Positions 1 to 64,000 of a stretch of 64,000 nucleotides of DNA are shown one piece after another. The stretch spans positions 1-64,000 of the IMG/VR virus record IMGVR_UViG_3300045282_000183; one strand, written 5' to 3'. Positions within the stretch are counted from its first letter, which is position 1. Each line of letters begins with the position of its first letter. Made by a program: the position numbers and the translations under genes. This DNA is from a virus. Below the pieces are notes generated by a model. That model was not told the DNA's origin and did not search any database. It saw only the letters and a program-made list of their open reading frames with translations.

Positions 1-1014
1 GGTTGCACCATAGGTGCGAACGTATTGTGCGTGACCGGAGCCAGTAGCCTCGGAGGCAACACGACCATCACCGGGCAGGCGATCCACACGGGCACTTCGG
101 CTCCATCGTCGGCTGCGGGTAATACCGTCGTGATGGGCACGCTCGCGAGCGCGCCAACACTGACCAACACCGGGCAGGCATTCTTCTACAATACCACGGC
201 GGGCGGTGCCGTGGTTTCTGGTGACGGGTCTTCGGATGATTTCCGGCTCTACAACAAGAGTGCCGGGCTCGTCATGAACGTTCCGACCGGAACGACGGTT
301 CCGCGGTTTCCCGGATTGGCTTCTGGAACATGCTCGAGCGGTCTCGCTCTTGATGCGAGCAACAATGTTGTCAAGAGCGCGTGCGCCGGAGCGGCCACGT
401 CGATCCAGGTTGCTGCTACGAGCGTGACGAGCTCTGGAGATAGCAACCGTATCCTGTCGAGTGGAACGGTAACAGCCGGCACGGGTACTCTCGCGGAGCT
501 GACACTCGGCACCGGCCTTTCGTTAAGCGGCTCGGCCATCGTGGCGAATGGCGGCAATAACTTCGGTGCTCCGAACATGAAGGTCTACCGCGCCACTCCA
601 TATTCGGTCAGTGCGGGCGTGGTTGCTAAGGTGACCTTCGACACCACGGATATTGACACCGGCAGTTATTGGGACAACACAAACAAGTATTATAAGCCAC
701 TCGTTTCCGGCACCTATCAGTTCTGCGCCTTCGTGACGCCGAACGGCACAACCATGAGTACAGACCAAATTTTATATTTCTCAAAGAACGGGACTATTGG
801 CAGTGGTGGCACGTCGGTCGGGTTGATCGTGTTCAACCAGCCAACCGTCACTGGTGACGGGGCTGCTATTTCTGGTTGCACGCTATCGGCTATGAACGGT
901 TCAACCGACACAATGGAGATGGACTACGGTCCACCGGGGACCGGGACCAGCATCACCTTAGCATGCGGTGCGAACCGCACTTGTCAATTCACAGCAATGA
1001 GGATTGGACCATGA
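1..1014 (+). CDS. Tail fibre/tip protein with C1q-like C-terminal domain (5' partial)
   Basis: The frame is open from the first base, so the gene begins upstream. The visible N-terminal half (about residues 1-190) is rich in Gly, Ser, Thr and Ala and looks like fibre shaft. The last ~140 residues, from MKVYRATPYS onward, resemble a C1q/TNF-like jelly roll (alternating beta strands, GTYQFCAFV, ending CQFTAMRIGP). Such domains commonly form trimeric receptor-binding tips. Its stop overlaps the next start (ATGA). It sits upstream of the lysis genes, as expected after the baseplate and fibre genes. Fibre role is inferred. Confidence 0.7.
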   Translation, partial: GCTIGANVLCVTGASSLGGNTTITGQAIHTGTSAPSSAAGNTVVMGTLASAPTLTNTGQAFFYNTTAGGAVVSGDGSSDDFRLYNKSAGLVMNVPTGTTVPRFPGLASGTCSSGLALDASNNVVKSACAGAATSIQVAATSVTSSGDSNRILSSGTVTAGTGTLAELTLGTGLSLSGSAIVANGGNNFGAPNMKVYRATPYSVSAGVVAKVTFDTTDIDTGSYWDNTNKYYKPLVSGTYQFCAFVTPNGTTMSTDQILYFSKNGTIGSGGTSVGLIVFNQPTVTGDGAAISGCTLSAMNGSTDTMEMDYGPPGTGTSITLACGANRTCQFTAMRIGP

Positions 1015-2054
1015 AGAAAGTTTTGTTGTTCTTATTGACTGTGTTGGCGAGTGACACCGCGAACGCAGCTAGTTTCATTCCTCCGATAGCCAGCATTCCC
1101 TGCAACGGCGAGTCGGACCTCGCTGGCGGCAATCAAATCTTCCTTCTCGAAAACTACATGGACTCGCTCCAGACGCAGGTGCCTAGCGTGTTCATAAACG
1201 AGGCGGCGTTTTGGTGGGACGGAGCAGGGGCTATGGACCAAACCACTATCGGCAACATTTCCTATGCCATCGACCCCGGTCAGAGCTACATGAAGATCGC
1301 GGGATACCCGGCAACGCAGTATGTTTGGCCGCAGTCTCTTTTGACGCTTGGCATATGGGAGACCGCGAAAAAGTCTCGTCAGGAGTGGCGCAACTTTGCT
1401 GCTCCTCGTTTGTACACAATGGGGGCAGACGCAATTTTTATCTCCCCAGAGTGCTTCGGTGGTGGCGTGATTTCCGGGGCGATGCTTGGGCTCTTCACGG
1501 CGGAACCGCCCGTCCTTCCCGACCCACCCCCCCAGAACTATCTCTTGAACAGCGCGCCCATGGACCCGGCACGGGTCTACACCGAACTCAATCCCCCGCT
1601 CCTGTCGGTTCGTTCGGCGTTCGCCGTGCCGTTCCCGGTAACGTCGCTCCGCGTGCATATAAGCTGGCCGGAGTATCACGGGGCCGGGCCAATGCCGCCT
1701 CTCGCAGTGTCATATCCACACGTCGGGGTGTCACCGCAAAGCGGCTCTACTTCCAGCGCATCAGCACCGTTCACTGAACTGACGTTCAACAAGAAGCCGG
1801 GCGTGACAATGCAGTACCGGCAATGGGCGTGGTCGGATTGCGTCTCTATCAATGTGCCAACGGGGGGAGGGGTTCTGGTCTCCCTCTCTCTGAGCATCGC
1901 GAACAACCCTTGGACCTATGCGAATGGTCAAGCAGCGACTTCATGGCTAGTTTTCGACCCGAGCCAATGGAACGCTCAAGCCTTATCCGGCACCATCACG
2001 ACGCAACCCGGCAGAGTTCACGTCGTCGATCGCGTGCAGGTTAACTGCAAATAA
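1011..2054 (+). CDS. Secreted protein of unknown function, possibly virion or fibre associated
   Basis: I chose the ATG at 1011 because it overlaps the previous stop and begins a clear Sec signal peptide (MKKVLLFLLTVLASDTANA). The mature ~328 residues contain proline-rich stretches (PPVLPDPPPQ), many aromatics and a Cys next to the C-terminus. No enzymatic motif is recognised. Position between the fibre and endolysin suggests a fibre-associated or envelope-directed role, but this is inference. A frame extending upstream to 876 has no support as a start. Confidence 0.65.
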   Translation: MKKVLLFLLTVLASDTANAASFIPPIASIPCNGESDLAGGNQIFLLENYMDSLQTQVPSVFINEAAFWWDGAGAMDQTTIGNISYAIDPGQSYMKIAGYPATQYVWPQSLLTLGIWETAKKSRQEWRNFAAPRLYTMGADAIFISPECFGGGVISGAMLGLFTAEPPVLPDPPPQNYLLNSAPMDPARVYTELNPPLLSVRSAFAVPFPVTSLRVHISWPEYHGAGPMPPLAVSYPHVGVSPQSGSTSSASAPFTELTFNKKPGVTMQYRQWAWSDCVSINVPTGGGVLVSLSLSIANNPWTYANGQAATSWLVFDPSQWNAQALSGTITTQPGRVHVVDRVQVNCK

Positions 2055-2069
2055 GAAGAGGGAGAGAAA

Positions 2070-3308
2070 ATGACAGCAGCATCTATCAGATACAACAATC
2101 CGGGAGCGATGGGGCGAGGCGGCTCTGTTGGCCGGAAATGGGGCGAGCTCCGGAACGGCGTAGTTCTCAACGATGGGCTGGGTCAGGGCAACACGAGCGC
2201 CGTGTTCCCGGATGCGGTGCACGGTGCGGCGGCGCAGTTCGATCTCTGGCGCGTCGGGTACTCCGGACGTACGTTGCACGACGCGATCGCGCGCTGGTCC
2301 GGCGGCAACGACGTGCCCGGATACGTGAAGCATCTCACTCAGCACACCGGCATCAGGGCAGATCAGGTGGTCACCGTCGATCTTCTCGACGGCGAGCTTG
2401 GCGTCCAGCTCATGAAGTGGCAGGCGTACTGGGAGGCGGGCGGAACCTATCCTCTCACAGACGAGCAGTGGCAGCAGGCGCAGAAGATGGTGTTCGGAGA
2501 AACACCGATCGCGCTACAACCAGCAGGAGAAAGTGGAATGTACAAACTGACTTGGCTCCCCGGCGTGCTTCGCGCGCGCGGGATCAACGTGGTGGAATAC
2601 CCGGGTTGGCAGAACCGAGGTCACGGAGACGTCGGCACCATTCGCGGCGTGCTGTGTCACCACACGTGCGGCCCGCTGCATGGAGACCTACCCGACGTCG
2701 GCGTGCTGGTGAACGGGCGCAGTGACCTCTCTGGGCCGCTCTGCAACATCGGCCTCGGGCGCAGTGGCACGGTCACTATGATCGCCGCCGGAGCCGGGTA
2801 CCACGCGGGCGTCGGCAACTGGCAGGGTATTACCAACGGTAATCAGAACATGATCGGCATCGAGGCCGAGAATACCGGCGAAACGAAGGGTGCGCGTGCT
2901 GACACGTGGCCGGAGATCCAACTCGCGGCCTACGCGCAGGTCTGTGCGGCGATCCTCGATCACGTCGGCGCCAAGGTCATCATGTGCGCCGGACACAAGG
3001 AATACGCGCTGCCCAAAGGTCGCAAGGATGACCCGAACTTTGACATGGATAAGTTCCGCGAGCGCGTAGCAAAGCTGATGGGTCAACCGACACAGGTTGC
3101 CGTGTCGCCGCCGCAACGTCTGGGGCACACGAACGTGCCGGAGCTCAACGTGCGCGCGAGCGCGAGCGCGTCCACCAAAGTGGTGAACGTGTTGATCGAC
3201 AAGGGGCACGAGGTGATCGTGCTCGACGAGGCAACCAACGGCGATACGAAGTGGTATCGTATCGGTGAGGGCGAGTGGGTCGCGGCTCGCTTCGTCACGC
3301 TGGCGTAG
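2070..3308 (+). CDS. Modular endolysin: P5-like muramidase domain, amidase_2 domain, SH3 domain
   Basis: A 412-residue cell-wall hydrolase. Residues 1-140 (SIRYNNPGAMG, FPDAVHGAAAQFDLW) resemble the structural-protein P5/lysozyme-like domain found in phage lysins. Residues ~160-335 form an N-acetylmuramoyl-L-alanine amidase domain (type 2, PGRP fold) with the His pair in LCHHTCG (197-198) and a distal His and Lys in AGHKEYALPKGRKDDP. Residues ~350-412 form a bacterial SH3 wall-binding domain (LNVRASAS, WVAARFV). SD gagggagag precedes the ATG. It lacks a signal peptide, so it should need a holin; the next gene is a candidate. Three-module architecture is unusually complete. Confidence 0.88.
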   Translation: MTAASIRYNNPGAMGRGGSVGRKWGELRNGVVLNDGLGQGNTSAVFPDAVHGAAAQFDLWRVGYSGRTLHDAIARWSGGNDVPGYVKHLTQHTGIRADQVVTVDLLDGELGVQLMKWQAYWEAGGTYPLTDEQWQQAQKMVFGETPIALQPAGESGMYKLTWLPGVLRARGINVVEYPGWQNRGHGDVGTIRGVLCHHTCGPLHGDLPDVGVLVNGRSDLSGPLCNIGLGRSGTVTMIAAGAGYHAGVGNWQGITNGNQNMIGIEAENTGETKGARADTWPEIQLAAYAQVCAAILDHVGAKVIMCAGHKEYALPKGRKDDPNFDMDKFRERVAKLMGQPTQVAVSPPQRLGHTNVPELNVRASASASTKVVNVLIDKGHEVIVLDEATNGDTKWYRIGEGEWVAARFVTLA

Positions 3309-3334
3309 CGACAACAGCAAACAGGAGAAGACAC

Positions 3335-3991
3335 ATGAGGAAGTATACACTGATCGCGGCCGCCGTGGCCGTGGTCGCGGCAGTCGGTGCGGCGTTCGCC
3401 GCGCCGCAGGCGATGAAGACACTGGAACCCGCCGCTACGTTCGAGCAGCGGTTTGATGCGGTGCAGGCGCAAGTCACCACCGTCCCGAAGGATACCACGC
3501 GCATCGACACGAGCGCGCCGGTCACCTCGACGACCGTGGTGAAGGGCGGCAACCTCGCCGCGCAGATCCTGGAGTGGTTCCAGGTGGCGTTCGGCGGCGC
3601 GATCGCTGCCGCCGTTCTGGTCCTGATCAGCAAGATCTTCAGCTGGTTCGGCATCCAGACGACTGACTTGCAGCGTACTCAGCTCCAGCAGGTCGTTGTC
3701 AACGGACTGAACGCGGCGGCGGCCAAGGCCGAAGTCTCGCTTCGCGACAACCGAGCGCTCGACATCAACGTGAAGGGCCAGATCATGCAGGATGCGGTCC
3801 AGTACACGCAAGATCACGCGTCCGAGACCATCAAGGCGCTCGGTCTGGACCCCAAGAGCGGCGACGCCGTCGAGGCAATTCGGGCTCGCATCGAGACAGC
3901 ACTGAACGACCCGAACACGCCGACTCCTCCGGCTATCACGCCTCCGTCTGGTATGCCGACCACTCAGCCACTGGCCCCGGGCAATGCCTGA
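3335..3991 (+). CDS. Membrane protein, candidate holin
   Basis: Start at ATG 3335 is set by the SD acaggagaag. The 218-residue product has an N-terminal hydrophobic segment (residues 5-22, ending AAFAA, signal-like) and a second strong membrane segment around residues 75-97 (AIAAAVLVLISKIF), followed by a charged helical region and a Pro/Thr-rich tail (PNTPTPPAITPP). Arrangement and position directly after the endolysin fit a large holin of the LLH type. Its last 8 nt overlap the next gene. Holin function is inferred from topology and context only. Confidence 0.55.
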   Translation: MRKYTLIAAAVAVVAAVGAAFAAPQAMKTLEPAATFEQRFDAVQAQVTTVPKDTTRIDTSAPVTSTTVVKGGNLAAQILEWFQVAFGGAIAAAVLVLISKIFSWFGIQTTDLQRTQLQQVVVNGLNAAAAKAEVSLRDNRALDINVKGQIMQDAVQYTQDHASETIKALGLDPKSGDAVEAIRARIETALNDPNTPTPPAITPPSGMPTTQPLAPGNA

Positions 3992-4592
3992 TCGCAAGTA
4001 CGCGCGCCGTCCCGATAGTCCTGATCCCCGGGACGCGCGCTACGTGTCGACGTCGACGGGGCTCCTCGCCTCGTCGCCGCCGCCCGCAATGGATCTTCGG
4101 CCGATGCTGCCGGACGTCTTCGATCAGGGCGACGAGGGCTCCTGTGGCCCGAACAGCAGCAGCGCGCATCTGTGTCACCTGAAGCGCGTGCGGGATCCGT
4201 ACAGTCGTCAGCAGATCTACTACGTCACACGGCTCCTCGAGAAATCGGTGAACGCCGATGCGGGCGTCGAGACCCGAGACATGTTCAAGGTCCTGCAGAA
4301 GACAGGAGCCGCTCCGGAGAAACTGTGGCCCTATCAGCCGCGGAACCTGTTCGCGGCACCCCCGCCCTCGGTCCTCGCAGAGGCCGCCCGGACGCGCATC
4401 TCCAGTTACATGCGACTCATCGGCGAGGACAATATGATCTCGTGCATCGCCGAGGGCTTCTCGTTCGTGCTCGGCGTCGAGCTCTACTCGTCCTTCGAGG
4501 GTGACACTCTCGCGAGAACGGGGGTGACCGGTACCGGACATCAAGACCGAGAGTTATCTCGGCGGACACGACATGCTCGTGGTTGGCTATGA
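3984..4592 (+). CDS. Papain-like (C1) cysteine peptidase, N-terminal part before a frame break
   Basis: Residues 36-70 (VFDQGDEGSCGPNSSSAH, candidate nucleophile Cys54) match the active-site loop of C1-family peptidases with a short N-terminal region. Similarity to the family continues to about LARTGV (near 4524) and then the frame reads an unrelated Arg-rich tail (RRTRHARGWL). The catalytic His and Asn are encoded in the +1 frame from about 4530 (see 4573-4779). The gene follows the holin-like gene with an 8-nt overlap. It could be a real mutation, a sequencing indel or, less likely, recoding. Confidence 0.65.
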   Translation: MPDRKYARRPDSPDPRDARYVSTSTGLLASSPPPAMDLRPMLPDVFDQGDEGSCGPNSSSAHLCHLKRVRDPYSRQQIYYVTRLLEKSVNADAGVETRDMFKVLQKTGAAPEKLWPYQPRNLFAAPPPSVLAEAARTRISSYMRLIGEDNMISCIAEGFSFVLGVELYSSFEGDTLARTGVTGTGHQDRELSRRTRHARGWL

Positions 4593-4779
4593 TCTCAAGT
4601 TCAGGTCGTCCGCCGCGTTCAAGAGATCTGGCGTGGACCCCACGCTGGTCAGTGATCACGCACTGCTCGTCCGCAATTCGTGGGGAGCAGACTGGGGGCT
4701 CCAGGGTCATCTCTGGATGCCGTTGTCTTACGCCGTGAACCCCTCCACCGGCGGAGACGCGTGGACAGGGAGGTTGTAG
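4573..4779 (+). CDS. Papain-like (C1) cysteine peptidase, C-terminal part after the frame break
   Basis: This frame encodes the second half of the C1 catalytic site: HDMLVVGYD (catalytic His region, starting at the GGH just upstream of the listed ATG) and VRNSWGADWG (catalytic Asn). Coding similarity extends upstream of the ATG as PDIKTESYLGGHD from about 4533, and no SD precedes the ATG, so it is a displaced C-terminal part and not a separate gene. A stop in this frame at 4525 means the shift must lie between about 4528 and 4535. Removing one base in the ccggtaccgg tract restores one 264-residue-scale peptidase. Confidence 0.6.
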   Translation: MLVVGYDLKFRSSAAFKRSGVDPTLVSDHALLVRNSWGADWGLQGHLWMPLSYAVNPSTGGDAWTGRL

Positions 4780-4785
4780 ACAGCA

Positions 4786-5166
4786 ATGGAGAAGAACATG
4801 AAGTCACTAGCACTGAAGGCTGCGGTACTCGCCGCAATGATCTCGCTCGGCGCGTGCGCTACCATTCCGCCCGTGTCGACGGGCGGCGGAGTCAGTATTC
4901 CGCCGAGCATCGGCGGTGTCACGGTTCAGCAGATCCAGGACGCCGCGGTCAAGGCGTGCAAGTTCGTCCCGACCGCGCAGACGGTTGCCGGCATTATCGC
5001 GTCGTTCTTCCCGGGTGGCAGCGCGGCCAACGATGTCGTGTCGGTCGTGGTCAACAGCATCTGCTCGGCCATCGCGCCGACCGCCGCTCAGGCGAAATTC
5101 GGTCCTCGTCGCGCTGGTCCTCCGACCGTCGCGGGTGTGCGCGTACAGGGCTACTTCGTTCGGTGA
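4786..5166 (+). CDS. Small lipoprotein
   Basis: The product has a type II signal peptide with lipobox LGAC (Cys about residue 24), then a Pro/Thr/Gly-rich stretch and a hydrophobic, Ala-rich region (QTVAGIIASFFPGG). It should be exported and lipid-anchored. Two starts are possible: ATG 4786 (SD ggagg, long spacer) or ATG 4798 (SD ggagaag inside, short spacer). It lies in the envelope/lysis cassette, so an outer-spanin-like or superinfection-exclusion role is possible but not shown. Confidence 0.6.
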   Translation: MEKNMKSLALKAAVLAAMISLGACATIPPVSTGGGVSIPPSIGGVTVQQIQDAAVKACKFVPTAQTVAGIIASFFPGGSAANDVVSVVVNSICSAIAPTAAQAKFGPRRAGPPTVAGVRVQGYFVR

Positions 5167-5600
5167 TACGACACTATCTCGACGGCAGGCTATTCGAGTG
5201 GACGTTCAGCGTCGGCTCTGTTTGGCTTGCCGTCGCGGTGTTCGTGTGGCCTGACATGATCATCTTGGGCGCGTTCAGGCATTTCTCGACGGTTATGTCT
5301 ACCGAGGCTCTGTCGACGTACGCCGGGATTGTTGGCGCGTGCAGTCTTGTGGCGTTGTCCACTAATGGCACGTCGGTGGTCGTCGGGCCTGTTATCCGTT
5401 CAGTGTGTGCCGTGCTGCGCGCGCTGATCTGGGGTGAGTTTGCATACGCTCTCTGGCTTCTGAGCAGGGACCAGCCAGCGCCTTCTCTGGGAATGGGCTT
5501 CTGGATACTGTTCACTGCCAGTGAATTATATTCCTCATACCGGGCTATGATGGATGCATCCATTGGCAGCAGACTCCTCAGTAATCAAAGAAATCTTTGA
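5163..5600 (+). CDS. Multi-pass membrane protein in the lysis cassette
   Basis: GTG 5163 overlaps the previous stop (GTGA), the coupling used throughout this genome. The 145-residue product has three to four hydrophobic segments (about residues 15-35, 50-70, 82-100 and 108-122). No soluble domain is seen. Candidates are an antiholin, pinholin or other envelope protein. Function not recognised. Its 3' end overlaps the next gene by 47 nt. Confidence 0.6.
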   Translation: MIRHYLDGRLFEWTFSVGSVWLAVAVFVWPDMIILGAFRHFSTVMSTEALSTYAGIVGACSLVALSTNGTSVVVGPVIRSVCAVLRALIWGEFAYALWLLSRDQPAPSLGMGFWILFTASELYSSYRAMMDASIGSRLLSNQRNL

Positions 5601-6048
5601 GGCGCTGTCCCCAACGGGACAGCTCGTCTTTGGTGCTTTGATCATAGGACTCGGGGCTTTTTTCATCGTGCGCGGTTGGCTGGAAGGGCGCAAGCCGCAG
5701 GAAGCCGCTGCCAACGGGCTCGGTAATATTCCTACATGGATCATGGTCGGTCCGATGCACGACATGATGCAGTCGGTGCACGGCATGGCTGATCGCTCGC
5801 GACAGCAGACCGCTATTCTCAGAGAGAACCAGACCATACTCGCGGAGCATGCGAAGAAGCAGACCGACATTCATCTGGCCAATCAGGCCATCCTGCGCGA
5901 CATCGCGAAGGAGCTCAGCGATTGGAACCACGGGCAGGAGTACGGGCACAAGCTGCTCGAGCAGATTTCACGAAATCAAGAACTGGGAATTCATCCTGCG
6001 CTGCAGAACCCGACAGCGTCCCGGCCCGAGAGGCCGAGGAGAGGGTGA
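5554..6048 (+). CDS. Single-TM protein with coiled coil (spanin- or holin-like)
   Basis: A 164-residue product with one membrane segment (about residues 23-43, LVFGALIIGLGAFFIVRG) followed by a long polar heptad-like helix (about residues 75-145, many Gln, Asn, Glu, Lys) and a short basic Pro-rich tail. This is the topology of inner-membrane spanins and some phage membrane adaptors. It is the last gene of the rightward lysis cassette and is followed by a terminator-like sequence. Role inferred only. Confidence 0.6.
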   Translation: MHPLAADSSVIKEIFEALSPTGQLVFGALIIGLGAFFIVRGWLEGRKPQEAAANGLGNIPTWIMVGPMHDMMQSVHGMADRSRQQTAILRENQTILAEHAKKQTDIHLANQAILRDIAKELSDWNHGQEYGHKLLEQISRNQELGIHPALQNPTASRPERPRRG

Positions 6049-6123
6049 CCGGTTACTAGTCGGCCCTCACGAGCCGACCCGCGCCAACGCAGCGCGGTCT
6101 CCTGACTGCTGTCTACCCAGACT

Positions 6124-6141
6124 GGACCCGGGTCCTTTTTT
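6124..6141 (+). terminator. Terminator-like GGACCCGGGTCC plus T-tract
   Basis: Self-complementary GGACCCGGGTCC (short stem GGAC/GTCC with CCGG centre) followed by six T, placed 75 nt after the last rightward gene and before the convergent leftward operon. The stem is short, so this is a moderate call. Confidence 0.4.
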
Positions 6142-6143
6142 GT

Positions 6144-6164
6144 TTGCGAACGATCCGTTCGCAA
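6144..6164. repeat. Perfect inverted repeat between convergent operons
   Basis: TTGCGAACG-atc-CGTTCGCAA, a 9-bp perfect stem with 3-nt loop, lies between the T-tract at 6136-6141 and the stop of the leftward gene at 6166. It probably folds in both transcripts and may help separate the two operons. No T-tract follows it on the minus strand. Confidence 0.55.
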
Positions 6165-6165
6165 C

Positions 6166-6537
6166 CTAGTCCGGTAACTTTACGGTGTCGCGGTTGTGCT
6201 GGTACACCGCGACCTCATTGGCGAAGCGGTAGGCCTCGTCTACCTTGGCGGGTACGGGTTCACCCCTGTTCAGGGCGATCTGCTTCACGCGCATCGCCCA
6301 GTCTCGCAGCACGTGCGGCATCGTCACGTCATCGCCGACCACGATGAACACCGGCTCGTCGTCTCTCGCCTTGCCGAGACAACCCTCTCCGCGAGCGGCC
6401 TCGTCGAGTGCGTTCTTCTTTGTCCACATGACTCGCTTCTCCTCCGTGCAGTAGGGATACAGGCAGTTGTTGATGCTGCACACACCAATCCTACAGTCCT
6501 TCGAGATGGCGTCCCGGTACGCGTGAATGTCACTCAT
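6166..6537 (-). CDS. Hypothetical protein with N-terminal cysteine cluster
   Basis: A 123-residue product. Four Cys lie within residues 15-30 (CRIGVCSINNCLYPYC), suggesting a metal site or disulfide knot. The remainder (PVFIVVGDDVTMPHVLRDW) looks like a small globular fold of unknown role. It is the last gene of the leftward helicase operon and overlaps the gene before it by 8 nt. Confidence 0.6.
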   Translation of the reverse strand: MSDIHAYRDAISKDCRIGVCSINNCLYPYCTEEKRVMWTKKNALDEAARGEGCLGKARDDEPVFIVVGDDVTMPHVLRDWAMRVKQIALNRGEPVPAKVDEAYRFANEVAVYQHNRDTVKLPD

Positions 6538-6820
6538 CTAACGGATACTCTGTTGGATCGAACTGCCTCGCCGGGGCCGCGCGTACCACCGTCACGCTCT
6601 CCTCGAACCTCGACATGAAGTAGTCACGGGCCTGCCGATAGTCGTTGCGCGGCAGGCGCGCGATGAGCGTCGCGAGCGTCCACGCGATCGCATCCAGTAT
6701 GTTGTGCGTGGTTTGTCGATCGGCCGCAGCGCCGACGTGACGCTGATAGCGAGCGATCGGCGTCGCGATCGCATCCGACAATCTCTTGACATGGATCAGG
6801 TTGAGATCCTTGCCCGCCAT
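6530..6820 (-). CDS. Hypothetical protein
   Basis: ATG 6820 is preferred because an SD (agggagc) sits just upstream in the gap after the helicase stop; a GTG at 6841 would add 7 residues and overlap the helicase by 13 nt. The 96-residue product is helical and has no recognised motif (LARLPRNDYRQARDYF). It is co-transcribed with the SNF2-type helicase. Confidence 0.6.
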   Translation of the reverse strand: MAGKDLNLIHVKRLSDAIATPIARYQRHVGAAADRQTTHNILDAIAWTLATLIARLPRNDYRQARDYFMSRFEESVTVVRAAPARQFDPTEYPLDE

Positions 6821-6828
6821 AGTGCTCC

Positions 6829-8313
6829 CTATATCAGCCACTCTCGTGCCTCCTCTCGTGTCATGGTTGTCGCGGTGGTTATCTTCTTGCGAAGGTTCTT
6901 GATGATCTTGTCGTCCACGGTGCCGGGTGTTCGCATGTCCACGTAGGTCACGCGATTGGTCTGCCCCTTGCGGTGGTTGCGATCCTCACTGTTCGCGCGC
7001 TGCTCAAGGTCGTCAGTGTTGCCGTAGTAGATGGTCTGGTCCGCGACGTTCCACGTGTTGCCGCGCCCACCCGCCGCCTGAGTGGAGACCATGAACCGGC
7101 ACTCCGGGTCGCCGAGAAATCTTCGCTCGTCCTCGCCGCGCGTGCTGTTGTTCGCGCCGTGGAACTGCGCCGTGCAGCCCGCACCGAACTCCTCCTCCAG
7201 CGCGGCCACGATGCGTTTCAGTGGCGTGTGGAAAGGCACCCAGATGATGGTCTTGCCGCGATGCAGACCAAGGACCTCTATGAGTTCCTTGGGTCTATTG
7301 CACGGTATCTCGTGCGTCCGGCCATGCTCATCCACCACGAAGCCGAGGTTGATCTGGTGCAGTCGCATGACCAGCGTCATGACGTGCTGGGTCGACACGA
7401 ACTCGCCGGTGCCGAGCTGCACCGAGGCGTTGTCGCGGAGCTCCCGGTAGAGCCTGCGCTGCTCCGGGGTGTGCTCCACGTCCCACATGACGTACCGCTT
7501 CGGCTCAAGATCGAGACAATCGGACTTCAGCACGCGATAGCTGTACGGCGCGATGCGATCGGCGAGCTCGTCCTGGTTCTTGTATCCCACGATCACGTCG
7601 AAGCGTCGCCCTCCCGTCTCCATGCGCCGCGTCACGCAGTACTCCCACTCGAACGAATGCCACGACTTGCAACCCACGATGCGCCAGTCCAGGAACTGGA
7701 ACTGCGCGAATATGTCCGCCGGTCCCTTCGGCGTGAGCAGCCCGGTCGCGATGCGCCGGACCACGGCCTCCTCCCCCACTGATCGTATGAATTTTGTGCG
7801 CTGCGCCTTGCGGCTCTTGATGGTCGTGCTCTCGTCCACGGCCACGTAAGCCAAACGCTGCGACACAAACTCCCGCACAAGCTCCTGCGCCTTCTCGACG
7901 CCTGATAGAGCCTCCACGTTCACGAACAGCGCGCGGGGGCGGTCGCTCACGCGCATGAAACGCTCCAGTCGTTTCAGCCGCTCCTTCCCGCCGCCGCTCC
8001 GCCAGCCCGCGATCTCCATGCGATCCACGAAGGCCGGGTCCATCTGCGCGTTGATCTCGCTCTGCTGGATATCGCTCTTGTCCTCGTACCAGTTGCGTAT
8101 GGATCCGGCGGGCGCGATCACCAGAAGGTCCTGCGGCCCCCCGCTGCACGCCATCTCTCCCCACTCGTCGAGTATCGTGCCGGACTTGCCGGTTCCGTAG
8201 TCCATCAAGAACGCGAATACGTCCTCGGGCGCAGGGTCACTCGGGGCGCTGGCGGCGGCCTTCCGGGCGGCGATCTGGTGCGTCATCGGCGCGCGTCTTG
8301 GCTTGTATCTCAC
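6829..8313 (-). CDS. SNF2-type DEAD/DEAH helicase
   Basis: Start GTG 8313 is chosen for the SD acaggagaag; upstream codons have no support. The 494-residue product carries a Walker A GTGKS (about 40-44), a motif II variant VDES (about 159-162), and a helicase C-terminal half ending in the SNF2 signature RNHRKGQ (motif VI, arginine finger). Phage SNF2-like helicases of this size act in replication, recombination or restart. It is the first gene of the short leftward operon transcribed away from the 8.4-kb control region, facing away from the primase and polymerase genes. Confidence 0.88.
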   Translation of the reverse strand: MRYKPRRAPMTHQIAARKAAASAPSDPAPEDVFAFLMDYGTGKSGTILDEWGEMACSGGPQDLLVIAPAGSIRNWYEDKSDIQQSEINAQMDPAFVDRMEIAGWRSGGGKERLKRLERFMRVSDRPRALFVNVEALSGVEKAQELVREFVSQRLAYVAVDESTTIKSRKAQRTKFIRSVGEEAVVRRIATGLLTPKGPADIFAQFQFLDWRIVGCKSWHSFEWEYCVTRRMETGGRRFDVIVGYKNQDELADRIAPYSYRVLKSDCLDLEPKRYVMWDVEHTPEQRRLYRELRDNASVQLGTGEFVSTQHVMTLVMRLHQINLGFVVDEHGRTHEIPCNRPKELIEVLGLHRGKTIIWVPFHTPLKRIVAALEEEFGAGCTAQFHGANNSTRGEDERRFLGDPECRFMVSTQAAGGRGNTWNVADQTIYYGNTDDLEQRANSEDRNHRKGQTNRVTYVDMRTPGTVDDKIIKNLRKKITTATTMTREEAREWLI

Positions 8314-8336
8314 TGTGCTTCTCCTGTGCTGGGTTA

Positions 8337-8342
8337 AGTATA
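8337..8342 (-). promoter_or_regulatory. Possible extended -10 promoter for the helicase operon
   Basis: On the minus strand TGCTATACT (TGn extended -10 plus TATACT) lies 24 nt upstream of the helicase GTG. No convincing -35 is spaced at 17 nt, which is acceptable for extended -10 promoters. The leader would be short. Confidence 0.4.
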
Positions 8343-8417
8343 GCACGGGGACGGGTCAATTGCGCGTATTGCGGGGGTATTGAAATCTAACATGCATGCG
8401 CCCGAGCGCTAGAAGGA

Positions 8418-8523
8418 GTTTAATTACGATATTGTGATATTACCTCACGCGCGAGGAGTGGACGATCCTCGCGCACGCGTGAGGCAATATTATAATATTT
8501 CAATACCACAATACCCACTTGCC
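8418..8523. repeat. Divergent-region hairpin repeat, copy 1
   Basis: About 105 bp, AT-rich at both edges with a GC-rich imperfect inverted repeat in the centre (arms about 8437-8457 and 8466-8490, core tcctcgcgc/gcgcgagga). Copy 2 is at 41605-41702, same orientation: gtttaattaygatattgtga at the left edge, gacgatcctcgcgc in the middle, gtgaggcaatatt and aatatttcaatac on the right are shared. Both copies lie between divergent operons. The region 8346-8719 holds no convincing gene; a short open frame through the repeat (8434-8688) is probably incidental. Confidence 0.85.
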
Positions 8524-8608
8524 GTCGTCGCGCGCTTGTGGCAGAGTGACCACGAGCTGCTCTCCCGGCCAGCTTGGGGCGGCCTTCCTGTGCAGGCATA
8601 CCGCCAGA

Positions 8609-8643
8609 GCGCCCCGTGCTGCTGGCAAACCGGCACGGGGCGC
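8609..8643. repeat. 11-bp perfect inverted repeat upstream of rightward promoter
   Basis: GCGCCCCGTGC (8609-8619) pairs perfectly with GCACGGGGCGC (8633-8643) around a 13-nt loop. It ends 9 nt before the candidate -35 at 8652, so it may be an operator or the end of an upstream-initiated transcript. Confidence 0.55.
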
Positions 8644-8651
8644 GACCATGT

Positions 8652-8685
8652 TTGCAGTCGTCGCTCGCCCGGGGTATCATACCCC
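8652..8685 (+). promoter_or_regulatory. Candidate sigma70-type promoter for the rightward replication operon
   Basis: TTGCAG (8652-8657), 17-bp spacer, TATCAT (8675-8680). The -10 is embedded in the palindrome GGGGTATCATACCCC (8671-8685), which would be an ideal operator. The SD cacaggagaa and ATG 8720 follow directly. Confidence 0.55.
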
Positions 8686-8719
8686 TAGTTGCCAGCAGAC
8701 CCAGCACAGGAGAACACCC

Positions 8720-9334
8720 ATGCCAAAGCAGACACGTGCGCCCAACGCAGCGCTTCTGGCCGAGATGACGGCCGACACCCCCGCTGCCTCCCCTGATCAG
8801 CTCGAGAACATCCGCAGGCTGGCCGCCGAGATGCGAGATCTTCAGACACACAACGCGAGCATGCAAGAGCAGATCAAGCAGAACAACGAGCGGATCGAGA
8901 AGATCAAGTGGCAGGATCTTCTCGACGCCATGGACCGGGCGCGCATGCGCTCGTTCGTGCTGGAGGCAGAGGGTAATTTTCCTGCCTACGAGATCAAGAC
9001 CGGAGCCTACTACCACGCGAACATATCATCTGACTGGCCCGAGGAGCAGCGCGCGAAGTCGTTTGCTTGGCTCGGCAAGCACGAGCCGGGCATGCTACGC
9101 AACACGATATCCGTAGAGTTCGGAAAGAACACCGCGAAGCAGCAGAAGATGCTGGCCGCGTTCTGCAAGAAGAATAAGATGAACTTCCAGCAAATATTCG
9201 GTGTGCCGTGGAACACGTTAACGGCATACGTGAAAGAGCAGATCGAGGAGCACAAGGCCACGCCCCCGCTCGAACTGCTTGGAGCCAAGGTCGGGCGGGT
9301 GGCCAACATGAAGCCAGTCAAGGAGAAGAACTGA
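8720..9334 (+). CDS. Hypothetical early protein with coiled coil
   Basis: ATG 8720 is set by the SD cacaggagaa. The 204-residue product has a polar coiled-coil segment (about residues 30-65, QEQIKQNNERIEKIK) followed by a compact mixed domain with aromatic residues (GAYYHANISSDWPEEQ) and a Lys-rich C-terminus. It is the first gene after the rightward promoter and overlaps the ssDNA-binding-like gene by one base. A replication accessory role is suggested by position only. Confidence 0.65.
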   Translation: MPKQTRAPNAALLAEMTADTPAASPDQLENIRRLAAEMRDLQTHNASMQEQIKQNNERIEKIKWQDLLDAMDRARMRSFVLEAEGNFPAYEIKTGAYYHANISSDWPEEQRAKSFAWLGKHEPGMLRNTISVEFGKNTAKQQKMLAAFCKKNKMNFQQIFGVPWNTLTAYVKEQIEEHKATPPLELLGAKVGRVANMKPVKEKN

Positions 9335-10197
9335 TGGCTAAGACAGCAGTGAAGCCGAAGCCCAAGCCGGGCCGCGAGATCGTGAAGCCGAAGTCCGGGG
9401 CTGTCGCTCCGGCTGATCTCCTGAAGATGATGGAGGGGGACGCCGGGAAGGGCGTCTCGACTTCTGCGGACGACAACATCGTACCGCTCCTCTACATTCT
9501 CCAGAAGGGCAGTCCGCAGTGCGACCGCGACGACAAGGCCAAGTACATCAAGGGCGCGATGCCGGGCAATCTGTGGTTCCGCGGAACCGCCGCCGTCATC
9601 GACGTCGAGGACGAGCCGCTCCTGTTCATCGCGTGCTACTTCGGCAAGCGATGGATCAGATGGCGGGCCAATCGCGGTGGCTACGTGGACGCCTACGCCA
9701 AACGTCCTGACGACGCGAAGCAGGTCGCCGACGCCAAGAACCCGGACCGCATGGTGTGGCGCATGCCGAACGACAAGGGCGAGTACAACGACGCGTGCGA
9801 CGCCGTCGTCGAGACCCGGGAGTACGCCGGGCTCGGCCGGGTGGGCGATAAGTGGCTGAGCGTGGTGTTCCCGTTCAGCAGCACCGGCCACACTCCGGCC
9901 CGCGAGTGGATGGGTCTGATCAACCAGAAGACCGTTCCCGGCACTGATCGTCCGGCGCCGATCTTCTCGCACGTCTACAAGGTTGACACCATCCGGCGCG
10001 AGAATGACGAGGGCTCGTGGTATCAGGCCCGTATCATCGACGCCGGCGAGGAGGACGGCAAGGCTGTCGCCCAGATGGTCGACGACGTCGAGCTCTACAA
10101 GGCGGCGCGCAAGATCCACGCCGACTTCTCGAGTGGCGCGCTGAAGGCCGACGTGGGCGAAGCGGGCGGCGAGGCAGACGACGACAACGACATGTGA
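9334..10197 (+). CDS. Single-stranded-DNA-binding-like phage protein
   Basis: A 287-residue product with basic N-terminus (KPKPKPGREIVKPK), a central domain of the phage family with the pattern PLLYILQKGSPQ, KYIKGAMPG, YFGKRWIRW and GGYVDAY, and a strongly acidic C-terminal tail (EAGGEADDDNDM). An acidic tail is the hallmark of replication ssDNA-binding proteins, where it contacts polymerase and helicase. It sits immediately upstream of the primase. Function is inferred from this pattern and context; no OB fold was verified. Confidence 0.55.
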   Translation: MAKTAVKPKPKPGREIVKPKSGAVAPADLLKMMEGDAGKGVSTSADDNIVPLLYILQKGSPQCDRDDKAKYIKGAMPGNLWFRGTAAVIDVEDEPLLFIACYFGKRWIRWRANRGGYVDAYAKRPDDAKQVADAKNPDRMVWRMPNDKGEYNDACDAVVETREYAGLGRVGDKWLSVVFPFSSTGHTPAREWMGLINQKTVPGTDRPAPIFSHVYKVDTIRRENDEGSWYQARIIDAGEEDGKAVAQMVDDVELYKAARKIHADFSSGALKADVGEAGGEADDDNDM

Positions 10198-10244
10198 ACG
10201 CGCGGCGACGGGGACACGGTGCACCGCGTCTAGTCGCCTCGTCA

Positions 10245-10314
10245 GGCCTCGCGCGTACAGGCGCAGCGCCCGGGCGGTAATCCGGGCCAACTGCCGTCGG
10301 CGGCGCGCGAGGCC
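10245..10314 (+). repeat. Structured stem between the SSB-like and primase genes
   Basis: GGCCTCGCGCG (10245-10255) pairs perfectly with CGCGCGAGGCC (10304-10314). Inside it, GCCCGG (10268-10273) pairs with CCGGGC (10282-10287). This two-level fold fills most of the 144-nt gap between genes that otherwise overlap. It may be an RNA processing, attenuation or translational control element. Confidence 0.5.
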
Positions 10315-10341
10315 GCCTCTTCCTCGTACAGGAATACTGGA

Positions 10342-11928
10342 ATGCCGTCTGCCAACGACAACGCGCGCAGGATGCTGGAGCTCTTTCCAGGTAACGAGAC
10401 TCATCACGGAACGCACGGCGAGCCAGACCTGGACATGATCGGCGGCGTCAAGTGGGAGATCAAGCGCACGGCGCGTCAGGTGAAGGGACCGGCGACGCTG
10501 GAGCTCTGGGAGAAGCATCTCGAGGGCACGCGCCCGCTCGGCGTGGTGCCGATCATGGGTGACGCGCTGTGCGCGTGGGGCAGCATCGACATAGACGACT
10601 ACGACGTGGTGTCCGCCGACGTCATCCGGAAGATCGAGAGCGCGAAGCTGCCGCTGCTGCCGTGTCGCAGCAAGTCCGGCGGCCTGCATCTGTTCATGTT
10701 CACCAGCAAGCCCGTCACCGCCACGCTCATGCGCACGACGCTCAGCGACATAGCCGCGTCGATCGGGTACGCGGGCTGCGAGATATTCCCGAAGCAGACC
10801 CGGTTGCTCGTCGAGAAGGGTGATCAGGGCAACTGGATGGTCATGCCGTACTTCGGCGGGACGTATGACGGCAAGCTGCGCGAGCAGGTCGGCATCAAGC
10901 GGACCGGTGCGGAGATGCTCGTCGGGGAGTTTCTCTCGGCCGCCGAGAAGATGCGCGTGTCTCCGGAGGACATCGCCAAGGTTCGCGCCCCGAACACGAA
11001 GAAGCCACGAAAGGAGCGCCCCCCGTTCAGCGACGGACCTCCCTGTCTCGTTCACCTGACGTCGAGAGCCGGGGGGATACCGCAGGGTGGGCAGAACAAC
11101 ACGCTGTTCCACATGGGAGTGTACTTTCGCAGGGCCGACCCCGAGAACTGGAAGCGTCGTCTCGAGGAGGCGAACCAGAAGTGGTTCACGCCGCCGTACC
11201 CGTCCGACAAGTTGTCACTACTGATGAAGTCGCTCGACAAGAAGGACTATCAGTACAAGTGTAAGGACCAGCCGATGGTATCGCACTGCGACGCGATGCA
11301 GTGTCGCACGCGCAAGTTCGGCGTGGGAGCGGCCGGGACGTATCCGGAGATCACGAGCATATCGAAGCTGAACTCTGAGCCGCCGATATGGTTCGTGGAC
11401 GTGGAGGGTGCGCGCATCTCGATGAGTACCGAGGAGCTCCAGACCTACGTCAAATTCCATAGACTGTGCATGGAGCACGTGCACAAGTCGTTCGCGACGA
11501 TATCACAGGCGGCGTGGTTCGGCGTGCTGAACGAGGTTATGGCGCGCGGCGTGAGGGACATGGACACGTCCGAGGACGTGAAGCCCGGGGCGCAGTTCCT
11601 GGAGCTACTGCGGCAGTTCCTAACGGACCGAGGGCAGGGCAGGAACAAGGAGGACGTCGCCACGGGCAGGCCGTTCCTAGATGAGGACGAGAAACTGTAC
11701 TATTTCCAGCTCGCGGCGCTCAGGAAGTTTCTCGACCGCGAGGGCATGAAGGATCTCGCGAAGCACAGCGGCAGGATCACGACGATGATAAAGGAACTCG
11801 GCGGGAACAATCATCAGTTCAATCTGAAGGGTGTAGGGAACCGCTTCGTGTGGTGGATACCATTCGATGTTATCGGCTCGAACCGCCCAATGCTCGAGGG
11901 GCCGAAGGCCGAGGAGGGTGAGCTGTGA
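10342..11928 (+). CDS. Archaeo-eukaryotic-type primase (AEP, primase-polymerase)
   Basis: A 528-residue product. Residues ~1-190 carry the AEP catalytic pattern: acidic pair in SIDIDDYD (about 80-86), the His motif SGGLHLF (about 113-119), and a third acidic region in GCEIFPK. A C-terminal helical part contains a possible zinc cluster (SHCDAMQCRTR) and a PriCT-like region. AEP primases synthesise replication primers and some also polymerise DNA. No Walker A was seen, so helicase activity would come from another gene. SD acaggaatactgg precedes the ATG. Confidence 0.78.
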   Translation: MPSANDNARRMLELFPGNETHHGTHGEPDLDMIGGVKWEIKRTARQVKGPATLELWEKHLEGTRPLGVVPIMGDALCAWGSIDIDDYDVVSADVIRKIESAKLPLLPCRSKSGGLHLFMFTSKPVTATLMRTTLSDIAASIGYAGCEIFPKQTRLLVEKGDQGNWMVMPYFGGTYDGKLREQVGIKRTGAEMLVGEFLSAAEKMRVSPEDIAKVRAPNTKKPRKERPPFSDGPPCLVHLTSRAGGIPQGGQNNTLFHMGVYFRRADPENWKRRLEEANQKWFTPPYPSDKLSLLMKSLDKKDYQYKCKDQPMVSHCDAMQCRTRKFGVGAAGTYPEITSISKLNSEPPIWFVDVEGARISMSTEELQTYVKFHRLCMEHVHKSFATISQAAWFGVLNEVMARGVRDMDTSEDVKPGAQFLELLRQFLTDRGQGRNKEDVATGRPFLDEDEKLYYFQLAALRKFLDREGMKDLAKHSGRITTMIKELGGNNHQFNLKGVGNRFVWWIPFDVIGSNRPMLEGPKAEEGEL

Positions 11929-12290
11929 GTAGTATCTACGACCGCAAGACACAGGTACTCCGGGTTGAGTGCGACAATCCGGAGTGTCTGGTGAACTACG
12001 AGACTGAGCCGGCCGAATTCAAGCAGGGCTGGCGTGAGGCAAGAACGATGGGGTGGGTTTATCACCCGACCTACGAGAACGGCGTGTCTCGTGCTGGTCA
12101 CCTGTGTCCACAGCACGCCCGGGAGAACGATCATGCGCGTAAGTTTCGAGGACAAGACGCAGACGCCTTCGAGCAGGCGATCAGGAACGCTCGTGCAGTG
12201 CATCCAGGTGATGGACGTGCCCAAGCCGCGCCCGATCGGGGAGCGGGTCGAGCAGGAGGTCGTCCCAAACATCTGGGGCGTCGTCGCTGA
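11925..12290 (+). CDS. Zinc-finger-like small protein; 3' half may be out of frame
   Basis: GTG 11925 overlaps the primase stop. Residues 1-62 look genuine: ECDNPECLVNYE and HLCPQHAR form a C..C..C..H metal-binding pattern. From about residue 63 the sequence becomes Arg/Gly/Ala-rich (RAGGRPKHLGRRR), typical of an off-frame read, and overlaps the next gene by 158 nt, unlike the 1-17 nt overlaps elsewhere. A single indel near 12120-12140 would end the protein at a TAA near 12138. Confidence 0.5.
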   Translation: MSSIYDRKTQVLRVECDNPECLVNYETEPAEFKQGWREARTMGWVYHPTYENGVSRAGHLCPQHARENDHARKFRGQDADAFEQAIRNARAVHPGDGRAQAAPDRGAGRAGGRPKHLGRRR

Positions 12291-12369
12291 CGACAAGACC
12301 GGCGCGCTGGTCGCGATGCCGATCTACCTCATCACGGCGAAAATCTTGCCGGGTCAACAGGAGAAGTGA
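12133..12369 (+). CDS. Hypothetical protein, 78 residues
   Basis: ATG 12133 has an SD-like gggaga 8 nt upstream. The product (MRVSFEDKTQTPSS..., ending VAMPIYLITAKILPG) looks like a small beta protein. It is followed after one base by the Nudix gene. Its overlap with the preceding frame argues that one of the two is shortened in reality; this one has the more natural composition. Confidence 0.55.
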   Translation: MRVSFEDKTQTPSSRRSGTLVQCIQVMDVPKPRPIGERVEQEVVPNIWGVVADDKTGALVAMPIYLITAKILPGQQEK

Positions 12370-12370
12370 C

Positions 12371-12841
12371 ATGACGAACGACGTCAGGAACAAGCGCATG
12401 GTCGTGGGCTTCCTCTTCGACGAGGACGGCAAGGTGGCCCTCGTCGAGAAGACACACCCGGACTGGCAGCGCGGACTGCTGAACGGCATCGGCGGCGTGA
12501 TGGAGCTCGGCGAGACGCCGCCGGACGCCATGCGTCGCGAGTTCGTCGAGGAGACCGGGGTCACCGGGATCTCCTGGAAGCACTTCGCCACGGAGATCGA
12601 GCCGTTCGGGGCCTACGTCTACTTCTACACGGCGCACGGCAGCGCGAACCTTCCGGAGAAGAACGACGCGGGCGAGCTGCTTCGGTGGGTCGATCCGGTG
12701 GACATCTACAGCCACATGCGCGAGGAGCGGGCGCTGGGCAATCTTCACTGGCTCCTGCCGCTGGCGCAGGACCCGCGCCCGCTCCAGGAGCCGGTGGTCG
12801 TGCACGTCAGGGGCGACATCAGGGAGACGCCGACATGGTGA
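12371..12841 (+). CDS. Nudix hydrolase
   Basis: A 156-residue protein with a full Nudix box: GGVMELGETPPDAMRREFVEE continues to TGV, matching GX5EX7REUXEEXGU, about residues 42-64. Nudix enzymes cleave nucleoside diphosphate-X compounds with Mg2+. SD acaggagaag precedes the ATG. Clustered with a HAD hydrolase and near a base-modification island, it may sanitise or adjust the dNTP pool (for example dTTP or a modified dUTP), but the substrate cannot be read from sequence. It overlaps the next gene by 7 nt. Confidence 0.9.
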   Translation: MTNDVRNKRMVVGFLFDEDGKVALVEKTHPDWQRGLLNGIGGVMELGETPPDAMRREFVEETGVTGISWKHFATEIEPFGAYVYFYTAHGSANLPEKNDAGELLRWVDPVDIYSHMREERALGNLHWLLPLAQDPRPLQEPVVVHVRGDIRETPTW

Positions 12842-13386
12842 AGGACAGATTTGATAAAGCTGAGGACGCTCAGAATTTCTACGATCCGCGCGAGGCTGAC
12901 GACTATGCTGAAAAACTGCGCAACGCGGCGAAGGGCTGGATCGGCGTGGACCTGGATGGCACGCTGTTCCACTACGACAAGTGGGTCGGCTGGAACGTGT
13001 TCGGCGAACCGATCGCGCCGATGGTCGAGCGCGTGCGGAAGTGGGTCTCGGAGGGCATCGAGGTTCGCATCGTGACGGCGCGCGTCGGCATTCCGGTCTG
13101 GGGTGGATACACCGACGCGCCGCGCGTGTCCCACGTGCTCAAGCACCAGTGCCGCGTGACCGGTGACATGTTCAGCGACGCCTCGATGATACGCGCGATC
13201 CAGGACCATCTCGAACGGCACGGTCTTCCGCGCCTGAAGGTCCAGTGCTACAAGGACGTCGACATGATCGAGCTCTGGGACGACCGCGCCGTGCAGGTCG
13301 TGCCGAACACCGGACGCACGCTGGCCGAGGAGCACGCGGCCGAGCTGAGCGCGCTCCAGGGCAAGGCGCAGGGGGTGTCGTCATGA
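12835..13386 (+). CDS. HAD-superfamily phosphohydrolase
   Basis: ATG 12835 overlaps the Nudix stop. The 183-residue product has HAD motif I GVDLDGTLFH (nucleophile Asp about residue 43), motif II-like IVTAR, and motif IV-like ELWDDRAVQ near the C-terminus; a Lys in CYKDVD may be motif III. Such small phage HADs resemble 5'-nucleotidases or the phosphatase half of polynucleotide kinase. Adjacent Nudix gene suggests nucleotide metabolism. Substrate unknown. Confidence 0.82.
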   Translation: MVKDRFDKAEDAQNFYDPREADDYAEKLRNAAKGWIGVDLDGTLFHYDKWVGWNVFGEPIAPMVERVRKWVSEGIEVRIVTARVGIPVWGGYTDAPRVSHVLKHQCRVTGDMFSDASMIRAIQDHLERHGLPRLKVQCYKDVDMIELWDDRAVQVVPNTGRTLAEEHAAELSALQGKAQGVSS

Positions 13387-13667
13387 TGCACCCAGACGAG
13401 ATCGAGAACAAGACCAAGGCGTTGTTGGCGATGCGCGACGTCGTTGAGACGTACAAGTTGCTGCTGACAATCGTCAGCGTTGACATATACTACGATGGAC
13501 ACGCAATGACGAGACACGGCTCGATACAGATAGAGCCGCAGGGCGTGTCGGCGGTCGTGCGTCAGGCGCTGGTCGCGCACTGGTCCGAGAAGGTGTTGCT
13601 GGAAGCCGCGAACATGCGCTCGCACAACGTGGACCCGACGTCCTTGATACCGGAGGAGCTGCGATGA
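13383..13667 (+). CDS. Hypothetical protein
   Basis: A 94-residue product starting at ATG 13383 in ATGA overlap with the HAD gene. It is mostly helical with an N-terminal EIENKTKALLAMRD segment. No family recognised. Part of a tightly coupled run from 11925 to 15972. Confidence 0.6.
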   Translation: MMHPDEIENKTKALLAMRDVVETYKLLLTIVSVDIYYDGHAMTRHGSIQIEPQGVSAVVRQALVAHWSEKVLLEAANMRSHNVDPTSLIPEELR

Positions 13668-13942
13668 TCGACTGGAGGAAGTCCTGCTGGGTGCCGAACG
13701 GCATGTTCCAGCGACTGTACTACGGCGAGAGCGCCGAGGAGTACAACGCCGGGCTCGCGGCGGTCGGCCTGCCGCCCGTGGCGCGGCCCGTGCGCCGCGA
13801 GTGGCTGGAGGACGCTGGCAAGGGTCGCACGGCTGGGCCATACTACGAGGCACCGCCCGTGCGCTACTTCTTCACGCAGAGCCTCGGGCGGCGAGACGCG
13901 GAGGCGCAGGAAGCTGCGCGCAGAGGGGAGATACGACGATGA
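13664..13942 (+). CDS. Hypothetical protein
   Basis: A 92-residue, Arg-rich and Tyr-rich product (FQRLYYGESAEEYNAGL, GPYYEAPPVRYFF). Start overlaps the preceding stop by 4 nt and the stop overlaps the next start. No family recognised. Confidence 0.55.
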   Translation: MIDWRKSCWVPNGMFQRLYYGESAEEYNAGLAAVGLPPVARPVRREWLEDAGKGRTAGPYYEAPPVRYFFTQSLGRRDAEAQEAARRGEIRR

Positions 13943-14151
13943 GCGAGTCATCCAGAGCCGCAGAGGCGCAGAAGTGGATAGCACTGTTCTTCTTGGTGGT
14001 CGCGGTCGGCTGCTTCTGGTCGGCATATCTCGTGTGGCACACACCAAATCCCGTCCTGAGCGTAATCGGGGTGGTGTTCCTGGCATTCGTCGGGTTCTGC
14101 GTGCTGTTCTTATCATGGATCAGCGCGACCAACGGTGCGCAGGGAGGCTGA
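13939..14151 (+). CDS. Small two-TM membrane protein
   Basis: ATG 13939 in ATGA overlap. The 70-residue product has two membrane segments (about residues 13-32, IALFFLVVAVGCFW, and 40-60, VIGVVFLAFVGFCVLF). Function unknown; possibly an early membrane effector. Confidence 0.6.
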   Translation: MSESSRAAEAQKWIALFFLVVAVGCFWSAYLVWHTPNPVLSVIGVVFLAFVGFCVLFLSWISATNGAQGG

Positions 14152-14152
14152 C

Positions 14153-15715
14153 ATGGCCGGAGAGCCGACGATCTATCTCGGACCACCCGGAACGGGGAAA
14201 ACTACGACGCTGCTCGGCGTCGTCGACGAGGAGCTGGCGCGCGGCACCGAGCCAGAGCGCATCGCGTTCATCTCCTTCACGACGAAGGCGGCGAACGAGG
14301 CGCGCGACAGGGCCTGCGCGCGTTTCGGGCTGGACCGTAGTCGGTTTTTTCACTTCCGCACGATGCATTCGCTGTGCTTCCGGGCGCTGGGTCTCACGAG
14401 CAGTGACGTGCTCGCCGGAAAACGGTTCCAGGAGTTCGCAGACTGGGCTGGCGTGCGCGTGACCGGCAGAGCGTGGTCAGACGACGAGATGCTGGAGGGT
14501 TTCGAGACCGGTGACCGCATCCTGTTCATGGAGAACCTCGCGCGCATCAGGCGCGTGCCGCTGCGCGCCCTGTACGACGCGGACGACGACAACCTGAGCT
14601 GGATGGAGCTAGACCGCGTGGCGCGAGCGCTCGCGGAGTACAAGGCGCGACACGGGCTGCTGGACTACACTGACTTCCTGACCGAGTTCGTTCGCCGCAA
14701 GCCGCGCGTCAACATCGACGTGCTCATAGGCGACGAGGCACAGGACTTCTCCGCGCTCCAGTGGCAGGTATTCTGGCAGCTCGCGCGCGGCGCGCGCCGA
14801 GCCTGCGTGGCCGGCGACGATGATCAGGCCATTTACGCTTGGGCCGGTGCCGACGTCGATCACCTCATCGACCTGAAGGGTGACGCCCGCGTTCTTGGTC
14901 AGTCGTGGCGGTGCCCCCCCGTCATCCAGAAGATGGGCCGGACCATCATCGAGGAGGTCAAGCACCGCAGGCCGAAGGAGTGGAAGGCTCGCGCGGGGGA
15001 GCGGGGGGTCGCCAGCAGGGTCGGGCGCTTCGAGCACGCGAAGCTGGACGACGACTGGGAGGATGACGACGAGAAGCACGAGCGTCCGCCCGTGCTCGTG
15101 CTGGCGCGGAACGTGTACGTGCTGCGGCGAGACGTGGAGCCTGCGCTGCGGGCGCGCGGCGTGGTCTTCGAGACCAGCACGGGCAAGTCCAGCCTCGACC
15201 TCGGCGCGCTGGAGGCGGCCGAGACGTGGACGCGGCTGGGTGCCGGACACGACGTGACGCTGCGCGCGGCGCGCGTCATGTATGAGTATCTCTCGATGAC
15301 AACGGGATACAAGAAGGGAAACAAGAAGCTGCCGAGGCTGGGTGAGGACGAGGAGGGCGTGGTCAGCGGTCACGAGCTCGTGGCGTTCGGCGGTCTTCGC
15401 ATGAGCCTGAACGTGCCGTGGCACGCGGCGCTGGAGAAGATCGCGCCGGAGGACGTGAGCTACATGCGGTTGGCGCGGGCGCGCGGCGAACGGCTGCGCG
15501 GCAGACCCCGGATCCGCATAAGCACCATTCACAGCGCCAAGGGTGGCGAGGCGTCGCACGTGGTCCTCATGACCGAAATGGCGAAGCGTACGGCGCAGGA
15601 GATGGAGAAGAGACCTGACGACGAGCGTCGTGTCTGGTACGTTGGGGTTACGCGGGCCAAGCGACGCATCACGATCGTGAGCCCGAACGAGGGGAGGTAC
15701 TGCCCGTGGCTGTAA
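14153..15715 (+). CDS. UvrD/PcrA-like SF1 DNA helicase
   Basis: ATG 14153 follows SD gggagg. The 520-residue protein shows the SF1A motif order: Walker A GPPGTGKTT (about 11-19), Ia (FISFTTKAA), II DEAQDF (about 198-203), III GDDDQAIYAWAGAD, IV QSWRCP, V STIHSAKGGEASHVV and VI WYVGVTRAKRR. It is a 3'-5' (UvrD-type) or Dda-like helicase for replication or recombination. Shorter than bacterial UvrD (~720), with reduced accessory domains. Its end overlaps the next gene by 10 nt. Confidence 0.92.
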   Translation: MAGEPTIYLGPPGTGKTTTLLGVVDEELARGTEPERIAFISFTTKAANEARDRACARFGLDRSRFFHFRTMHSLCFRALGLTSSDVLAGKRFQEFADWAGVRVTGRAWSDDEMLEGFETGDRILFMENLARIRRVPLRALYDADDDNLSWMELDRVARALAEYKARHGLLDYTDFLTEFVRRKPRVNIDVLIGDEAQDFSALQWQVFWQLARGARRACVAGDDDQAIYAWAGADVDHLIDLKGDARVLGQSWRCPPVIQKMGRTIIEEVKHRRPKEWKARAGERGVASRVGRFEHAKLDDDWEDDDEKHERPPVLVLARNVYVLRRDVEPALRARGVVFETSTGKSSLDLGALEAAETWTRLGAGHDVTLRAARVMYEYLSMTTGYKKGNKKLPRLGEDEEGVVSGHELVAFGGLRMSLNVPWHAALEKIAPEDVSYMRLARARGERLRGRPRIRISTIHSAKGGEASHVVLMTEMAKRTAQEMEKRPDDERRVWYVGVTRAKRRITIVSPNEGRYCPWL

Positions 15716-15972
15716 GTGAAACTATCACGTTGAAACCGGGCCCAGACATCAAGGTCGAATTGCAGCACTACATGCTGAAGATCTGGATCAATGGCCTGCT
15801 GCATCTGGCGATACCGCGAGGCAGAATATCCGTTCAGTCGTGGCGCGACGGCCCGCATCACTTCAGCATTCAGTATTATCTCGAGAATGGACAGTGTATC
15901 ACGTCTGAGTACGATGACGCGGAGAAGTGGAAGATGATCCTTCGGGGTCTTGACGATCAGCTACATCTGTAA
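15706..15972 (+). CDS. Hypothetical protein
   Basis: GTG 15706 overlaps the helicase end by 10 nt. The 88-residue product appears beta-rich (IKVELQHYMLKIWINGLLH). No family recognised. Confidence 0.55.
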   Translation: MAVSETITLKPGPDIKVELQHYMLKIWINGLLHLAIPRGRISVQSWRDGPHHFSIQYYLENGQCITSEYDDAEKWKMILRGLDDQLHL

Positions 15973-15989
15973 ACAGAGGAGGGAAGTTA

Positions 15990-16526
15990 ATGCTCGACTG
16001 CATGACAGACTTGGAGACGTGGGGCGTGCGGCCCGGCTGCGCGATCCGCAGCGTCGGGGCGGCGATGTTCTCGACGCGCGGCACCGGGCACGGCGAGACG
16101 TTCTACATGAACGTGATGCTGGAGGACCAGAAGAAGCTGGGTCTGCGCGTGGACCCGAACACGGAGGCGTGGTGGAGCCTGCCGAAGATGCAGGACGCCG
16201 CCAAGGTGTTCGAGAAGGATCCTCGGCCGCCCCGGGAGGTCGCCAGCGCGTTCGTGGACTGGTGGCAGGCGCAGGGTGCGCGGCGCTTCTGGTCGCAGGG
16301 CGGCAACTTCGACGACCCGATCCTGACCGCGTTCCTGGAGGCGTGCGGCGAGAAGCCGCCGTGGAAGTTCTGGGACGGACGCTGTACGCGCACGGCCTAC
16401 GCGATGGGCGACGTCGAGTTCAACAGGGTTCCGCGTCTCGGGGTCGCTCATCACGCGCTCGACGACTGCAAGCATCAGATCCGGTGCGTGCAGATGGCCT
16501 ACTCCAACCTCAAGCTGAAGGACTGA
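15990..16526 (+). CDS. DnaQ-like 3'-5' exonuclease (DexA/DUF5051 type)
   Basis: A 178-residue RNase H-like-fold exonuclease: ExoI DLETWG (Asp7, Glu9 with MTDLETWG), a central Asp region GGNFDDPIL (ExoII), and the C-terminal HxxxxD motif HHALDDCKHQ (ExoIII). Length and the HHALDD motif resemble the T4 DexA-like family of phage exonucleases, which trim ssDNA ends or host DNA. SD agaggaggg precedes the ATG. It lies at the border between helicase genes and the base-modification island. Confidence 0.82.
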   Translation: MLDCMTDLETWGVRPGCAIRSVGAAMFSTRGTGHGETFYMNVMLEDQKKLGLRVDPNTEAWWSLPKMQDAAKVFEKDPRPPREVASAFVDWWQAQGARRFWSQGGNFDDPILTAFLEACGEKPPWKFWDGRCTRTAYAMGDVEFNRVPRLGVAHHALDDCKHQIRCVQMAYSNLKLKD

Positions 16527-16530
16527 CAAC

Positions 16531-16905
16531 ATGAGACTGACAAGGACATTGCTCATCGCCACCGCGCTGCTCGTCGCCGGACCCGTCGTCGCAGTCGAGC
16601 TGGACAAGAAGATCACGAACCTCGACGGCACGGCGATCGTCGACGACAAGGGCAAGGAGATGGATCTCACGATCCGGACCGTGATCATCAACGCCTTGAT
16701 GTCACCGCGCGCGGACAAGCAGGACGAGACCGGCGTGGACAAGGTGAAGCGCGCCGAGCTGGCGCGGCGCGTGCTCCAGGACAAGGACGGTTCCTACAAG
16801 TACACGGCCGAGGAGATCGCGCTCATGAAGGAATTGATCAACAAGAACTATCCGTCGCCTCTCGTGGTGGATCAGGCGTGGCGCGCACTGGAGAGCAACA
16901 AGTGA
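16531..16905 (+). CDS. Conserved phage protein with hydrophobic N-terminus
   Basis: The 124-residue product begins with a signal-peptide-like segment (LLIATALLVAGPVVA, residues 7-21) followed by a domain known from many phages and prophages as a small cytoplasmic protein (NLDGTAIVDDKGKEM, LVVDQAWRALE). The export signal in front of that domain is unusual. Function of the family is unknown. Stop overlaps the next GTG. Confidence 0.6.
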   Translation: MRLTRTLLIATALLVAGPVVAVELDKKITNLDGTAIVDDKGKEMDLTIRTVIINALMSPRADKQDETGVDKVKRAELARRVLQDKDGSYKYTAEEIALMKELINKNYPSPLVVDQAWRALESNK

Positions 16906-17819
16906 AGAACGCCGCCAAGTTCTACGCCTACGCGCGGGAGAGATACAACATATTTCTCTTGCGCGAGAAGGGTGTCCCGCCGCCTTGGACGAAGGACCAG
17001 ATCCTTCGCGCAGGACGTTTCTGCAATGTTTTTCGTGAAGATGACAAGACGACGCGGTGGTTCCGGCAGCACGTGCGCGAGCGGTACATGAACAAGGACG
17101 AGGTTCTGCTCGCGACCGTTGTATTCCGCATGTTCAATCGGATCACGACCGGCGAGGCTATCTTCAACCAGATGATGTTGCCGTCGAGTCGTTTCAAGAA
17201 GAATGACATGTGTGCATTCGACATCTTTGCAGCCACGGGCGACCCGGAGATCTTGCGTTCGGCCGTGCTGGCGCTCATGCCATCAGGTCCGTATTGTACG
17301 GGGGCATATATCATCAGCAGTCCACCCGGCTACACTAAGCTGGAGGGAGTGCTGGAGGTCTTGGCTCGCTTCTGTCAGAACTCCGGCTGGCAGGAATGGC
17401 TGCATACGGCTGGAGGGCCGCGCGCCAACGAGTGCACATTGGAGGCCGCGCACGACTGGCTCCGGGAGCAGGAATATTTCGGCAACTTCCACGCCTACGA
17501 GATTGTGACGGACCTGCGTCACACGCCGCTGCTCGATCAGGCCCCGGACATCATGACTTGGGCCAGCCCGGGTCCTGGAGCACGGCGGGGGGTGAACAGG
17601 ATATGGGGTCTGCCGCACAAGGACAAGACACTTGCAAGGCCCCAGTTAATCGAGAAGATGCGAGAGTTGCTGTCGTTGTCAAGAGATGCCAGAATGTGGC
17701 CTAGTGAGTGGCCTGCCATGGAACTCAGAGACATCGAGCATCTAACTTGCGAGTGGGACAAATATTCCAGAGTGAAACTTGGTCAGGGCAAGCTGAAGGG
17801 GAAATTTGACGGTGGCTAG
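16902..17819 (+). CDS. 5hmU-DNA-kinase helical domain / alpha-glutamyl-putrescinyl-thymine pyrophosphorylase-like protein
   Basis: GTG 16902 overlaps the preceding stop. The 305-residue product matches the all-helical family described from hypermodified-thymine phages and related bacterial loci: ERYNIFLLREKG, PPWTKDQIL, FCNVFREDDKTTRW, then TGAYIISSPPGYTK, FGNFHAYEIVTDLR and ASPGPGARRGVNRIWG. Members act on 5-hydroxymethyluracil in DNA, either as part of the kinase that phosphorylates it or in the later group-transfer step. Neighbours (P-loop kinase, TS-like enzyme, UDG-fold protein, glycosyltransferase-like protein) support this. The exact step is not determinable here. Confidence 0.75.
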   Translation: MKNAAKFYAYARERYNIFLLREKGVPPPWTKDQILRAGRFCNVFREDDKTTRWFRQHVRERYMNKDEVLLATVVFRMFNRITTGEAIFNQMMLPSSRFKKNDMCAFDIFAATGDPEILRSAVLALMPSGPYCTGAYIISSPPGYTKLEGVLEVLARFCQNSGWQEWLHTAGGPRANECTLEAAHDWLREQEYFGNFHAYEIVTDLRHTPLLDQAPDIMTWASPGPGARRGVNRIWGLPHKDKTLARPQLIEKMRELLSLSRDARMWPSEWPAMELRDIEHLTCEWDKYSRVKLGQGKLKGKFDGG

Positions 17820-18420
17820 TGGTGTGCACATGATACGGAACACGGTGAACGGCAAGATGTACGTTGGCTCCGCCAAGCGTCTTGCCAATCGCTGGTCTGT
17901 GCACGTCGCTACGTTGAAGAAGGGTCGGCATCACTCGAAGAAGTTGCAGCGGGCATGGAACAAATACGGTGCACGAGCATTCGTGTTCGAAGTACTGATC
18001 ACCTGCGATATTAAGCACGCAGTCAAGATCGAACAGGACTTTATGAACAAGCTGGATGTCGTGAAGAACGGATACAATGTCCATCCAAATGCGCGCTCGG
18101 CCTTGGGACGAAAACACAATAAGATGACACGAGCCAGAATGTCTGCGAGTGCCGTGCTCGTGGCGTCGAGTGTGTCTGAGAGAAAACGAAGATCACAGCG
18201 CGCGAAGGCGCAGCACGTGGCGGGCAAGTTTGGTCAAAAGACCTGGACGCGCCCAGCGAGATACAATCCAATCAGCGCTGTGGCTGGCGCGAAGGCGTTG
18301 AAATCTTGCACGCGCGACAAGCGATGGGTCGCTAAGAGAGCCAAGAACGCTGTCGCTGCACGCCGACATTTCTACAATGTTCACACAAGACAAGTGGAAC
18401 TGATGAGGAAATACAGATGA
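17806..18420 (+). CDS. GIY-YIG homing endonuclease with NUMOD3-like motifs
   Basis: A 204-residue, strongly basic protein. The GIY-YIG domain is at residues 6-70: GVHMI in place of GIYxI, then MYVGSA (YIG), R27-type Arg in LANRWSVH, and LQRAWNKYGARAFVFEVL. A NUMOD3-like DNA-binding repeat (ALGRKHNKMTRARMSASA) and a long basic tail follow. It is a freestanding mobile endonuclease between the HMUDK-like gene and the glycosyltransferase-like gene, and is more AT-rich than its neighbours. The Tyr-to-His change in the GIY motif may affect cleavage. Confidence 0.85.
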   Translation: MTVASGVHMIRNTVNGKMYVGSAKRLANRWSVHVATLKKGRHHSKKLQRAWNKYGARAFVFEVLITCDIKHAVKIEQDFMNKLDVVKNGYNVHPNARSALGRKHNKMTRARMSASAVLVASSVSERKRRSQRAKAQHVAGKFGQKTWTRPARYNPISAVAGAKALKSCTRDKRWVAKRAKNAVAARRHFYNVHTRQVELMRKYR

Positions 18421-18638
18421 GCAAGCGCATTACGTGGTACGTGACAGTCAAGAAGATCGAGGAACGCTTCGTGCGGCGCTGGGTGAAGGGTGTCGGCAAC
18501 GAGGCCGTGTTCTCCAAGGACTCCGAGGGATGGTACGTCGTGTTCGCAGAGTGGGCCGCCGCAGCCCACGTCGGCAAGGACAAGCCCGACTTCGAGCCGG
18601 GTGATTGTGTCAAGATGACAATGGAGAAGGTGTCATGA
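18417..18638 (+). CDS. Hypothetical protein
   Basis: A 73-residue product in ATGA overlap with the homing endonuclease and in ATGA overlap with the next gene. Sequence (ITWYVTVKKIEERFVRRW, PDFEPGDCVKMTME) suggests a small beta-rich fold. No family recognised. Confidence 0.55.
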   Translation: MSKRITWYVTVKKIEERFVRRWVKGVGNEAVFSKDSEGWYVVFAEWAAAAHVGKDKPDFEPGDCVKMTMEKVS

Positions 18639-19603
18639 GGAACGCCAAGATGTTCAGTTTCGTGCGCGTCAGCGAGAACAGCATGGTCGCGAGCGTTCGC
18701 ATCGCGCGCTGGCTGTCGAACTACCTGAGCGTCGAGCTCGTCGACGACGAGCGTATAGCGGACAAGGTGCTCGACACCCTGATCATCATCAACGGAGCCT
18801 ACGGCTTCTGCAAGTATCTCGCTCCTCTGGGCGAGGCCATCTACGACGCGCGACGCGTGATCTGGGCGCAGAACGACTACACCATCATCCCGCCGAAGGA
18901 CGAGGGCGACGCCGAGTCTCCGTTCCGGAAGGCGTTCGTGCGCCGGAAGGAGATGGGCAAGCTGCCGACCATCTTCTGGTCCACCTGCGAGAAGTGGGCG
19001 TCGCGCAAGGGCTCGCACTACGTGAACTGGAACATGCTGACGTTCGACGAGAAGTACGACCAGAAGAAGGTCGAGCATCGACGCAGTCTCGTCCCGCACG
19101 ACACGCTTCTGTACTACGGCAGCTTCCGGGACGGAAGCGGCAAGTCCAGTCGCGTGTCGTTGTTCGATCGGTACTTCCGGAACCCCGAAGTCCAGACCGT
19201 GATCAGCAGCCCGTCGCCGAAGTTCGCCGAGCGATACCCGAACTGTCGATGCGTCGGCGTGATCGAGGACCCGTTCTACGCGGGGCTCGCCATGCACGGT
19301 CTCGGCCTCTACATCGAGGACCGCAAGTCCAGCGAGGAGTTCCACTCGCCCGCGAACCGCTTCTACGAGATGCTGTCGGCCGGGCTGCCGATGGTGTTCC
19401 AGCCGGAGGCTGGCTCCATGCTGCGACGCGCGGGCTTCGACCCGAGCCACTACGAGGTTCACAACGCGCGCGACGTCGTGAAGTTTATGGAGCGCCGCGA
19501 GACCATCGGCGAGGCGCAGCGTCGCGCGTGGATCGAGAGCAAGACCGGATTCCGCAACCGGCTGATCAGTCAGGTCGCCGAGGCGCTGGAGGCGCTGCCG
19601 TGA
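18635..19603 (+). CDS. GT-B-fold glycosyltransferase-like protein
   Basis: ATG 18635 is chosen for the 4-nt overlap. The 322-residue protein has a Rossmann-like N-terminal half (LDTLIIINGAYGFCK) and a C-terminal nucleotide-sugar-binding region typical of GT-B enzymes: SPANRFYEMLSAGLPMVF, then GSMLRRAGFD and a helical tail. In other phages GT-B enzymes glucosylate hydroxymethylated bases. Set among hydroxymethyluracil genes, a DNA glycosyltransferase is the most natural reading, though donor sugar and acceptor are unknown and a glycan role cannot be excluded. Confidence 0.6.
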   Translation: MRNAKMFSFVRVSENSMVASVRIARWLSNYLSVELVDDERIADKVLDTLIIINGAYGFCKYLAPLGEAIYDARRVIWAQNDYTIIPPKDEGDAESPFRKAFVRRKEMGKLPTIFWSTCEKWASRKGSHYVNWNMLTFDEKYDQKKVEHRRSLVPHDTLLYYGSFRDGSGKSSRVSLFDRYFRNPEVQTVISSPSPKFAERYPNCRCVGVIEDPFYAGLAMHGLGLYIEDRKSSEEFHSPANRFYEMLSAGLPMVFQPEAGSMLRRAGFDPSHYEVHNARDVVKFMERRETIGEAQRRAWIESKTGFRNRLISQVAEALEALP

Positions 19604-19845
19604 CGCAGTACGTCGACAAGTGTTTGCTGTGTAAGGGCGACTCCGGTGTCGTCGACAGTAGACCTGTCGGTGAGACCGTGCGCCGAAGAAGAAAGTGCTT
19701 GTCATGTTGGGAGCGCTGGACAATATTCGAAGTGAGACGTGAGGATAGAAAAGACGTGAGAGTAGATGCTGTCCGAATAAATCGTCTGAGACTAGCTGCC
19801 GAGTTTCTAACCGAGATAGCCACCAACTTGGAGCAGAAAACATGA
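19600..19845 (+). CDS. NrdR-like zinc-ribbon protein
   Basis: GTG 19600 overlaps the previous stop. The 81-residue product matches the zinc-ribbon half of the bacterial repressor NrdR: CLLCKGDSGVVDSRPV, RRRRKCLSCWERWTIFEV (two CxxC pairs and the VDSRP motif), followed by a short helical tail. The ATP-cone of NrdR (~150 residues) is missing. It may bind NrdR-type operators to influence host ribonucleotide reductase, or simply be a DNA-binding adaptor. A second zinc ribbon of this type is at 38565-38810. Confidence 0.75.
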   Translation: MTQYVDKCLLCKGDSGVVDSRPVGETVRRRRKCLSCWERWTIFEVRREDRKDVRVDAVRINRLRLAAEFLTEIATNLEQKT

Positions 19846-20390
19846 TCATCTCCCTGCGAGGCACGTCCGGCAGCGGCAAGTCCACGCTCGTGCGCAAGAT
19901 CACGGCGCTCTACGAGGACGGAGGCACGCCCTTCTTCGTGGACGGCAGGAAGAAGGCGTACTACACGACGCACAACCGGGGCGGCGGGCGCGGGACGGCG
20001 CTGGTCGTGCCCGGGCACTACGACATTGCGAACGGTGGCATCGACACGCTGAAGTCACTGGACGAGGCCTATGAGATCGCGAGTCGCGCCGACAATGACG
20101 GCCACGACGTGCTCATGGAGGGCAAGAACATGAGCGACGGGCCACCGCACGCCTTGACGCTGTGCAGGGACGGGCGCGACGTGCGCGTGGTGCACATACT
20201 GGAGCCGGTCTGGAAGTGCTATCACGCGGTGCGCAAGCGCGGGCATCACATACAGATGGAGACCATCGTACGGACACACGAGAAGTGCCTGCGCGACGTT
20301 CAGACTTTTCGCACGCTCGGTCTCGAGCACGTGCGACAGGAGGGGAGAGAGAAGTGCCTCGAGATCGTGAAGTGGTGGCTGGCGCTGTGA
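19842..20390 (+). CDS. P-loop kinase, candidate 5-hydroxymethyluracil DNA kinase
   Basis: A 182-residue kinase with Walker A GTSGSGKST (residues 7-15), a Walker B-like VLMEGKN segment and a LID-like Arg/Lys region (KCYHAVRKRGHH). Size and layout fit nucleotide or base kinases of the AAA-like kinase group seen in thymine-hypermodifying phages, where the P-loop kinase phosphorylates hmU in DNA. The genomic link to the HMUDK-helical-domain gene at 16902 supports this; T4 Pnk-like or dNMP kinase activity is the alternative. Confidence 0.65.
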   Translation: MIISLRGTSGSGKSTLVRKITALYEDGGTPFFVDGRKKAYYTTHNRGGGRGTALVVPGHYDIANGGIDTLKSLDEAYEIASRADNDGHDVLMEGKNMSDGPPHALTLCRDGRDVRVVHILEPVWKCYHAVRKRGHHIQMETIVRTHEKCLRDVQTFRTLGLEHVRQEGREKCLEIVKWWLAL

Positions 20391-20971
20391 CAGTCGAGAA
20401 ACCCATGCTGATCGGCATGTGCAACCCCGTGTCCCAAGAGCCGGGACACGAGCTCTACCCGCATCCGGACGGCTGCACCGGCCATCGGCTGTGGAAGATG
20501 CTCCAGGAGCGCCTGCCGCACGTGTCGCGGCGACACTACCTCGAGACGTTCGAGCGGCGCAATCTCGTGTGCGGCGTCGCGTGGAACCGCGCGCTTGGCC
20601 GGGCCGAGGCCGATCGCATCTACGCCGAGCTCTGGGGCAGCAGACGCACCGTCGTTCTCCTCGGCGAGGACGTGCGCCGCGCGTTCGGGCACCCCCGGCT
20701 TCTCGTCGAGCCGCAGGTGATCGGGGGTTGCACGTGGCGGCAGCTTCCGCATCCCAGTGGTCGCAATCTCTGGTACAACAGCCCGAACCATCGCAAGATG
20801 GCGGGCACACTGATGGAGGAGCTCTATGTGGCGTATCACCGTGATGATGATCATGTTCGTGCTGATCGGGATCGCTCTGCTGCGGCTGGAGCCGCTGCCG
20901 ATCGTGATCAGCGGCGACGACGCGGTGCCGCTGCTCGCCGAGCGAAGGACGACGGCGTCGAGTATGAGTAG
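20387..20971 (+). CDS. Uracil-DNA-glycosylase-fold protein
   Basis: GTG 20387 overlaps the kinase stop. Residues ~8-150 follow the UDG fold: MLIGMCNPVSQ (motif A region), GCTGHRLWKML, FERRNLV, RTVVLLGEDVRRAFG, and LPHPSGRNLWYN (motif B HPSG). The usual catalytic Asp/Asn of motif A is not obvious, so it may be a catalytically changed member. In base-modification loci such proteins could remove or process modified bases. The last ~45 residues are Arg/Asp/Ala-rich and overlap the next gene by 146 nt, so the true end may be earlier. Confidence 0.65.
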   Translation: MTVEKPMLIGMCNPVSQEPGHELYPHPDGCTGHRLWKMLQERLPHVSRRHYLETFERRNLVCGVAWNRALGRAEADRIYAELWGSRRTVVLLGEDVRRAFGHPRLLVEPQVIGGCTWRQLPHPSGRNLWYNSPNHRKMAGTLMEELYVAYHRDDDHVRADRDRSAAAGAAADRDQRRRRGAAARRAKDDGVEYE

Positions 20972-21104
20972 TGGCGCACCGATCTGCGCGCAGATGGTCG
21001 TGACGGGTGGTGGCGGCGCGTCCGGGACGACGGTGTTGGTGCCGTGCGCGACGAGTGCGACCAGCGGAACTTGGGTAACGACAACTAGAAAGGGAGGAGA
21101 CTGA
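20826..21104 (+). CDS. Small membrane-anchored or secreted protein
   Basis: ATG 20826 has an SD (ggagg) 7 nt upstream. The 92-residue product starts with a hydrophobic helix (VMMIMFVLIGIALLRLEPL) followed by a Ser/Thr/Gly-rich region with two Cys. It overlaps the 3' end of the UDG-fold gene in another frame, which is longer than usual in this genome. Function unknown. Confidence 0.5.
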   Translation: MWRITVMMIMFVLIGIALLRLEPLPIVISGDDAVPLLAERRTTASSMSSGAPICAQMVVTGGGGASGTTVLVPCATSATSGTWVTTTRKGGD

Positions 21105-21105
21105 C

Positions 21106-22215
21106 ATGTACGTACTCATCGAGCGAAACGTGTGCGACTTGCTGCCGAGAGGTCTCGGGTTCATGCGCGACAAGCCTCGCGAGAAGACCCGGAACGGCGA
21201 TGCGCTGGTGGCTCCGGCTCCGGTGATGTCGGTCTACCAGCGACCGACCGAGCGCGTGCTGCGCAGTCCGCAGCGCGACGCCAATCCATTCTTCCACCTG
21301 ATCGAGAGCCTGTGGATGCTGGCCGGTCGTGACGACGTGGCGACGCTGAACCACTACGTCGGTGACTTCGGCGGGCGCTACGCCGAGGAGGACGGCCGGG
21401 TCCACGGCGCGTATGGTCATCGGTGGCGCGTCGGGCTGGGGTTTGATCAGCTCGACGTGATCGTGAGACGTCTGCTCGAGAACCCGAGTGACCGGCAGTG
21501 TGTTCTGCAGATGTGGGACGCGCGAGCCGACACGTTGCATCAGGACGGCTTCGACGACCTGCTTGGTGACTGGAAGGACCGCCCGTGCAACACGCACGTC
21601 TACTTCCGGGTGCGGACCGTGCCGATTGATCCTATCATGTACGGCGATGGTGTCGTTCTGCCGCGCTACGAGTACGTGCTCGACATGACCGTGTGCTGTC
21701 GCAGCAACGACGTGGTCTTGGGTGCGTACGGTGCGAACGCCGTGCACTTCAGCATGCTCCAGGAGTACGTGGCCGGGCGAGTGCGGACGCAGGTCGGCAC
21801 GATGTATCAGCTCTCGAACAACTATCACGTCTACGTCGATCAGCTCGCGAAGATGGAAAAGCGTCTGTTCGACGGCAAGCCGACGCAGAACCTCGCGAAT
21901 GAAATGCAGCCCTACGGCGTGGGTGTCGGCTGGGAGGCCGAGCCGATCGGCGAGCACTGGGGCGCGTGGGACGATGATCTGCACGCATTCATGGAGTGTC
22001 ACGACGTGCTGTGGAGCATTCCCGCTCCATCACTCGAAATGAGGGCGGAGGTGAGTAACAGGTGGTTCGCGCAGGTGGCCTGGAAGGTGGCGTTCGCCTA
22101 CTTCTGTCACAAGCACGATCGTCGCGACGAGGCGCTCGCTGTGGCCGGGCAGATCGAGGCCGGCGACTGGCGCGGCGCGTGCGTGGAGTGGCTGCTGCGG
22201 AGGTACGCGCGATGA
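21106..22215 (+). CDS. Thymidylate synthase-family enzyme, probable dUMP hydroxymethylase
   Basis: A 369-residue TS-fold enzyme. Seen are IESLWMLAG (conserved Glu, 65-73), RVHGAYGHRWR, SDRQCVLQMWD (phosphate-binding Arg), the nucleophile Cys161 in RPCNTH, CCRSND (197-202) and GAYGANAVHFSML, with Asn211 at the position that selects dUMP over dCMP. It is longer than standard TS (~264). In thymine-modifying phages the TS homologue makes 5-hydroxymethyl-dUMP. TS and hydroxymethylase cannot be separated by eye; the neighbouring kinase and HMUDK-like genes favour hydroxymethylase. SD gggaggag; stop overlaps the HD gene. Confidence 0.85.
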   Translation: MYVLIERNVCDLLPRGLGFMRDKPREKTRNGDALVAPAPVMSVYQRPTERVLRSPQRDANPFFHLIESLWMLAGRDDVATLNHYVGDFGGRYAEEDGRVHGAYGHRWRVGLGFDQLDVIVRRLLENPSDRQCVLQMWDARADTLHQDGFDDLLGDWKDRPCNTHVYFRVRTVPIDPIMYGDGVVLPRYEYVLDMTVCCRSNDVVLGAYGANAVHFSMLQEYVAGRVRTQVGTMYQLSNNYHVYVDQLAKMEKRLFDGKPTQNLANEMQPYGVGVGWEAEPIGEHWGAWDDDLHAFMECHDVLWSIPAPSLEMRAEVSNRWFAQVAWKVAFAYFCHKHDRRDEALAVAGQIEAGDWRGACVEWLLRRYAR

Positions 22216-22784
22216 TCAACCTCTCGGAGGATCCGCGCGCGGCGCTCGAGCTGACGCGCTATCACTCGTGGCGACGACTGCGCGATCAGTCGGTTGGCGA
22301 GCACTCGTGCCAGATCATGAGAATACTTCTCACGGTGTGGCCCGATTGTCCTCGTCGAATGCTCGTGTACGCCGTGACGCACGACATGGGCGAGATGGCC
22401 GGGGACATTCAGTATCCGTACAAGCTGAAGTACCCCGAACTCAAGCCACTCATGGACCGGGTGGAAAAGGACGTGGTCGGTGTCATGCGCGACGGGCTGG
22501 GTGCACCCCCAGCCGTGATGTTATCGAAATATGAGCTTGACGTATTCAAGATCGTGGAATTTGTGGAGATGTTCGAGTATGGTCTCTCTGAACAAGGAAT
22601 GGGAAATCAGTATGCTCGTATCATCTCTTCCCGATGTATATTGGCAGCGTCTGAGTTGATGGGCAGACTGGAACCCGGTGATGCACTCGACATCAGACCG
22701 GCGATAAAGAGGTATGTAGATGCGCGCGCGGAATGGGAAGGGCAAAATCAAAACACTACCGCTTCCGACAAGAAAGAGACTTAG
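22212..22784 (+). CDS. HD-domain phosphohydrolase (5'-deoxynucleotidase-like)
   Basis: ATG 22212 in ATGA overlap with the TS-like gene. The 190-residue protein has the metal-binding HD pattern: RYHSWRRL, GEHSCQIMRIL (His), THDMGEMAGDI (HD pair, about 58-59) and PYKLKYPELK, closely resembling YfbR-type deoxynucleotidases. Directly coupled to the TS-like gene, it may remove dTMP or dTTP so that modified nucleotides are used. Its 3' end is overlapped by the HNH endonuclease gene (65 nt), suggesting that the mobile gene inserted at this end. Confidence 0.82.
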   Translation: MINLSEDPRAALELTRYHSWRRLRDQSVGEHSCQIMRILLTVWPDCPRRMLVYAVTHDMGEMAGDIQYPYKLKYPELKPLMDRVEKDVVGVMRDGLGAPPAVMLSKYELDVFKIVEFVEMFEYGLSEQGMGNQYARIISSRCILAASELMGRLEPGDALDIRPAIKRYVDARAEWEGQNQNTTASDKKET

Positions 22785-23220
22785 AGAACTATTCATCTAC
22801 GACGAGAAGCGTGGTGTTCTCATAAATCGAGTGAGCTACGGCCACAGATTTGCCGGAGCGATCGTGGGAAGGCCAGACAGATGCGGCGCGTTGCAGGCGA
22901 TGGTAGACGGAAAGTTGTACTTCGTGCATCGCCTGATTTGGAAATACGTGAAAGGAAAAGATCCCAAGCACACGATAGATCATAAGAACCGAAAATGTGA
23001 TTTTAACCAGGCTTCTAATCTTCGAGACTTCACGATGCGACAGCAAGGATACAACAGAAAATTAAGTAAAAAGAACAAATCTGGCGTGGCTGGAGTATTC
23101 AAGATGGGAGACGGGAGATGGAGAGTTCGCATCGGAGAAACTGGGTTGGGGAAATACCGTTCCAAGCGTGAAGCAATAAGAGTCCGAAGACAAGCAGAAC
23201 AAATGGAGACACAGCGATGA
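22720..23220 (+). CDS. HNH homing endonuclease with AP2-like C-terminus
   Basis: A 166-residue, very basic protein. The HNH core is VHRLIWKYVKGKDPKHTIDHKN at residues ~69-90 (with IDH as the central H), followed by SNLRDFTMRQQGYN. The C-terminal KSGVAGVFKMGDGRWRVRI is an AP2-like DNA-binding domain. The gene is clearly more AT-rich than its surroundings, a sign of transfer, and lies over the 3' end of the HD phosphohydrolase gene. Confidence 0.88.
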   Translation: MRARNGKGKIKTLPLPTRKRLRELFIYDEKRGVLINRVSYGHRFAGAIVGRPDRCGALQAMVDGKLYFVHRLIWKYVKGKDPKHTIDHKNRKCDFNQASNLRDFTMRQQGYNRKLSKKNKSGVAGVFKMGDGRWRVRIGETGLGKYRSKREAIRVRRQAEQMETQR

Positions 23221-24419
23221 CTGAGCACAACATGAACCACCTGAACTACATTCGCGTCGTGGTCGAGGCGGACCTCGCCTACGTCGACCGCAAGGACCGT
23301 CAGTACGGCGGGAGCTGGAAGCGCCGCGGCGGTGTCGGCGCGTTCATGATGCTGGCGCGCAAGTGGGACCGACTGGAGCAGTTCATGGCGAAGTTTCACT
23401 ACGATATTTTTGGAGTGATCGATGCGGAGATCGCGCGCGAGAAGAGCGAAGCAGAAAGTCGCACGCCAGCGGGCTACACGCCAGACTACGACGTTGGTAA
23501 GGACGGCACCGTGCTTGCCGAGGTACGCGACCTTCGCCGTTATCTCATGCTCGTGGAGGCCGAGATGATGGCGCGCGGGGTTGTGCCCGGCGACCGCGTC
23601 TTCGGGGTCGCCACTGCTGGAGGCAAGAAGGGCGAGCCCGTCGACGTGCTGCGCGAAGGCACGACGGAGATCCGCAAGTCCTTCGTCGGTGGCGACGGTC
23701 AGGTCATCCGCGAGCTGGATCCGGTATGGGTGATGCCGGACCCCGGCGAGCTTCACTCGACCAGAAACAAGCCCGAGGCCGCCGTGGCGCGACGGCTCGA
23801 GCGCAACGGCGAGGTGACCGTGGACTACGCGACCGGCGAGTCGCAGATTGTGAAACACGGCAGGCTCTCGCGACGCGCGACCGTGATCCGGGAGCTCGAC
23901 GTGAACGGCCCGGTGATCATGAACGGCATGGTCCACGAACACGGCCGATCGCCTCGCGTCGCGACCGCCGAGGACCTCGCGCTGGCCGAGAGAACCTTCA
24001 CGACGGACCGGCGCGTGCCGCGCTACGAGCCGGACACGCCCGACGAGGACAACATCGCCTGTCGGGACGCGCCCTTCGTCGTACCGGAGAGCTACTGGCG
24101 ACGCAAGAACATCGAGCGGGACGCCTTCGATAAATTCTGGACGCTGCGAGCACCGGACGTGCACGTGCTGGACGCGCACGTGGTCAGCGACAGCATTCCG
24201 GGTCTGCTGCGCAACTACTACCACTCGCGGGGCGGCGAGTGGATCATCGATATCGACCGGGTGCCAGCGTCAGTTCGCGGACACTTTCCGGCGCTGCGCG
24301 GCGAGGTCAACATGAAGGAGCACGAGGAACTGCCGGAGTGGCAGCGCGTGCTCTACACGTGGGACGCCAACGGCACGAAGTTCCGGCTGGCGCAGCTTGG
24401 TTGGGGAGGTGGACTATGA
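23217..24419 (+). CDS. Conserved phage protein of unknown function
   Basis: A 400-residue product. The N-terminal ~70 residues (DRKDRQYGGSWKRRGG, FMMLARKWDRLE) belong to a motif seen in other phage proteins of unknown role. The rest is mixed and charged with no recognised catalytic signature; a Cys in NIACRDAPF and several His occur. ATGA overlaps on both sides. Placed between the modification island and DNA polymerase, it may be part of replication or modification. Confidence 0.65.
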   Translation: MTEHNMNHLNYIRVVVEADLAYVDRKDRQYGGSWKRRGGVGAFMMLARKWDRLEQFMAKFHYDIFGVIDAEIAREKSEAESRTPAGYTPDYDVGKDGTVLAEVRDLRRYLMLVEAEMMARGVVPGDRVFGVATAGGKKGEPVDVLREGTTEIRKSFVGGDGQVIRELDPVWVMPDPGELHSTRNKPEAAVARRLERNGEVTVDYATGESQIVKHGRLSRRATVIRELDVNGPVIMNGMVHEHGRSPRVATAEDLALAERTFTTDRRVPRYEPDTPDEDNIACRDAPFVVPESYWRRKNIERDAFDKFWTLRAPDVHVLDAHVVSDSIPGLLRNYYHSRGGEWIIDIDRVPASVRGHFPALRGEVNMKEHEELPEWQRVLYTWDANGTKFRLAQLGWGGGL

Positions 24420-24682
24420 GCAGCGTTCAGATCGGAAGGGTCTATCGTCACAAGAAGCGCGGCACGACGTACGAGGCCGAGGGGTTGATGCGGCTACAAA
24501 TCAGCCCTGAAACTGTTGCGCGCATCACTGGCCTCGGAGAGATCAACTCAAAACGCGTCGCAGAGGCCCTCGAAAAGATCTCCTTCGTCTCGTACAGCGC
24601 ACGCGCAGACGACTCGCTGTGGTGTCGTCCAGAGAGCGAGTTCATGGACGGCCGCTTCGAACTCTCGGGAATGATCCCGTGA
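24416..24682 (+). CDS. DUF1653-like small protein
   Basis: An 88-residue protein with the pattern GRVYRHKKRGTTYEAEG at the N-terminus and SYSARADDSLWCRPESEF at the C-terminus, matching the layout of DUF1653 proteins (GxYRHxKG...V.Y....WxRP..F). An inserted helical segment lies between. Biochemical role of the family is unknown. Confidence 0.6.
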   Translation: MSSVQIGRVYRHKKRGTTYEAEGLMRLQISPETVARITGLGEINSKRVAEALEKISFVSYSARADDSLWCRPESEFMDGRFELSGMIP

Positions 24683-24828
24683 TCAGTGGTCCATATCACA
24701 TAGAGATCCAGCAATGCGGGCGCTCGTACTGGGTCTGCGAGTGGCAGGGTGGTGGCTATCGCCAGTGGGGACCGTACCGTTGGCGAATAGTTGCCCGGTG
24801 GACGATGTTCTGTGTTAGAATGGACTGA
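24679..24828 (+). CDS. Small hypothetical protein (49 residues)
   Basis: GTG 24679 overlaps the previous stop. The product is Trp- and aromatic-rich (GRSYWVCEWQGGGYRQWG). It ends 2 nt before the polymerase ATG. The overlap pattern supports translation; role unknown. Confidence 0.45.
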   Translation: MISGPYHIEIQQCGRSYWVCEWQGGGYRQWGPYRWRIVARWTMFCVRMD

Positions 24829-24830
24829 CC

Positions 24831-27053
24831 ATGCCAGCAAAGATAGTTCGCCCGCGCAAGCAGGCACTGAACCCAGACCAGATACCCCTGATCACTCCGT
24901 CCTCGGACTGGGTGCGACCCGCGGAGCTGCCGACGCTCCGCGGCGTCGAGGAGTTCGCCGCGGACACGGAGAACAAGGACGAGGGGCTGGCGGCTGGTGT
25001 TGGGCCGGGCTGGGTGAATGGTGCGGGGTACGTGGCCGGGGTCGGTATCTCGTGGCGCGAGGGCAGTAAGCTGAAAAAGATCTACGTGCCCGTGCGACAC
25101 CCGGACACGGAAAATTTCGACAAGGATCAGGTCGGGCGGTGGTTCACTGATATCAGCCGCAAGCGACGCGTGGTGTTCTTCAACGCGGGCTACGATATCG
25201 GCTGGATGCAGACTGACTTGAAGGTGCCCCCGCCTCCGACGATCGACGACGCCTCGTGCGCCGCGTTCATGATCGACGAGAACCACGAGGACCTGAGTCT
25301 CGACGGCGTGTGCGCATGGCGGGGGGTGCCCGGCAAGGACCTGACAGCGCTGCGCGAGACGGCGGTGATCTACGGCGTTCCGGCCGCCAAGGCGGTCGCG
25401 AATATCTGGCGCTTTCCCGCGCGCTACGCTGCGGCGTACGGATCGCAGGATCCCGAGAGCACGCTGCTCGCGATGGAGGACATGCGCCCGGAGCTGGCCC
25501 GTCAGGGTCTGCTTCGGGCCTACGACGTCGAGATGCGGCTCGTGCCGCTGATCCACGCGATGCGTCGGAAGGGTATTCGGGTCGATATAGACCGGGCGAC
25601 GAGACTTCGCGACGGTTTGCGGGAACGTTCCCTGAACGTTCTCTCAAAACTTGGTGAAAGGTTAGGTCTGCGCCGCGCGGCCACGCTCGAGGAGGTGCGG
25701 TCGCGGGACACGCTGATCCAGTGGTTCACCACGGAGAACGTGCCGTATCACATGGAGATGCGCGAGGACGAGACGGAGACGGCGGCGTTCACCAAGAACT
25801 GGATGCGGCGGGCCGAGCACTGGCTGCCGAGGATGGTGGCGGAGGCGAAGCAGTGTCACGAGTTCGCGGACAAGTTCGTGCAGAGCTTTCTCCTGGACTT
25901 CGCGAGCGGCGGGCGCATCCACGCGTCGATCAACCAGTGGAAGTACGAGACCGACGAGAAGTCGCGGGCTGGCACGCGGTCGCATCGTCTGTCGTACTCG
26001 GACCCGCCGCTCCAGCAGGCTCCCTCCAGGGGCGAGCCGTTCGACGGATGGGAGCTGACGGGCGAAATCGCCGTGGAGTATCGGTCGTGCTTCCTGCCGG
26101 AGGAGGGCGAGCTGTGGTTCTCGCCGGACTACTCGCAACAGGAATATCGTCACATTGTAAACGACGCGGCAACCAAGAAGTGCGACAAGGCGGACGAGGC
26201 GGTCGAGCTGTATCGCAACGACCCGAAGACGGACTTTCATCAGCTCGTGGTGAATTGGACCGGGCTCGGTCGTCGCCACGCCAAGGACTGTAACTTCGCG
26301 AAGGCGTTCGGGGCCGGGATACCGAAATTCGCCACCATGATCAGCAAGCCGCTCGAGGAGGCGGCCACGATCATGGGCACCTACGACACGGAGCTGCCGT
26401 TCGTGTCGCAGTTGAACAAGCTGTGCGCACGGCTGGCGGAGAAGCGCGGATACATCGTCATGTACGACGGCGCGCGCTCACACTTCGATCAGTGGGAGAG
26501 CAAGTGGCTCCCCAAGGAGGAGTGGAAGCGCGGCCGGGACGAGGGCTGGGCCATGTGGCCGTGCGACTTCGAGGAGGCGCAGGAGCGGGCCTCCACGGAG
26601 GGTCATCCGTGGAAGGGTCGTCAGCTCCGGCGGGCGTACACGCACAAGGCGATGAACCGCCGGATACAGGGCAACGCCGCGCGCCAGATGAAGGCCGCGA
26701 TGGTGACCTGCTACGAGGAGGGGCACACGCCGCTCCTGCAGATGCATGACGAACTCAGTTTCTCGCTTCTTGATCCTGTTGCCGGATCGAGGATCGAGGA
26801 GATCATGCGGACGGTGTACGAGTGCCGCGTGCCGTTCCTCGTGGACGCCGAATGGGGTCCCACGTGGGGCGAGGCCAAGCACGACCACGCCGGGGCGCAA
26901 GCCCAACTTGCCGCCCGGGCACCCAAGCCAGCCGCCCCCGGGCGACTGGCAGGGGCCGACACACTGGTATCCAGTGCGGTGCAGCACGGCACCCAAGCCA
27001 GCCGCCCCCGGGCGGCTGGCAGGGGCCAAAAACGGCCCAAGAAAGGGGCCTGA
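24831..27053 (+). CDS. Family A DNA polymerase with 3'-5' exonuclease domain
   Basis: A 740-residue polymerase. The exonuclease domain starts with FAADTEN (Asp45, Glu47) and includes FNAGYDIGW (ExoII). Polymerase motifs: A SPDYSQQEYR (Asp433), B RRHAKDCNFAKAFGAG, C MHDEL (Asp640). The polymerase fold ends near WGPTWGEAK (about residue 683); the remaining ~55 residues (Pro/Ala/Arg-rich) are encoded by a 40-bp repeat read in two frames and look like an acquired tail. A weak -10 (TAGAAT, 24816) lies upstream. No Walker-type loader was found. Confidence 0.95.
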   Translation: MPAKIVRPRKQALNPDQIPLITPSSDWVRPAELPTLRGVEEFAADTENKDEGLAAGVGPGWVNGAGYVAGVGISWREGSKLKKIYVPVRHPDTENFDKDQVGRWFTDISRKRRVVFFNAGYDIGWMQTDLKVPPPPTIDDASCAAFMIDENHEDLSLDGVCAWRGVPGKDLTALRETAVIYGVPAAKAVANIWRFPARYAAAYGSQDPESTLLAMEDMRPELARQGLLRAYDVEMRLVPLIHAMRRKGIRVDIDRATRLRDGLRERSLNVLSKLGERLGLRRAATLEEVRSRDTLIQWFTTENVPYHMEMREDETETAAFTKNWMRRAEHWLPRMVAEAKQCHEFADKFVQSFLLDFASGGRIHASINQWKYETDEKSRAGTRSHRLSYSDPPLQQAPSRGEPFDGWELTGEIAVEYRSCFLPEEGELWFSPDYSQQEYRHIVNDAATKKCDKADEAVELYRNDPKTDFHQLVVNWTGLGRRHAKDCNFAKAFGAGIPKFATMISKPLEEAATIMGTYDTELPFVSQLNKLCARLAEKRGYIVMYDGARSHFDQWESKWLPKEEWKRGRDEGWAMWPCDFEEAQERASTEGHPWKGRQLRRAYTHKAMNRRIQGNAARQMKAAMVTCYEEGHTPLLQMHDELSFSLLDPVAGSRIEEIMRTVYECRVPFLVDAEWGPTWGEAKHDHAGAQAQLAARAPKPAAPGRLAGADTLVSSAVQHGTQASRPRAAGRGQKRPKKGA
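26918..26957. repeat. 40-bp direct repeat with internal hairpin, copy 1
   Basis: Begins ggcacccaagccagccgccc and ends ggcaggggcc; identical to copy 2 except at 26945 (A for G). It contains the inverted repeat gccagccgcc/ggcgactggc with one mismatch. It lies in the 3' tail of the polymerase gene, 70 bp from copy 2. Between the copies is CACTGG-tat-CCAGTG, another small palindrome. Confidence 0.85.
26988..27027. repeat. 40-bp direct repeat with internal hairpin, copy 2
   Basis: Same sequence as 26918-26957 with a perfect 10-bp stem: gccagccgcc-cccg-ggcggctggc. The 70-bp offset means the two copies are translated in different frames (APKPAAPGRLAG versus TQASRPRAAGRG), so selection cannot be on the peptide. 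Further related pieces (gggcggctgg, ggggcgcaag) continue to 27095. Confidence 0.85.
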
Positions 27054-27159
27054 GGACCTCCAGGGTGCGCCCGGGCCGGGCGGCTGGGGCGCAAGTGCCA
27101 TTATATAGGGGCCGTGCTGGGCGGTCCGCCCCGGGGCCAGCCCGGGGGCCAGAAAACCC

Positions 27160-27181
27160 TTTGCTACGGGTAGCAAATCAG
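27160..27181 (+). promoter_or_regulatory. Palindrome-containing motif, copy 1
   Basis: TTTGCTAC-gg-GTAGCAAA is an 8-bp perfect inverted repeat; the 19-nt GCTACGGGTAGCAAATCAG recurs exactly on the minus strand at 41363-41381. In both cases it points toward the operon that follows (27.6 kb rightward, 41.3 kb leftward). Probably an operator, activator site or part of a phage promoter. Confidence 0.65.
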
Positions 27182-27246
27182 GCTATTCTGGGGGCCGTTA
27201 CCCCGTCGACCCCGGGCAAAGCTCCCCACGTTTCGAGCAGGGTCCT

Positions 27247-27272
27247 AACGGCAACACCAGCCGTTTTGTTTT
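27247..27272 (+). terminator. Intrinsic terminator after the polymerase operon
   Basis: AACGGC (27247-27252), loop aacacca, GCCGTT (27260-27265) followed by TTGTTTT. Six-base stem with U-rich tail in the right place to end the replication operon. Confidence 0.5.
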
Positions 27273-27555
27273 GCAGGGTCCCGTATCAGGATCGTCGCTC
27301 GCAGGCTCGCCTCCATCAAGGCACCTCAGGGGCGCAGTGCCCGGGTACACAGTGTCCAGTCCGCTCAGTCTGCGCTCGCAGCATGCGGCCAAAACAAACG
27401 GCAGGCGCAACGGGTAGGCAGTCATCTCAAGGTTCATCCGCCATCGGGGCGGGCGCAAGGTGGCTACACTGGTTTCCCGGCCGTTAGCTAACACTCCGCC
27501 ACTTCACTGTGTCACGGGGGTCTGATCCGCGCCGATAGCAAGGCGCACACACGAA

Positions 27556-27585
27556 TTGCAAGTTTCCGGGCGTCCGTCATATACC
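27556..27585 (+). promoter_or_regulatory. Candidate promoter for the small-gene operon
   Basis: TTGCAA (27556-27561), 18-bp spacer, TATACC (27580-27585), 45 nt upstream of the first gene ATG at 27630. Spacing and hexamers fit a sigma70-type promoter; the identification is by eye. Confidence 0.45.
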
Positions 27586-27629
27586 GACGCTCGGTGCCGT
27601 GCAATTCCGCACGATAGGAGAAGACTGTG

Positions 27630-27875
27630 ATGTCTACATTGAAAGCACTCCCGAAGAAACAGTGGAACCGAAACTCGAAGACACCGATTATCGAGGTTCA
27701 GGCTCTGCTCTCGCCGGTCATCGTCGTCGAGGACACGCCGATAAATCGCGAGTTGGCGATGACGCTCGCCCAGACATTGTTCGACAAGTCCCGCGAGCCA
27801 CACGAAGTCATCGTGTGGAAATGCGGACGAGGTCAGGGCATCTTCAAGCGCACCACCGGGCACTGCTACGGATAA
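27630..27875 (+). CDS. Small hypothetical protein
   Basis: ATG 27630 follows SD ataggagaag (GTG 27627 is the alternative). The 81-residue product has a hydrophobic beta stretch (IIEVQALLSPVIVVE) and a C-terminal WKCGRGQGIFKR segment. First gene of the 27.6-37.4 kb operon. Family not recognised. Confidence 0.6.
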   Translation: MSTLKALPKKQWNRNSKTPIIEVQALLSPVIVVEDTPINRELAMTLAQTLFDKSREPHEVIVWKCGRGQGIFKRTTGHCYG

Positions 27876-27887
27876 TTGGGGATCGTC

Positions 27888-27962
27888 ATGTCAAAACAAG
27901 TAATCATCCAACTGCGCCGGTGGGAACTGGCGCAGTATCGCTACGGAAATCAGCCCAAGTAG
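27888..27962 (+). CDS. Possible 24-residue ORF
   Basis: ATG 27888 to TAG 27962 encodes MSKQVIIQLRRWELAQ and a short tail. A weak SD (ttgggga) precedes it, and it fills the gap between two supported genes. Evidence is limited to position and frame. Confidence 0.25.
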   Translation: MSKQVIIQLRRWELAQYRYGNQPK

Positions 27963-27979
27963 AACAACAGGAGCCTGTG

Positions 27980-28204
27980 ATGGCAAAGCATCTTACATTC
28001 GAAGGCGTCAAGGGATACGCGACCTACGAGACGGCGCGGAAGCGCGGCGAGGAGGTTGCCGCCGCGCGCGGCAACGTTGACTATCGTTGGGTCGTGATCG
28101 CGCTGCCATCTGGCAGGTTCGCGCCGATGGTGATCATCAACAACAACGTGCCGAGCGGCCCGGGAATATTTCTCGGCGAGCGCAATCTTTGCATGGCGAA
28201 CTAA
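27980..28204 (+). CDS. Small hypothetical protein
   Basis: ATG 27980 follows SD acaggagcc. The 74-residue product (GYATYETARKRGEEVAAA, WVVIALPSGRFAPMV) is a small alpha/beta protein resembling short phage proteins of unknown function. Confidence 0.6.
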   Translation: MAKHLTFEGVKGYATYETARKRGEEVAAARGNVDYRWVVIALPSGRFAPMVIINNNVPSGPGIFLGERNLCMAN

Positions 28205-28215
28205 GGGAGCGGAAG

Positions 28216-28917
28216 ATGACTGTAAACGAGAAGCTGATCGACAAGATCCGCAAGCTGCGCGCCAAGGCGCGGGGCACGAACAACGAGGCCGAGGCCGCAG
28301 CATTCGCGGCCAAGGTACAGGAACTGCTCGCCGAGCACGGCCTGAGCGAGACCGCGCTCGGGTCAGACAAGACCGAGGAGGAGTCGATCGGGCGGACCGA
28401 TCACAAGTTCAGTGGCTCCCCGGCGCGTCAGGTCATGCTGCGCGCCGTGTGCAAGTTCTATATGTGCATCGCGATCCGCAACACGAGCGGGCCGTGGATC
28501 ATCGTGGGCAAGCCGACCAACGTGATGGTTGCGATCGACATGTTCGAGTATCTGCTCAGCACGGTGGTCCGCATGTCCAACACCTACGCTCGGGAGAACC
28601 CGGGCGGGAACAAGATAGACTGGCGTCGCGGCTGCATGTCGAGGCTGGCCGAGAGGCTGGACAAGCTGCGACGCGCCGAGCTCGAGAAGAAGCAGGAGCG
28701 CCACGCCGGAGGCGGCGCGGCCAATCTGCCAGCCCTGATACACGACGAGGGGCGCGCGGCGGCGCTCTGGATGAAGCAGAATATTCAGACGACGACGCAC
28801 ACCACGCGCGTCAAGCAGGGCGACGATGCGGCGCGTGGTCGTGCCGCTGCCGAGGGCATCGGTCTTCATCGTCAGGTCGGCGGCGGAGGCGGACGGCTCA
28901 TGATTGGGAAGCAGTAG
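28216..28917 (+). CDS. DUF2786-family protein
   Basis: A 233-residue product. Residues 5-45 match DUF2786 (LIDKIRKLRAKARGTNNEAEA, continuing to KVQELLAEHGLSE), a helical hairpin common in phages. Residues ~75-180 resemble the associated C-terminal domain (FYMCIAIRNTSGPWIIVGKP). The domain is often linked to DNA transactions but has no proven function. Gly/His-rich tail. SD gggagcgg. Confidence 0.75.
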   Translation: MTVNEKLIDKIRKLRAKARGTNNEAEAAAFAAKVQELLAEHGLSETALGSDKTEEESIGRTDHKFSGSPARQVMLRAVCKFYMCIAIRNTSGPWIIVGKPTNVMVAIDMFEYLLSTVVRMSNTYARENPGGNKIDWRRGCMSRLAERLDKLRRAELEKKQERHAGGGAANLPALIHDEGRAAALWMKQNIQTTTHTTRVKQGDDAARGRAAAEGIGLHRQVGGGGGRLMIGKQ

Positions 28918-28992
28918 TTCATCGACGGTGCGCTGGCGTTCAGACCCCAGCGCACACCGATGCACTTCCGCATCACAGCACAGGAGAAGACC

Positions 28993-29190
28993 ATGACCAA
29001 GAAGCTAGACCCGAAGGCCAAGATCGTCGTCCTCAAGAAGGACATCCCGTTCCGCACCGGAACTGCCGTGCACAAGCGGGCGCAGGCCGTGTACACCGGC
29101 CGCACGGTGGAAGGTGCGCTCAAGAGAGGGGCGCGCACTTCCACCGTGCGCTGGCTCGTGACCGGGCGCTACGTGAAGGTCGCGGCATAA
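28993..29190 (+). CDS. Small basic protein
   Basis: ATG 28993 is fixed by SD cacaggagaag. The 65-residue product is Lys/Arg-rich (KAKIVVLKKDIPFRTG, RTSTVRWLVTGRYVKV) and may bind nucleic acid. The 75-nt gap before it holds only the leader. Confidence 0.55.
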   Translation: MTKKLDPKAKIVVLKKDIPFRTGTAVHKRAQAVYTGRTVEGALKRGARTSTVRWLVTGRYVKVAA

Positions 29191-29327
29191 TGGGCCGCAA
29201 GCGCCAGTCCCGTCCGACCTCGCGTCGCGAGCGCAAGACGGGTGTGTCGCCGTATCAGAAGTACGGAAAGTCCGAGTACAAGTACTCGCACCAGAACGCG
29301 AAGGTGGCGCAGAAGGGCAAGCGCTGA
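29190..29327 (+). CDS. Very basic 45-residue protein
   Basis: ATG 29190 overlaps the previous stop (TAATG). The product (MGRKRQSRPTSRRERK, YQKYGKSEYKYSHQ) is about one third Lys/Arg, a candidate nucleic-acid-binding peptide. Its stop overlaps the next ATG. Confidence 0.5.
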   Translation: MGRKRQSRPTSRRERKTGVSPYQKYGKSEYKYSHQNAKVAQKGKR

Positions 29328-29401
29328 TGCTCACGTTCACGTTCCGGGAGGCGGCTCTGGCCGCCTCCGTACTCGTCATCATCTTCATCCTGCTGCGCTG
29401 A
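29327..29401 (+). CDS. 24-residue transmembrane miniprotein
   Basis: ATG 29327 in TGATG overlap. The product is MLTFTFREAALAASV followed by LVIIFILLR: essentially a single membrane helix. Coupling to the upstream gene supports translation. Role unknown. Confidence 0.45.
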   Translation: MLTFTFREAALAASVLVIIFILLR

Positions 29402-29426
29402 GCGGCATCAACTGGGAGTGATCCAC

Positions 29427-29609
29427 ATGAAGACACTGAAGGTAGCGTTCCGCGGCGTCGTCGCCAACAAGAAGACCTACGAGGTCATCATCACCAAAAA
29501 CACCACGGACTACGACCCCGGCCAGACCATGACCGAGGTAGAGGTCGCGGCGTTGTGCAACAACCCGTGCTGGGATGTCATCATCCTCGGCGCGAAGCGG
29601 GAGGGCTGA
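29427..29609 (+). CDS. Small hypothetical protein
   Basis: ATG 29427 with SD gggag. The 60-residue product (LKVAFRGVVANKKTYEV, ALCNNPCWDVIILG) looks like a compact beta fold with two Cys. Not recognised. Confidence 0.5.
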   Translation: MKTLKVAFRGVVANKKTYEVIITKNTTDYDPGQTMTEVEVAALCNNPCWDVIILGAKREG

Positions 29610-29612
29610 GCG

Positions 29613-29843
29613 ATGGCGCTGCCAAACAAGAAGGCGCGGGCAACCGGGCTGAAGAAGGGCGACCGCGTCCAGACGAACGGGGCTTTTGTCGCACTCTTCT
29701 CGAAGGGTGCGACAAAACAGTGGCGCGGCGTGCTGCTGCGCCCGCACGCGCTCATTCAGGTCTCGTGGCACGTGCGCGTGGACAGCGTCGGGCCGGAGCA
29801 GGTTCTGCATCACAGATATCTCGAGAAGGAGCAGGGGAAATGA
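29613..29843 (+). CDS. Small hypothetical protein
   Basis: A 76-residue basic product (KKARATGLKKGDRVQTNG, RYLEKEQGK) with a KOW/SH3-like opening (LKKGDRVQTN). Its stop overlaps the next ATG by 4 nt. Not recognised. Confidence 0.55.
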   Translation: MALPNKKARATGLKKGDRVQTNGAFVALFSKGATKQWRGVLLRPHALIQVSWHVRVDSVGPEQVLHHRYLEKEQGK

Positions 29844-30097
29844 GAGCGATAGCGTGGCACTACATACCGGCGCAGCCGGACAAGATCCTGCCGGAGCAGT
29901 GGCAGGCCCGCGTGGAGGAGCGCAGCGTGGCGGCGGTTATGCGCAAGACAGTGCGAGGATCGTGGCGCGGAGAGTTCACCGTGCTGATGGTGCCTCCTGA
30001 CGACGCGGCCGCGCCGTACATGGCGACGCTGGTCGGGTTCACGCTGGAGGCCGCCAAGGCCTCCACCAACGAAGATCTCCGGGCTCTGGGGTGGTAA
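29840..30097 (+). CDS. Small hypothetical protein
   Basis: ATG 29840 in ATGA overlap with SD caggggaa. The 85-residue product (AWHYIPAQPDKILPEQW, FTVLMVPPDDAAAPYM) is not recognised. Confidence 0.55.
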   Translation: MRAIAWHYIPAQPDKILPEQWQARVEERSVAAVMRKTVRGSWRGEFTVLMVPPDDAAAPYMATLVGFTLEAAKASTNEDLRALGW

Positions 30098-30099
30098 TC

Positions 30100-30999
30100 A
30101 TGGCAAAATCAGCAGGCAAGAAGATGGTCGAGGCGGCTGCTCGCAAGGGCAAGATCGCGTTCACGCCGCTCTTCGGAGACGTTGGTCCAGCCATCGCGGC
30201 GACGACGCCGAAGCGCAGCAAGACAGAGTCACTGTCCCCGGCCGGGCACGTGTCCCTGCGCTGGACGGACGACACGGTGCCCGGCACGGGCTGGATCTCG
30301 ACGACGACACCGAAGGGCGAGCGGGTTCCGGCCCGCATCCGCCTGTCCAGCCGCAACTCCGACGGCTCGTACTCCTACTTCTGCTATCGCGACGCCGACG
30401 GCATCGCGATCGCGAAGTCGCTGGACGAGGCGAAGCGCAAGTGCGAGATAGGCAAGCAGCCGAAGCTCTCCGACAACGTCCTCCGGTACGTGGAGGATCA
30501 CCCACTGGACATCCCGTGGTGGCTGAAGCTGACAGATAAGGAGCGCGCGGCCATCCGCGCTCAGTATCCCTACGCGGCACCCCCCGCATCACGGGTCGAT
30601 CGCGTGCTGAGTAGTATCGTAAAGAAGGGGAGGAACGGGGGGCCTGACCTAAGCGACCCGGGCACCCAGAAGCTGCTGGCCGAGATGGCGGCGAAGGAGG
30701 CCGCAGGAGCTACTGCGGCGGCTACCGGGCGTGTGGCCGCAAAGCCCCGTACCACAGCGCTGGAGACGGCCGAGGGGCGGCTGGTGCGGCTAAAGGAGGG
30801 CAACCCCAAGAAGCCGGGCACCTGGGCGCACAAGCGGTGGGAGGCATTGTTTGCGGCCTGTGATAAGCCCGCTTCGGCTTATCGCTTGGCTGGCGGCAAT
30901 CTGGAGACGCTGGCGAACGCCATCAGCAAGGGCTACGTGAAGATCGAGGTGGGCGGCGAGGAGCCGACGAAACAGAAACCCAAGAAGGGAGGCAAGTGA
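30100..30999 (+). CDS. Basic protein with C-terminal domain shared with the 33-kb glycosylase fusion
   Basis: A 299-residue product, ATG 30100. The N-terminal part is Lys-rich and then carries SYFCYRDADGIAIAKSLDEA. The C-terminal ~50 residues (RWEALFAACDKPASAYRLAG, then GNLETLANAISKGYVKIEV) resemble the end of the protein at 32941-34011 (GSIATLNRAVSEKIVKV). Shared pattern: basic helix, GG, TL, A-S, VK. This may be a small DNA-binding module. Function otherwise unknown. Confidence 0.6.
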   Translation: MAKSAGKKMVEAAARKGKIAFTPLFGDVGPAIAATTPKRSKTESLSPAGHVSLRWTDDTVPGTGWISTTTPKGERVPARIRLSSRNSDGSYSYFCYRDADGIAIAKSLDEAKRKCEIGKQPKLSDNVLRYVEDHPLDIPWWLKLTDKERAAIRAQYPYAAPPASRVDRVLSSIVKKGRNGGPDLSDPGTQKLLAEMAAKEAAGATAAATGRVAAKPRTTALETAEGRLVRLKEGNPKKPGTWAHKRWEALFAACDKPASAYRLAGGNLETLANAISKGYVKIEVGGEEPTKQKPKKGGK

Positions 31000-31292
31000 T
31001 GCCCAACATGAAAGCCAAGATCGAGACCACGACGCGCGTGGTCACCACCAAGAGCCACGAGCTCCGGATCAGCAACGAGTTGATCCTCGCGCTACTGCGC
31101 AACGCCGGGGCTCGGGTGCCGTCCGACGCGGAGGTTCACTTCCACGTGCCGGGTGGCGGTAACTGGTCGAACACCTCGATCGAGGTCTCGGACGAGGACC
31201 CGGTGCACGTCACCTGGAAGGACGAGAACGAGTACGAGGAGGACGACACGCTGGAAGTCCTGCTCGAGAAAATACAGAAGGGAGGCGAGTGA
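30999..31292 (+). CDS. Small hypothetical protein
   Basis: ATG 30999 overlaps the previous stop by one base (GTG 30996 is an alternative). The 97-residue product has Thr-rich start (IETTTRVVTTKSHELRI), then VHFHVPGGGNWSNTSIEV and an acidic tail. Resembles short phage proteins with a helix plus strand pattern. Not recognised. Confidence 0.55.
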   Translation: MPNMKAKIETTTRVVTTKSHELRISNELILALLRNAGARVPSDAEVHFHVPGGGNWSNTSIEVSDEDPVHVTWKDENEYEEDDTLEVLLEKIQKGGE

Positions 31293-31567
31293 TGGCCCTG
31301 ATATACAGATGGTCGCAGCACGTGCGAGCGCACTGCGTCGGTGACGATTGCGAGGGGTGCTTCCTGTGCGAGGGCGGACTGCTGCTGTGCACGGTCTGCG
31401 GCGGCGCGGAGAGCAGCGCGCCGACCGAGTGCCCGGGGCGCGTGCTGACACAGGCAGAGTGCGAGTGGGTCAGCGACGGGCGCGTGGACTTTACGGTGAA
31501 GCGCGGGTGGCACGACCCGCGCGTAGTGGCTGGAACGATAACAGGGAGGACACCGAGCGATGCCTGA
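31292..31567 (+). CDS. Zinc-knuckle phage protein (CTVCGGAE...CPG type)
   Basis: ATG 31292 overlaps the previous stop. The 91-residue protein carries HCVGDDCEGCFLC and LLLCTVCGGAESSAPTECPG, the latter a recurrent phage zinc-knuckle signature of unknown function, then a helix (LTQAECEWV) and a basic end. SD gggaggcg. Confidence 0.65.
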   Translation: MALIYRWSQHVRAHCVGDDCEGCFLCEGGLLLCTVCGGAESSAPTECPGRVLTQAECEWVSDGRVDFTVKRGWHDPRVVAGTITGRTPSDA

Positions 31568-31754
31568 GTGCAAGAACTACCACAGACCATGCACGCGAGA
31601 GTGCAGCGGGGCGACGTACTGCCCGCACGACGTGGAGCGGCCCGAGTACGTCTGTGGCAACTTCTGCAAGATGGTTTTCTACGGTCGCGCCGGATGGCCG
31701 CACAACAGCGAGTGGATCGTGCCGGGCACGATCACCGACGAGGAGCGGGTGTGA
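31560..31754 (+). CDS. Cysteine-rich small protein
   Basis: ATG 31560 overlaps the previous gene by 8 nt. The 64-residue product has seven Cys (MPECKNYHRPCTRECSG, TYCPHD, YVCGNFCKM), a likely metal-binding or disulfide-rich mini-protein. Confidence 0.55.
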   Translation: MPECKNYHRPCTRECSGATYCPHDVERPEYVCGNFCKMVFYGRAGWPHNSEWIVPGTITDEERV

Positions 31755-31951
31755 TGGCGCGCATCGTGACAGTGTATCTCAAGGGACCGTGGTCTCGTCC
31801 AGGACATCACTCTGGTGATGACTGGGATCGTGGCATCGTGCACGTTCAGACGAAGGATGGTGTCACATTGGCCGACAACGAGTACGGTGCCAACGTGCGC
31901 ACGTATCCGGTCGGCAACATAGCACGCATAGAGGAGACAGGGCATTGGTGA
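31754..31951 (+). CDS. Small hypothetical protein
   Basis: ATG 31754 in ATGA overlap. The 65-residue product (RIVTVYLKGPWSRPGHH, VQTKDGVTLADNEYG) looks beta-rich. It overlaps the methyltransferase start by 4 nt. Confidence 0.55.
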   Translation: MARIVTVYLKGPWSRPGHHSGDDWDRGIVHVQTKDGVTLADNEYGANVRTYPVGNIARIEETGHW

Positions 31952-32544
31952 GTATCAGGCAGACGAGCACCAAGTACCGGGGGCGCAAGGCCGAGACGTA
32001 CGACGCGATGCGCCAGAAGCAGGTGCGCTGGAAGATCGAGAACGAGACCGTGGAGCGCATGCTCCGCGAGATAAGGCCGCACAGCGTGCTGGACTGCCCG
32101 ATTGGCACGGGGCGGTTTCTGCGGCTGTATGCCGATCTGAGCGTGCGCGAGGTGATAGGCGTCGACAGTAGTGACGAGATGCTGCGGCTGGCACGGCGCA
32201 AGGTGCCGCGCTCCATGAAGCAGCACGCCAAGGTGAGGCTGGAGGTCGGCGACGCGCGGAAGCACGACTGTGTCGATCAGCGCGTGCACTGTGTCGTGTG
32301 CGTGCGCTTTCTCGACCTGATCGAGGAGGAGGCTATGCACGCGGTCATGCAGGAGATGATGCGTGTCGCTGACAAGTTGATCGTGCTGACCATTCGCTTC
32401 GGTCCGAAGTACGTGCCGAAGTCGAACACTGCGACGCACGACAGCAAGAAATTCTTGTCGCTTGTACGACACTCCAAGTGGATCGTCGTAGAACGGGTGC
32501 CCGTGCTCAACGCGGGCTGGGAGATCGTGAGGCTGGGAAGATGA
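31948..32544 (+). CDS. Class I SAM-dependent methyltransferase
   Basis: GTG 31948 overlaps the preceding stop. The 198-residue product has SAM-binding motif I VLDCPIGTGRFL (about 48-59), an acidic end of strand 2 in VIGVDSSDEML, motif III-like VEVGDAR, and motif IV region VHCVVCVRFLD. No NPPY or PC catalytic motif of DNA methylases is present, so it is more like small-molecule, nucleoside or protein methyltransferases. A role in finishing a modified base is possible but unproven. Confidence 0.75.
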   Translation: MSIRQTSTKYRGRKAETYDAMRQKQVRWKIENETVERMLREIRPHSVLDCPIGTGRFLRLYADLSVREVIGVDSSDEMLRLARRKVPRSMKQHAKVRLEVGDARKHDCVDQRVHCVVCVRFLDLIEEEAMHAVMQEMMRVADKLIVLTIRFGPKYVPKSNTATHDSKKFLSLVRHSKWIVVERVPVLNAGWEIVRLGR

Positions 32545-32714
32545 AGAAGAAACAGGAGCCGAAGGATGGTGAGTACTGGGTCGTCCGACTCAGCGGGGGC
32601 GATAGAGAAGTTGTTCTCGTCACTGGCCATCGCATCTATCCCTGCGGCGATGAGGAGGGTTATCTTCTCGTGAACCTAAGACAGGTCGAGTGGATACGGA
32701 GGATCAGGCTGTGA
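32541..32714 (+). CDS. Small hypothetical protein
   Basis: ATG 32541 in ATGA overlap. The 57-residue product (KKKQEPKDGEYWVVRLSG, RQVEWIRRIRL) is a small beta protein, charged at both ends. Not recognised. Confidence 0.5.
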   Translation: MKKKQEPKDGEYWVVRLSGGDREVVLVTGHRIYPCGDEEGYLLVNLRQVEWIRRIRL

Positions 32715-32941
32715 GCAAGAGACCAATGACACTGTGCGTGTCGTCGCCGTTCGAGATCACGATGACACAGCGCGCGCAGAACGACACGTGGCGCGCATTC
32801 TTGCAGGGCGGCACGAACCACTCGGCGCAGGCCGGGACGCTGCCCTATATTATCCGGCGATGCGAGCAGGAAGGCGTGCCTTTCATGTTGAAGGCGCATC
32901 CGGGTCTCGGCTACTGGATCGAGCCGCAGGAGAAGAAGTGA
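32711..32941 (+). CDS. Small hypothetical protein
   Basis: GTG 32711 overlaps the preceding stop. The 76-residue product (SSPFEITMTQRAQNDTW, RRCEQEGVPFMLKAHPG) is not recognised. It overlaps the glycosylase start by one base. Confidence 0.55.
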   Translation: MSKRPMTLCVSSPFEITMTQRAQNDTWRAFLQGGTNHSAQAGTLPYIIRRCEQEGVPFMLKAHPGLGYWIEPQEKK

Positions 32942-34011
32942 TGCAGACCTTTCTCCCTTATCCAGACTACGTTGCTTCGGCGCGCTGTCTCGACAGGCTG
33001 CGACTGAACAAGCAGCGCAGCGAGTGCTGGCAGATCGCCACGGCGCTCACCGTGTCGGGTGCGCCTTACACGCGGCATCCGGCCGTGCTCATGTGGGAGG
33101 GGCACGTAGGGTCGCTATGCATGTACATGGAGGCCGTGATCGACGAGTGGCGTCGACGTGGCTACCGGAACACGATCCAGATACCGTGGATGCTGGACAC
33201 GGGGCGGTCTCCGCCTCCATGGCTGGGAGACGCGATGTTTCACGCCTCGCACAGGAGTAACCTCCTGCGCAAGGACGCGAGACACTACGGCAGGTTCGGC
33301 TGGAAGGAACGGGCGGACCTGGAATACGTGTGGCCGAAGTCGACCGGACAGTCGACAATGAAGAAGGAGACAGACGGAATGACGAGCAAGCTGATTGCAC
33401 TGCCCAAGGATCTGCTGAAGACCGACCTAGCTGGTCTTCAGAACCTTCACTCTGACATGCTGGCGACGGCGTCGGACGTGGCGTTCGAGCCGCCGCCGGA
33501 GTTTCTGGTGGAGCTCGAGACGCCGGAGCAGGCCCGAGTGATCGTGGAGGGCCTCCACGCGGCTCTCCAGAAGCACCTTGCAGCGGACGACAAGAAGAAG
33601 GATACTAAGTCCTCGAAGAAGACTGAGACAACCGAGCAGAAGACCGCTCGGCTGAAGGCAGCACGCCTCGAGAAGGAGGCGACCGACAAGGCAACCCAGA
33701 AGCCCGCGGACAAGCCGACGGGCAAGCAGCAGAAGGAGAAGACCGTGGCCAAGAAAGCGAAGAAGGCAGTTGCCAAGAAGAAGGCGTCGAACAATGCTCG
33801 CGCCGGAGTCGACACGAGCAAGAAGATCACGTGGCTCGGCGCCGGCGGCGACGCCAAGGACCTCGGCGCCCGCGAGGGCAGCGAGCGCCACGAGCGCCGC
33901 AAGAAGTTGAAGGCCGCCAGCGGCAAGACCATCGAGTCCTACGTCAAGGGCGGTGGCAGCATCGCGACGCTGAACCGCGCCGTGTCCGAGAAGATCGTGA
34001 AGGTGGCGTGA
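32941..34011 (+). CDS. Pyrimidine-dimer DNA glycosylase fused to a lysine-rich DNA-binding-like protein
   Basis: A 356-residue product. Residues 1-140 match the T4-endonuclease-V-related MSMEG_6728 family (MQTFLPYPDYVASARCLDR, RHPAVLMWEGHV, DEWRRRGYRNT): base excision at UV dimers. After residue ~146 comes a different protein: helical segment, histone-H1-like Lys/Ala tract (TVAKKAKKAVAKKKAS) and a C-terminal domain shared with 30100-30999. An internal ATG at 33379 with SD aaggaga could start the second part alone, so two proteins may be made. The fusion looks like the loss of a stop between two genes. Confidence 0.8.
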   Translation: MQTFLPYPDYVASARCLDRLRLNKQRSECWQIATALTVSGAPYTRHPAVLMWEGHVGSLCMYMEAVIDEWRRRGYRNTIQIPWMLDTGRSPPPWLGDAMFHASHRSNLLRKDARHYGRFGWKERADLEYVWPKSTGQSTMKKETDGMTSKLIALPKDLLKTDLAGLQNLHSDMLATASDVAFEPPPEFLVELETPEQARVIVEGLHAALQKHLAADDKKKDTKSSKKTETTEQKTARLKAARLEKEATDKATQKPADKPTGKQQKEKTVAKKAKKAVAKKKASNNARAGVDTSKKITWLGAGGDAKDLGAREGSERHERRKKLKAASGKTIESYVKGGGSIATLNRAVSEKIVKVA

Positions 34012-34018
34012 TCCCCGA

Positions 34019-34039
34019 GCCGAGGGTTTGAGCCTCGGC
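34019..34039 (+). repeat. Hairpin after the glycosylase fusion gene
   Basis: GCCGAGG-gtttgag-CCTCGGC, 7-bp perfect stem, 8 nt after the stop codon. No T-run follows. Together with 34084-34109 it occupies most of the 127-nt gap. Confidence 0.45.
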
Positions 34040-34083
34040 GAATGGACCGTGTAGTTCCGAGCGGTTCGGGAAATCGGGACAGG

Positions 34084-34109
34084 GAGGCGGGGCCGCGAGG
34101 CCTCGCCTC
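34084..34109 (+). terminator. Long GNRA-tetraloop hairpin, possible terminator or processing site
   Basis: GAGGCGG-GGCC-gcga-GGCC-T-CGCCTC forms an 11-bp stem (one G-T wobble) capped by GCGA, followed by ttcttgcatttt. The tail is only moderately U-rich, so partial termination or RNA stabilisation are both possible. The next gene follows with its own SD aacaggagcagg. Confidence 0.5.
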
Positions 34110-34138
34110 TTCTTGCATTTTCAACAGGAGCAGGAAAC

Positions 34139-34474
34139 ATGACCAAGCAGAGACCCGACATCGACATGAAGATCGTTGCCGAGATCGATCGGCTTCTCAC
34201 GGGGGCCAGCACCGACACGAAGGCCGAGATAGCGGCGCGGGCGCTGCCCGGGCGCATCAGGGCGTTCAGCCCGCACTTCGCGGCGTTGTCGCCCACGACG
34301 CAGCAGCGACTCGCGGAGAGCACTGCCACCATGATGCAGGGACGCGGCGACGTGGTCTCCGCAACGGGCATCACCGCCGCGATCGCTATCAACTGGTGCG
34401 AGGCGCAGGGACGGGACTACACCGTGGCGCGGCGCGGTGAGAAGTACACGGTGATGGTGGAGGCGAGCCGATGA
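34139..34474 (+). CDS. Hypothetical protein
   Basis: A 111-residue helical product (KIVAEIDRLLTGASTD, ATMMQGRGDVVSATG) ending with a beta pair (YTVARRGEKYTVMVE). SD acaggagcagg. Stop overlaps the next ATG. Not recognised. Confidence 0.6.
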   Translation: MTKQRPDIDMKIVAEIDRLLTGASTDTKAEIAARALPGRIRAFSPHFAALSPTTQQRLAESTATMMQGRGDVVSATGITAAIAINWCEAQGRDYTVARRGEKYTVMVEASR

Positions 34475-34641
34475 AAAGGATCACAGAGTACGTGGTCGTG
34501 CGCGTGGTCGCACTCGTCATCGCGATCTTCACAATGACCACGATGGTCTTCGTGATCATCGCGGTACTACAGGGCGTCGCGCACTACAGGGCGTCGTGTC
34601 TCCAGATGACGGTCGACAACACAGGAAGGTGTCAGCGATGA
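34471..34641 (+). CDS. 56-residue single-TM protein
   Basis: ATG 34471 in ATGA overlap, stop in ATGA overlap with the next gene. The product MKRITEYVVVRVVA continues into a membrane helix (LVIAIFTMTTMVFVIIAVL) and a short tail with two Cys. Coupling on both sides supports it. Confidence 0.55.
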   Translation: MKRITEYVVVRVVALVIAIFTMTTMVFVIIAVLQGVAHYRASCLQMTVDNTGRCQR

Positions 34642-36155
34642 CAACGAAACCGAAGGACGACGTCACGGTCATGCGCGTGATCACGCCGCCACCGTCTCTC
34701 CGGGACGGAATTCCCGAGAGCGGTGGTCTTCTCATGAACGGCTCGTGGAGTGACGCGTGCCAGCACGACTACGACAATCTTCTGCACGGCTGCGCTATCA
34801 AGAGACCGGAGAGCGGCTGGGTCCCGGCCTGTCTGCGCGAACTTGGCTACACGTGGCAGCAGGCGTGTCAGCAGGCGTGTCAGGCACCGCAGACCAAGCG
34901 CATGCATCTCTGCAACGAGGTCGTGCGCATGTCGAGGCGCAAGAACGACAAGCTCCTGTCCGAGATCGAGCAGGAGGCGCTCGGCAGCGCGGTCTACCGG
35001 AAGGGCGCAACGGGCGGTGGACACGACGCGCGCGGCACGATGGCGCAGATGATGCTGACGATGAAGGACCACGACACGTTCCTGCTACCGGGCACGAAGG
35101 TCGAGGTTGCCGCCGACGCGTGCAAGAAGGTTCTGCTGGAGATGTACAAACTGACGCCAGAGAGCTACGCGGCGCTACCCTGGAAGAAACAGAACCGGAT
35201 CTACGACGAGATGATGCGAACCATCAAGCGCTGTCTTCGCAAGAAGGGTGTGATCGAGAAGAAGGGAACACTATGCGTCGAGGACGACGAGGCGCAGGCT
35301 GAGCGCACGCGGCTCCACGCCGAGCTGCGTGCTTGGGCGATCGGTGATCTGCGCCTCGAGCATCCGCAGGGCAGCAGCTATCATCATCTCGTGGACTACG
35401 ACGCGACGCACGGGCCTGCGCCAGACGGGAGCAACGACACGATGCGGGAGCTGACCGCGCTGTACGGCGAGCCCGAGAAGTTCGTCGTAGAGCGGGACTG
35501 GGCGCGAGCCTTCTCCGGCTACGACCTGAGCGAGGGCGAGTGCCCGATGCCGTTCGAGCACTGCGTCTTCGAGTTCCGCATCAGTGGTGTGAGGGTATTG
35601 GCCTTCACCCGAGAAGAGTCGGGCGTAGGCCAATTGATGTACTGCGTCTACGGTCGCGGAGGTGTGTGGGTCGTCGACGACTACTGCTACGTCGTGGACG
35701 GCCCGAGCATGCGACGAGAGACGCACCACCCGAAGTACAACATCGACCGCTGCGAGTTCCCACGCGTGAACCGTCTGGTGTGGGACAACATCCGCGTGGC
35801 AGTCATCATGGTCGACGCCGACATCGCGGAGAGCACGCGGCGAGAGCCCGGCGACGGCCTGAACAAGAAGCGCCAGCGGGAGGGACGCCCCCCGCTGCGC
35901 AATCACTACGTCATCGACCTGAAGCGAAGGCACAGACCATCGAGCAACGTGTCAGGACACGTCGCACGCGCCGGAGTCGGGGGCTACCGCCAGCGCGGGC
36001 ACTTTCGGCGCGGGAACTGGTTTCACTACGACAACCCGGAGAGCGGGAAGGTGGTGTACGTCGACGACGGCGGGTTCTTCAAGTCCCGCACGTGGCGGTC
36101 GTGGTATTTCGCCGGTGATCCCGAGAACGTGATCGAGAAGGAGTACAGGCTATGA
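34638..36155 (+). CDS. Large conserved phage protein of unknown function
   Basis: ATG 34638 in ATGA overlap. The 505-residue product has a Gln/Cys-rich N-terminal region (YTWQQACQQACQ), a central helical Lys-rich region, and a C-terminal RGHFRRGNWFHYDN, TWRSWYFAGDP, EKEYRL pattern found at the end of other phage proteins of unknown role. No catalytic motif recognised. It is the largest gene of this operon. Confidence 0.6.
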   Translation: MTTKPKDDVTVMRVITPPPSLRDGIPESGGLLMNGSWSDACQHDYDNLLHGCAIKRPESGWVPACLRELGYTWQQACQQACQAPQTKRMHLCNEVVRMSRRKNDKLLSEIEQEALGSAVYRKGATGGGHDARGTMAQMMLTMKDHDTFLLPGTKVEVAADACKKVLLEMYKLTPESYAALPWKKQNRIYDEMMRTIKRCLRKKGVIEKKGTLCVEDDEAQAERTRLHAELRAWAIGDLRLEHPQGSSYHHLVDYDATHGPAPDGSNDTMRELTALYGEPEKFVVERDWARAFSGYDLSEGECPMPFEHCVFEFRISGVRVLAFTREESGVGQLMYCVYGRGGVWVVDDYCYVVDGPSMRRETHHPKYNIDRCEFPRVNRLVWDNIRVAVIMVDADIAESTRREPGDGLNKKRQREGRPPLRNHYVIDLKRRHRPSSNVSGHVARAGVGGYRQRGHFRRGNWFHYDNPESGKVVYVDDGGFFKSRTWRSWYFAGDPENVIEKEYRL

Positions 36156-36583
36156 GAGCGGTCGAGGCACTGGGAATGTTCATGCAGATCCTGCGAGGCA
36201 GGTCCAGCTCCATGAAGGACGCGTACGAGCTGCACGTGTCGAAGAAAGATTACGCGGCGGCGCGGGCCGCGTACGACGCAGAGCTGACCTACCCGACGCT
36301 GCCGTGGCGGCCCATCGCCGAGCTCGCGGATCGGTACGAGAACGGGCTCCTGCTGCTCGCGCCGGAGCTCGTAGACCTGGACTGCAACCCGAGCGGGGTG
36401 GGGATGGGATACTGGCAGGACGACGGGTTGACGTGGAGCATGACGCAGGAGGAGTGCGACAGGCTTGATGACAGCGAGGACTGGGGCAGCTGGATGGCGT
36501 GCAAGTGGTCGATGACGAACGACGAGTGGTCACACGTCGTGTGCACGCCGACGCACTATCTCAAGCTGAGGGGAGCGACGTGA
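36152..36583 (+). CDS. Hypothetical protein
   Basis: A 143-residue product in ATGA overlap. The centre (LPWRPIAELADRYENGLLLL, then NPSGVGMGYWQDDG) resembles the layout of DUF551-type small phage proteins. Stop overlaps the next ATG. Role unknown. Confidence 0.55.
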   Translation: MRAVEALGMFMQILRGRSSSMKDAYELHVSKKDYAAARAAYDAELTYPTLPWRPIAELADRYENGLLLLAPELVDLDCNPSGVGMGYWQDDGLTWSMTQEECDRLDDSEDWGSWMACKWSMTNDEWSHVVCTPTHYLKLRGAT

Positions 36584-37059
36584 TGTTCAGGAAGATCGAC
36601 GACTGGATACTGACACGGGCGCAGGCCGCGTATCTCTGGCTGCTGGACGAGACCGGTGTGTATGTCGCCACGTGCTCGGTGGTCGTGTACATGCTCGGAA
36701 AGGCCGCGTGGTACACGACGCGGACTACACCGATCTGGTGGGTGGACACGGTGTTTCTCGTGGTTATGATGGTGCTGTTCTCAGCGAGCTGGGCCACGCA
36801 GCACGCCGGAAGGGAGGAGACGTACAATGCGCAGGCGCGCGAGTGGCGAGACGGTGCGGCGCGACGCGTGTTCATGATAGTATGGATCGCGTTCGTTGTC
36901 GGTGACGTCGCGGGAGCCACGTCTACGGCGCGTCTTGCGTGTGATCTGGTGAACGACATCACGTCGTGGATCGCGCTGCTCGTAATACCGACGGTGCAGA
37001 TCAGGAAGCGCGAGCCGCCGGAGAAGACAGTGCTCGCACCGGCCAGAGGAGGAGTGTGA
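36583..37059 (+). CDS. Multi-pass membrane protein
   Basis: ATG 36583 overlaps the previous stop. The 158-residue product has about four hydrophobic segments (residues ~27-43, 50-70, 93-112, 120-138). Basic Pro-rich tail. Function unknown. Confidence 0.6.
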   Translation: MFRKIDDWILTRAQAAYLWLLDETGVYVATCSVVVYMLGKAAWYTTRTTPIWWVDTVFLVVMMVLFSASWATQHAGREETYNAQAREWRDGAARRVFMIVWIAFVVGDVAGATSTARLACDLVNDITSWIALLVIPTVQIRKREPPEKTVLAPARGGV

Positions 37060-37419
37060 ATGGGATGCTTCGCCTACTGCCAGACGCCGGGCTGCGAGCT
37101 CGGGCTAGACGCGCCGACTGCACGAGAAGACATGAACGGCGAGTGGCTGTGTCCGCGTGGTCACGCGCAGCCGCGCAGCCGCGCAACCAGCACATGTCGG
37201 TCAATGAGTGGGTCATCGACATCGACGATCGACTGCGAGAACTGGAGAAGAAGCGTGGCACAGAGTAAGGAAAGACGCGCGCTGCTGGAGCGCGTTCGGG
37301 ACGACATACACCACGGCGACGTCAGCAAGCGAAACGTGCTGCGCCTGATTGACGTGGTGTTCGAGATGGAGCAGGAGATCGAAAGGCTGGAGCGGCGCGT
37401 GTATGCCGACGCGAGATAA
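37060..37419 (+). CDS. Zinc-ribbon protein frame, shifted after an 8-bp duplication
   Basis: ATG 37060 follows the previous stop directly, with SD agaggagg. Residues 1-38 (CFAYCQTPGCELG, EWLCPRGHAQ) are a zinc ribbon. After residue ~40 the frame reads Ser/Thr/Arg-rich sequence (RATSTCRSMSGSS), then enters the coding frame of the next gene, giving a 119-residue open frame. An exact tandem copy of cagccgcg at 37168-37183 explains this: deleting one unit joins the ribbon to NQHMSVNEWVIDIDDRLREL and a stop at 37268, a 67-residue protein. Confidence 0.55.
   Translation: MGCFAYCQTPGCELGLDAPTAREDMNGEWLCPRGHAQPRSRATSTCRSMSGSSTSTIDCENWRRSVAQSKERRALLERVRDDIHHGDVSKRNVLRLIDVVFEMEQEIERLERRVYADAR
37168..37183 (+). 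repeat. 8-bp tandem duplication causing a frameshift
   Basis: cagccgcg occurs twice in direct succession (37168-37175, 37176-37183). Eight is not a multiple of three, and removing one copy restores a continuous zinc-ribbon reading frame that ends at 37268. Confidence 0.75.
37194..37268 (+). pseudogene. Displaced C-terminal part of the zinc-ribbon protein
   Basis: This frame encodes MSVNEWVIDIDDRLRELEKK and ends at TAA 37268, where it overlaps the GTG of the next gene in the usual way. No SD precedes the ATG at 37194. It is best read as the original C-terminus of the gene starting at 37060. Confidence 0.5.
37255..37419 (+). CDS. Small helical protein, last gene of the rightward operon
   Basis: GTG 37255 has a good SD (ggagaag, 37244-37250) and overlaps the stop at 37268. 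The 54-residue product (KERRALLERVRDDIHHGD, VVFEMEQEIERLERRV) is a helical hairpin or coiled coil. Followed at once by the strong terminator. Confidence 0.6.
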   Translation: MAQSKERRALLERVRDDIHHGDVSKRNVLRLIDVVFEMEQEIERLERRVYADAR

Positions 37420-37423
37420 AAGA

Positions 37424-37459
37424 GGGACCGAAACCCCGGGCGGGTTTCGGTCCCTTTTT
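37424..37459. terminator. Strong bidirectional intrinsic terminator
   Basis: GGGACCGAAACCC (37424-37436), loop cgggc, GGGTTTCGGTCCC (37442-37454), then TTTTTCTTT. A 13-bp perfect stem. On the minus strand the hairpin is followed by TCTTTTATC, so it should stop transcription from both converging operons. Confidence 0.95.
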
Positions 37460-37501
37460 CTTTGCCCTGTCGGCGGTATCTGGGTAGGGGTGAGACGGGG
37501 C

Positions 37502-38047
37502 CTAGGGGCCGCGCGCGGGACGCCGGGCAGGCTTGGGCCACACCGGCCCGGCCGACGCATGAGCGGGCTCCTCTGCGCGGCTCAGGGGTACGCTGGCAGC
37601 TACGGCAGGGGCCGCCAGCAGGCACCGCGCCACGTCGGGCCAGTCCCATCGGGCGGGGCCGCCTTGGTGCACCGTGGCGTGAGCCCGCACCACGGGGCTC
37701 CTCAGGCCGTTGGCACGGGCCTCCCGGGCGAGGTTGCCGGGCAGCATGTGCAGCTCGTCGGCTGGAGGCCCGCGTCTTGGGCCTCCTTGGTTTCTGCGGC
37801 GCACGCCGATCCAGACACAGCAGCCGAGGCGCACGCTGCGCTCGATCCAGCTCTGCTGGAACTGGTCGAGTTCGACCGCCCAGCCGTTCGTGCGCTTGAA
37901 TTCCACCCATCCGGACAGTCCGCCGTCGTGCTGCCAGTGGCTGTCTGGGATGCCCTGTCCCGTTCCTCCGGTCTCGATGCTCGTCCAGAAGAACTCGGGG
38001 AGGTGAGTGCGGAAGATGGCGCGGAGGCCGTCGTCGGGGCGGCTCAC
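37502..38047 (-). CDS. PD-(D/E)xK (VRR-NUC-like) nuclease
   Basis: ATG 38047 in ATGA overlap. In the 181-residue product, GIPDSHW (Asp), GLSGWVEFKRT (ExK) and QFQQSWIERS (Gln motif) form the VRR-NUC type catalytic core (residues ~30-75). Such phage nucleases resolve branched DNA or degrade host DNA. The C-terminal half is Pro/Ala/Arg-rich and of low complexity. Last gene of the leftward operon, 43 nt from the shared terminator. Confidence 0.7.
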   Translation of the reverse strand: MSRPDDGLRAIFRTHLPEFFWTSIETGGTGQGIPDSHWQHDGGLSGWVEFKRTNGWAVELDQFQQSWIERSVRLGCCVWIGVRRRNQGGPRRGPPADELHMLPGNLAREARANGLRSPVVRAHATVHQGGPARWDWPDVARCLLAAPAVAASVPLSRAEEPAHASAGPVWPKPARRPARGP

Positions 38048-38568
38048 GAGCGCGTCTCCGTGCTCGTGATCGGTAGCATCTCCATCATGATCCTCTCGGG
38101 CAGTCCCCAGCAGTGCTCTCCGGCCAGACGCAGCGTGATCTCCGTCTTCCAGGACTTGGTCGCGCGTCGCGACTTGTCGGGCAGCGGCCTGATCTCGCGA
38201 GCATACGCCTCCAGGGCGGCGCGCAGCTCGACGCGTCGCTCGTGGCTCATCGTGAAGAAGTCGCGCACGAACTCGCGGCGCAGGCTCCGGATAGAGGGAG
38301 CCGGGCGAGGGAAGCGCACGAGATCCTCAGGCTCGACGCCGCGAGGCACGCGTCCCGGGGGCATCTTGCGATCTCGCTGCTTGATCACGGTGCACATGAC
38401 CGTTCCGTCGCTGGCGCGCAGAACCGTCAAGTTCCTGTGTATGCGCGCGAGGAAGCGCACGGTCTCGACCGTGATATTCGCCACCTCGGCTATGTCTCGC
38501 TCGTCGCGGCCGAGCTCCAGCATTCTCGTGACCAGAGGCACGCGACTATCGACGGGAGGCTCAATCAT
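38044..38568 (-). CDS. Putative helix-turn-helix protein
   Basis: ATG 38568 overlaps the upstream stop (ATGA); an upstream ATG at 38610 has no support. Residues ~10-40 (MLELGRDERDIAEVANITVE) look like a helix-turn-helix. The remainder is Arg-rich and helical. Of 174 residues, no other domain is recognised. Possibly a regulator or terminase-small-subunit-like DNA binder. Confidence 0.55.
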   Translation of the reverse strand: MIEPPVDSRVPLVTRMLELGRDERDIAEVANITVETVRFLARIHRNLTVLRASDGTVMCTVIKQRDRKMPPGRVPRGVEPEDLVRFPRPAPSIRSLRREFVRDFFTMSHERRVELRAALEAYAREIRPLPDKSRRATKSWKTEITLRLAGEHCWGLPERIMMEMLPITSTETRS

Positions 38569-38810
38569 CTGGCGGCCTCCGTCGTGCGGAAGCGATGGTT
38601 GCGGGCGCACACGCGCTCCCGCTGAACAGCGCCGTCCACTCTGGCGGTGCGGAGTACTCGGGTGGGACGATCACAGGTCGGGCACTGCACCGACGCCGTG
38701 CCGCGTCCCGGGGTGATGCGCAGCGCGCGGGTCTTGCGCGGCCTACCTACCAGACCACCCGGAGAGGTGGTCCGGCGGACCTTTCGGGGCTTCTTCATCT
38801 TCCTGCTCAC
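38565..38810 (-). CDS. Zinc-ribbon protein (second NrdR-like ribbon)
   Basis: GTG 38810 overlaps the previous stop. The 81-residue product has a very basic N-terminus (SRKMKKPRKVRRTT) and a ribbon CPTCDRPTRVLRTARV, RERVCARNHRFRTTE: CxxC, then Cys/His, with the R-R-x-C and F/T-T-E spacing seen in NrdR. Probably DNA binding. Confidence 0.6.
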   Translation of the reverse strand: MSRKMKKPRKVRRTTSPGGLVGRPRKTRALRITPGRGTASVQCPTCDRPTRVLRTARVDGAVQRERVCARNHRFRTTEAAR

Positions 38811-39085
38811 TGCACCCTCTCGATCGTGACGCGCCAGCGCCCGGGCTGGAGGGACATGCTCTGTATCACGGAGCCGCTGATCACGTACTGGAGCGAGGCG
38901 TGCGCGGGCACGTCCTTGATCAGCACGAGCGGCTGCGCAGCGACCTGAACGGTCGTCACGATCGGGGCCTCGGGGCCGTACCACGGAGCGTAGTGACACC
39001 TGACCGGGGCCTCGTCTGCCCTGGAGCATCTGTCGGTGACCAGCGTCGCGCCCAGAACAACTCCCATGATTATCAATATTCTCAT
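38807..39085 (-). CDS. Small secreted protein
   Basis: ATG 39085 with SD aaggagagg. The 92-residue product has an N-terminal signal-like segment (ILIIMGVVLGATLV) then a mature part with two Cys and beta-strand character (IVTTVQVAAQPLVLI). Role unknown. Confidence 0.55.
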   Translation of the reverse strand: MRILIIMGVVLGATLVTDRCSRADEAPVRCHYAPWYGPEAPIVTTVQVAAQPLVLIKDVPAHASLQYVISGSVIQSMSLQPGRWRVTIERVQ

Positions 39086-39117
39086 CTACCTCTCCTTCTG
39101 CACTGCTTGCACAGATG

Positions 39118-39270
39118 TTATCGACAGCCGACGCGGATCCAGCCGAAGAAAGTTCTGAGAACGCGCTCCGCGTTCTCAGAAACCGGGCTCAGGTCTATCA
39201 CGTTCTCGTCGCAGCCCTCGGCATCGCAGACTGCGTAGTTTCGGCCGTGGCCATTGATGTGAATGGACAT
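39118..39270 (-). CDS. 50-residue cysteine-motif protein
   Basis: ATG 39270 in TGATG overlap with the preceding gene. The product MSIHINGHGRNYAVCDAEGC continues to a basic C-terminus with a final Cys (GWIRVGCR). The C-x4-C pattern resembles very small phage zinc proteins. A perfect 13-bp inverted repeat lies in its centre. Confidence 0.55.
   Translation of the reverse strand: MSIHINGHGRNYAVCDAEGCDENVIDLSPVSENAERVLRTFFGWIRVGCR
39153..39181. repeat. 13-bp perfect inverted repeat within a coding region
   Basis: TTCTGAGAACGCG-ctc-CGCGTTCTCAGAA. The stem lies inside the 50-residue gene and encodes part of it. Possible operator, RNA processing site or transcription brake. Confidence 0.7.
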
Positions 39271-39500
39271 CAGTATCCTCTGCTGCGGCGTGCTTCCTGC
39301 GCGTCGGCGACACGCTCCAGGGCCAGCAGGAAGCGCTGAGCGATGAGGAGCAGCGGGTCAGCGACGCCGAGAACCATGCTCGCGACCTCCTCGGTCTCCT
39401 CCTTGCTCCTCTTGTTCTGCGCGCCGAGCACCACGACGCACGCCAAGATCTTTGTGCGAATGTCCTGGAAGTCTCGGTCGAAGTCCTTGTCCGTAGCCAT
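39270..39500 (-). CDS. Small helical protein
   Basis: ATG 39500 with SD ggagaggaga (an upstream ATG at 39536 is less likely). The 76-residue product (DKDFDRDFQDIRTKI, LLLIAQRFLLALERV) is helical and partly hydrophobic. Not recognised. Confidence 0.55.
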   Translation of the reverse strand: MATDKDFDRDFQDIRTKILACVVVLGAQNKRSKEETEEVASMVLGVADPLLLIAQRFLLALERVADAQEARRSRGY

Positions 39501-39501
39501 G

Positions 39502-39894
39502 TTATGTCTCCTCTCCGCGCAGACCAGCGGCGGCACACCATCGAAGAAAGAACTCTTCGATGGCGCTGAGCGCGGCCTGCTCGGTCGTCGCGTGGCCGCG
39601 TGGGTAGCCCCGAAGCTGCTCGCTCACGAGCGAGAGCTCCCAGAACCAGAGACCACTGTCGGAGATCGGCGCGTGATAGTAGCCGATCTTCGCGCGCAGC
39701 GAGTAGACGGTGTGGAACCGGCCCTCCTTCTTGGTGTTCAGGCCCGTGGTCTCGACACGCTTTGTGATCTGCGAGGGCTCGTCGTTGATGCGACCCTTGA
39801 CCAGAGTAGAGCGTTTCTTCTTGATAGAACCAAGAACTCTTTTCGTAACAGGCGCTCGTTTCTCGAGATGCCTGAAGTTGCTCTCGTCCACCAT
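39502..39894 (-). CDS. Hypothetical protein
   Basis: ATG 39894 overlaps the upstream stop (GTG 39897 is the alternative). The 130-residue product has a Lys-rich start and a beta region (RFHTVYSLRAKIGYYHA, GLWFWELSLVSEQL). Ends EEFFLRWCAAAGLRG. Not recognised. Confidence 0.55.
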   Translation of the reverse strand: MVDESNFRHLEKRAPVTKRVLGSIKKKRSTLVKGRINDEPSQITKRVETTGLNTKKEGRFHTVYSLRAKIGYYHAPISDSGLWFWELSLVSEQLRGYPRGHATTEQAALSAIEEFFLRWCAAAGLRGEET

Positions 39895-40088
39895 CACGTG
39901 ATCTCCCAGTCCGCGTTAAGTTTTTTCCAAGCCTTATCAAGCCCGAACATCTTGCCGCACTTGTCGCAGCGCGTAACGCCCAGAGTGCAGCCGAACGAGA
40001 ACGTGCTCGCGTGGTCACAGGCCGCCTGTCTCGCGAGCACGCTCGCTCTACGTTGTCGTTCTATCCACCATGTCCAGGGCCAGCGCAT
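39894..40088 (-). CDS. Small Cys/Trp-rich protein
   Basis: ATG 40088 overlaps the upstream stop. The 64-residue product starts MRWPWTWWIERQRR and has a ribbon-like ACDH...CDKCGKMFG pattern with four potential ligands. Probably metal binding. Confidence 0.55.
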   Translation of the reverse strand: MRWPWTWWIERQRRASVLARQAACDHASTFSFGCTLGVTRCDKCGKMFGLDKAWKKLNADWEIT

Positions 40089-40354
40089 CAGTATCTCCTC
40101 AGCACGTGGTTGATCCGGCCCCTGCGCGCCATCTTGCTCAGGTGGGCGCGATAGCGACGCATGAGACGGCGGGATTTCTTGTAAAGAGCGTTCGTAATCA
40201 CATAGAAGCGGCGCATGTCACGCTCGTTGTATCTGAGAACGAACGAGCCCGAGATAACGTCCTGGGAGACGCCGACCACGGATGCGAGCTCAGATTGAAC
40301 TATTCTCGTGAGTTCCTGCGCATCTATCTCGCGTCTCAATTTGGAGGAGCTCAC
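40088..40354 (-). CDS. Basic hypothetical protein
   Basis: GTG 40354 overlaps the upstream stop (GTGA). The 88-residue product is basic (KKSRRLMRRYRAHLSK) with a helical N-terminus. Possibly nucleic-acid binding. Not recognised. Confidence 0.55.
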   Translation of the reverse strand: MSSSKLRREIDAQELTRIVQSELASVVGVSQDVISGSFVLRYNERDMRRFYVITNALYKKSRRLMRRYRAHLSKMARRGRINHVLRRY

Positions 40355-40815
40355 GATGTGACCTCCTCCAGCCGTATCCAGCCGCGACGCAGCGCCCCCC
40401 GCACGTCGCGCTGACGGGCTCCTCGGGATCTACACTGCTCGATGGTGAAGTGCTTCTTGAACGAGCGCTCGAAGCGGCGGTAGGCGTCGGTGTTCGGCTT
40501 CCTCGGATTAGCCACGACGTGGCTGATCCGCGGCTGCCGACGCACCTGAGGCCGCCCGTTAGATCTCCACTGAAGGAGCACGCTCTGGCATTGCATGATT
40601 GGTCTGCCAAGTATGCGCTCGATAAGCAGGCGCGAGCCTCTCGTGTTGATCCTGAGAAGGCTCAGGATCAGGTCGGCCTGACCAAGACCGTGATCGTGGA
40701 GCGCGTACGGCATGGACCTGCCCAAGGGCAGGTCCAGGTCGCGGCGGACGAGGTACGACACGACCGGGTCTCGGTCTACGTAGGCGATGGCCGGGAGGTA
40801 GCGAGCTAGGATCAT
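40351..40815 (-). CDS. Hypothetical protein
   Basis: ATG 40815 in ATGA overlap. The 154-residue product has an N-terminal alpha/beta part (LPAIAYVDRDPVVSYLV) and a basic helical end (AYRRFERSFKKHFTIEQ, RDVRGALRRGWIRLEE). Not recognised. Confidence 0.55.
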   Translation of the reverse strand: MILARYLPAIAYVDRDPVVSYLVRRDLDLPLGRSMPYALHDHGLGQADLILSLLRINTRGSRLLIERILGRPIMQCQSVLLQWRSNGRPQVRRQPRISHVVANPRKPNTDAYRRFERSFKKHFTIEQCRSRGARQRDVRGALRRGWIRLEEVTS

Positions 40816-41207
40816 GAGCGCGACTCCCTCGCCATCCACGAAACGACGTACGGGCGAATGCGGTCAAAGTCCTCGGGGTACTCGAACAAAGATGAATTCG
40901 TCACGAGATCCTCGGTGACGAGCAGATGCGTCGTGGCACGCAGCTTCTCGGGAGTATTGTAGTAGCCGTTGGCCTTCGCCGCGTCGAGCTCGGTGTAGAC
41001 CTCGCGACGGAGGAGCTCGTCGTGGCGAACACGGCACACCTTGTTCCAGTGTCCGCTGTACACGAGCATCTCGATCTCCTGTTGCTCCTGAAACGTCAAG
41101 TCGTCACGCTCCACGCAGTCAGAGGCGCGGAGCACGAGGCCGTAGTCGAGGCCGAGGCGCTGCGCGAGGGCGAGGTATGGGTAGGAGGTGCTGTCTGGGG
41201 CAATCAC
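40812..41207 (-). CDS. Hypothetical protein
   Basis: GTG 41207 overlaps the upstream stop at 41204-41206, which fixes it over the longer frame to 41291. The 131-residue product is acidic and helical (LALAQRLGLDYGLVLRA, QEQQEIEMLVYSGHWNK). Not recognised. Confidence 0.55.
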   Translation of the reverse strand: MIAPDSTSYPYLALAQRLGLDYGLVLRASDCVERDDLTFQEQQEIEMLVYSGHWNKVCRVRHDELLRREVYTELDAAKANGYYNTPEKLRATTHLLVTEDLVTNSSLFEYPEDFDRIRPYVVSWMARESRS

Positions 41208-41338
41208 TGCTTGGTCTCCTTCTTCTTGCTCTCCTCGTTCTGCTTTTCGAGCATCTTCGTTATCGGATGGTTGCGTATCGCGTCGTGCCACTCCTCCAGT
41301 GTCTGGCGCTGAACCAAACCGTTCTTGATCTTGGACAT
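41204..41338 (-). CDS. 44-residue protein, first gene of the leftward operon
   Basis: ATG 41338 follows SD gcacaggaga, the same leader seen at 8720 and 28993. The product MSKIKNGLVQRQTLEEWHD continues to a Lys/Glu-rich end. Its stop overlaps the next GTG. It lies 25 nt downstream of the 19-nt motif at 41363-41381. Confidence 0.6.
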   Translation of the reverse strand: MSKIKNGLVQRQTLEEWHDAIRNHPITKMLEKQNEESKKKETKQ

Positions 41339-41362
41339 CTTTGGTCTCCTGTGCTAAGGCGG

Positions 41363-41381
41363 CTGATTTGCTACCCGTAGC
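41363..41381 (-). promoter_or_regulatory. Palindrome-containing motif, copy 2
   Basis: Minus-strand GCTACGGGTAGCAAATCAG, identical over 19 nt to 27163-27181. It lies 25 nt upstream of the first leftward gene, so it may be part of that promoter or an operator for it. Confidence 0.65.
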
Positions 41382-41604
41382 GCAGGCTGGCCCAAATCAC
41401 GGGGGCGGGGCAAGCCACAAGTGTCCGGCATTTTGGCGTGTGTTATGGGTTGTGCGGCAACCCGTAGTGGCGCTTGGTCCGCACTTAAAAGCGGTTGTGC
41501 TATCGGTTGTGGAGCAACCTCTGGTGATCGGGGGTGGCCGCTTGTATTGTAGATCGTAATTAGAGTGAAAAAGGCAATACCGATGCGCGCGAGCCCCGTA
41601 TCAT

Positions 41605-41702
41605 GTTTAATTATGATATTGTGATATTGCCTCGCGTGCGGGGAATGAAGACGATCCTCGCGCGTGTGAGGCAATATTTCAATATTTCAATACGGGCTTG
41701 CC
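41605..41702. repeat. Divergent-region hairpin repeat, copy 2
   Basis: About 98 bp with the same edges as copy 1 (gtttaattatgatattgtga on the left, gtgaggcaatatt and aatatttcaatac on the right) and a GC-rich imperfect hairpin in the middle. It ends 36 nt before the NusG-like ATG. The two copies are about 33.2 kb apart. Confidence 0.85.
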
Positions 41703-41737
41703 AACGGCCCCGGAGGTGGCGTAGTAGCCTGAGCCCA

Positions 41738-42229
41738 ATGGCACCGCGCAAGGCAAAGCTCTTCTGGGCAGCACTCACCGTCGGGTACGGCGACGAGCAG
41801 CGCGCGATGTACTCGGTGACAGATCTCGTCGTCGACGCCTACAACCCACAGATGAAATCACGCGGGACGTCCCGCTCAGTCCTTCCAGGATATCTGCTCG
41901 TCAAGCTGCGCCGGGGCCAACACCTCGGCGAAGTTTCGAGGGCGAAGCACGTGACGGGATATCTCGGCGAGGTGGATCGGGCTGACGTCGAGTGGATACG
42001 CTCTCTCGAGAACTCCGCCGGGTACGTCGAGCCTGACAAGGTGGCGAGCCCCCCGACCTTCGCGTTCGGGGACCGGGTGATGGCCTTGTCCGGCGTCGCC
42101 AAGCACTGCGCGGGCGAGTATCGTGGCCTAGACCGAACCAACTACGACGACGCGAGGATACTGTTCCGCGTGCTGGGCCGCGAAGTTCGCGTCTCGGTGC
42201 CGCGTCGCGATCTGGTACTCTCCGCGTAG
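41738..42229 (+). CDS. NusG-like transcription antitermination protein
   Basis: ATG 41738 is chosen (SD ggagg at 41711 is distant; the frame extends to 41603). The 163-residue product has an NGN-like domain (LFWAALTVGYGDEQRAMY, SVLPGYLLVKLRRGQH, KHVTGYLGEV) and a C-terminal KOW domain (FAFGDRVMALSGVAKHCAGE, RVSVPRRDLVL). NusG/RfaH/LoaP-type proteins bind RNA polymerase and reduce pausing or termination. As the first gene of the ~22-kb late operon it probably promotes its own operon. Confidence 0.82.
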   Translation: MAPRKAKLFWAALTVGYGDEQRAMYSVTDLVVDAYNPQMKSRGTSRSVLPGYLLVKLRRGQHLGEVSRAKHVTGYLGEVDRADVEWIRSLENSAGYVEPDKVASPPTFAFGDRVMALSGVAKHCAGEYRGLDRTNYDDARILFRVLGREVRVSVPRRDLVLSA

Positions 42230-42347
42230 GAGGGTGCTGTCATCGGCCAGAACTGAGCGCCCGGGACATCCGGGTGCGGAGCCTCGGCCAAATTCAAGAA
42301 CCGCAAGCACTTAGATGCGTTCCACGCATCGTGCAGAAGGATCTGGG

Positions 42348-42809
42348 ATGCATACACAGATAGAACGAAGAGGCAGGAAGGGAGCAGGGCCGACGCCCGG
42401 GTCTTTCAAGCCAGGAAACAAGGCGGCCACTCGTGCTCCAGGCAAGATGCCGATGGGTCGCTTCATCACTGCTCAGCTGATCCGTTTGATGCAGGAAGAG
42501 ATCCCCGACCCGAACGACAAGGCGAAGATCAAGGCGCGAGCGAAGCGTGTCTATTTCTTCTGCCTCACGCTCGTGAACGCCGCGATCGCGGGCGACACTG
42601 CCGCGCTGAAGATGGTGATGGATCGTATCGAGGGCACGCCGATCAGTACGATGAACCTCAAGGTGACAGACGATCCGGATAATATCACTCCCGAGGAGAT
42701 GGGAGCGCTGGCGGAGACGCGCGAGAAGCTCAAGACCATGACGCGCGACGAGAAGCTGGAGTTGTACAACCGGCTGACCAGCAGCAGCGAGACGCGTGGG
42801 GAGGCGTGA
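42348..42809 (+). CDS. Probable terminase small subunit / DUF5681-like protein
   Basis: ATG 42348 with SD-like aaggatctggg. The 153-residue product begins with a basic GPTPGSFKPGNKAATRAPGK segment (DUF5681-like), followed by helices (MGRFITAQLIRLMQEE, RVYFFCLTLVNAAIAG). Position directly upstream of and overlapping terL supports a DNA-recognition subunit. The preceding 118-nt gap contains GATGCGT-tcc-ACGCATC. Confidence 0.65.
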   Translation: MHTQIERRGRKGAGPTPGSFKPGNKAATRAPGKMPMGRFITAQLIRLMQEEIPDPNDKAKIKARAKRVYFFCLTLVNAAIAGDTAALKMVMDRIEGTPISTMNLKVTDDPDNITPEEMGALAETREKLKTMTRDEKLELYNRLTSSSETRGEA

Positions 42810-44499
42810 GAAATTTGTCGACCCGATCGACACTCGCGTCAACAGGTGGCTCGATCTCGCCGACCCGGATCCTGGATCGAGTGACGCCGAGTGGCTGCGC
42901 GTGCGAAAGGCGCGAGAGGTCGAGCTGGATCTCTGCGCCGAGGACAAGATCTACTGGTTCAATACTTGGGTCAAGACGTACAATCCCAAGCTCGTTGGTC
43001 TGCGAAGTCCGTGGCTCCCGTTTGATCTTTTCCCGAAGCAGGAGGAGTTCATACGATGGTTCGAGCGTCTGTCCGCGAACAAGGAAGACGGACACTGCGA
43101 CAAGAGCCGCGACGTCGGTTTCACGTGGCTCACGGGCGGGTTCGCCGTTCATCGGTTTCTCTTCGAGGATGGATACAAGTGCAACTTCGGCAGTCGCAAG
43201 GCCGAGTACGTCGACCGTCTGGGCGACCCGGACAGCATCTTCGAGAAAATTCGCATGCTCATTCGCGGCCTGCCCCCGTGGATGCTCCCGTCGCCGAACG
43301 CGCTGCATCTCAACTCGATGCTCATCATTAATGAGGAGCGCGGCTCGGTCCTTCGCGGCGAGGCCGGAGACGACATGGGCCGAGGCGGTCGATCGACCGA
43401 CTACGTCTTCGACGAGTTCGCCTTTGTCGAGCGAGCAGACAGTGTGGACGCGGCCTCTGCGGCGAACGCAGACTGTCGCATCTTCGGCTCGACCGTCAAT
43501 GGTCAGGGCAACCTCTTCTTCCGCAAGCGCCACGACGGCAGCATGCGAGACGACCAGAAGTTCCGCATTCACTGGAGCGACGACCCGCGCAAGCGAGACG
43601 GGACGGTCGAGGTCCGCGAGCCCGGCAGGCCCATCGTCGTCATCTCCTGGGAGCAGGCGACTCGTCTCAAGATGGAGGCGCACAAGTGGGGCAGCGAGTA
43701 CGACTGCGACTACTCGGCGTCTGTCGAGGGCATATGCATCCTAGCCAAGTGGGTCGAGGCTGCGAAGCGTCTCGGGCCGCTCCTGCGCGCGAGAGGGATC
43801 AAGATACCGGAGCCGTTGAACGGTGTGGCGGGTGGCGACGTCGGCGCTGGCAAGGCGAAGTCGGTCGTGGTCGCGCGCTTCGGGCCGGTGGTTCGCGTGC
43901 CGAAGAGCTGGACCGACCCGGACACGGTGGACACCGCGAACCGGATGCTGCTGCACTGCTCCGAGATCAAGACCAAGGGACCGCAGGGTCACGAGGGTGG
44001 CGTGAAGAACATTCGGTTCGACGCGACGGGCGTGGGTCACGGCGTCGGCTCGGTGATGAAGCGCGGGCTCGGCGCGACGATATCGTACGCGGTGCTCGTT
44101 GGCAATCCGCCCAGCGAGACCATGTGGCCGGACGGCAAGACGTCGAAGGAGAAGTTCCTGAACATCAAGGCCGAGAGCTGGTGGATCTGTCGCGAGAGAG
44201 CCAAGAACTCGTACGAGCAGATGCTCTTCCTGACGGACAAGGTCAACGCCGAGGCGATCGAGCACCCGATCGAGGACTGTCTACTGCTGCCGCCGGACGA
44301 TGCGGGACCAGACGCGATGACCATGAACTCGCAGCTCTCGCTCGTCAAGTGGCTCACCACGGTCGGCGGCAAGATCGTGATCGAGAGCAAGCAGCAATTG
44401 CAGAAGCGCGAGATCGCTTCGCCGGACCACGCGGACGCGCTGATGCTGACGTTCACGCCGGAGTCCACGGCCGAGAAGCTCATGAAGGCGTACGCGTGA
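42796..44499 (+). CDS. terL: Terminase large subunit
   Basis: GTG 42796 overlaps the small subunit gene by 14 nt. The 567-residue protein shows an ATPase domain with a degenerate Walker A (CDKSRDVGFTWL), Walker B DYVFDEFAFV, and an RNase H-like nuclease domain beginning GVAGGDVGAG with a second acidic site in IRFDATGVGHG and the C-terminal SPDHADALML. It packages DNA through the portal. The VGFT form of Walker A is typical of this terminase group. Confidence 0.93.
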   Translation: MGRREKFVDPIDTRVNRWLDLADPDPGSSDAEWLRVRKAREVELDLCAEDKIYWFNTWVKTYNPKLVGLRSPWLPFDLFPKQEEFIRWFERLSANKEDGHCDKSRDVGFTWLTGGFAVHRFLFEDGYKCNFGSRKAEYVDRLGDPDSIFEKIRMLIRGLPPWMLPSPNALHLNSMLIINEERGSVLRGEAGDDMGRGGRSTDYVFDEFAFVERADSVDAASAANADCRIFGSTVNGQGNLFFRKRHDGSMRDDQKFRIHWSDDPRKRDGTVEVREPGRPIVVISWEQATRLKMEAHKWGSEYDCDYSASVEGICILAKWVEAAKRLGPLLRARGIKIPEPLNGVAGGDVGAGKAKSVVVARFGPVVRVPKSWTDPDTVDTANRMLLHCSEIKTKGPQGHEGGVKNIRFDATGVGHGVGSVMKRGLGATISYAVLVGNPPSETMWPDGKTSKEKFLNIKAESWWICRERAKNSYEQMLFLTDKVNAEAIEHPIEDCLLLPPDDAGPDAMTMNSQLSLVKWLTTVGGKIVIESKQQLQKREIASPDHADALMLTFTPESTAEKLMKAYA

Positions 44500-44807
44500 G
44501 CAGAGCCAACCGACGCAACGTGATGCTCGACCTGAATGGCGAGCATCTCTCGCGACTCCTCCAGGTCATCGCCGACGATCAGCTCGTTCTCGGTGTTCTG
44601 GACGACGACAGCCAGATCCTGCGCACCGTGTCCGGGCGCAAGGCACACGATCGCCCGAGCACAGTGTCCCGCTCACAAACCCCCCGTGAGCAGGGTGCAT
44701 GTGTCGCTGACCTTCCCACTGCGAAGTGCTCTGGCGTAGGGGCCGCCGACCGGTCTTCCGATCCGTCGCTGGTTGGCGGCCCCGTCATCACAGGAGTGCC
44801 CACTTGA
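44496..44807 (+). CDS. Hypothetical protein between terminase and portal
   Basis: GTG 44496 overlaps the terL stop; the TGA at 44805 overlaps the TTG start of the portal (TTGA). The 103-residue product has a small helical N-terminus (NVMLDLNGEHLSRLLQVI) and a Ser/Pro-rich tail. Double coupling supports it although the sequence is unrecognised. Confidence 0.55.
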   Translation: MSRANRRNVMLDLNGEHLSRLLQVIADDQLVLGVLDDDSQILRTVSGRKAHDRPSTVSRSQTPREQGACVADLPTAKCSGVGAADRSSDPSLVGGPVITGVPT

Positions 44808-46798
44808 CCAAGGCGCGAAAGGCTGGCATCACCAAGGACACGATCCGCAGGGCGGGTGTCGCCGAGCGACGGACCGCGAAGCAAACGAGCGACAGCTTCC
44901 AGAACTTCATGCTGAAGCTGGGCATGGGCACCGACAATCCACTGTCCGGCAGCACGTACGGCTTCAATCCCATCTCGCGCGTGCGCACGCTCCTCGAGTG
45001 GATCTACCGAGGCAGCTGGATCGGGCCGATCGCGATCGATATCATCGCCGAGGACATGACCCGGGCTGGCATCGACATCTCCACGCAGATGGAGCCGAAG
45101 GCGCTCGAGAAGCTGAACAAGGGCGTGCAGAACCTCGGCTTCTGGAACGCGGTCAGCGACACTATCAAGTGGTCTCGCCTGTATGGTGGCGCGATCATGG
45201 TCCCGATGATTGACGGGCAGGACGTCAGCACGCCACTTCGCGTGGAGACCGTGACGCGGGGTCAGCTCAAGTCGTTCATGGTGCTGGACCGCTGGATGGT
45301 GGAGGCTCGTCTCGAGGAGCTCGTCGGTCCCGCTGATGCGCGCGTCGGCGAGCCGATGTTCTACCGCGTGAACAGCGACGCCCCCGCTCTTCGCGGCAAG
45401 AACATTCACTACACGCGCTGCATGAGGATGCTCGGCACGAAGCTCCCGTACTGGCAGGCCGTGCAGGAGAACCTCTGGGGACTGAGCATCTTCGAGCGCA
45501 TCTACGATCGCCTCGTGGCCTTCGACTCGTCGACGCAGGGCGCGGCGCAGCTTGTCTACAAGAGCTTCCTCCGTACCTACAAGATGAAGGGCATGACGGA
45601 ACTCTTGTCGTCCGGCAGCGAGCAGGGGATACAGACCCTGATGCGCAAGATGGACGCGATGCGTCGCTACCAGAGCAACGAGGGCATCACGCTCGTGGAC
45701 GGCGACGACGACGTGACCGCCGTGACCAACTCCAGCTTCACAGGCATCAGCGACGTGATCCTGCAGATGGCGCAGCAGATCAGCGGCACGCTGCAGATGC
45801 CTCTCGTGCGCATGTTCGGGCAGAGCCCGGCTGGGCTGAACTCCACCGGAGAGGCCGACCTCCGCACGTACTATGACGGCGTGAACACCAAGCAGGAGCG
45901 CGAGACGCGCGCGCCCGTGACCACCATGTATCGCCTGATGGCTCAGTCCCTCGGCACGCCTCTGCCCGAGGACTTCGACTTTCAGTTCACGCCGCTGTGG
46001 CAGCTGGACGAGGGCCAGAAGAGCGAGATCTTCAGTCGCGACGCCACGTCGTACTCGGCCCTGAAGGACGCGGCCATCGTCGACGACGCCTTCGTCTTGC
46101 GCGAACTCAAGCAGTCTTCCAAGTCGCTGGGCCGAGGCGACAACATCACCGACGAGATGATCGCGGCCGCTGAGCTGGAGCCCGACGACCTCGGCGTCGG
46201 TGCCGGGCTGGGCCTCTCCGACGACGAGATACGCGAGGCCGGGGGCGACCCCTCGAAGATCAAGCACGACAATCCGGTCAAGTCGCCGCTGGCACAGCTC
46301 GCCGCGGGAGGATTGAAGCCCGGCAAGTCTACGCCGATGAGCAAGCCGACGCTGGTCAGCAGTCGCGACAAACAGCGCACCCGCGACAGTCTGCCGCAGT
46401 ACTCTGTCTGCGGCGTCATGGTCGCGATCGAGAACCTCGCGGGCAGCACGCGCACCGGCCCGGGCTGGTCCGTCGTGATGACGGCCGACTACGGCCACGT
46501 GCCGACGGTCTCGTCGGCCGAGGGTGACATGCAGTGGATGGACGCGTTTGTCGGCCCGAACCGCGACAGCGAGGACGCGTGGATCATCGACGCGCACGAT
46601 CCTCGCACCGGCGAGTTCGACGAGCACAAGTGCATGCTCGGCTTCGACAGCGAGGACGAGGCGATGGAGTGCTTCCGCACCTCGTACAACGACAACGCGC
46701 GAGGGCGCATCGGAGGCGTCACGCACATGGACCGCGAGCAGTTCACGGCGTGGCTCCAGGGCGGGGATCACGCGCGACCCGTCGCGAGGGCCGCGTAG
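44804..46798 (+). CDS. Portal protein (DUF1073-type) fused to inorganic-pyrophosphatase-like domain
   Basis: TTG 44804 with SD caggag is preferred over the open frame to 44726. The 664-residue product has a portal core (residues ~20-480: GSWIGPIAIDIIAEDMTRAG, SRLYGGAIMVPMIDGQ, QSPAGLNSTGEADLRTYYDG), a linker, and a C-terminal InPase-like domain (MDAFVGPNRDSEDAWII, GEFDEHKCMLGFDSEDEA) known as an appendage of phage proteins. The portal ring connects head and tail and conducts DNA; the role of the InPase-like domain is unknown. Confidence 0.88.
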   Translation: MTKARKAGITKDTIRRAGVAERRTAKQTSDSFQNFMLKLGMGTDNPLSGSTYGFNPISRVRTLLEWIYRGSWIGPIAIDIIAEDMTRAGIDISTQMEPKALEKLNKGVQNLGFWNAVSDTIKWSRLYGGAIMVPMIDGQDVSTPLRVETVTRGQLKSFMVLDRWMVEARLEELVGPADARVGEPMFYRVNSDAPALRGKNIHYTRCMRMLGTKLPYWQAVQENLWGLSIFERIYDRLVAFDSSTQGAAQLVYKSFLRTYKMKGMTELLSSGSEQGIQTLMRKMDAMRRYQSNEGITLVDGDDDVTAVTNSSFTGISDVILQMAQQISGTLQMPLVRMFGQSPAGLNSTGEADLRTYYDGVNTKQERETRAPVTTMYRLMAQSLGTPLPEDFDFQFTPLWQLDEGQKSEIFSRDATSYSALKDAAIVDDAFVLRELKQSSKSLGRGDNITDEMIAAAELEPDDLGVGAGLGLSDDEIREAGGDPSKIKHDNPVKSPLAQLAAGGLKPGKSTPMSKPTLVSSRDKQRTRDSLPQYSVCGVMVAIENLAGSTRTGPGWSVVMTADYGHVPTVSSAEGDMQWMDAFVGPNRDSEDAWIIDAHDPRTGEFDEHKCMLGFDSEDEAMECFRTSYNDNARGRIGGVTHMDREQFTAWLQGGDHARPVARAA

Positions 46799-46867
46799 AT
46801 GGAGGTTGTCTACGGCGGGGTCATTCTGGCGGTGGTCGTGTTGTTCTTCATCAGGATGGCGTGTTGA
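46799..46867 (+). CDS. 22-residue transmembrane miniprotein
   Basis: ATG 46799 directly follows the portal stop. MEVVYGGVILAVVVLFFIR plus three residues: a single membrane helix. Supported only by position and composition. Confidence 0.4.
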   Translation: MEVVYGGVILAVVVLFFIRMAC

Positions 46868-46888
46868 CACAGACAGTGGAGAACTGAG

Positions 46889-47062
46889 ATGCAGGAACAG
46901 ATCAACAAGAAGCAGGACTTTGAGCGCCGCGCGCGCGAGTGTCTTCAGGGGTTGCACGGCCTGATCGAGGAGGCCAAGCGCGAGGGCTACTCGCTCAGCG
47001 GCGAGTTCGGCCTGGACGTCGGCGGCAAGCCGCAGTCGCGCATCGTGGTTGGACTGCGATGA
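46889..47062 (+). CDS. 57-residue hypothetical protein
   Basis: ATG 46889 (SD ggagaa) to TGA 47062, which overlaps the next ATG. The product (MQEQINKKQDFERRARE, EEAKREGYSLSGEFG) is helical then beta. Coupling supports it. Confidence 0.55.
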   Translation: MQEQINKKQDFERRARECLQGLHGLIEEAKREGYSLSGEFGLDVGGKPQSRIVVGLR

Positions 47063-47265
47063 TCACGCGGGTCAGCCAGCGCGTCAGCGATGCGGCGTTC
47101 GCCGCCGTGCGCAAGTTCGCCGACGACTCGGGCTATGGCAGCTTTCTCACGAACGAGAACGCTCGCGCCATCGGCGACGTCGCCGCGCTGGCCGCAGTGC
47201 GCGCCGCACTCGAGGACAGCGGCGCGAAGATCGTGAACCCCGAGCAGCCGTTCGCGCCGGAGTGA
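47059..47265 (+). CDS. 68-residue hypothetical protein
   Basis: ATG 47059 in ATGA overlap and stop overlapping the next ATG. Ala-rich helical product (MITRVSQRVSDAAFAAVR, DVAALAAVRAALEDSG). Not recognised. Confidence 0.55.
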   Translation: MITRVSQRVSDAAFAAVRKFADDSGYGSFLTNENARAIGDVAALAAVRAALEDSGAKIVNPEQPFAPE

Positions 47266-48032
47266 TGGTCAAGACTGCCGACAGAGCTCGCCGCGAGACC
47301 AAGAAGGAGCGCGTCTCCTTCGCGGCGAGCAGGAAGGCCGAGAAGGACTTCGCTCGGCACCTGCGCAAGATCGCCGGAAAGATCGGCCATCTCGTCGAGC
47401 AATTCGAGCCGGACGATCCGCAGCAGATGACCGAGCTCGAGCACATGTTGCAGAGCTACGCGAAGACCATCGAGCCTTGGGCGCGCGCCGTCAGCCGCCG
47501 CATGCTCGCCGACGCCAGTCGCCGCGACGAGCGCGAGTGGCGCAAGATGTCCGACAAGATGAGCGGTCTCATTCGCGGAGAGACGCGAAGGAACAATCCC
47601 GTGGGGCGAGCGCTTCGCCAGCTCCACGACGAGCAGGTCGCGCTCATCACGAGCCTCCCGCTGGAGGCGGCTCAGCGCGTGCACGAGCTGACGATCAAGA
47701 ACCTGACCACGGGCGGGCGCTCGAAGGAGATAGCCGCCGAGATCATGAAGTCGGGCAAGGTCGCTCGCAGCCGCGCTAACTTGATAGCCCGGACTGAGGT
47801 GGCGAGGTCATCGAGCCTGCTCACGCAGGTTCGAGCCGAGCAGATCGGCTCCGAGGGCTACGTCTGGCGCACGAGTCTGGACCAGGACGTGCGCCCTGCG
47901 CACAAGAAGATGGAGGGCAAGTTCGTGCGCTGGGACAGCCCTCCTCGTCTCGAGGACGGCACCGTCACGCACGCGGGCCAGATCTACAATTGTCGCTGTT
48001 ACCCCGAGCCGGTCATACCGGACGAACTCTGA
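47265..48032 (+). CDS. Phage Mu F-like head morphogenesis protein
   Basis: ATG 47265 overlaps the previous stop. The 255-residue product is helical and basic in the first half, and residues ~165-255 match the Mu gpF/SPP1 gp7-like domain: ANLIARTEVARSSSLL, EGYVWRTSLDQDVRPAHKK, AGQIYNCRCYPEPV. These minor head proteins sit near the portal. Gene order portal-gpF-protease-capsid is canonical. Confidence 0.85.
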   Translation: MVKTADRARRETKKERVSFAASRKAEKDFARHLRKIAGKIGHLVEQFEPDDPQQMTELEHMLQSYAKTIEPWARAVSRRMLADASRRDEREWRKMSDKMSGLIRGETRRNNPVGRALRQLHDEQVALITSLPLEAAQRVHELTIKNLTTGGRSKEIAAEIMKSGKVARSRANLIARTEVARSSSLLTQVRAEQIGSEGYVWRTSLDQDVRPAHKKMEGKFVRWDSPPRLEDGTVTHAGQIYNCRCYPEPVIPDEL

Positions 48033-48045
48033 AGGAGCTACTCAC

Positions 48046-48642
48046 ATGAAGAACCGCATCTTCGGCCTCGCTCTCGCGCTGGTCACTCTGTTTCCTGCTG
48101 CTGCGCTGGCGCAGTTCATTCAGCCGCCGAACTCGACGACGCTCTACCCGACGTATCGCGCGGCAATCACGGGTCTGGTAACCGCCGCGTCGGCCACTGA
48201 CTTCTTCACCATTCAGGGCAGCGCCACGAAGACGGTCTACGTGACCGACATGCGTTGCTCGGGCATCGGCTCGACTGCCGGAACGCCGGACATTCAGGTC
48301 GTGAAGCGCAGCGCGGCTAACACGACCGGCACGTCGACGTCCCCGACCGTCGTGCCGCTGGACAGCCAGAACGCGGCCGGGACCGCCGTCGTTAAGGCGT
48401 ACACCGCGAACCCGGGCGCGCTCGGGGCCATCGTCGGCGTCGTCGACTCCTACAAGCTGGCGCTTCCGCTGGCCGCGACCGGCTCGGAGATGCAGGTCGG
48501 TGCGACAGACTTTCTGCAGAGTCGCTTCACGCAGCCGATCATTTTGCGCGGCGTGGCGCAGACGCTCGCGCTCAATGGCAACGCGGCCACGCTCGCGGCT
48601 GGCGCGTCGCTGAACTGCTCGGCCACATGGTTCGAGAAGTGA
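48046..48642 (+). CDS. Exported protein in the capsid module
   Basis: ATG 48046 with SD aaggagc. The 198-residue product has a clear Sec signal peptide (LALALVTLFPAAALAQ, cleavage about residue 23) and a mature beta-rich, Ala/Thr-rich domain (YRAAITGLVTAASATDFF, KTVYVTDMRCSG). Export of a protein encoded between head morphogenesis and protease genes is unusual. It could be a host-surface or virion-decoration protein; role unknown. Confidence 0.65.
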   Translation: MKNRIFGLALALVTLFPAAALAQFIQPPNSTTLYPTYRAAITGLVTAASATDFFTIQGSATKTVYVTDMRCSGIGSTAGTPDIQVVKRSAANTTGTSTSPTVVPLDSQNAAGTAVVKAYTANPGALGAIVGVVDSYKLALPLAATGSEMQVGATDFLQSRFTQPIILRGVAQTLALNGNAATLAAGASLNCSATWFEK

Positions 48643-48644
48643 TC

Positions 48645-49061
48645 ATGAGGAGAGCTCTCGTACTCGGAGCTCTTCTGCTCGCACTCGCGAGCTGGAACTC
48701 TCCGGCCTCGGCGCAGTCGTTGCCGAAGAAGTACCTGAGCGCCGCGTCGAACAACTCGACGCTCGTGCTCGGGCGCTCGTCCGTGGTCAAGATGCTCGTC
48801 GCGGTGAACACCACGGCGACCATCTACTACGTCAAGCTCTACAACAAGGCCACCGCGCCGACGTGCGGCACGGACGTTCCAGTGATCACCGTGCCGGTCC
48901 CGGCGCTCGCCACGGGTGGCCCGCCCGTGCAACTCGGCGTCGACGACGGTCTCCTGTTTCCGCTCGGCGTGGGCTTCTGCATCGTCGCCGGCATCGCCGA
49001 CAACGACAACACGAGCGCTGCCACTGGCGTCGCGCTCAATCTCGGAGTATCCGGACGATGA
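48645..49061 (+). CDS. Second exported protein in the capsid module
   Basis: ATG 48645 follows the previous stop by 2 nt. The 138-residue product has a Sec signal peptide (LVLGALLLALASWNSPASA) and a beta-rich mature part with two Cys (PTCGTDVP, GFCIVAGIADNDNTSAA). The C-terminal GIADNDNTSAATG pattern occurs in short phage-encoded proteins of unknown function. Its stop overlaps the protease start. Confidence 0.65.
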   Translation: MRRALVLGALLLALASWNSPASAQSLPKKYLSAASNNSTLVLGRSSVVKMLVAVNTTATIYYVKLYNKATAPTCGTDVPVITVPVPALATGGPPVQLGVDDGLLFPLGVGFCIVAGIADNDNTSAATGVALNLGVSGR

Positions 49062-50497
49062 CCATGACGAGGCGCTTTCACACCACGATGGCGCTCGGCG
49101 ACAAGCGTCACGTGACGCCCGAGGGTTTCCTCGTGTGCCACGACGTCCCGATGGCTCGCATCGGCGACATGTTGTACGGCCCGGAGGAGACCCCCGTTCA
49201 CTCCACCGACGGCGTGTCGGGGGTGACAATTCGTCGCGAGGAGGACGAGGTGTTCCGCGAGGACACCATGCTCTCGATCATCGGCAAGCCGGTGACCAAT
49301 GACCACCCCGAGGCGCTCGTTGATCCGCAGTCGTGGCGCGACAGCTCGGTCGGCACGGTCATGAATGCTCGTCGCGGGGAGGGTGTCTACAAGGACCTTC
49401 TCATCGGCGACATCATGATCTGCGAGCCGCAGGCGATCCAGGACGTGCTCGCGGGCAAGGTCGAGGTCAGCTGCGGCTACGACGCGGAGTACGAGGAGCT
49501 GAAGCCCGGTCTCGGGCGACAGAAGAACATCATCTACAATCATCTGGCGCTGGTCGACAAGGGTAGATGCGGCCCGCGCTGCTCGATCGGGGATTATCAG
49601 CCCCCGGAACTTCAAACAGAAGAGGACGACACCATGAGCAATCGACTTGTCGTGAAGGACAAGAAGTCACTGTACGCGCGCCTGAAGCAACTGATGGGCA
49701 GCGGCGTGACTGTCAAGGACGCTGATCTCGAGGAGGCCTTCTCCAAGGAGACCAGCGACGACGTCACCACCGAGGAGGGCGCGTCCGGCATGGGCGACGT
49801 CCACATTCACATGGGCGGTGCGCCGTCCGGAGAGAAGCCGATCGCGGTCGGCGGCGACGCCGTGGACCCGAACGCGGTCGACCCGACCGCTGGTCAGGGT
49901 CAGCTCGACCCCGCGCTCGAGGCTCGTTTCCAGGGCATCGAGACCTCGATCTCCACGATCGCGGCCGCCGTCCAGAAGCTGGTCGGCGGTGAGGAAGAGG
50001 AAGACCCGAGCAACAACTTCTCGGAGCAGGCCGACGAGGTTGGCAAGACCGAGGAGGAGATGAAAAAGGCCGAGGACAGCGCGTTCTTCCGGGACACGTT
50101 CCAGGAGACCGTGGCTCTGGCCGAGATCATCGTGCCGGGCGTCAAGGTGCCGTCGTTCGACGCCAAGGCGAAGCCGGGCAAGACCTACGACGCCATCTGC
50201 AATTTCCGTCGCACCGTGCTTGATCTGGCGTGGAACGATGGCAAGTCGCGTCAGTATCTGCAGGACATCCTTGGGAACGGCAAGGACCCGAAGACCGGCT
50301 GCAAGACGTGTGATCAGGTGCGCAGCGCGTTCCGCGCCCTGTCTCTCGCGCGACGTGCGGACAACAACGGCTCGGCGACCAATGATCGCCGCGAGCGGAC
50401 CGGCGACTACGGTGCCGTGCGCAGCACGAGCGCGATCAAGACGCCGGCCGATCTCCAGAAGCACATCGAGGCGAAGCGGAAGAGCAAGGCCGCCTGA
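49058..50497 (+). CDS. DUF2213-type prohead protease/scaffold
   Basis: ATG 49058 in ATGA overlap. Residues 1-180 of 479 match DUF2213 proteins (TPEGFLVCHDVPMARIG, GKPVTNDHPEALVDP, CGYDAEYEE, YNHLALVDKGRCG), with a His and Ser/Asp set typical of prohead proteases. The rest is acidic and helical, a scaffold-like tail. An internal in-frame ATG at 49634 (SD agagga) could give a separate ~287-residue scaffold starting MSNRLVVKDKK, as in lambda C/Nu3. Followed by decoration and capsid genes. Confidence 0.8.
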   Translation: MTMTRRFHTTMALGDKRHVTPEGFLVCHDVPMARIGDMLYGPEETPVHSTDGVSGVTIRREEDEVFREDTMLSIIGKPVTNDHPEALVDPQSWRDSSVGTVMNARRGEGVYKDLLIGDIMICEPQAIQDVLAGKVEVSCGYDAEYEELKPGLGRQKNIIYNHLALVDKGRCGPRCSIGDYQPPELQTEEDDTMSNRLVVKDKKSLYARLKQLMGSGVTVKDADLEEAFSKETSDDVTTEEGASGMGDVHIHMGGAPSGEKPIAVGGDAVDPNAVDPTAGQGQLDPALEARFQGIETSISTIAAAVQKLVGGEEEEDPSNNFSEQADEVGKTEEEMKKAEDSAFFRDTFQETVALAEIIVPGVKVPSFDAKAKPGKTYDAICNFRRTVLDLAWNDGKSRQYLQDILGNGKDPKTGCKTCDQVRSAFRALSLARRADNNGSATNDRRERTGDYGAVRSTSAIKTPADLQKHIEAKRKSKAA

Positions 50498-50524
50498 GCC
50501 CAGCAACGAAAGGAAACCAGAGAC

Positions 50525-51124
50525 ATGTTGTTCTTCAAGAAGAAAGCGCTGATCCTCGCGGCTCCCGCGATCATCGGCATCTCGCGCGGTCGCTCCTACA
50601 CCCGGGACGTCGCGTACAACTACCGGATGCCTGCCGGGTTCTCCGGCGACATCAATCGCACGCATCCCGCCAGCGTCGAGCCGGTGCAGTGGGATCCAAC
50701 CAATCCGCCGACCTTCACTGGTCAGGCGGTCGTGGTCGACGCGACCAGCAAGAAGGTTCGCGCGTGTGGCGTGGTCGACGACTCGGCGCTCACGGACATC
50801 TACGGTCTGGCCGTGCGCGTGTTCCCGATCCAGCAGTCGACGGGCGGCATGTCCGCGTCGTTCGGTGTCGGCGCTCCTCCGGTCAATCAGCCGGGTGACG
50901 TGCTGAAGTCTGGCTACATGATGGTCACCGTCAGCAACCTCGGTGTTCCCGTCAAGGGTGGTCAGGTCCACGTCTGGGCCAAGCCCGCTGCCGGTAATCA
51001 CATCCAAGGAGGCCTGGAGGTCGCGGCCGTCGGTGGCAGCACCATCTCGCTTCCGCTCAACTCCTACTCGTGGAACGGTGGTCCGGACGCCAACGGCGTC
51101 GCGGAAGTCATCATCCGCGCCTGA
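50525..51124 (+). CDS. Capsid decoration / structural cement protein
   Basis: A 199-residue product directly upstream of the major capsid gene. The sequence is beta-rich with the pattern YRMPAGFSGDINRTHPASVE, GQAVVVDATSKKVR, PGDVLKSGYMMVTVSN typical of head-stabilising cement proteins in this gene order. SD aaaggaaacc. Confidence 0.75.
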   Translation: MLFFKKKALILAAPAIIGISRGRSYTRDVAYNYRMPAGFSGDINRTHPASVEPVQWDPTNPPTFTGQAVVVDATSKKVRACGVVDDSALTDIYGLAVRVFPIQQSTGGMSASFGVGAPPVNQPGDVLKSGYMMVTVSNLGVPVKGGQVHVWAKPAAGNHIQGGLEVAAVGGSTISLPLNSYSWNGGPDANGVAEVIIRA

Positions 51125-51147
51125 TCCCAGGAAAGGACATCAGTACC

Positions 51148-52341
51148 ATGAAACACTTCTCTCCTCAGCAGCTCGCGGTCATCAACCGCGTTGCTGCTCC
51201 CTTCGTCGCTCGCAGCTTGGGCCGGGCCTACACCCGGGACATGCTGACGTTCGACAACCGGGCACACGAGATGATCCCGGGCACGCGCGGCGACGCGCGC
51301 GGCATCACGCTGGATCACTCGTACGGTCGGCCGTTCGGCTACACGTACACCGGCGACGGCAGCATGACCTGCGACAGTACCGGCGCGTATCTCGTCGGCG
51401 AGCTGGAGCGACTGGACCAGACGCTGCACGAGCCGCTCGCGGCAATCTCGTGGGATCGCGACATCGATCTTCGCGAGGACGTCACGATCGCTGACGACAT
51501 CAGCTCGTTCACTCTGTCGACGTACGCGTCGGCTGGCGGTCTGGGCACCGGCAACGGCATCGGCAACGGCAAGGCGTGGATCGGCAAGACGACCGATCAG
51601 GTCACCGGCGTCGGCGTCGACATCGCCAAGCTGCCCTTCCCGCTCACTCCTTGGGGCATCGAGATCAAGTACACGATCTTCGAACTCGAGAGTGCCGCGA
51701 AGGTTGGTCGTCCCATCGACCAGCAGAAGTACAACGGCATGAAGCTGAAGCACGACATGGACATCGACGAGCAGGTGTACATCGGCGACACTTCGGCCGG
51801 GTTCACGGGTCTGCTGAACAACACGCTCGTGACCAACGTGACCAACCTGCCCGCCGGAGCCGGCGGATCCACGCTCTGGTCGACCAAGACCCCCGACGAG
51901 GTTCTCGCGGACTTCAACTTCGCGATCACCTCCGTCTGGTCGGCGTCGGCTTGGGCGAAGATGCCCAACAAGATCCTTGTTCCCCCGACGCAGTTCGGCG
52001 CGCTCTCGACCGCCAAGGTCTCGAACGCGGGCAACATCTCGGTGATCAAGTACATCGAGGAGAACAACGTCGTCGCTACCTCGGGCAAGGGCAAGCTGGA
52101 CATCCAGCCCTGCAAGTGGAACATCGGCGCCGGAGTCGGTGGCACGGTCGGCACTGCCGACGGTCACGACCGGATGCTCGTATACACCCAGGACAAGGAC
52201 ATGGTTCGGTTCCCCATGACCCTTCTGCAGCGGACGCCGGTGCAGTACGAGTCCATCTATCACAAGTGCACGTACTTCTGCAAGCTCGGCGTCGTCGAGG
52301 TCGTGTACCCCGAGACCATCGGCTACTTCGACGGTCTCTGA
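51148..52341 (+). CDS. Major capsid protein (DUF2184 type)
   Basis: ATG 51148 with SD aggaaagg. The 397-residue product fits the DUF2184 family of HK97-fold capsid proteins: AISWDRDIDLREDVTIADD, IEIKYTIFELESAAKVGRPI, DIDEQVYIGDTSAGFTGLL, VPPTQFGALSTAKVS, VYPETIGYFDGL. No N-terminal scaffold domain, in line with a separate protease/scaffold gene. Its spacing and flanks (cement protein, head completion) agree. Confidence 0.92.
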   Translation: MKHFSPQQLAVINRVAAPFVARSLGRAYTRDMLTFDNRAHEMIPGTRGDARGITLDHSYGRPFGYTYTGDGSMTCDSTGAYLVGELERLDQTLHEPLAAISWDRDIDLREDVTIADDISSFTLSTYASAGGLGTGNGIGNGKAWIGKTTDQVTGVGVDIAKLPFPLTPWGIEIKYTIFELESAAKVGRPIDQQKYNGMKLKHDMDIDEQVYIGDTSAGFTGLLNNTLVTNVTNLPAGAGGSTLWSTKTPDEVLADFNFAITSVWSASAWAKMPNKILVPPTQFGALSTAKVSNAGNISVIKYIEENNVVATSGKGKLDIQPCKWNIGAGVGGTVGTADGHDRMLVYTQDKDMVRFPMTLLQRTPVQYESIYHKCTYFCKLGVVEVVYPETIGYFDGL

Positions 52342-52363
52342 GCCCAAGGAAAGGACAACCAAG

Positions 52364-53188
52364 ATGCGAGATGCACAAGACACGAACCGACAGACCGTCG
52401 GCGGCACCGCCGCGATGTTCGGCGGCAACGAACCTCGTCCGGCCTTCGCGGTCGACGAGCGCAACACGGTGCAGCGGTTCTTCCCGGGGCCCGTGAGGCT
52501 CACCCTCCCCGACCACACTCAGCGGCAGTGGAACGCCGGTCTGCAGGACGTCCCGGCCGAGCTGGCCGACCATCCGTGGCTGAAGAGCAACGGTGTGGTC
52601 GAACCGGCGAAGGGTCAGGTCGCTCCGCAGATGATGCTCATGGCGCATCCCAACTCGCAGGCCGCCGCGACTGCCATCGCGCAGTCGGGGGTCTACGACG
52701 CCACGCTCGTCCCGACGCACGAGACCACGGACGAGGACGTGCAGGCCGCCGACCAGATGGCCGGTCTGGCCGCCGAGAACCTGCGCGCCGCGGAGGACAA
52801 TCTCGAGAAGGCTCGGCAGACATACGCGTCCGCCGTCCAGGCGGTCGAGACCTCGCGAGAGCGGGCTCTTCGTCGCCGCGGTCCCGACAACGAGCGTCGT
52901 CTCGAGGGACCGGGCAAGGGCGAGCGCATGACCAAGGAGCAGCGGGACTTCGCCGAGCAGCGTGCCCGCGAGCAGGGTGGCGGCGGCACCACCAAGGAGC
53001 TGCCGCACGTCGACAAGCTCACCGCGACCCAGCGCGAGGACTACGACAAGCTCGAGACCGACGAGCAGCGCGACCGCTACATTCGCGCTGCTCGCGCCGA
53101 CAATCTCACCGACAAGATGCGTGAGGACTACGACGAGCTCAAGACCAACGACGAGCGCGACGCCTTGCTCGACAGCAAGAACAGGTGA
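52364..53188 (+). CDS. Hypothetical virion-module protein
   Basis: A 274-residue product. The N-terminal half contains FFPGPVRLTLPDHTQRQW and ELADHPWLKSNGV, resembling short phage virion proteins that end with a peptidoglycan-like contact; the C-terminal half is charged, with a repeat-like REDYDKLETDEQRDRYI / REDYDELKTNDERDALL (tandem 17-residue units). Probably a head accessory or scaffold-like protein. Confidence 0.6.
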   Translation: MRDAQDTNRQTVGGTAAMFGGNEPRPAFAVDERNTVQRFFPGPVRLTLPDHTQRQWNAGLQDVPAELADHPWLKSNGVVEPAKGQVAPQMMLMAHPNSQAAATAIAQSGVYDATLVPTHETTDEDVQAADQMAGLAAENLRAAEDNLEKARQTYASAVQAVETSRERALRRRGPDNERRLEGPGKGERMTKEQRDFAEQRAREQGGGGTTKELPHVDKLTATQREDYDKLETDEQRDRYIRAARADNLTDKMREDYDELKTNDERDALLDSKNR

Positions 53189-53192
53189 GCTC

Positions 53193-53684
53193 ATGATGAC
53201 GGCGGCACAGTTCAGGCAGGCATTCACAGAGTTCGGGAGCACGGCCACGTACCCGGACAGCATGATCACGTTCTGGCTGGGCGTCGCCGCCGTCCTCATT
53301 CCTCAGTCCACGTGGGGTCCTCCTGCTGACCCCTACGTCAATCCGCCGACAATGGTCTACGATATCGGCGTTCTCAACTACGTCGCGCACCAGATTTCCC
53401 TGGAGGCGCGCGCGATCGCGACCACCGCGGCTGGCGCGATACCCGGAGGCACTCCCAGCGGACCCGTCTCGAGCGAGTCCGTCGGCGGTGTCTCCAGAAG
53501 CTACGACGCCGATGCCACGCTGCTCGAGAGCGGCGGCGACTGGAACCGCACGACCTACGGCGTGCGCTTTCTCCAGCTCGCGCGTCTCATGGGCAAGGGA
53601 CCGGTGCAGATCGACACGTGCGGCGGCAATCCCTACGGCTATCCGTGGGCGGGACCGTTCCCCTTCGGCGGACCGTACTACTGA
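53193..53684 (+). CDS. DUF4054 head-tail connector (head completion) protein
   Basis: ATG 53193. The 163-residue product matches DUF4054: FRQAFTEFGSTATYPDSMIT, FWLGVAAVLIPQSTWGPP, then a helical region and a Gly/Pro-rich end (WAGPFPFGGPYY). These proteins form the adaptor ring under the portal. Gene order agrees. Confidence 0.82.
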   Translation: MMTAAQFRQAFTEFGSTATYPDSMITFWLGVAAVLIPQSTWGPPADPYVNPPTMVYDIGVLNYVAHQISLEARAIATTAAGAIPGGTPSGPVSSESVGGVSRSYDADATLLESGGDWNRTTYGVRFLQLARLMGKGPVQIDTCGGNPYGYPWAGPFPFGGPYY

Positions 53685-53697
53685 GAGGATCAACCTG

Positions 53698-54054
53698 ATG
53701 GCTCTGCTGATCACCACTGTTCTTGCCGTGCTTGCGCTCGTCGCGCCCGCGAATGCCGACATCGTCGCGCATCCTGCCGGGTGCCCGACCAGCGCGTTTT
53801 GCGGCTGTGGAGCCTCGGTCCGCGTGTTCGGCGCGCCGCGCCGCGACCTGTATCTCGCCCGCGCGTGGCTCCGGTTCCCGCGCGCCGCCCCGGCTCCGGG
53901 CATGGTCGGCGCGCGCTCGGGTCACGTGCTCGTGCTCGAGAGCCACGTGTCCGGCGACACGTGGATGGTGTACGACGCGAACAGCGGCGGCCGAAAGACC
54001 CGCCTGCACGCGCGCTCTATCCGTGGCTACTCGATCGTGAACCCTCATGGCTGA
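53698..54054 (+). CDS. Secreted small protein, possibly CHAP/NlpC-like
   Basis: ATG 53698. The 118-residue product has a signal peptide (LLITTVLAVLALVAPANA) and a mature domain with AFCGCGASVRVFG, APGMVGARSGHVLVLESHV, WMVYDANSGGRKTRLH. The order Cys, GHV, N/D is like small CHAP or NlpC/P60 hydrolases, so a periplasmic wall-active enzyme is possible; this is tentative. Overlaps the next gene by 8 nt. Confidence 0.6.
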   Translation: MALLITTVLAVLALVAPANADIVAHPAGCPTSAFCGCGASVRVFGAPRRDLYLARAWLRFPRAAPAPGMVGARSGHVLVLESHVSGDTWMVYDANSGGRKTRLHARSIRGYSIVNPHG

Positions 54055-54457
54055 GGACACCTACGACCTTCTCGCGAAGATAGTCGCGGAGACCCGGTGC
54101 AAGCCAAACTGGAGCTTTCGTCTGGTCGACGAGGACGGCGCGAAGCGGCTCGTGATCCGCATGTACGAGACGAACAACTACGACCAGTCGAAGCAGTTCA
54201 CGGTCGACCACTATCATCCGTGCCCGGTCGCGACCTACAACGAGAAGACTTGGCGTCGCTGGATCTTCGATCAGTGTGTTCGCTCCATGAACCACGAGAT
54301 CGGCGAGGCGCTGCGCTTCGGTCCGGACGAGAACTGCGTGCGTCCCTTCGTGTCCATGCACGGCCCGGGCGAAGACCCGTACACCGTTCACGAGTGGCGT
54401 CCCGAGACCGACGCGCTCACCACGCAGGACGGCTCTCTCCGAGAGGGGTCGGTGTGA
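54047..54457 (+). CDS. Conserved phage neck-module protein
   Basis: A 136-residue product (KPNWSFRLVDEDGAKRLVIR, PVATYNEKTWRRWIFDQC, SMHGPGEDPYTVHEW) of a family found in tail/neck modules of unrelated phages, role unknown. Stop overlaps the next GTG. Confidence 0.6.
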   Translation: MAEDTYDLLAKIVAETRCKPNWSFRLVDEDGAKRLVIRMYETNNYDQSKQFTVDHYHPCPVATYNEKTWRRWIFDQCVRSMNHEIGEALRFGPDENCVRPFVSMHGPGEDPYTVHEWRPETDALTTQDGSLREGSV

Positions 54458-54939
54458 AGAGCGGCCTTCACGTCATCCTCGACAACGTCGCGCAGGTCGC
54501 CGACGGCATCGGCATCTTGTCGCGCTCGCGCGTCATGGTCGGCATCCCGGAGGACAAGGGTGCCAGGAAAGAGGGCGCGGTCACGAACGCTCAGCTGCTC
54601 TACGTGCACGAGAACGGCGAGCCTGCGCACAACATCCCCGCGCGTCCGACGCTGAAGCCCGGCATCCAGAACGCGCAGGGCGAGATCAACCGACGTCTCG
54701 AGCTCGCCGGACACGCCGCGCTCGACGGCAAGCCGAGCAGCGTGCGCGCGCAACTCGCCGCCGCAGGATCCGCTGGCGCGCAGTCCGTGAAGCGCATGAT
54801 CAACAGCAACGTCGGCCCCCCGCTCAAGCCCTCCACGCTCGCCGCTCGCAAGAGGCGGGGGGTGAAGCGCACGAACACGCTGGTCGACACTGGCCGGATG
54901 CGCAACGCCGTGACCTACGTGGTCAGTGAGGAGAAGTGA
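54454..54939 (+). CDS. Tail completion / virion morphogenesis protein (HK97 gp10-like)
   Basis: GTG 54454 overlaps the previous stop. The 161-residue product has RVMVGIPEDKGARKEG, NAQLLYVHENGEPAHNIPA, RPTLKPGI and NTLVDTGRMRNAVTYVV, typical of neck and tail-completion proteins. Order in the neck module supports this. Confidence 0.75.
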   Translation: MKSGLHVILDNVAQVADGIGILSRSRVMVGIPEDKGARKEGAVTNAQLLYVHENGEPAHNIPARPTLKPGIQNAQGEINRRLELAGHAALDGKPSSVRAQLAAAGSAGAQSVKRMINSNVGPPLKPSTLAARKRRGVKRTNTLVDTGRMRNAVTYVVSEEK

Positions 54940-55178
54940 TGCCCAGTCTCGGTGAGCTCTCTCAGGCCGTTATCGCACTCGTCGCCGTGGTCGGCTGCGT
55001 AGAGGCCATTCGCGCCCGGAGACAGTCGGCGCGCAACGGCGTCACCATCGCTCAGGTTCGCAAGGAGACCAACGGCATGCGCGCTCAGCTCGAGAACGCC
55101 GCCCGCGCGAGCGGGAACCTGGAGGGGCGCGCCGAGCAGCACGCCGAGGACATCAAGCGAGAAGGAACCACGAGATGA
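54939..55178 (+). CDS. Small TM plus coiled-coil protein
   Basis: ATG 54939 overlaps the previous stop. The 79-residue product has one membrane helix (LSQAVIALVAVVGCVEA) and a charged helix behind it. Unusual in a neck module; possibly spanin-like or a host-membrane protein. Role unknown. Confidence 0.5.
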   Translation: MPSLGELSQAVIALVAVVGCVEAIRARRQSARNGVTIAQVRKETNGMRAQLENAARASGNLEGRAEQHAEDIKREGTTR

Positions 55179-55798
55179 CCCGCCGCATAGTGATCCATCA
55201 CGGAGCCAGGAAGGTCACCGTGCATCCTCACAACAAGTCCAGCGACGGCCTGACGATGTTCGTGCATCGCGCGGCCACGGGTGCGAGGCCATTTGTGCGG
55301 GATGCTGGTGAGAAACATGATCCTGGAACTGGTCAGTTCACGGGTGCACACGGTGGACCGCATCATATAGTGCGAGAAAAGGGTGACCCTCGTGCAAAGG
55401 CGAGTGAGAAGGAACAACGATTGTTGAATTCTGTATCACCGTCTAAATCTTCTGGACCAAAGATAGATCCAGAAAAATTGCGCAAGTCTCAAGAACAGGC
55501 TGCCGCCACGCGCAAGTTGATGGGATTTGGTGACAGTACCGGCGCGTTCCTCCGCCCCGGCACGCACCGGCCAGAGACGCGTGCCAAGCGCACGCCGATC
55601 GATGCTGCGAAGGATGCGTTGTCTAATGATCCAGCTCAGTTGCGAGCCACGGGCCGCACGCTCTTGCAGTATTGTGACACGTCCGCAGAAGTGCGCGAGT
55701 GGGCGCGCGACGAGGGCTACTCGCGCGCGGCCGAGGCTTATCTGATTGAGGGCTTCAAGCAGCAGCGCGTCAAGGAAGGTCTGAGCGAGAACGTCTGA
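55175..55798 (+). CDS. Hypothetical basic protein
   Basis: ATG 55175 in ATGA overlap. The 207-residue product includes EKHDPGTGQFTGAHGGPHH and a basic helical end (SAEVREWARDEGYSRAAEA). The segment 55280-55520 is more AT-rich and uses different codons than its neighbours, suggesting a replaced or recently acquired stretch. HDPGTGQFT occurs in internal phage proteins. Role unknown. Confidence 0.55.
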   Translation: MTRRIVIHHGARKVTVHPHNKSSDGLTMFVHRAATGARPFVRDAGEKHDPGTGQFTGAHGGPHHIVREKGDPRAKASEKEQRLLNSVSPSKSSGPKIDPEKLRKSQEQAAATRKLMGFGDSTGAFLRPGTHRPETRAKRTPIDAAKDALSNDPAQLRATGRTLLQYCDTSAEVREWARDEGYSRAAEAYLIEGFKQQRVKEGLSENV

Positions 55799-56208
55799 TG
55801 CCTCTCATCGACCTCAACGACGTCCTTGTCAGCATGGACATCGCGTGCCAGACCTTCGACGTGATCCGTCGCGAGGAGGTCGTTGGCAGCAACGGTCGGG
55901 CGACGATCACGGAGACCGTGATCAGCGACGTCGTCGGCGCGGTGCAGCCGCTGGGCGACAACAGTCTCCTGCGCGAGGAGGCCTTCGCCGCGCAGAAGAA
56001 CGGCGTCGAGGTCTGGACGCAGACTCGCCTGTACGCCGTCGGTCGCGTCGGCACCAAGAAGTATCAGCCAGACATCATTCGTCTCGCGAACGGCAACACC
56101 TACGAGGTCAAGATCCTCGACGGCTGGAACGAGTTCGGGCGAGGCTTCTCGCACGCGCACTGCGAGGCGTTCGACTACGTGCAGACGCAGCCGGAGGACC
56201 TGGATTGA
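55798..56208 (+). CDS. Head-tail joining protein
   Basis: A 136-residue product (FDVIRREEVVGSNGRATIT, GVEVWTQTRLYAVGRVG, NTYEVKILDGWNEFGRGF) resembling stopper/joining proteins in this position. SD is in the preceding gene end. Stop overlaps the next TTG. Confidence 0.65.
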   Translation: MPLIDLNDVLVSMDIACQTFDVIRREEVVGSNGRATITETVISDVVGAVQPLGDNSLLREEAFAAQKNGVEVWTQTRLYAVGRVGTKKYQPDIIRLANGNTYEVKILDGWNEFGRGFSHAHCEAFDYVQTQPEDLD

Positions 56209-56783
56209 GCGTCCAGCCGCTCCCGACCCCGGCTCCGCTTCAGGGCGACGCGCTGCTCGACTTCGTGCAGGGCTGGATCGCCGGGGTGCTCGGCTCCGCG
56301 GTCATCGACTCGTCGCTCGTGCGACCCTACGCGCAGGCGGTGCCGCCCGTCGTGCCGACCGAGGGCACGGCGTGGATCGCGTTCACCGTCGCCGTCGACG
56401 AGAGCGACACGTTCACGTACCAGAAGCAGATCGACGACGCGACCGTGGAGTTTCAGCGTCAGGAACGCATGCGCGTGCTGTGCAGTTTCTACGACACCGG
56501 CGTCGCCAGCGACGCCGGAATGCTCGCTGATCTTCTTCGTGACGGGATCACGATCCCGCAGAACCTCGAGCCGTTGTATCTGGCGAACTTCGGTCTGGTC
56601 GGCACGGAGCAGCAGACATCTATCTCGGTCATGGAACCGCAGACGCGCTGGACTTGGCGCGTCGACATGCCGATCATTCTGACGCGTCAGGTTACGCGCA
56701 ACTACGGCCAGACGAGCATCGCCAGCGCGAACGGAACACTCAAGACAGACGTCGGTCTTCCCGACGTGCCCATCAACGCCTAG
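56205..56783 (+). CDS. Neck/tail terminator protein (LIC_12616-like)
   Basis: TTG 56205 overlaps the preceding stop (TTGA), the second TTG start in the late operon. The 192-residue product contains AWIAFTVAVDESDTFTY, DDATVEFQRQERMRVLC and TRWTWRVDMPIILTRQV, consistent with phage neck terminator proteins that cap the tube and sheath. Sits directly before the sheath gene. Confidence 0.75.
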   Translation: MSVQPLPTPAPLQGDALLDFVQGWIAGVLGSAVIDSSLVRPYAQAVPPVVPTEGTAWIAFTVAVDESDTFTYQKQIDDATVEFQRQERMRVLCSFYDTGVASDAGMLADLLRDGITIPQNLEPLYLANFGLVGTEQQTSISVMEPQTRWTWRVDMPIILTRQVTRNYGQTSIASANGTLKTDVGLPDVPINA

Positions 56784-56794
56784 GAGACTGACAC

Positions 56795-58594
56795 ATGCCC
56801 CTTCCCATCTCGAGGCTGATCAACGTCAGCGTGGTTCTCTCTCCCGCGCTGGCGCAGCAGGCCAACTTCAACTCGCTCATGATCCTCGGGTCGAGTGCCG
56901 TTATCGACGTTCAGCAGCGACTGCGCACCTACGAGACGCTGGCCGCCGTGGCGGCTGACTTCGGCACGCTGGCCGAGGAGTATCTCTCCGCGGTGCGCTG
57001 GTTCGGGCAGGTGCCTCAGCCGACATCCCTCGTCGTCGGGCGCTGGGCCAAGACGGCGGCCCCCGGTCAGCTGATCGGCGGTTCGGTGTCGGCGGCCAAT
57101 CAGGTCATCGGCATCTGGAACGCGATCACGACCGGCGCGGGTCTGGTCTACGTGGACCTCGTGCCATACGCGCTCAGCGGTCTGAACTTCTCTGCGGCCG
57201 CGAACATGGCGGGTGTCGCCAACGTGATCCAGGTCGCGCTTGTCGCCGCTGGTGCCGCCGGAGCAACCGTTACGTGGGACTCGGTGTACCAGCACTTTGT
57301 CGTCACGAGCGGCACGACCGGCGCGAGCAGCTCTGTGAGCTTCATGGCGAACCCGACGGCTGTCGGTAATATCATGTTCGGTGCCAATCCGTCGAACAAC
57401 GACACCATCACGCTCGGTGGTACTGTCGTCACGTTCAAGGCGGCCGGGCCAGTCGGCAATCAGGTGCTGATCGGGGGTACGCTCGCGAACACGTTGGCGA
57501 ACCTGCTCGCGTTCCTCCAGGCTTCGGTGGATGCGAATATTTCGCTGGCCTCATACTCCGTGGTCGGCAGCAAACTCTACGTCGTCTATAAGACTACGGG
57601 CGCGGGCGGCAACGCCTTCACGCTCGCCGCGAGCGTGGCCGTGGTGAGCGCCGGGACCCTGAGCGGCGGCGCTGGCGTCGCGATCGCGACCACGGCGGCG
57701 CTCACGGCGCTGGCGGGCGCGTATCTCGCGGCGGGTGTCGCTGCGGAGACCGCGCTGGCTGCTGTCCAGATCATGGACGATCGGTTCGCCTCCTCGTGGT
57801 ATGGTCTCGTCGTGCCGGGCGGCTCGGTCTCCGATCAGGTGGCGATCTCCGGATACATCAACTCGGACACTGCGATGCACTTCTTCGGCGTCACGTCGAA
57901 CGACCCGAACGAGGTTGTCGCGGGCCAGACGTCCAGCCTCGGTTATCTGCTCGCGCAGCAGGCCGCGGACGACACCATGTGGCAGTACAGCAGCACTGAT
58001 CCGTACGCGGTGGTGAGCGCGCTCTCGCGCATCCTCACGACCAACTGGAACGGCAGCAACACGGCCATCACGCTCATGTACAAGAACGAGTCGGGCGTGA
58101 CGGCGGAGTCGCTCAATCTCACGCAGGTCGACGCGCTGGAGGCGAACCGAGGCAACGTGTTCGCATCGTACAACAACAGCACGAGCATTCTCGAGAAGGG
58201 CACGTGCTGCTCCGGTCAGTTCGTGGACACCATCATCGGCGTAGACTGGCTCGCCTCGTACGTGCAGACGAACCTGTACAACGTGATGTACGGGAGCACG
58301 ACCAAGATCCCGCAGACCGACGCAGGCAACAACATCCTCGCCACGAGCATCGAGGGCTCGTGTCAGCAGGCCGTCGACAACGGGTTGCTCGCGCCGGGCG
58401 TGTGGAACGCCGCAGGGTTCGGTCAGTTGCAGCAGGGCCAGACACTCTCGAAGGGCTTCTACGTCTACGCGCCGCCCATCGCGACCCAGAGTCCGGCCGA
58501 TCGGGCCGCGCGCAAGTCCGTTCCGTTCCAGGTCGCCGCCAAGCTGGCTGGCGCGATCCACACGGCGGATGTCACCATCAACGTGAACCAGTGA
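56795..58594 (+). CDS. Tail sheath protein (DUF3383 type)
   Basis: A 599-residue product. The N-terminus (MPLPISRLINVSVVLSP, FNSLMILGSSAVIDV) and C-terminus (DWLASYVQTNLYNVM, TDAGNNILATSIEG, KGFYVYAPPIA) match DUF3383 contractile sheath proteins. A Gly/Ala/Val-rich insertion (about residues 150-320), which looks like a surface beta domain, makes it longer than typical members (~360-500). The sheath defines the phage as a myovirus. Confidence 0.9.
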   Translation: MPLPISRLINVSVVLSPALAQQANFNSLMILGSSAVIDVQQRLRTYETLAAVAADFGTLAEEYLSAVRWFGQVPQPTSLVVGRWAKTAAPGQLIGGSVSAANQVIGIWNAITTGAGLVYVDLVPYALSGLNFSAAANMAGVANVIQVALVAAGAAGATVTWDSVYQHFVVTSGTTGASSSVSFMANPTAVGNIMFGANPSNNDTITLGGTVVTFKAAGPVGNQVLIGGTLANTLANLLAFLQASVDANISLASYSVVGSKLYVVYKTTGAGGNAFTLAASVAVVSAGTLSGGAGVAIATTAALTALAGAYLAAGVAAETALAAVQIMDDRFASSWYGLVVPGGSVSDQVAISGYINSDTAMHFFGVTSNDPNEVVAGQTSSLGYLLAQQAADDTMWQYSSTDPYAVVSALSRILTTNWNGSNTAITLMYKNESGVTAESLNLTQVDALEANRGNVFASYNNSTSILEKGTCCSGQFVDTIIGVDWLASYVQTNLYNVMYGSTTKIPQTDAGNNILATSIEGSCQQAVDNGLLAPGVWNAAGFGQLQQGQTLSKGFYVYAPPIATQSPADRAARKSVPFQVAAKLAGAIHTADVTINVNQ

Positions 58595-58606
58595 GGAGCC
58601 TAGATC

Positions 58607-59059
58607 ATGGGTGTCTATAGTTTTCCAAATGTCCAGGCCTCACTCGTGGGGCCTGGAGGCAACGTCAATCTTGGGTACGGCTCCGGCGCGTCAGAGGAGG
58701 GCATCGTGGTCGAGATGACTGAGGAGAAGGGCGACACGAAGGTGGGTGCCGACGGTCAGATCATGCAGTCGCTGCGCGCGAGTAATCTCGGCTCGATCAC
58801 GGTGCGTCTTCTCAAGACGTCGCCGACCAACTCGCTGCTGAGCAATATGTACAATGCGCAGAAGACAATTTCCTCGCTCTGGGGGAACAATGTTCTTCGC
58901 GTGTCGGACGTGGTGCGCGGCGACGTGATCCTCGGCACGAACATGGCGTTCACTAAGCAGCCGACCGTCACGTACGGCAAAGACGGTGACATGATGGAGT
59001 GGCGTTTCACGGGGAACATCGAGCAGCAGCTCGGCAGCGGCTCGCCGGTCGCGGCCTGA
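58607..59059 (+). CDS. Tail tube protein (DUF3277 type)
   Basis: A 150-residue product following the sheath: GVYSFPNVQASLVGPGGNV, SEEGIVVEMTEEKGDTK, GADGQIMQSLRASNLGSITV, LLKTSPTN, MAFTKQPTVTY. This is the pattern of myovirus tube proteins of the DUF3277 type. Order sheath-tube-chaperone is canonical. Confidence 0.9.
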   Translation: MGVYSFPNVQASLVGPGGNVNLGYGSGASEEGIVVEMTEEKGDTKVGADGQIMQSLRASNLGSITVRLLKTSPTNSLLSNMYNAQKTISSLWGNNVLRVSDVVRGDVILGTNMAFTKQPTVTYGKDGDMMEWRFTGNIEQQLGSGSPVAA

Positions 59060-59070
59060 GGGGATAGACT

Positions 59071-59511
59071 ATGACACGGATCGGACAACATGACTACATC
59101 GTCGAGACCCTGCCGGTCACGACGCAGTTCTCGTTGTCGGCGCTCTTGTCGCCGGTGGTGTCAATCATGACGCTTCAGGAGGATCGCTCGGAGCTCGCCA
59201 AGAAGTTCCCGCAGTCCTTCACGGCGCTGTGCGGCGGCATGTCTCCGGACGATCATAAGTGGATCCTCGAGACTTGCCTCAGCGTGGTGCGCCGCGTGGA
59301 CGCGGGCAGTCCACCGATGCCCGTGTGGGTCGGCGGCATGCCAGCATTCCAGGACATCGGCCTGACGGAGATGCTTCAGCTCGTGTGGCTCGTGGTCGAG
59401 CATCACAGGATGCTGGATTTTTTCGCCGCAAGCCGCTCGGCCTTGACGGATCAGCCGGACGGCCAGAAGGGATCCGCTGGGCAAGGCTTCCGGACGGCAG
59501 AGGCTGGCTGA
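59071..59511 (+). CDS. Tail assembly chaperone, short form
   Basis: A 146-residue product between tube and tape measure. Helical, with residues ~5-115 (VTTQFSLSALLSPVV, LTEMLQLVWLVVEHHRMLD). A slippery T TTT TTC at 59418-59424 in its 3' part should allow a -1 shift that appends 79 residues from the next frame, giving a ~197-residue long form ending at 59663, like lambda G/GT. The zero-frame tail after the slip (AASRSALTDQPDGQKG) is of low complexity. Confidence 0.8.
   Translation: MTRIGQHDYIVETLPVTTQFSLSALLSPVVSIMTLQEDRSELAKKFPQSFTALCGGMSPDDHKWILETCLSVVRRVDAGSPPMPVWVGGMPAFQDIGLTEMLQLVWLVVEHHRMLDFFAASRSALTDQPDGQKGSAGQGFRTAEAG
59418..59424 (+). promoter_or_regulatory. -1 frameshift slippery heptamer
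   Basis: T TTT TTC in register with codons gat-ttt-ttc. After a -1 slip the frame (RRKPLGLDGSAGRPEG, WARLPDGRGWLMRPVLAG) stays open to 59663 without a stop. Matches the classical X XXY YYZ pattern used for tail chaperones. Confidence 0.75.
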
Positions 59512-59663
59512 TGCGGCCCGTGCTCGCTGGCGTGGTGTCTGAGTTCGCGGTGATGGTCGGCAGGCCGCTCGACCTCGTGGACTTTGCGGACATGAACGAC
59601 GCACTGGACGTGCAGGCACATAACGATAATCTCCTGCGCGAGCATCTGGAGCGTAGTCGATGA
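59511..59663 (+). CDS. Tail assembly chaperone, frameshift-encoded C-terminal part
   Basis: Listed from ATG 59511, which overlaps the preceding stop (TGATG), so independent translation of 50 residues (MRPVLAGVVSEFAVMVG, DFADMNDALDVQAHNDN) is possible. The coding signal continues upstream of the ATG in the same frame (see slippery site), so the main product is probably the fusion. Its end overlaps the tape measure start. Confidence 0.7.
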   Translation: MRPVLAGVVSEFAVMVGRPLDLVDFADMNDALDVQAHNDNLLREHLERSR

Positions 59664-61264
59664 TCCTTCGGGACTATCTGGTTGCGCTCGGGTTCAAGAT
59701 TGACGAGAACGGGTGGCGCGACTTCAATGAGAAACTGCAGATCTCGTCTCGCAACGCCGCGCGCTTCGGCTCGACGGTCGCTGCTGCGGCCACCGAGATC
59801 GGCGTCGCTACGGAGCGCGTGGCGCGGCAGTACGAGGAACTCTATTACGTTCAGCAACGCGTCGGCAGCAACGTGTCGGGTATCAAGGCCATCGAGTTCG
59901 GCATGAAGCAGATCGGCTCCAGTGCCGAGGCCGGACGCGGCGCGATCGAGGGCATGGCTGCTGCGGCGCGCATGAACCCCGGGCTGCGCGCGATGTTCAA
60001 GGGGATGGGCATCGACATGTCCAATCCCGTGAAGGGCATCGGGCAGCTCGCCGACGTGATGAAGGCGCGTTTCGGCGAGGCGGGCTACTTCGTCGGCGCG
60101 CGCTTCGCGGGTATGGCTGGCATCGACGAGACCACGTTCCGCCAGATCTGGATGAACCGCGAGAAGTTGAAACGGCAGGAGACTGAGCACGCGCGCCGCC
60201 AGAAGGAGGCGGGCATCGACGCCGACAAGTTCGCCAAGGACTCGGTCAAGTTCGGAGACAGTCTCCGCGAACTCTACGATCGCTGGGACCTGCTGATCGA
60301 GCGCGTGGCGCAGGACTGGTTGCCGGTGGCTCAGAAGACCGTGGACTTTGGCAACGCCATCACCAAGTGGCTCACAGACGCTAATACGGCCTCGCAGGGC
60401 TGGCTTGGGACGCTGGCCAGCATAGCGGCGGCACTGGGCACCTTGCGGGTTGCTGGAGCCGCGCTGGGAGCCGCTGGAAGGCTCGTGGGACTGGGTGGCG
60501 GCGCTGCCGGTGGTGCCGGGGCCGCAGCGGGCGCGAGCGGGCTGGGCCTGCGCGCCGGGCTCATGCGGGGTGGCGTGGTTGGTGGTGCCATAGGTGCGTT
60601 GGGCGTCATGAAATACGACAAGAATAACAGCGTTCGCGACCAGCTTCGCGGCGCGTTCGGCATCAAGAGCGACAAAGAGGCGCTGGCGACGTCCATCGTG
60701 ACCGCCGCGCAGCATCTCGGCATCGATCCCGTAGATCTGGCGACCGCCATCTCGTACGAAACGGCCGGGACGTTTGACTCGTGGAAGAAGGGACCAACGA
60801 CGCAGCACGGCGAGCATCGTGGTCTTATTCAGTGGGGTGAACCGCAGCGCGCGAAGTACGGCGTGACTAAGGACTCGTCGATACAGCAGCAGATGACGGC
60901 GGTCGAGAAGTATCTCGCCGACGCGGGCGTGAAGCCCGGGATGAAGTTGCTTGACATCTACTCCGCGATCAACGCAGGACGCGTCGGGCGCAACAACGCG
61001 AGCGACGCGAACAATGGCGGAGCACCCGGCACGGTGGCCGACAAGGTCGGTGGCATGGGCGCGCATCGCGACAAGGCGCGGGCGCTGCTCAGCGAGACGC
61101 CTCTTCTCTCCTCTGGCGCTGGCTCCAGCGTCACGATATCGCAGAAGAACGACATCAAGGTTAGCGGCGTGTCTGATCCGTCCAAGGCGGCGAGCTCGGT
61201 CGGTGGTGAACTTGCTCGTGTGACCGGTGATCTCGTGCGCAACACGGCGAGTGCGGTCCAGTGA
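59660..61264 (+). CDS. Tape measure protein with lysozyme-like domain
   Basis: A 534-residue product: helical N-terminal half (residues 1-250), a hydrophobic Gly/Ala-rich segment (~255-315, GRLVGLGGGAAGGAGAAA), and a C-terminal transglycosylase/lysozyme-like domain (~345-440: SIVTAAQHLGIDPVDLATAI, SYETAGTF, HRGLIQWGEPQR). It measures tail length and helps the DNA cross the membrane and wall. It is short, in line with a short contractile tail. GTGA overlap to the next gene. Confidence 0.85.
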   Translation: MILRDYLVALGFKIDENGWRDFNEKLQISSRNAARFGSTVAAAATEIGVATERVARQYEELYYVQQRVGSNVSGIKAIEFGMKQIGSSAEAGRGAIEGMAAAARMNPGLRAMFKGMGIDMSNPVKGIGQLADVMKARFGEAGYFVGARFAGMAGIDETTFRQIWMNREKLKRQETEHARRQKEAGIDADKFAKDSVKFGDSLRELYDRWDLLIERVAQDWLPVAQKTVDFGNAITKWLTDANTASQGWLGTLASIAAALGTLRVAGAALGAAGRLVGLGGGAAGGAGAAAGASGLGLRAGLMRGGVVGGAIGALGVMKYDKNNSVRDQLRGAFGIKSDKEALATSIVTAAQHLGIDPVDLATAISYETAGTFDSWKKGPTTQHGEHRGLIQWGEPQRAKYGVTKDSSIQQQMTAVEKYLADAGVKPGMKLLDIYSAINAGRVGRNNASDANNGGAPGTVADKVGGMGAHRDKARALLSETPLLSSGAGSSVTISQKNDIKVSGVSDPSKAASSVGGELARVTGDLVRNTASAVQ

Positions 61265-61830
61265 GTTTTCTTCCCGCAGGCATCAGCGTCATCGCGGCCT
61301 CCGCACTGAACCTGCTGTCCCCCATTCTGTTCTCAACGCGCAGCATCGGTGGCTTCGTGGCCGACTGCACTCTCGAGGAGGATCACGAGGACACGATCGA
61401 AATTAGTGACCATCCAGTGGAGCGCGGTGCGGAGATCACGGATCACGCGTACAAGCGCCCGCCGTCGGTCGTGATCACGGTCGGCTACTCGAACTCAAGC
61501 CTGCTCGCGCTGGGCAATCCGTTCTACGTCAATCTCGTGTATCAGGCTTTCCTGGATCTGCAGGAGAGCCTGGAACCGATCATCATTTTCACGGGTAAGC
61601 GCGTCTACGAGGACATGCTGATCAAGCGTATCTCAACGAAGACCGACGAGAAGACTGCCAACTCGATGATCCTGACCGTGGAGTGCCGCAATGTGCAGCT
61701 CGTCAGCACTGAGACCGTCGCCAAGGGTGTCGGGCCGACGTCCAGCATGAAGGACCCGGTGAATAACGCCGGGGTCAGCAATGTCGGCACGACCAGCGCG
61801 ACCTCGTACACGGGGCCGAACGTACAGTGA
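61261..61830 (+). CDS. Dit-like baseplate protein
   Basis: GTG 61261 overlaps the previous stop. The 189-residue product (GGFVADCTLEEDHEDTIEIS, RPPSVVITVGYSN, NSMILTVECRNVQLVST) matches Dit-like proteins of short contractile tails (Pam3-type): a hub ring that links tube and baseplate. Ser/Thr-rich tail. Confidence 0.78.
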   Translation: MSFLPAGISVIAASALNLLSPILFSTRSIGGFVADCTLEEDHEDTIEISDHPVERGAEITDHAYKRPPSVVITVGYSNSSLLALGNPFYVNLVYQAFLDLQESLEPIIIFTGKRVYEDMLIKRISTKTDEKTANSMILTVECRNVQLVSTETVAKGVGPTSSMKDPVNNAGVSNVGTTSATSYTGPNVQ

Positions 61831-62138
61831 GCACCGCCTTCGAAATCCCTCTGATCAGCGTGCCGCAGAAGTTCGGCATCTCTCTGGCGGGCATATTCTA
61901 CAACATGACCGTGCGCTGGAACGCGCCCGGCGCGTGCTGGATGCTCGACATCGCTGACGTGGACGAAGTGCCGGTGCTCGCGGGCGTGCCACTCGTGACC
62001 GGCGTCGATCTACTCGATCAGTACGGTTATCTTCACTTCGGCGGTCAACTGCGCGTCGCCACGGACTTCGACCTGGAGGCACCCCCGACCTCGTCGAACC
62101 TTGGCACGCAGAGCCATCTCTACTTCGTGACGCCGTGA
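61827..62138 (+). CDS. Baseplate plug protein (Pam3 gp18-like)
   Basis: GTG 61827 overlaps the previous stop. The 103-residue product (FEIPLISVPQKFGISLAGI, YNMTVRWNAPGACWMLDI, VPLVTGVDLLDQYGYL) matches the small plug protein that seals the Pam3-type baseplate. Gene order Dit-plug-hub agrees. Confidence 0.8.
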   Translation: MSTAFEIPLISVPQKFGISLAGIFYNMTVRWNAPGACWMLDIADVDEVPVLAGVPLVTGVDLLDQYGYLHFGGQLRVATDFDLEAPPTSSNLGTQSHLYFVTP

Positions 62139-63055
62139 CCCTACAGTATCTCAGGCAGGTTCGTCTGATCACGTCGAAGGGTGGTAAGGGACTGGATCTG
62201 TCGCAGATGCACATTCAGTTCCGGGTATTTGCGCCGGACGTGGACGCGACACCACCGACGGCCTATGTTCGCATCTGGAACCTAAAGACGCAGACCGCCG
62301 AGCAGGTTCGCAATGAGTTCGACACGGTCACGCTTCAGGCTGGCTACGACGAGGTCGGTACGATCTTCGAGGGAACGATCGTGCAGACAAAGCGCGGGGC
62401 CGCGAACGCAACGGATCGTTACCTCGATATCATGGCGTCGGACCTAGACCTGTTCCGCAACTTCACAATCGTGAACCAGACACTAGCGGCCGGTGCCAAC
62501 CAGAAAGATGTCTACGACGCGATCGTCAAGGCGGGGGGTGACAACGTGAAGACTGGGAGCGTTCCCAGTGACCTCGGCACGGGTGGCACGTTGCCGCGCG
62601 GGAAGGTGCTGTTCGGGATGGGACGCGAGGTCATGACGGGTGTCGCCAAGAACACGGACACGACGTGGTTCTCGCAGAACGGCAAGATCAATCTCGTGAA
62701 GACGCGCGGCTACCTGCCCGGCGAGATTGTCGTTTTGAACCAGAACACTGGCATGATCGGCGTGCCGGAGACAACCAACGACGGCGTAGAGGTCAAGTGT
62801 CTCATCAATCCCAAGATACAGGTCGGTTGTCGCGTGAAGATTGACAACGCGCAGATCGCGAACGCCAAGGTGAACCGCGACGTGGCTGACCCGCGCGTGT
62901 CGTCGATGTTTCCCGCGAGCCTAAGCGGCGACGGCACGTATCGCGTGCTCGTGGTCGAGCATGTCGGCGACAATCGTGGCACGACGTACGAGAGCACGCT
63001 CACGTGTCTGGCCGTAGACGCGTCGGCGTCGCTCGGCAGTTCGGTAGCAACGTGA
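62135..63055 (+). CDS. Baseplate hub protein
   Basis: GTG 62135 overlaps the previous stop. The 306-residue product (MHIQFRVFAPDVDATPPTA, YVRIWNLKTQTAEQV, NRDVADPRVSSMFPASLSG) has the beta-rich organisation of gp27-like hub proteins in Pam3-like baseplates. It binds the plug and the spike. Confidence 0.78.
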   Translation: MTLQYLRQVRLITSKGGKGLDLSQMHIQFRVFAPDVDATPPTAYVRIWNLKTQTAEQVRNEFDTVTLQAGYDEVGTIFEGTIVQTKRGAANATDRYLDIMASDLDLFRNFTIVNQTLAAGANQKDVYDAIVKAGGDNVKTGSVPSDLGTGGTLPRGKVLFGMGREVMTGVAKNTDTTWFSQNGKINLVKTRGYLPGEIVVLNQNTGMIGVPETTNDGVEVKCLINPKIQVGCRVKIDNAQIANAKVNRDVADPRVSSMFPASLSGDGTYRVLVVEHVGDNRGTTYESTLTCLAVDASASLGSSVAT

Positions 63056-63741
63056 GACCAGCAGAGCGCGTTGACAGTCTTCTCGTGGCGGTGCGCGCGG
63101 CGCTCGACGGCTTCCAGCCGAGCGTGTGGACCGCATTGCCCGGCATCGTGAAGTCATTCGACGCGAGCAAGGGCACGTGCGAGGTGCAGCCCGCCATCAA
63201 GGCTCAGGTGACCGCGAAGGACGGGACAAAGTCTTGGGTCGCGATGCCATTGTGCGTGGACGTTCCGGTGCAGTTCATGGGTGGAGGTGCATTCGTGTTT
63301 ACGTTTCCAGTGAACACTGGTGACGAGGGTCTCATTATCTTCGCCTCTCGCTGCATCGATGCTTGGTGGCAGTCGGGCGGCGTGCAACAGCAAGCCGAGT
63401 TGCGAATGCACGACCTGAGCGACGGCATGCTCATCCCGGGCTTTAGGTCACAGCCACGCAAGCTCGCGAACATCAACCCGAATTTCCCGGAGTGGCGATC
63501 AGAGGATGGTCTCGTGGCGATGACGCAGACCGCAACAGGCTGGAAGGTGACCGGTACGCTCGAGGTCAGCGGCAACTTGCTGCTGAACGGGAACATCAAG
63601 GCTCCGGCCGGTGCGACGTATGCCGGAAACATACAGACGACCGGCAACGTGATCGCCGGGTTCGGCGGCGCAGACCAAATTGGTCTCCAGACGCATCGCC
63701 ACAACTCCGGCGCGAACACGCCGCCGACACCGGGCACCTGA
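63052..63741 (+). CDS. Baseplate spike protein (gp5/gpV-like)
   Basis: GTG 63052 overlaps the previous stop. The 229-residue product has an OB-fold N-terminus (PGIVKSFDASKGTCEVQP, PLCVDVPVQFMGGGAFVFTF, GDEGLIIFASRCIDAWW), a beta-helix-like repetitive segment (VSGNLLLNGNIKAPAGATYAG style) and the end TPPTPGT with THRH, typical of membrane-piercing spikes (Gp138/gpV group), where paired His bind iron. DPF motif not seen. Confidence 0.82.
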   Translation: MRPAERVDSLLVAVRAALDGFQPSVWTALPGIVKSFDASKGTCEVQPAIKAQVTAKDGTKSWVAMPLCVDVPVQFMGGGAFVFTFPVNTGDEGLIIFASRCIDAWWQSGGVQQQAELRMHDLSDGMLIPGFRSQPRKLANINPNFPEWRSEDGLVAMTQTATGWKVTGTLEVSGNLLLNGNIKAPAGATYAGNIQTTGNVIAGFGGADQIGLQTHRHNSGANTPPTPGT

Positions 63742-63742
63742 C

Positions 63743-64000
63743 GTGAGATATCGCAAGCTAGACGAGAACGGTGACTACGTGTTTGGGCACGGGAACGCTG
63801 ACTTCCTGATCGACAGCCCTGACACGGTGCGTCAGCTCATCGAGACGCGGCTGGCGCTGCACGTCGGCGAGTGGTTCCTCGACGAGACGTCCGGGACGGC
63901 GTGGGACCAGATCATCGGGAAGGGAACGAACAAGACATATGATCTTGTCATCCAGACGAGGATCCTGCAGACACAGGGCGTCGACAAGCGGATCGGCATT
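63743..64000 (+). CDS. Baseplate wedge protein (gp25/gpW-like), 3' partial
   Basis: GTG 63743 follows the spike stop by one base; the frame is open to the window end. The visible 86 residues (RQLIETRLALHVGEWFLDE, GTAWDQIIGKG, DLVIQTRILQTQGVDKRI) match the gp25-like wedge family. Extension beyond the window is expected, followed by baseplate J-like and fibre genes. Confidence 0.82.
   Translation, partial: MRYRKLDENGDYVFGHGNADFLIDSPDTVRQLIETRLALHVGEWFLDETSGTAWDQIIGKGTNKTYDLVIQTRILQTQGVDKRIGI

Follow-up and report, generated by a model that had tools for sequence, protein, structure and literature searches.

Several phages carry operator or activator sites that are common to two control regions, as in the OL and OR regions of lambda and in the phi29 region of the early A2b and late A3 promoters, with its sites for protein p4. 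From such paired sites, one regulator can control both early and late transcription. The small LoaP hairpin, part of the transcribed leader, is a different kind of element (PMC12691694). A third kind is provided by AlpA, whose element is embedded in the promoter between the -35 and -10 hexamers (PMC9371919).

Here we describe a long palindromic element that is present at two control regions of an uncultivated phage. The window analysed comprises 64,000 nucleotides of a 69,180-bp viral record, and all of our results derive from sequence. A blastn comparison of the window with itself aligned the two cores listed in Table 1 in the same orientation (85.7% identity over 91 columns, E 6e-22), with the best similarity over these cores and weaker similarity from ~8396 and ~41583. 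The copies lie in one register, 33,187 bp apart, and a search of the whole record found these two and no third. The original prediction that the same element occurs twice, in one orientation and nowhere else, is thus borne out, as is its placement of each copy between leftward and rightward genes, which our gene calls (made with a simple home-made caller) reproduce at both gaps. Window positions 1-127 recur at record positions 69054-69180 as a 127-bp direct terminal repeat, so the record is probably a complete genome of ~69,050 bp. The predicted spacing of 33.2 kb was accurate but the predicted genome size of ~65 kb was too small, and the copies are 48% of the genome apart.

Table 1. Features of the window and, for the relatives, positions of the paired copies.
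Feature	Position	Strand	Remark
Helicase gene (SNF2/HepA-like, phrog_62)	6829-8313	-	adjoins copy 1 on the left
Candidate leftward extended -10, TGCTATACT	8337-8345	-	helicase gene; read from sequence
Six AATATTNCAATA-type words	8378-8513	.	starts 8378, 8430, 8486, 8488, 8494, 8502
Palindrome copy 1	8418-8523 (best-matching core 8418-8506)	.	AT-rich outer arms, GC-rich inner stem
Candidate distal rightward promoter, TTGCCG-N17-CAGAGT	8519-8547	+	TGG before second hexamer; by eye, by pattern
GC hairpin, -27 kcal/mol	8609-8643	+	terminator-like but lacks a T run; lies between the two candidate rightward promoters
Candidate proximal rightward promoter, TTTGCA-N18-TATCAT	8651-8680	+	precedes gene 8720
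Pam3 gp33-like gene (DUF7307)	8720-9334	+	first gene of replication operon
Conserved gene near copy 2	40351-40815	-	C-terminal helix-turn-helix-like pattern
Small gene, 44 aa	41204-41338	-	leftward neighbour of copy 2
Palindrome copy 2	41605-41702 (core 41605-41693)	.	
Four AATATTNCAATA-type words	41617-41692	.	starts 41617, 41673, 41675, 41681
Candidate rightward late promoter, TTGCCA-N17-GTAGTA	41698-41726	+	11 nt before NusG-like ATG
NusG/RfaH-family gene	41738-42229	+	first gene of late operon
Pair in G001	40458/6407		
Pair in G005	45507/11805		
Pair in G007	24970/65576		
Pair in G008	34869/75870		
Pair in G009	15568/46024		inverted
Pair in G010	245/34943		

The two copies stand at the heads of distinct gene blocks. 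Rightward of copy 1 lie Pam3 gp33-like, gp34-like and primase genes, followed later by helicase, thymidylate synthase and DNA polymerase genes. Copy 2 is preceded by a series of small leftward genes and followed by the NusG/RfaH-family gene and then by terminase, portal, capsid and sheath genes. The phage nearest to this one by capsid among annotated phages is Edwardsiella phage vB_EpM_ZHS, whose annotated gene order is unlike that of the window, and a host search that compared the primase with bacterial genomes returned a single match, to a metagenome-assembled contig. No lysogeny gene was recognised among the genes searched, and the phage belongs to an uncultivated, probably lytic group with genomes of 67-90 kb. 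The portal open reading frame (44804-46798) has an extra C-terminal domain known from minor head, endolysin and DarB-like families. A thymidylate-synthase-like gene lies at 21106-22215 and one of the early genes searched encodes a predicted 5-hydroxymethyl-dU DNA kinase, which together suggest DNA with hypermodified thymidine; such modification, if real, would alter the AT-rich arms of the element too.

The assignment of the first late gene to the NusG/RfaH family draws on both profile and structural comparisons. An aligned set of 11 NusG-like proteins matches RfaH (2e-16) and NusG (1e-15) over both domains, and the Pfam NusG family matches all 11 members (best 7e-16), the window's own member being a weak match (0.008). 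The predicted structure matches NusG and RfaH as well. Profile and predicted fold thus place in this phage paralog the NGN and KOW domains that are a feature of LoaP/RfaH systems. We identified a gene of this type in 10 of 10 relatives examined (eight complete or near-complete genomes and two fragments), and found no consistent terminators between it and the terminase small-subunit gene. The untranslated stretch past the gene (42229-42447) contains a short hairpin-like sequence, GGGACATCCG...GTGCGGAGCC, that is conserved in the window and G005. NusG/RfaH-like proteins are common in viral contigs more generally (91 confirmed among 285 pattern matches; 80 further loci, L159-L238). Only 1 of 17 long contigs checked that encode such a protein also has the primase of the present group, so most of the further loci seem to come from phages outside it. 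No paper on a phage-encoded NusG emerged from a search of the open-access literature, and one may exist elsewhere.

Relatives were recruited by protein searches with terminase, primase and helicase and then read whole. This yielded ten uncultivated contigs (G001-G010), of which eight are complete or near-complete at 67-90 kb and two (G003 and G004) are late-region fragments, so that the eight together with the window's own phage (G000) provide nine genomes with both loci. Conservation in relatives had been proposed as a check on the element, and the outcome differs for sequence and arrangement. The exact sequence, queried as a 23-base conserved stretch, had no match in other viral contigs, but comparison of each genome with itself revealed an element pair at the same two places in seven of the nine genomes, with one member in the divergent gap that adjoins the helicase gene and the other in the gap ahead of the NusG-like gene. 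Identity within a pair is 75-88% and the two members share an orientation in six of the seven pairs, that of G009 being inverted. Element sequences are mostly unrelated between genomes, though an AT-rich outer arm and a GC-rich inner stem can be read across them and a CCTCACG-like inner word in some.

The recurrence of the same two positions in seven diverged genomes is incompatible with chance repeats, and the matching of sequence within each phage, coupled with its divergence between phages, argues for a trans-acting, phage-specific partner. Two near-identical palindromes in one genome could alternatively represent a miniature mobile element, or a repeat homogenized by gene conversion, that plays no part in regulation. 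Mobile elements would be expected at scattered sites, whereas here the record lacks further copies and different sequences occupy the same loci in different genomes, and we consider this explanation very improbable. The absence of a pair from two of the nine genomes, G002 and G006, counts against a paired site; G002 does, in its early gap, have a very large palindrome (27-nt arms, 93%; folding energy -86 kcal/mol). A further 73-kb genome, G027, encodes the NusG-like protein and much of the late module, yet has no pair.

Short repeated words are concentrated in the same two gaps. Allowing up to two mismatches, AATATTNCAATA occurs 14 times in the window where 1.07 occurrences are expected (0 of 100 shuffles), and 10 of the 14 sit in the two control regions. 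We regard these words as candidate protein-binding half-sites. Other genomes have words of their own, including CCAATAA in G005 (five in the two gaps, none elsewhere), AGATTAT in G007 (four and none) and CGGTATA in G010 (seven and one). The enrichment of 7-mers was reached by at most 2 of 200 random window pairs in G000, G002, G005, G006, G007, G008 and G010, was weak in G001 (12/200) and G009 (6/200) and scored 1/200 in the unpaired G027, values that carry modest weight since the null was not matched for base composition.

Both copies fold more stably than dinucleotide shuffles on either strand, whether treated as DNA or as RNA (z -3.2 to -7.7). Against 200 such shuffles, the plus strand gives z values of -7.7 (copy 1) and -6.2 (copy 2) as RNA and of -6.1 and -5.3 as DNA. 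Rfam contains no match for the element at the gathering score; the sub-threshold matches are to microRNA-precursor models only, which score any long hairpin.

The palindrome might be read as a recruitment site for the phage NusG paralog. Transcribed from a start upstream, it would fold into an RNA or non-template DNA hairpin that loads the paralog onto RNA polymerase, with LoaP-like processive antitermination of both long rightward operons as the outcome. The encoding of a NusG/RfaH-type protein by all ten relatives examined fits this proposal, as do the shared orientation of the copies in six of seven paired genomes and the precedent of LoaP, which acts by way of a hairpin of the leader RNA in two target operons (PMC12691694). 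In some late copies, G-U pairs also make the sense-strand fold the more stable one (copy 2 of G000, at -42.2 versus -29.1, and those of G005 and G010). However, a pairwise RNA covariation test favoured neither strand overall, with G007 favouring the antisense strand, and pairwise consensus folding of both strands, comparing RNA with DNA, likewise identified no consistent strand. Compared with the LoaP hairpin, the elements are moreover much longer and vary far more, one pair is inverted, and transcription from the likely promoters would start beyond the palindrome. We consider recruitment of the paralog by the hairpin unlikely. On this view, a lytic lineage would combine its NusG/RfaH paralog with a long hairpin, one copy ahead of the replication operon and another ahead of the late operon that includes the paralog gene itself. 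The two would form a self-reinforcing switch for processive antitermination in which the specificity between element and protein changes rapidly from phage to phage, and this too we hold to be doubtful.

Promoter-like sites, called from consensus hexamers and their conservation, adjoin the element at both loci. In five of eight late gaps (G000, G003, G005, G008 and G010) the hexamer TTGCCA occurs 4-37 bp past the element, which was seen in 0 of 2000 shuffles, and the equivalent in G004 is TTGCAA. A -10-like hexamer follows 17 bp further on in G000, G003, G004 and G005 and ends 9-11 nt before the ATG of the NusG-like gene, which may leave the transcript of that gene with hardly any leader. A similar late site was read by eye in G007 (TTGCGC-N17-TACATG, 9 nt before the ATG). 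A scan with a stricter consensus found no promoter in the late gap, which counts against a paired control site, and accepted only the proximal early site in the window.

In the early gaps, sites homologous to the distal promoter candidate are present in G001 and G002, and in most relatives a terminator-like hairpin lies past the first promoter-like site. In at least three early gaps, those of G001, G002 and L042, inverted promoter-like copies flank the palindrome and point outward, with inverted repeats of 26 nt (73%), 34 nt (82%) and 16 nt (100%), respectively. Window positions 8546-8648, which lie between the element and the gene that opens the replication operon, form a stretch of a type (roughly 80-150 nt, with two or three hairpins of which the last is terminator-like) that also occurs in the early gaps of G001, G002 and G005-G009, the last hairpin of G007 being followed by TTTT. 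In the window this stretch has no match in Rfam, and it might represent either a small RNA or a leader subject to attenuation.

An AT-rich melting region, repeated words and a hairpin are also what a replication origin present twice would offer, and the original prediction had suggested an origin element that melts in its AT-rich flanks. Copy 1 adjoins the replication operon and contains AT-rich repeated words, and in eight of nine genomes the cumulative GC skew is lowest at the early gap. A DnaA-box-like word, TTATGCACA, is found in the early and late gaps of G001 and G002 and twice in the late gap of G006, though it was not seen in the two gaps of the window. Gene direction alone explains the skew minimum, however, and a reversal of replication-strand skew at the element was sought but not observed. 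At 4-fold sites in most genomes, the late half has a lower G excess and a higher T excess than the early half; GC and TA skew thus move in opposite directions, contrary to a replication-strand signal. An origin would also give no role to the flanking promoter-like repeats or to the pairing with the NusG/late operon. The suggestion of an origin is thus unsupported by the skews, and we judge it improbable.

Of the functions originally put forward, that of a paired promoter/operator for a phage regulator agrees best with the arrangement in seven of nine genomes, the adjoining -35-like hexamer and the clustered 12-base word. A paired control site is indicated by the restriction of a phage-specific sequence to two copies at the same two loci, by the clustering of AATATTNCAATA-type and genome-specific words in both gaps, and by the conserved TTGCCA next to the element together with the outward promoter-like repeats. 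That the site acts as DNA rather than as strand-specific RNA is suggested by the inverted pair of G009 and by candidate promoters downstream of the element. From these patterns we infer that the hexamers are promoters and that a protein binds the DNA of the element. The element is, in our view, probably a phage-specific operator or upstream activator, present as a pair, that jointly controls the replication and NusG/late operons.

According to this paired-operator model, each site would consist of a long palindrome of short repeated words, immediately preceding a sigma70-like promoter that points rightward. Copy 1 would serve the replication operon, and in relatives the divergent helicase gene as well, and copy 2 would serve the operon of the NusG paralog and late genes. 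A putative trans-acting DNA-binding regulator, probably encoded by the phage, would bind both copies and couple replication to late expression, and the turnover of words between phages would reflect turnover of the regulator's specificity. A protein search that took in most genes of the early and leftward blocks and a selection of the late ones detected no sigma factor, integrase, annotated repressor or activator, or polymerase besides the DNA polymerase of the replication block; the lack of an annotated repressor or activator among the searched genes counts against a paired operator. The product of the conserved gene near copy 2 has a predicted fold that is helical with a helix-turn-helix-like end and has no match among solved structures, and its candidacy as the regulator is speculative.

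These observations point to one genetic switch that ties replication to late gene expression, and they bring out a phage-encoded NusG/RfaH-like protein. Replacement of the element sequence while its two positions stay fixed also constitutes a natural experiment, through which the partner protein could be found by co-variation.

A comparison with the known systems places the element closest to phage operators, while highlighting several differences. A similar palindromic, repeat-bearing site at two control regions of one genome characterizes the operator class and is found here, and palindromic repeated words lie beside divergent promoters in lambda and phi29 and beside divergent candidate promoters here. 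Unlike the lambda and phi29 sites, the present element is ~90-140 bp long, has AT-rich outer and GC-rich inner arms, and is replaced in sequence between related phages, with a cognate regulator that is putative. As in the LoaP/RfaH class, this phage has a NusG-family paralog, encoded first in a long operon, and a hairpin element near two operons; here, however, the element seems to be located upstream of its promoter, in contrast to the LoaP hairpin in its leader (PMC12691694). Like Q and AlpA elements, which combine a promoter site with a terminator downstream, it would be a DNA element at a promoter, with a terminator-like hairpin downstream in the early gaps of most relatives of our phage. 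Q elements are, however, promoter-embedded like that of AlpA, whereas the present element ends 4-37 bp upstream of the candidate -35 hexamer in the late gaps measured, and an assignment to this type was rejected on that geometry. Judged by the arrangement of its sites, and with its cognate regulator putative, the element thus appears to work like a paired phage operator.

Follow-up and report, generated by a model that had tools for sequence, protein, structure and literature searches.

A phage gene cassette predicted to attach a sugar to hydroxymethyluracil in place of the amino-acid step of known thymidine hypermodification systems

Introduction

Phages of the M6/YuA type hypermodify thymidine by way of 5-hydroxymethyl-dUMP, and known hmU-derived hypermodifications add amino acids or amines. 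Which final base should then be expected when the core genes of such a pathway are found without the genes of the amino-acid step, but with a glycosyltransferase beside them? The question is raised by positions 16902-22784 of a 64,000-nucleotide stretch of viral DNA (the window; positions 1 to 64,000 of the 69,180-base IMG/VR record IMGVR_UViG_3300045282_000183). An earlier note, made from the sequence alone, listed in this region an HMUDK-helical-domain/thymine-pyrophosphorylase-like protein, a GT-B glycosyltransferase-like protein, an NrdR-type zinc ribbon, a P-loop kinase, a UDG-fold protein, a thymidylate-synthase-family enzyme keeping the dUMP-selecting Asn and an overlapping HD deoxynucleotidase-like gene. 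It saw no PLP enzyme, GNAT or radical SAM protein, and proposed that the final base may be a sugar-bearing hmU made by a route other than those of SP10, ViI or M6. We examined both the gene list and this proposal.

Gene content of the cassette

We find that what the note observed is real: every gene that it named is present as an open frame at or very near the positions it gave, all on the plus strand. The first, at 16902-17819, encodes an HMUDK_hel protein (PF18723, E=5.9e-44; phrog_2396, E=8e-58), a family named '5-hmdU DNA kinase, helical domain' in Pfam, although some annotated relatives are called alpha-glutamyl/putrescinyl thymine pyrophosphorylase clade 1 (aGPT-Pplase1). It is 35-38% identical to the homologues of YuA (gp14), FP1 and Bhz59. 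A PDB match of this protein to Photorhabdus PLL lectins (summed E 5e-8) was rejected as an artefact of the lectin's repeats, since no single stretch of the best match scores below an i-Evalue of 2. Two ORFs follow: one at 17806-18420, not listed in the note, for a GIY-YIG homing endonuclease (PF01541, E=2.6e-8; phrog_314, E=6e-24), a mobile insertion in the cassette rather than a part of the pathway, and a small one of 73 codons at 18417-18638, which is conserved beside hel in a few relatives (HMM hits in L007, L008 and L024; L numbers designate the related viral records and loci compared here).

The GT-B gene (GT hereafter) lies at 18635-19603 and is followed at 19600-19845 by a stand-alone NrdR-type zinc ribbon without ATP cone (PF22811, E=1.2e-10), which is peripheral and not conserved in relatives, no counterpart having been found in related loci. 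The P-loop kinase at 19842-20390 (Walker A GTSGSGKST) belongs to the HMUDK family: it hits phrog_800 (E=1e-11), the same PHROG as YuA gp13, which itself hits PF18748 (E=8e-18), an iterative HMM joins it to M6 gp54, and its alignment (A5) shows the invariant positions. The protein of 20387-20971 has a predicted UDG fold (AlphaFold pLDDT 91.5), with TDG/MUG as best Foldseek hits in the PDB (E=6e-5), and carries motif 1 (GMCNP) and an HPS-type motif 2 (PHPSGRN), with an invariant His122, though motif 1 departs from the canonical forms. Its relatives end about 40 residues earlier. M6 gp48 is a homologue, matching the HMM at E=2.6e-25 and Pfam UDG only weakly (0.002). A direct PDB sequence search with the profile of this protein, and another with that of GT, gave only chance hits.

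The thymidylate-synthase (TS) homologue at 21106-22215 (PF00303, E=5.8e-19; phrog_5131, E=1.7e-84) is 38% identical to YuA gp17 and has Cys161 and Asn211. The latter aligns with the dUMP-selecting Asn of TS and with the Asp of the CMP hydroxymethylase MilA, so that the note's remark on this residue is borne out and the protein is a putative dUMP hydroxymethylase. Its stop is overlapped by the HD gene at 22212-22784, which encodes a 5'-deoxynucleotidase-like protein (phrog_6047, E=3e-18; YfbR-like, E=2e-4), homologous to YuA gp18. Just after the cassette lies an ORF at 22720-23220, also absent from the note's list, which looks HNH/homing-endonuclease-like by reading of the sequence only. The next gene, at 23217-24419, encodes a 400-aa protein whose N-terminal ~120 residues match the T7 gp1.7-like nucleotide kinase that follows the synthase in these cassettes. 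It clusters with YuA gp20, the positional counterpart of Lydia PaL_00007 ('nucleotide kinase gp1.7; T7-like'), is conserved downstream in nearly all relatives, and could be an hmdUMP kinase. Finally, a SAM-dependent methyltransferase (PF13649, E=2e-15) is encoded at a distance, at 31948-32544. Its homologues sit inside the GT cassette in relatives, being 45-56% identical to genes beside GT in L007, L011-L013, L015, L019 and L101-L104, and 42% in the loci L031 and L036, which have the glycosyltransferase TAGT; there are none in ADDT loci. A possible role would be O-methylation of the sugar or base. A scan with this methyltransferase gave no confirmed relative, because the exact-peptide seeds failed.

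The genes that would complete an M6-type system were looked for in the whole 69,180-base record. The amino-acid:DNA transferase ADDT (PF18724) is absent, and tblastn and iterative HMMs gave no hit for the PLP enzyme (PALP), the radical SAM enzyme or Nmad5. The absence of PLP and radical SAM proteins claimed in the note thus holds for the families tested, among which GNAT was not searched on its own.

A predicted glycosyltransferase remotely related to that of T4

What, then, is the GT-B protein? It has no Pfam hit down to E 0.1 and no PHROG or NCBIfam hit. However, its AlphaFold model (pLDDT 92.7) has T4 DNA beta-glucosyltransferase (BGT) with UDP-glucose as best PDB match in a Foldseek search (1j39, E=5.2e-9, TM(query) 0.62), T4 AGT being also found, and comparison with a BGT profile by hhalign agrees (probability 92, E=7e-7). 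Residues D81, Y160, G162, R165, R173, R242 and E245 align with BGT D100, Y186, G188, R191, R195, R269 and E272. Among these D81, R165, R173, R242 and E245 are invariant; in the T4 enzyme Asp100 is catalytic, and Arg191, Arg195, Arg269 and Glu272 bind UDP. Overall identity is only about 13-16%. Since only profile-profile and fold comparison link the two, we consider it a distant relative and not a member of the T4 family.

The family was found in 32 viral contigs, all of which, except one truncated 633 bases upstream, have hel, kinase or TS beside it. No relative was found by a profile scan of one genome each of 84,980 prokaryote species, at the sensitivity used. Hel is present in 22 of 26 whole GT records, three of the other four being cut off within about 1.2 kb of GT, and in 9 of 9 TAGT/GT-B2-only records; the same core recurs in dozens of divergent contigs, so the clustering is not due to chance. 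A scan with the window's hel brought only ADDT-type or armless loci, none with GT. Two cultured E. coli phages, IME392 and EP_H11, also carry the family, with a PIG-L de-N-acetylase, a GT-A-like ORF, the GT, hel, a P-loop kinase, TS and HD in a row.

The glycosyltransferase takes the place of the amino-acid arm. ADDT was found in 0 of 35 records with a cassette glycosyltransferase against 23 of 25 controls, and GT in 0 of 25 ADDT records, with 2 of 2 positive controls. In the TS-selected set, 18 glycosyltransferase and 23 ADDT loci overlap in 0 (hypergeometric P=4e-4, uncorrected for kinship), and there are at least 5 changes of arm on the TS tree; it must be kept in mind that this exclusion rests on related, partly fragmentary contigs. 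In addition, TAGT (PF20691), a DNA glycosyltransferase of GT-A fold which gave no hit in the window's record, occupies the same slot in sister hmU cassettes (L024, L027, L028, L031, L055, L057 and L060) and replaces GT between the sister pairs L007/L028 and L101/L031.

Comparison with known systems

The closest system is the M6/YuA-type thymidine hypermodification (5-NedU) of the Mesyanzhinovviridae, with which the cassette shares homologous TS, HD nucleotidase, HMUDK_hel, HMUDK kinase, UDG-fold gene and a gp1.7-like kinase next to PolA, but it has the GT-B protein instead of ADDT, PALP, radical SAM and Nmad5, and the phage looks like a contractile-tailed myophage. T4 BGT acts on 5hmC and is paired with dCMP hydroxymethylase, whereas the enzyme described here is paired with an hmU pathway. 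Bacillus phage SP-15, which has glucose and phosphoglucuronate on dihydroxypentyluracil, also bears sugar on uracil in its DNA and has a GT-B protein (BFVD rank 26), but its C5 side chain and gene cluster are different (PMC5977210). Yersinia phage YerA41, with a ~1 kDa oligosaccharide-like thymidine substitution (PMC9023294), is a chemical precedent and was checked as a possible chemical proof, but its genome has no detectable homologue of this GT, hel, TS or kinase, only the HD gene matching. Base J (beta-D-glucosyl-hmU) of kinetoplastids could be identical to the product if the sugar is beta-glucose. In kinetoplastids it is made by JBP dioxygenases and a different glucosyltransferase, while here hmU would be pre-replicative, made by a TS homologue.

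Discussion

The interpretation given in the earlier note, a sugar-bearing hmU made by another route, is supported by these results. The explanation that we favour, with a probability of about 0.74, is a thymine-hypermodification cassette whose last step is glycosylation, hmU replacing some of the thymine. In this view the TS homologue makes 5-hydroxymethyl-dUMP, and the HD enzyme, by removing dTMP, and the gp1.7-like kinase shape the pool so that hmdUTP enters the DNA. After replication the BGT-like enzyme, targeted or helped by the HMUDK_hel protein, would transfer a sugar from a nucleotide-sugar to hmU, preferably by direct attack of the 5-CH2OH oxygen with Asp81 as general base, as T4 BGT does on hmC, giving a base-J-like 5-(glycosyloxymethyl)-dU. 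The P-loop kinase probably phosphorylates a share of the hmU, or the attached sugar. What our analysis establishes is the families, the predicted folds, the conserved active-site residues, the conserved neighbourhood and the exclusion with ADDT, whereas every catalytic step, including sugar transfer to DNA, dUMP hydroxymethylation and any glycosylase activity of the UDG-fold protein, as well as the product, the sugar and the linkage, is inferred. T4 BGT itself can glucosylate hmU in single strands or in hmU:G mismatches, but it does not act on hmU:A pairs in duplex DNA (PMC4111573), so the present enzyme would need a different acceptor pocket or help. Moreover, the retained kinase is not needed for direct glycosylation.

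Another possibility, which we consider unlikely, is that the kinase first phosphorylates hmU in DNA and that the glycosyltransferase uses the phosphate as acceptor, giving an hmU-phosphate-sugar comparable to the phosphoglucuronate of SP-15, where a phosphate-linked sugar is carried on dihydroxypentyluracil (PMC5977210). Indeed, the kinase is kept in 17 of 26 GT records and sits beside GT, sometimes directly next to it. However, a phosphate acceptor would not need the general-base Asp of BGT, which is invariant, and four records with GT, hel and TS (L018, L021, L023 and L114) have no recognisable kinase, though a divergent kinase like that of IME392 could be missed; because of these four records we dropped the idea that GT always works with the kinase. 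It is still less likely that the system is essentially M6-like, kinase and hel activating hmU and an unrecognised enzyme adding an amino-acid or amine group, while the GT acts on something else, such as the cell surface or a metabolite. Kinase, hel, UDG, TS and HD are all homologous to M6 genes, but ADDT, PALP, the YuA-type radical SAM and Nmad5 are absent from the record, and the GT family was found only in these cassettes, its closest fold being a DNA glycosyltransferase. That the modified base is cytosine, glycosylated as hmC as in T4, is the least likely of these readings: although the BGT, AGT and TAGT enzymes studied so far act on 5hmC (PMC13216743), the only pyrimidine hydroxymethylase-type gene found in the record keeps the dUMP Asn and groups with M6 gp58, and hel and the kinase belong to the hmU pathway.

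One may go further and suppose, more tentatively and at rather less than even odds, that a BGT-type enzyme glycosylates hmU throughout a phage genome, so that bacterial viruses independently make base J or a close analogue, by means of a modular cassette in which glycosyltransferases (BGT-like or TAGT) and amino-acid transferases are interchangeable effector arms on one hmU core. Related viruses are predicted to use this sugar step where the known systems attach amino acids, so it looks like a second, putative way of disguising viral DNA. If this cassette glycosylates hmU, it gives phages a thymine counterpart of T4's glucosyl-hmC, a likely source of base-J-type DNA and of new DNA glycosyltransferases, and a natural test of what HMUDK_hel does, since hel is found in both arms while the kinase is not always there.

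Genomic setting and gene content of the cassette

The window covers the first 64,000 bases of a 69,180-base IMG/VR virus record with a G+C content of 63%. The record carries a portal gene of the Phage_portal_3 family and, judging from a reading of the sequence alone, a tail-sheath-like gene and a baseplate-J-like gene, so that it probably belongs to a contractile-tailed phage. The portal protein (44804-46798) has a C-terminal domain matching the Pfam InPase (inorganic pyrophosphatase) family, with E=1.3e-27. Two other genes outside the cassette have recognizable domains: 10342-11928 contains an AEP/PrimPol-like primase domain (PF22548, E=2.7e-9) and is possibly the replicative primase of this phage, and 32941-34011 contains a pyrimidine-dimer DNA glycosylase domain (Pyr_excise, E=8e-21) followed by about 280 residues without a family.

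The earlier note had listed a set of genes suggestive of thymine hypermodification, and every gene that it named is indeed present. Profile searches identified 16902-17819 as HMUDK_hel (hereafter hel; PF18723, E=5.9e-44), 19600-19845 as an NrdR-type zinc ribbon, 21106-22215 as a thymidylate-synthase homologue (TS) and 22212-22784 as an HD protein whose gene overlaps the stop of the synthase gene. The product of 19842-20390 belongs to phrog_800, the PHROG of YuA gp13, which is itself the Pfam 5-hmdU DNA kinase HMUDK_HMUD1 (E=8e-18). Members of this kinase family, such as YuA gp13 (6832-7395 of the YuA record) and FP1 gp13 (6805-7371 of the FP1 record), are labelled 'terminase small subunit' in PHROGs and GenBank; this is probably a propagated misannotation. 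For 20387-20971 only an unnamed PHROG was found, but its AlphaFold model (pLDDT 91.5) matches TDG and MUG, and M6 gp48 is a homologue that matches Pfam UDG weakly. No family hit of any kind was obtained for 18635-19603. Finally, two mobile-endonuclease genes interrupt or border the cassette, a GIY-YIG gene at 17806-18420 and, by reading only, an HNH-like gene at 22720-23220.

Comparison with the M6 and YuA cassettes

YuA carries, in this order, ADDT, PALP, radical SAM, HMUDK, hel, Nmad5, TS, HD and PolA, and M6 carries the same genes with the UDG homologue upstream. The phage studied here shares with them hel (35-38% identity), TS (38-39%), HD, the kinase, UDG and PolA. In contrast, searches for ADDT, PALP, the YuA-type radical SAM and Nmad5 found none of them.

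A predicted DNA glycosyltransferase distantly related to T4 BGT

An alignment of 18 relatives of the 18635-19603 protein (GT) gave a confident model (pLDDT 92.7, pTM 0.90). Its best match among all solved structures is T4 DNA beta-glucosyltransferase (BGT) with UDP-glucose (E=5.2e-9), followed by bacterial GT-B enzymes and T4 alpha-glucosyltransferase. A profile built from eight BGT proteins aligns with that of the 18 relatives at a probability of 92 (E=7e-7). In a joint alignment eight columns are invariant, and seven of them are D81, Y160, G162, R165, R173, R242 and E245, which are aligned with T4 BGT D100, Y186, G188, R191, R195, R269 and E272; D100 is the catalytic base of BGT and the Arg/Glu residues hold UDP. 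However, no curated family model reaches the protein, and it is therefore a distant relative rather than a member of the T4 family.

Distribution of GT in viral contigs

The GT family is encoded by 32 viral contigs. In all but one, hel, the kinase or TS lies beside it, the exception (contig L017) being cut 633 bases before the gene. When whole records were searched, hel was found in 22 of 26 GT records; of the four without it, L016, L017 and L104 are cut within about 1.2 kb upstream of GT, but L022 is not. ADDT was found in none of 35 records with a GT, a TAGT or a second GT-B gene, while it was detected in 23 of 25 ADDT records; conversely, the GT profile found nothing in 25 ADDT records, while both positive controls were recovered. 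Among the 75 loci selected by TS similarity only, 18 have a cassette glycosyltransferase, 23 have ADDT and none has both (hypergeometric P=4e-4, not corrected for kinship). On the TS tree the arm, i.e. the glycosyltransferase or ADDT part of the cassette, changes at least five times, so this is not one inherited event.

Other sugar-related enzymes are found in the same slot. Sister loci lacking this GT carry TAGT (PF20691, up to E=2.7e-19), a second GT-B-like gene, an NTP_transf_3 sugar-nucleotidyltransferase-like protein, an APH-like ORF (by reading only), radical-SAM/SPASM proteins and methyltransferases. L007 (with GT) and L028 (with TAGT) are sisters on the TS tree at full support, as are L101 (GT) and L031 (TAGT) with a support of 99. 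Two cassettes, in L024 (7291-10007) and L031 (5505-8698), combine TAGT with an APH-like ORF and an NTP_transf_3 gene, suggesting a phage-made special nucleotide sugar. Within the TS-selected set, SPASM and the methyltransferase occur only in glycosyltransferase loci. The radical-SAM/SPASM protein (10085-11125 in L010, with homologues in L008, L009, L011-L013, L023, L027, L028, L033, L038, L101-L104 and L106) follows or accompanies the glycosyltransferase in most relatives but is missing from the phage studied here; it may tailor the sugar or base further. The SAM methyltransferase of this phage (31948-32544) is 45-56% identical to those beside GT, inside the glycosyltransferase cassettes of related phages, so it may belong to the pathway although it lies about 9 kb downstream of the cassette.

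In a search of 50,697 phage records, only the E. coli phages IME392 and EP_H11 were found to have a GT relative (about 25% identity, E about 1e-9). There it lies between a PIG-L de-N-acetylase plus a GT-A-like ORF on one side and hel, a P-loop kinase, TS and HD on the other. A BCCT choline/betaine-type transporter gene (11814-13196 in IME392) is encoded directly upstream of this cassette in both phages. A full-text search for these two phages showed no paper on their DNA chemistry among the titles listed.

Proposed pathway

What the analysis shows is limited to families, predicted folds, conserved residues, gene neighbourhoods and the exclusion with ADDT; the catalytic steps considered here, the sugar and its linkage are inferred. 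The synthase keeps Cys161 and Asn211, the latter being the residue that is Asp in the CMP hydroxymethylase MilA, so dUMP is the likely substrate and, by relation to M6, hmdUMP the likely product. We propose that the HD protein removes dTMP and that the gp1.7-like domain of 23217-24419 phosphorylates hmdUMP; after replication, GT would glycosylate hmU. Direct attack by the hydroxymethyl oxygen is preferred, because the general-base Asp is invariant and because four records with GT, hel and TS (L018, L021, L023 and L114) show no kinase, although a divergent kinase like that of IME392 could escape this search. T4 BGT makes base J on hmU in single strands and in hmU:G mismatches but not on hmU:A (PMC4111573), so the acceptor pocket must differ. 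As for the kinase, it may serve a second modification, the sugar, or a phosphate-linked route as in SP-15. The presence of hel in both arms and in kinase-free loci suggests, by inference only, that it acts in targeting hmU-DNA rather than only as a kinase domain. The UDG-fold protein may remove uracil or unfinished hmU, or it may flip bases.

Sugar-bearing thymine derivatives are already known chemically in SP-15 (PMC5977210) and probably in YerA41 (PMC9023294). But YerA41 shares none of the GT, hel, TS or kinase genes, and the cluster of SP-15 is described differently. A 2026 survey of phage DNA glucosyltransferases (PMC13216743) treats cytosine only, in the parts that we consulted, and notes solitary TAGTs as unexplained; prior notice of such genes in the main papers on hmU cassettes cannot be excluded. 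On this basis, what sets the present cassette and its relatives apart from the known systems is the combination of an hmU core with a BGT-like arm.
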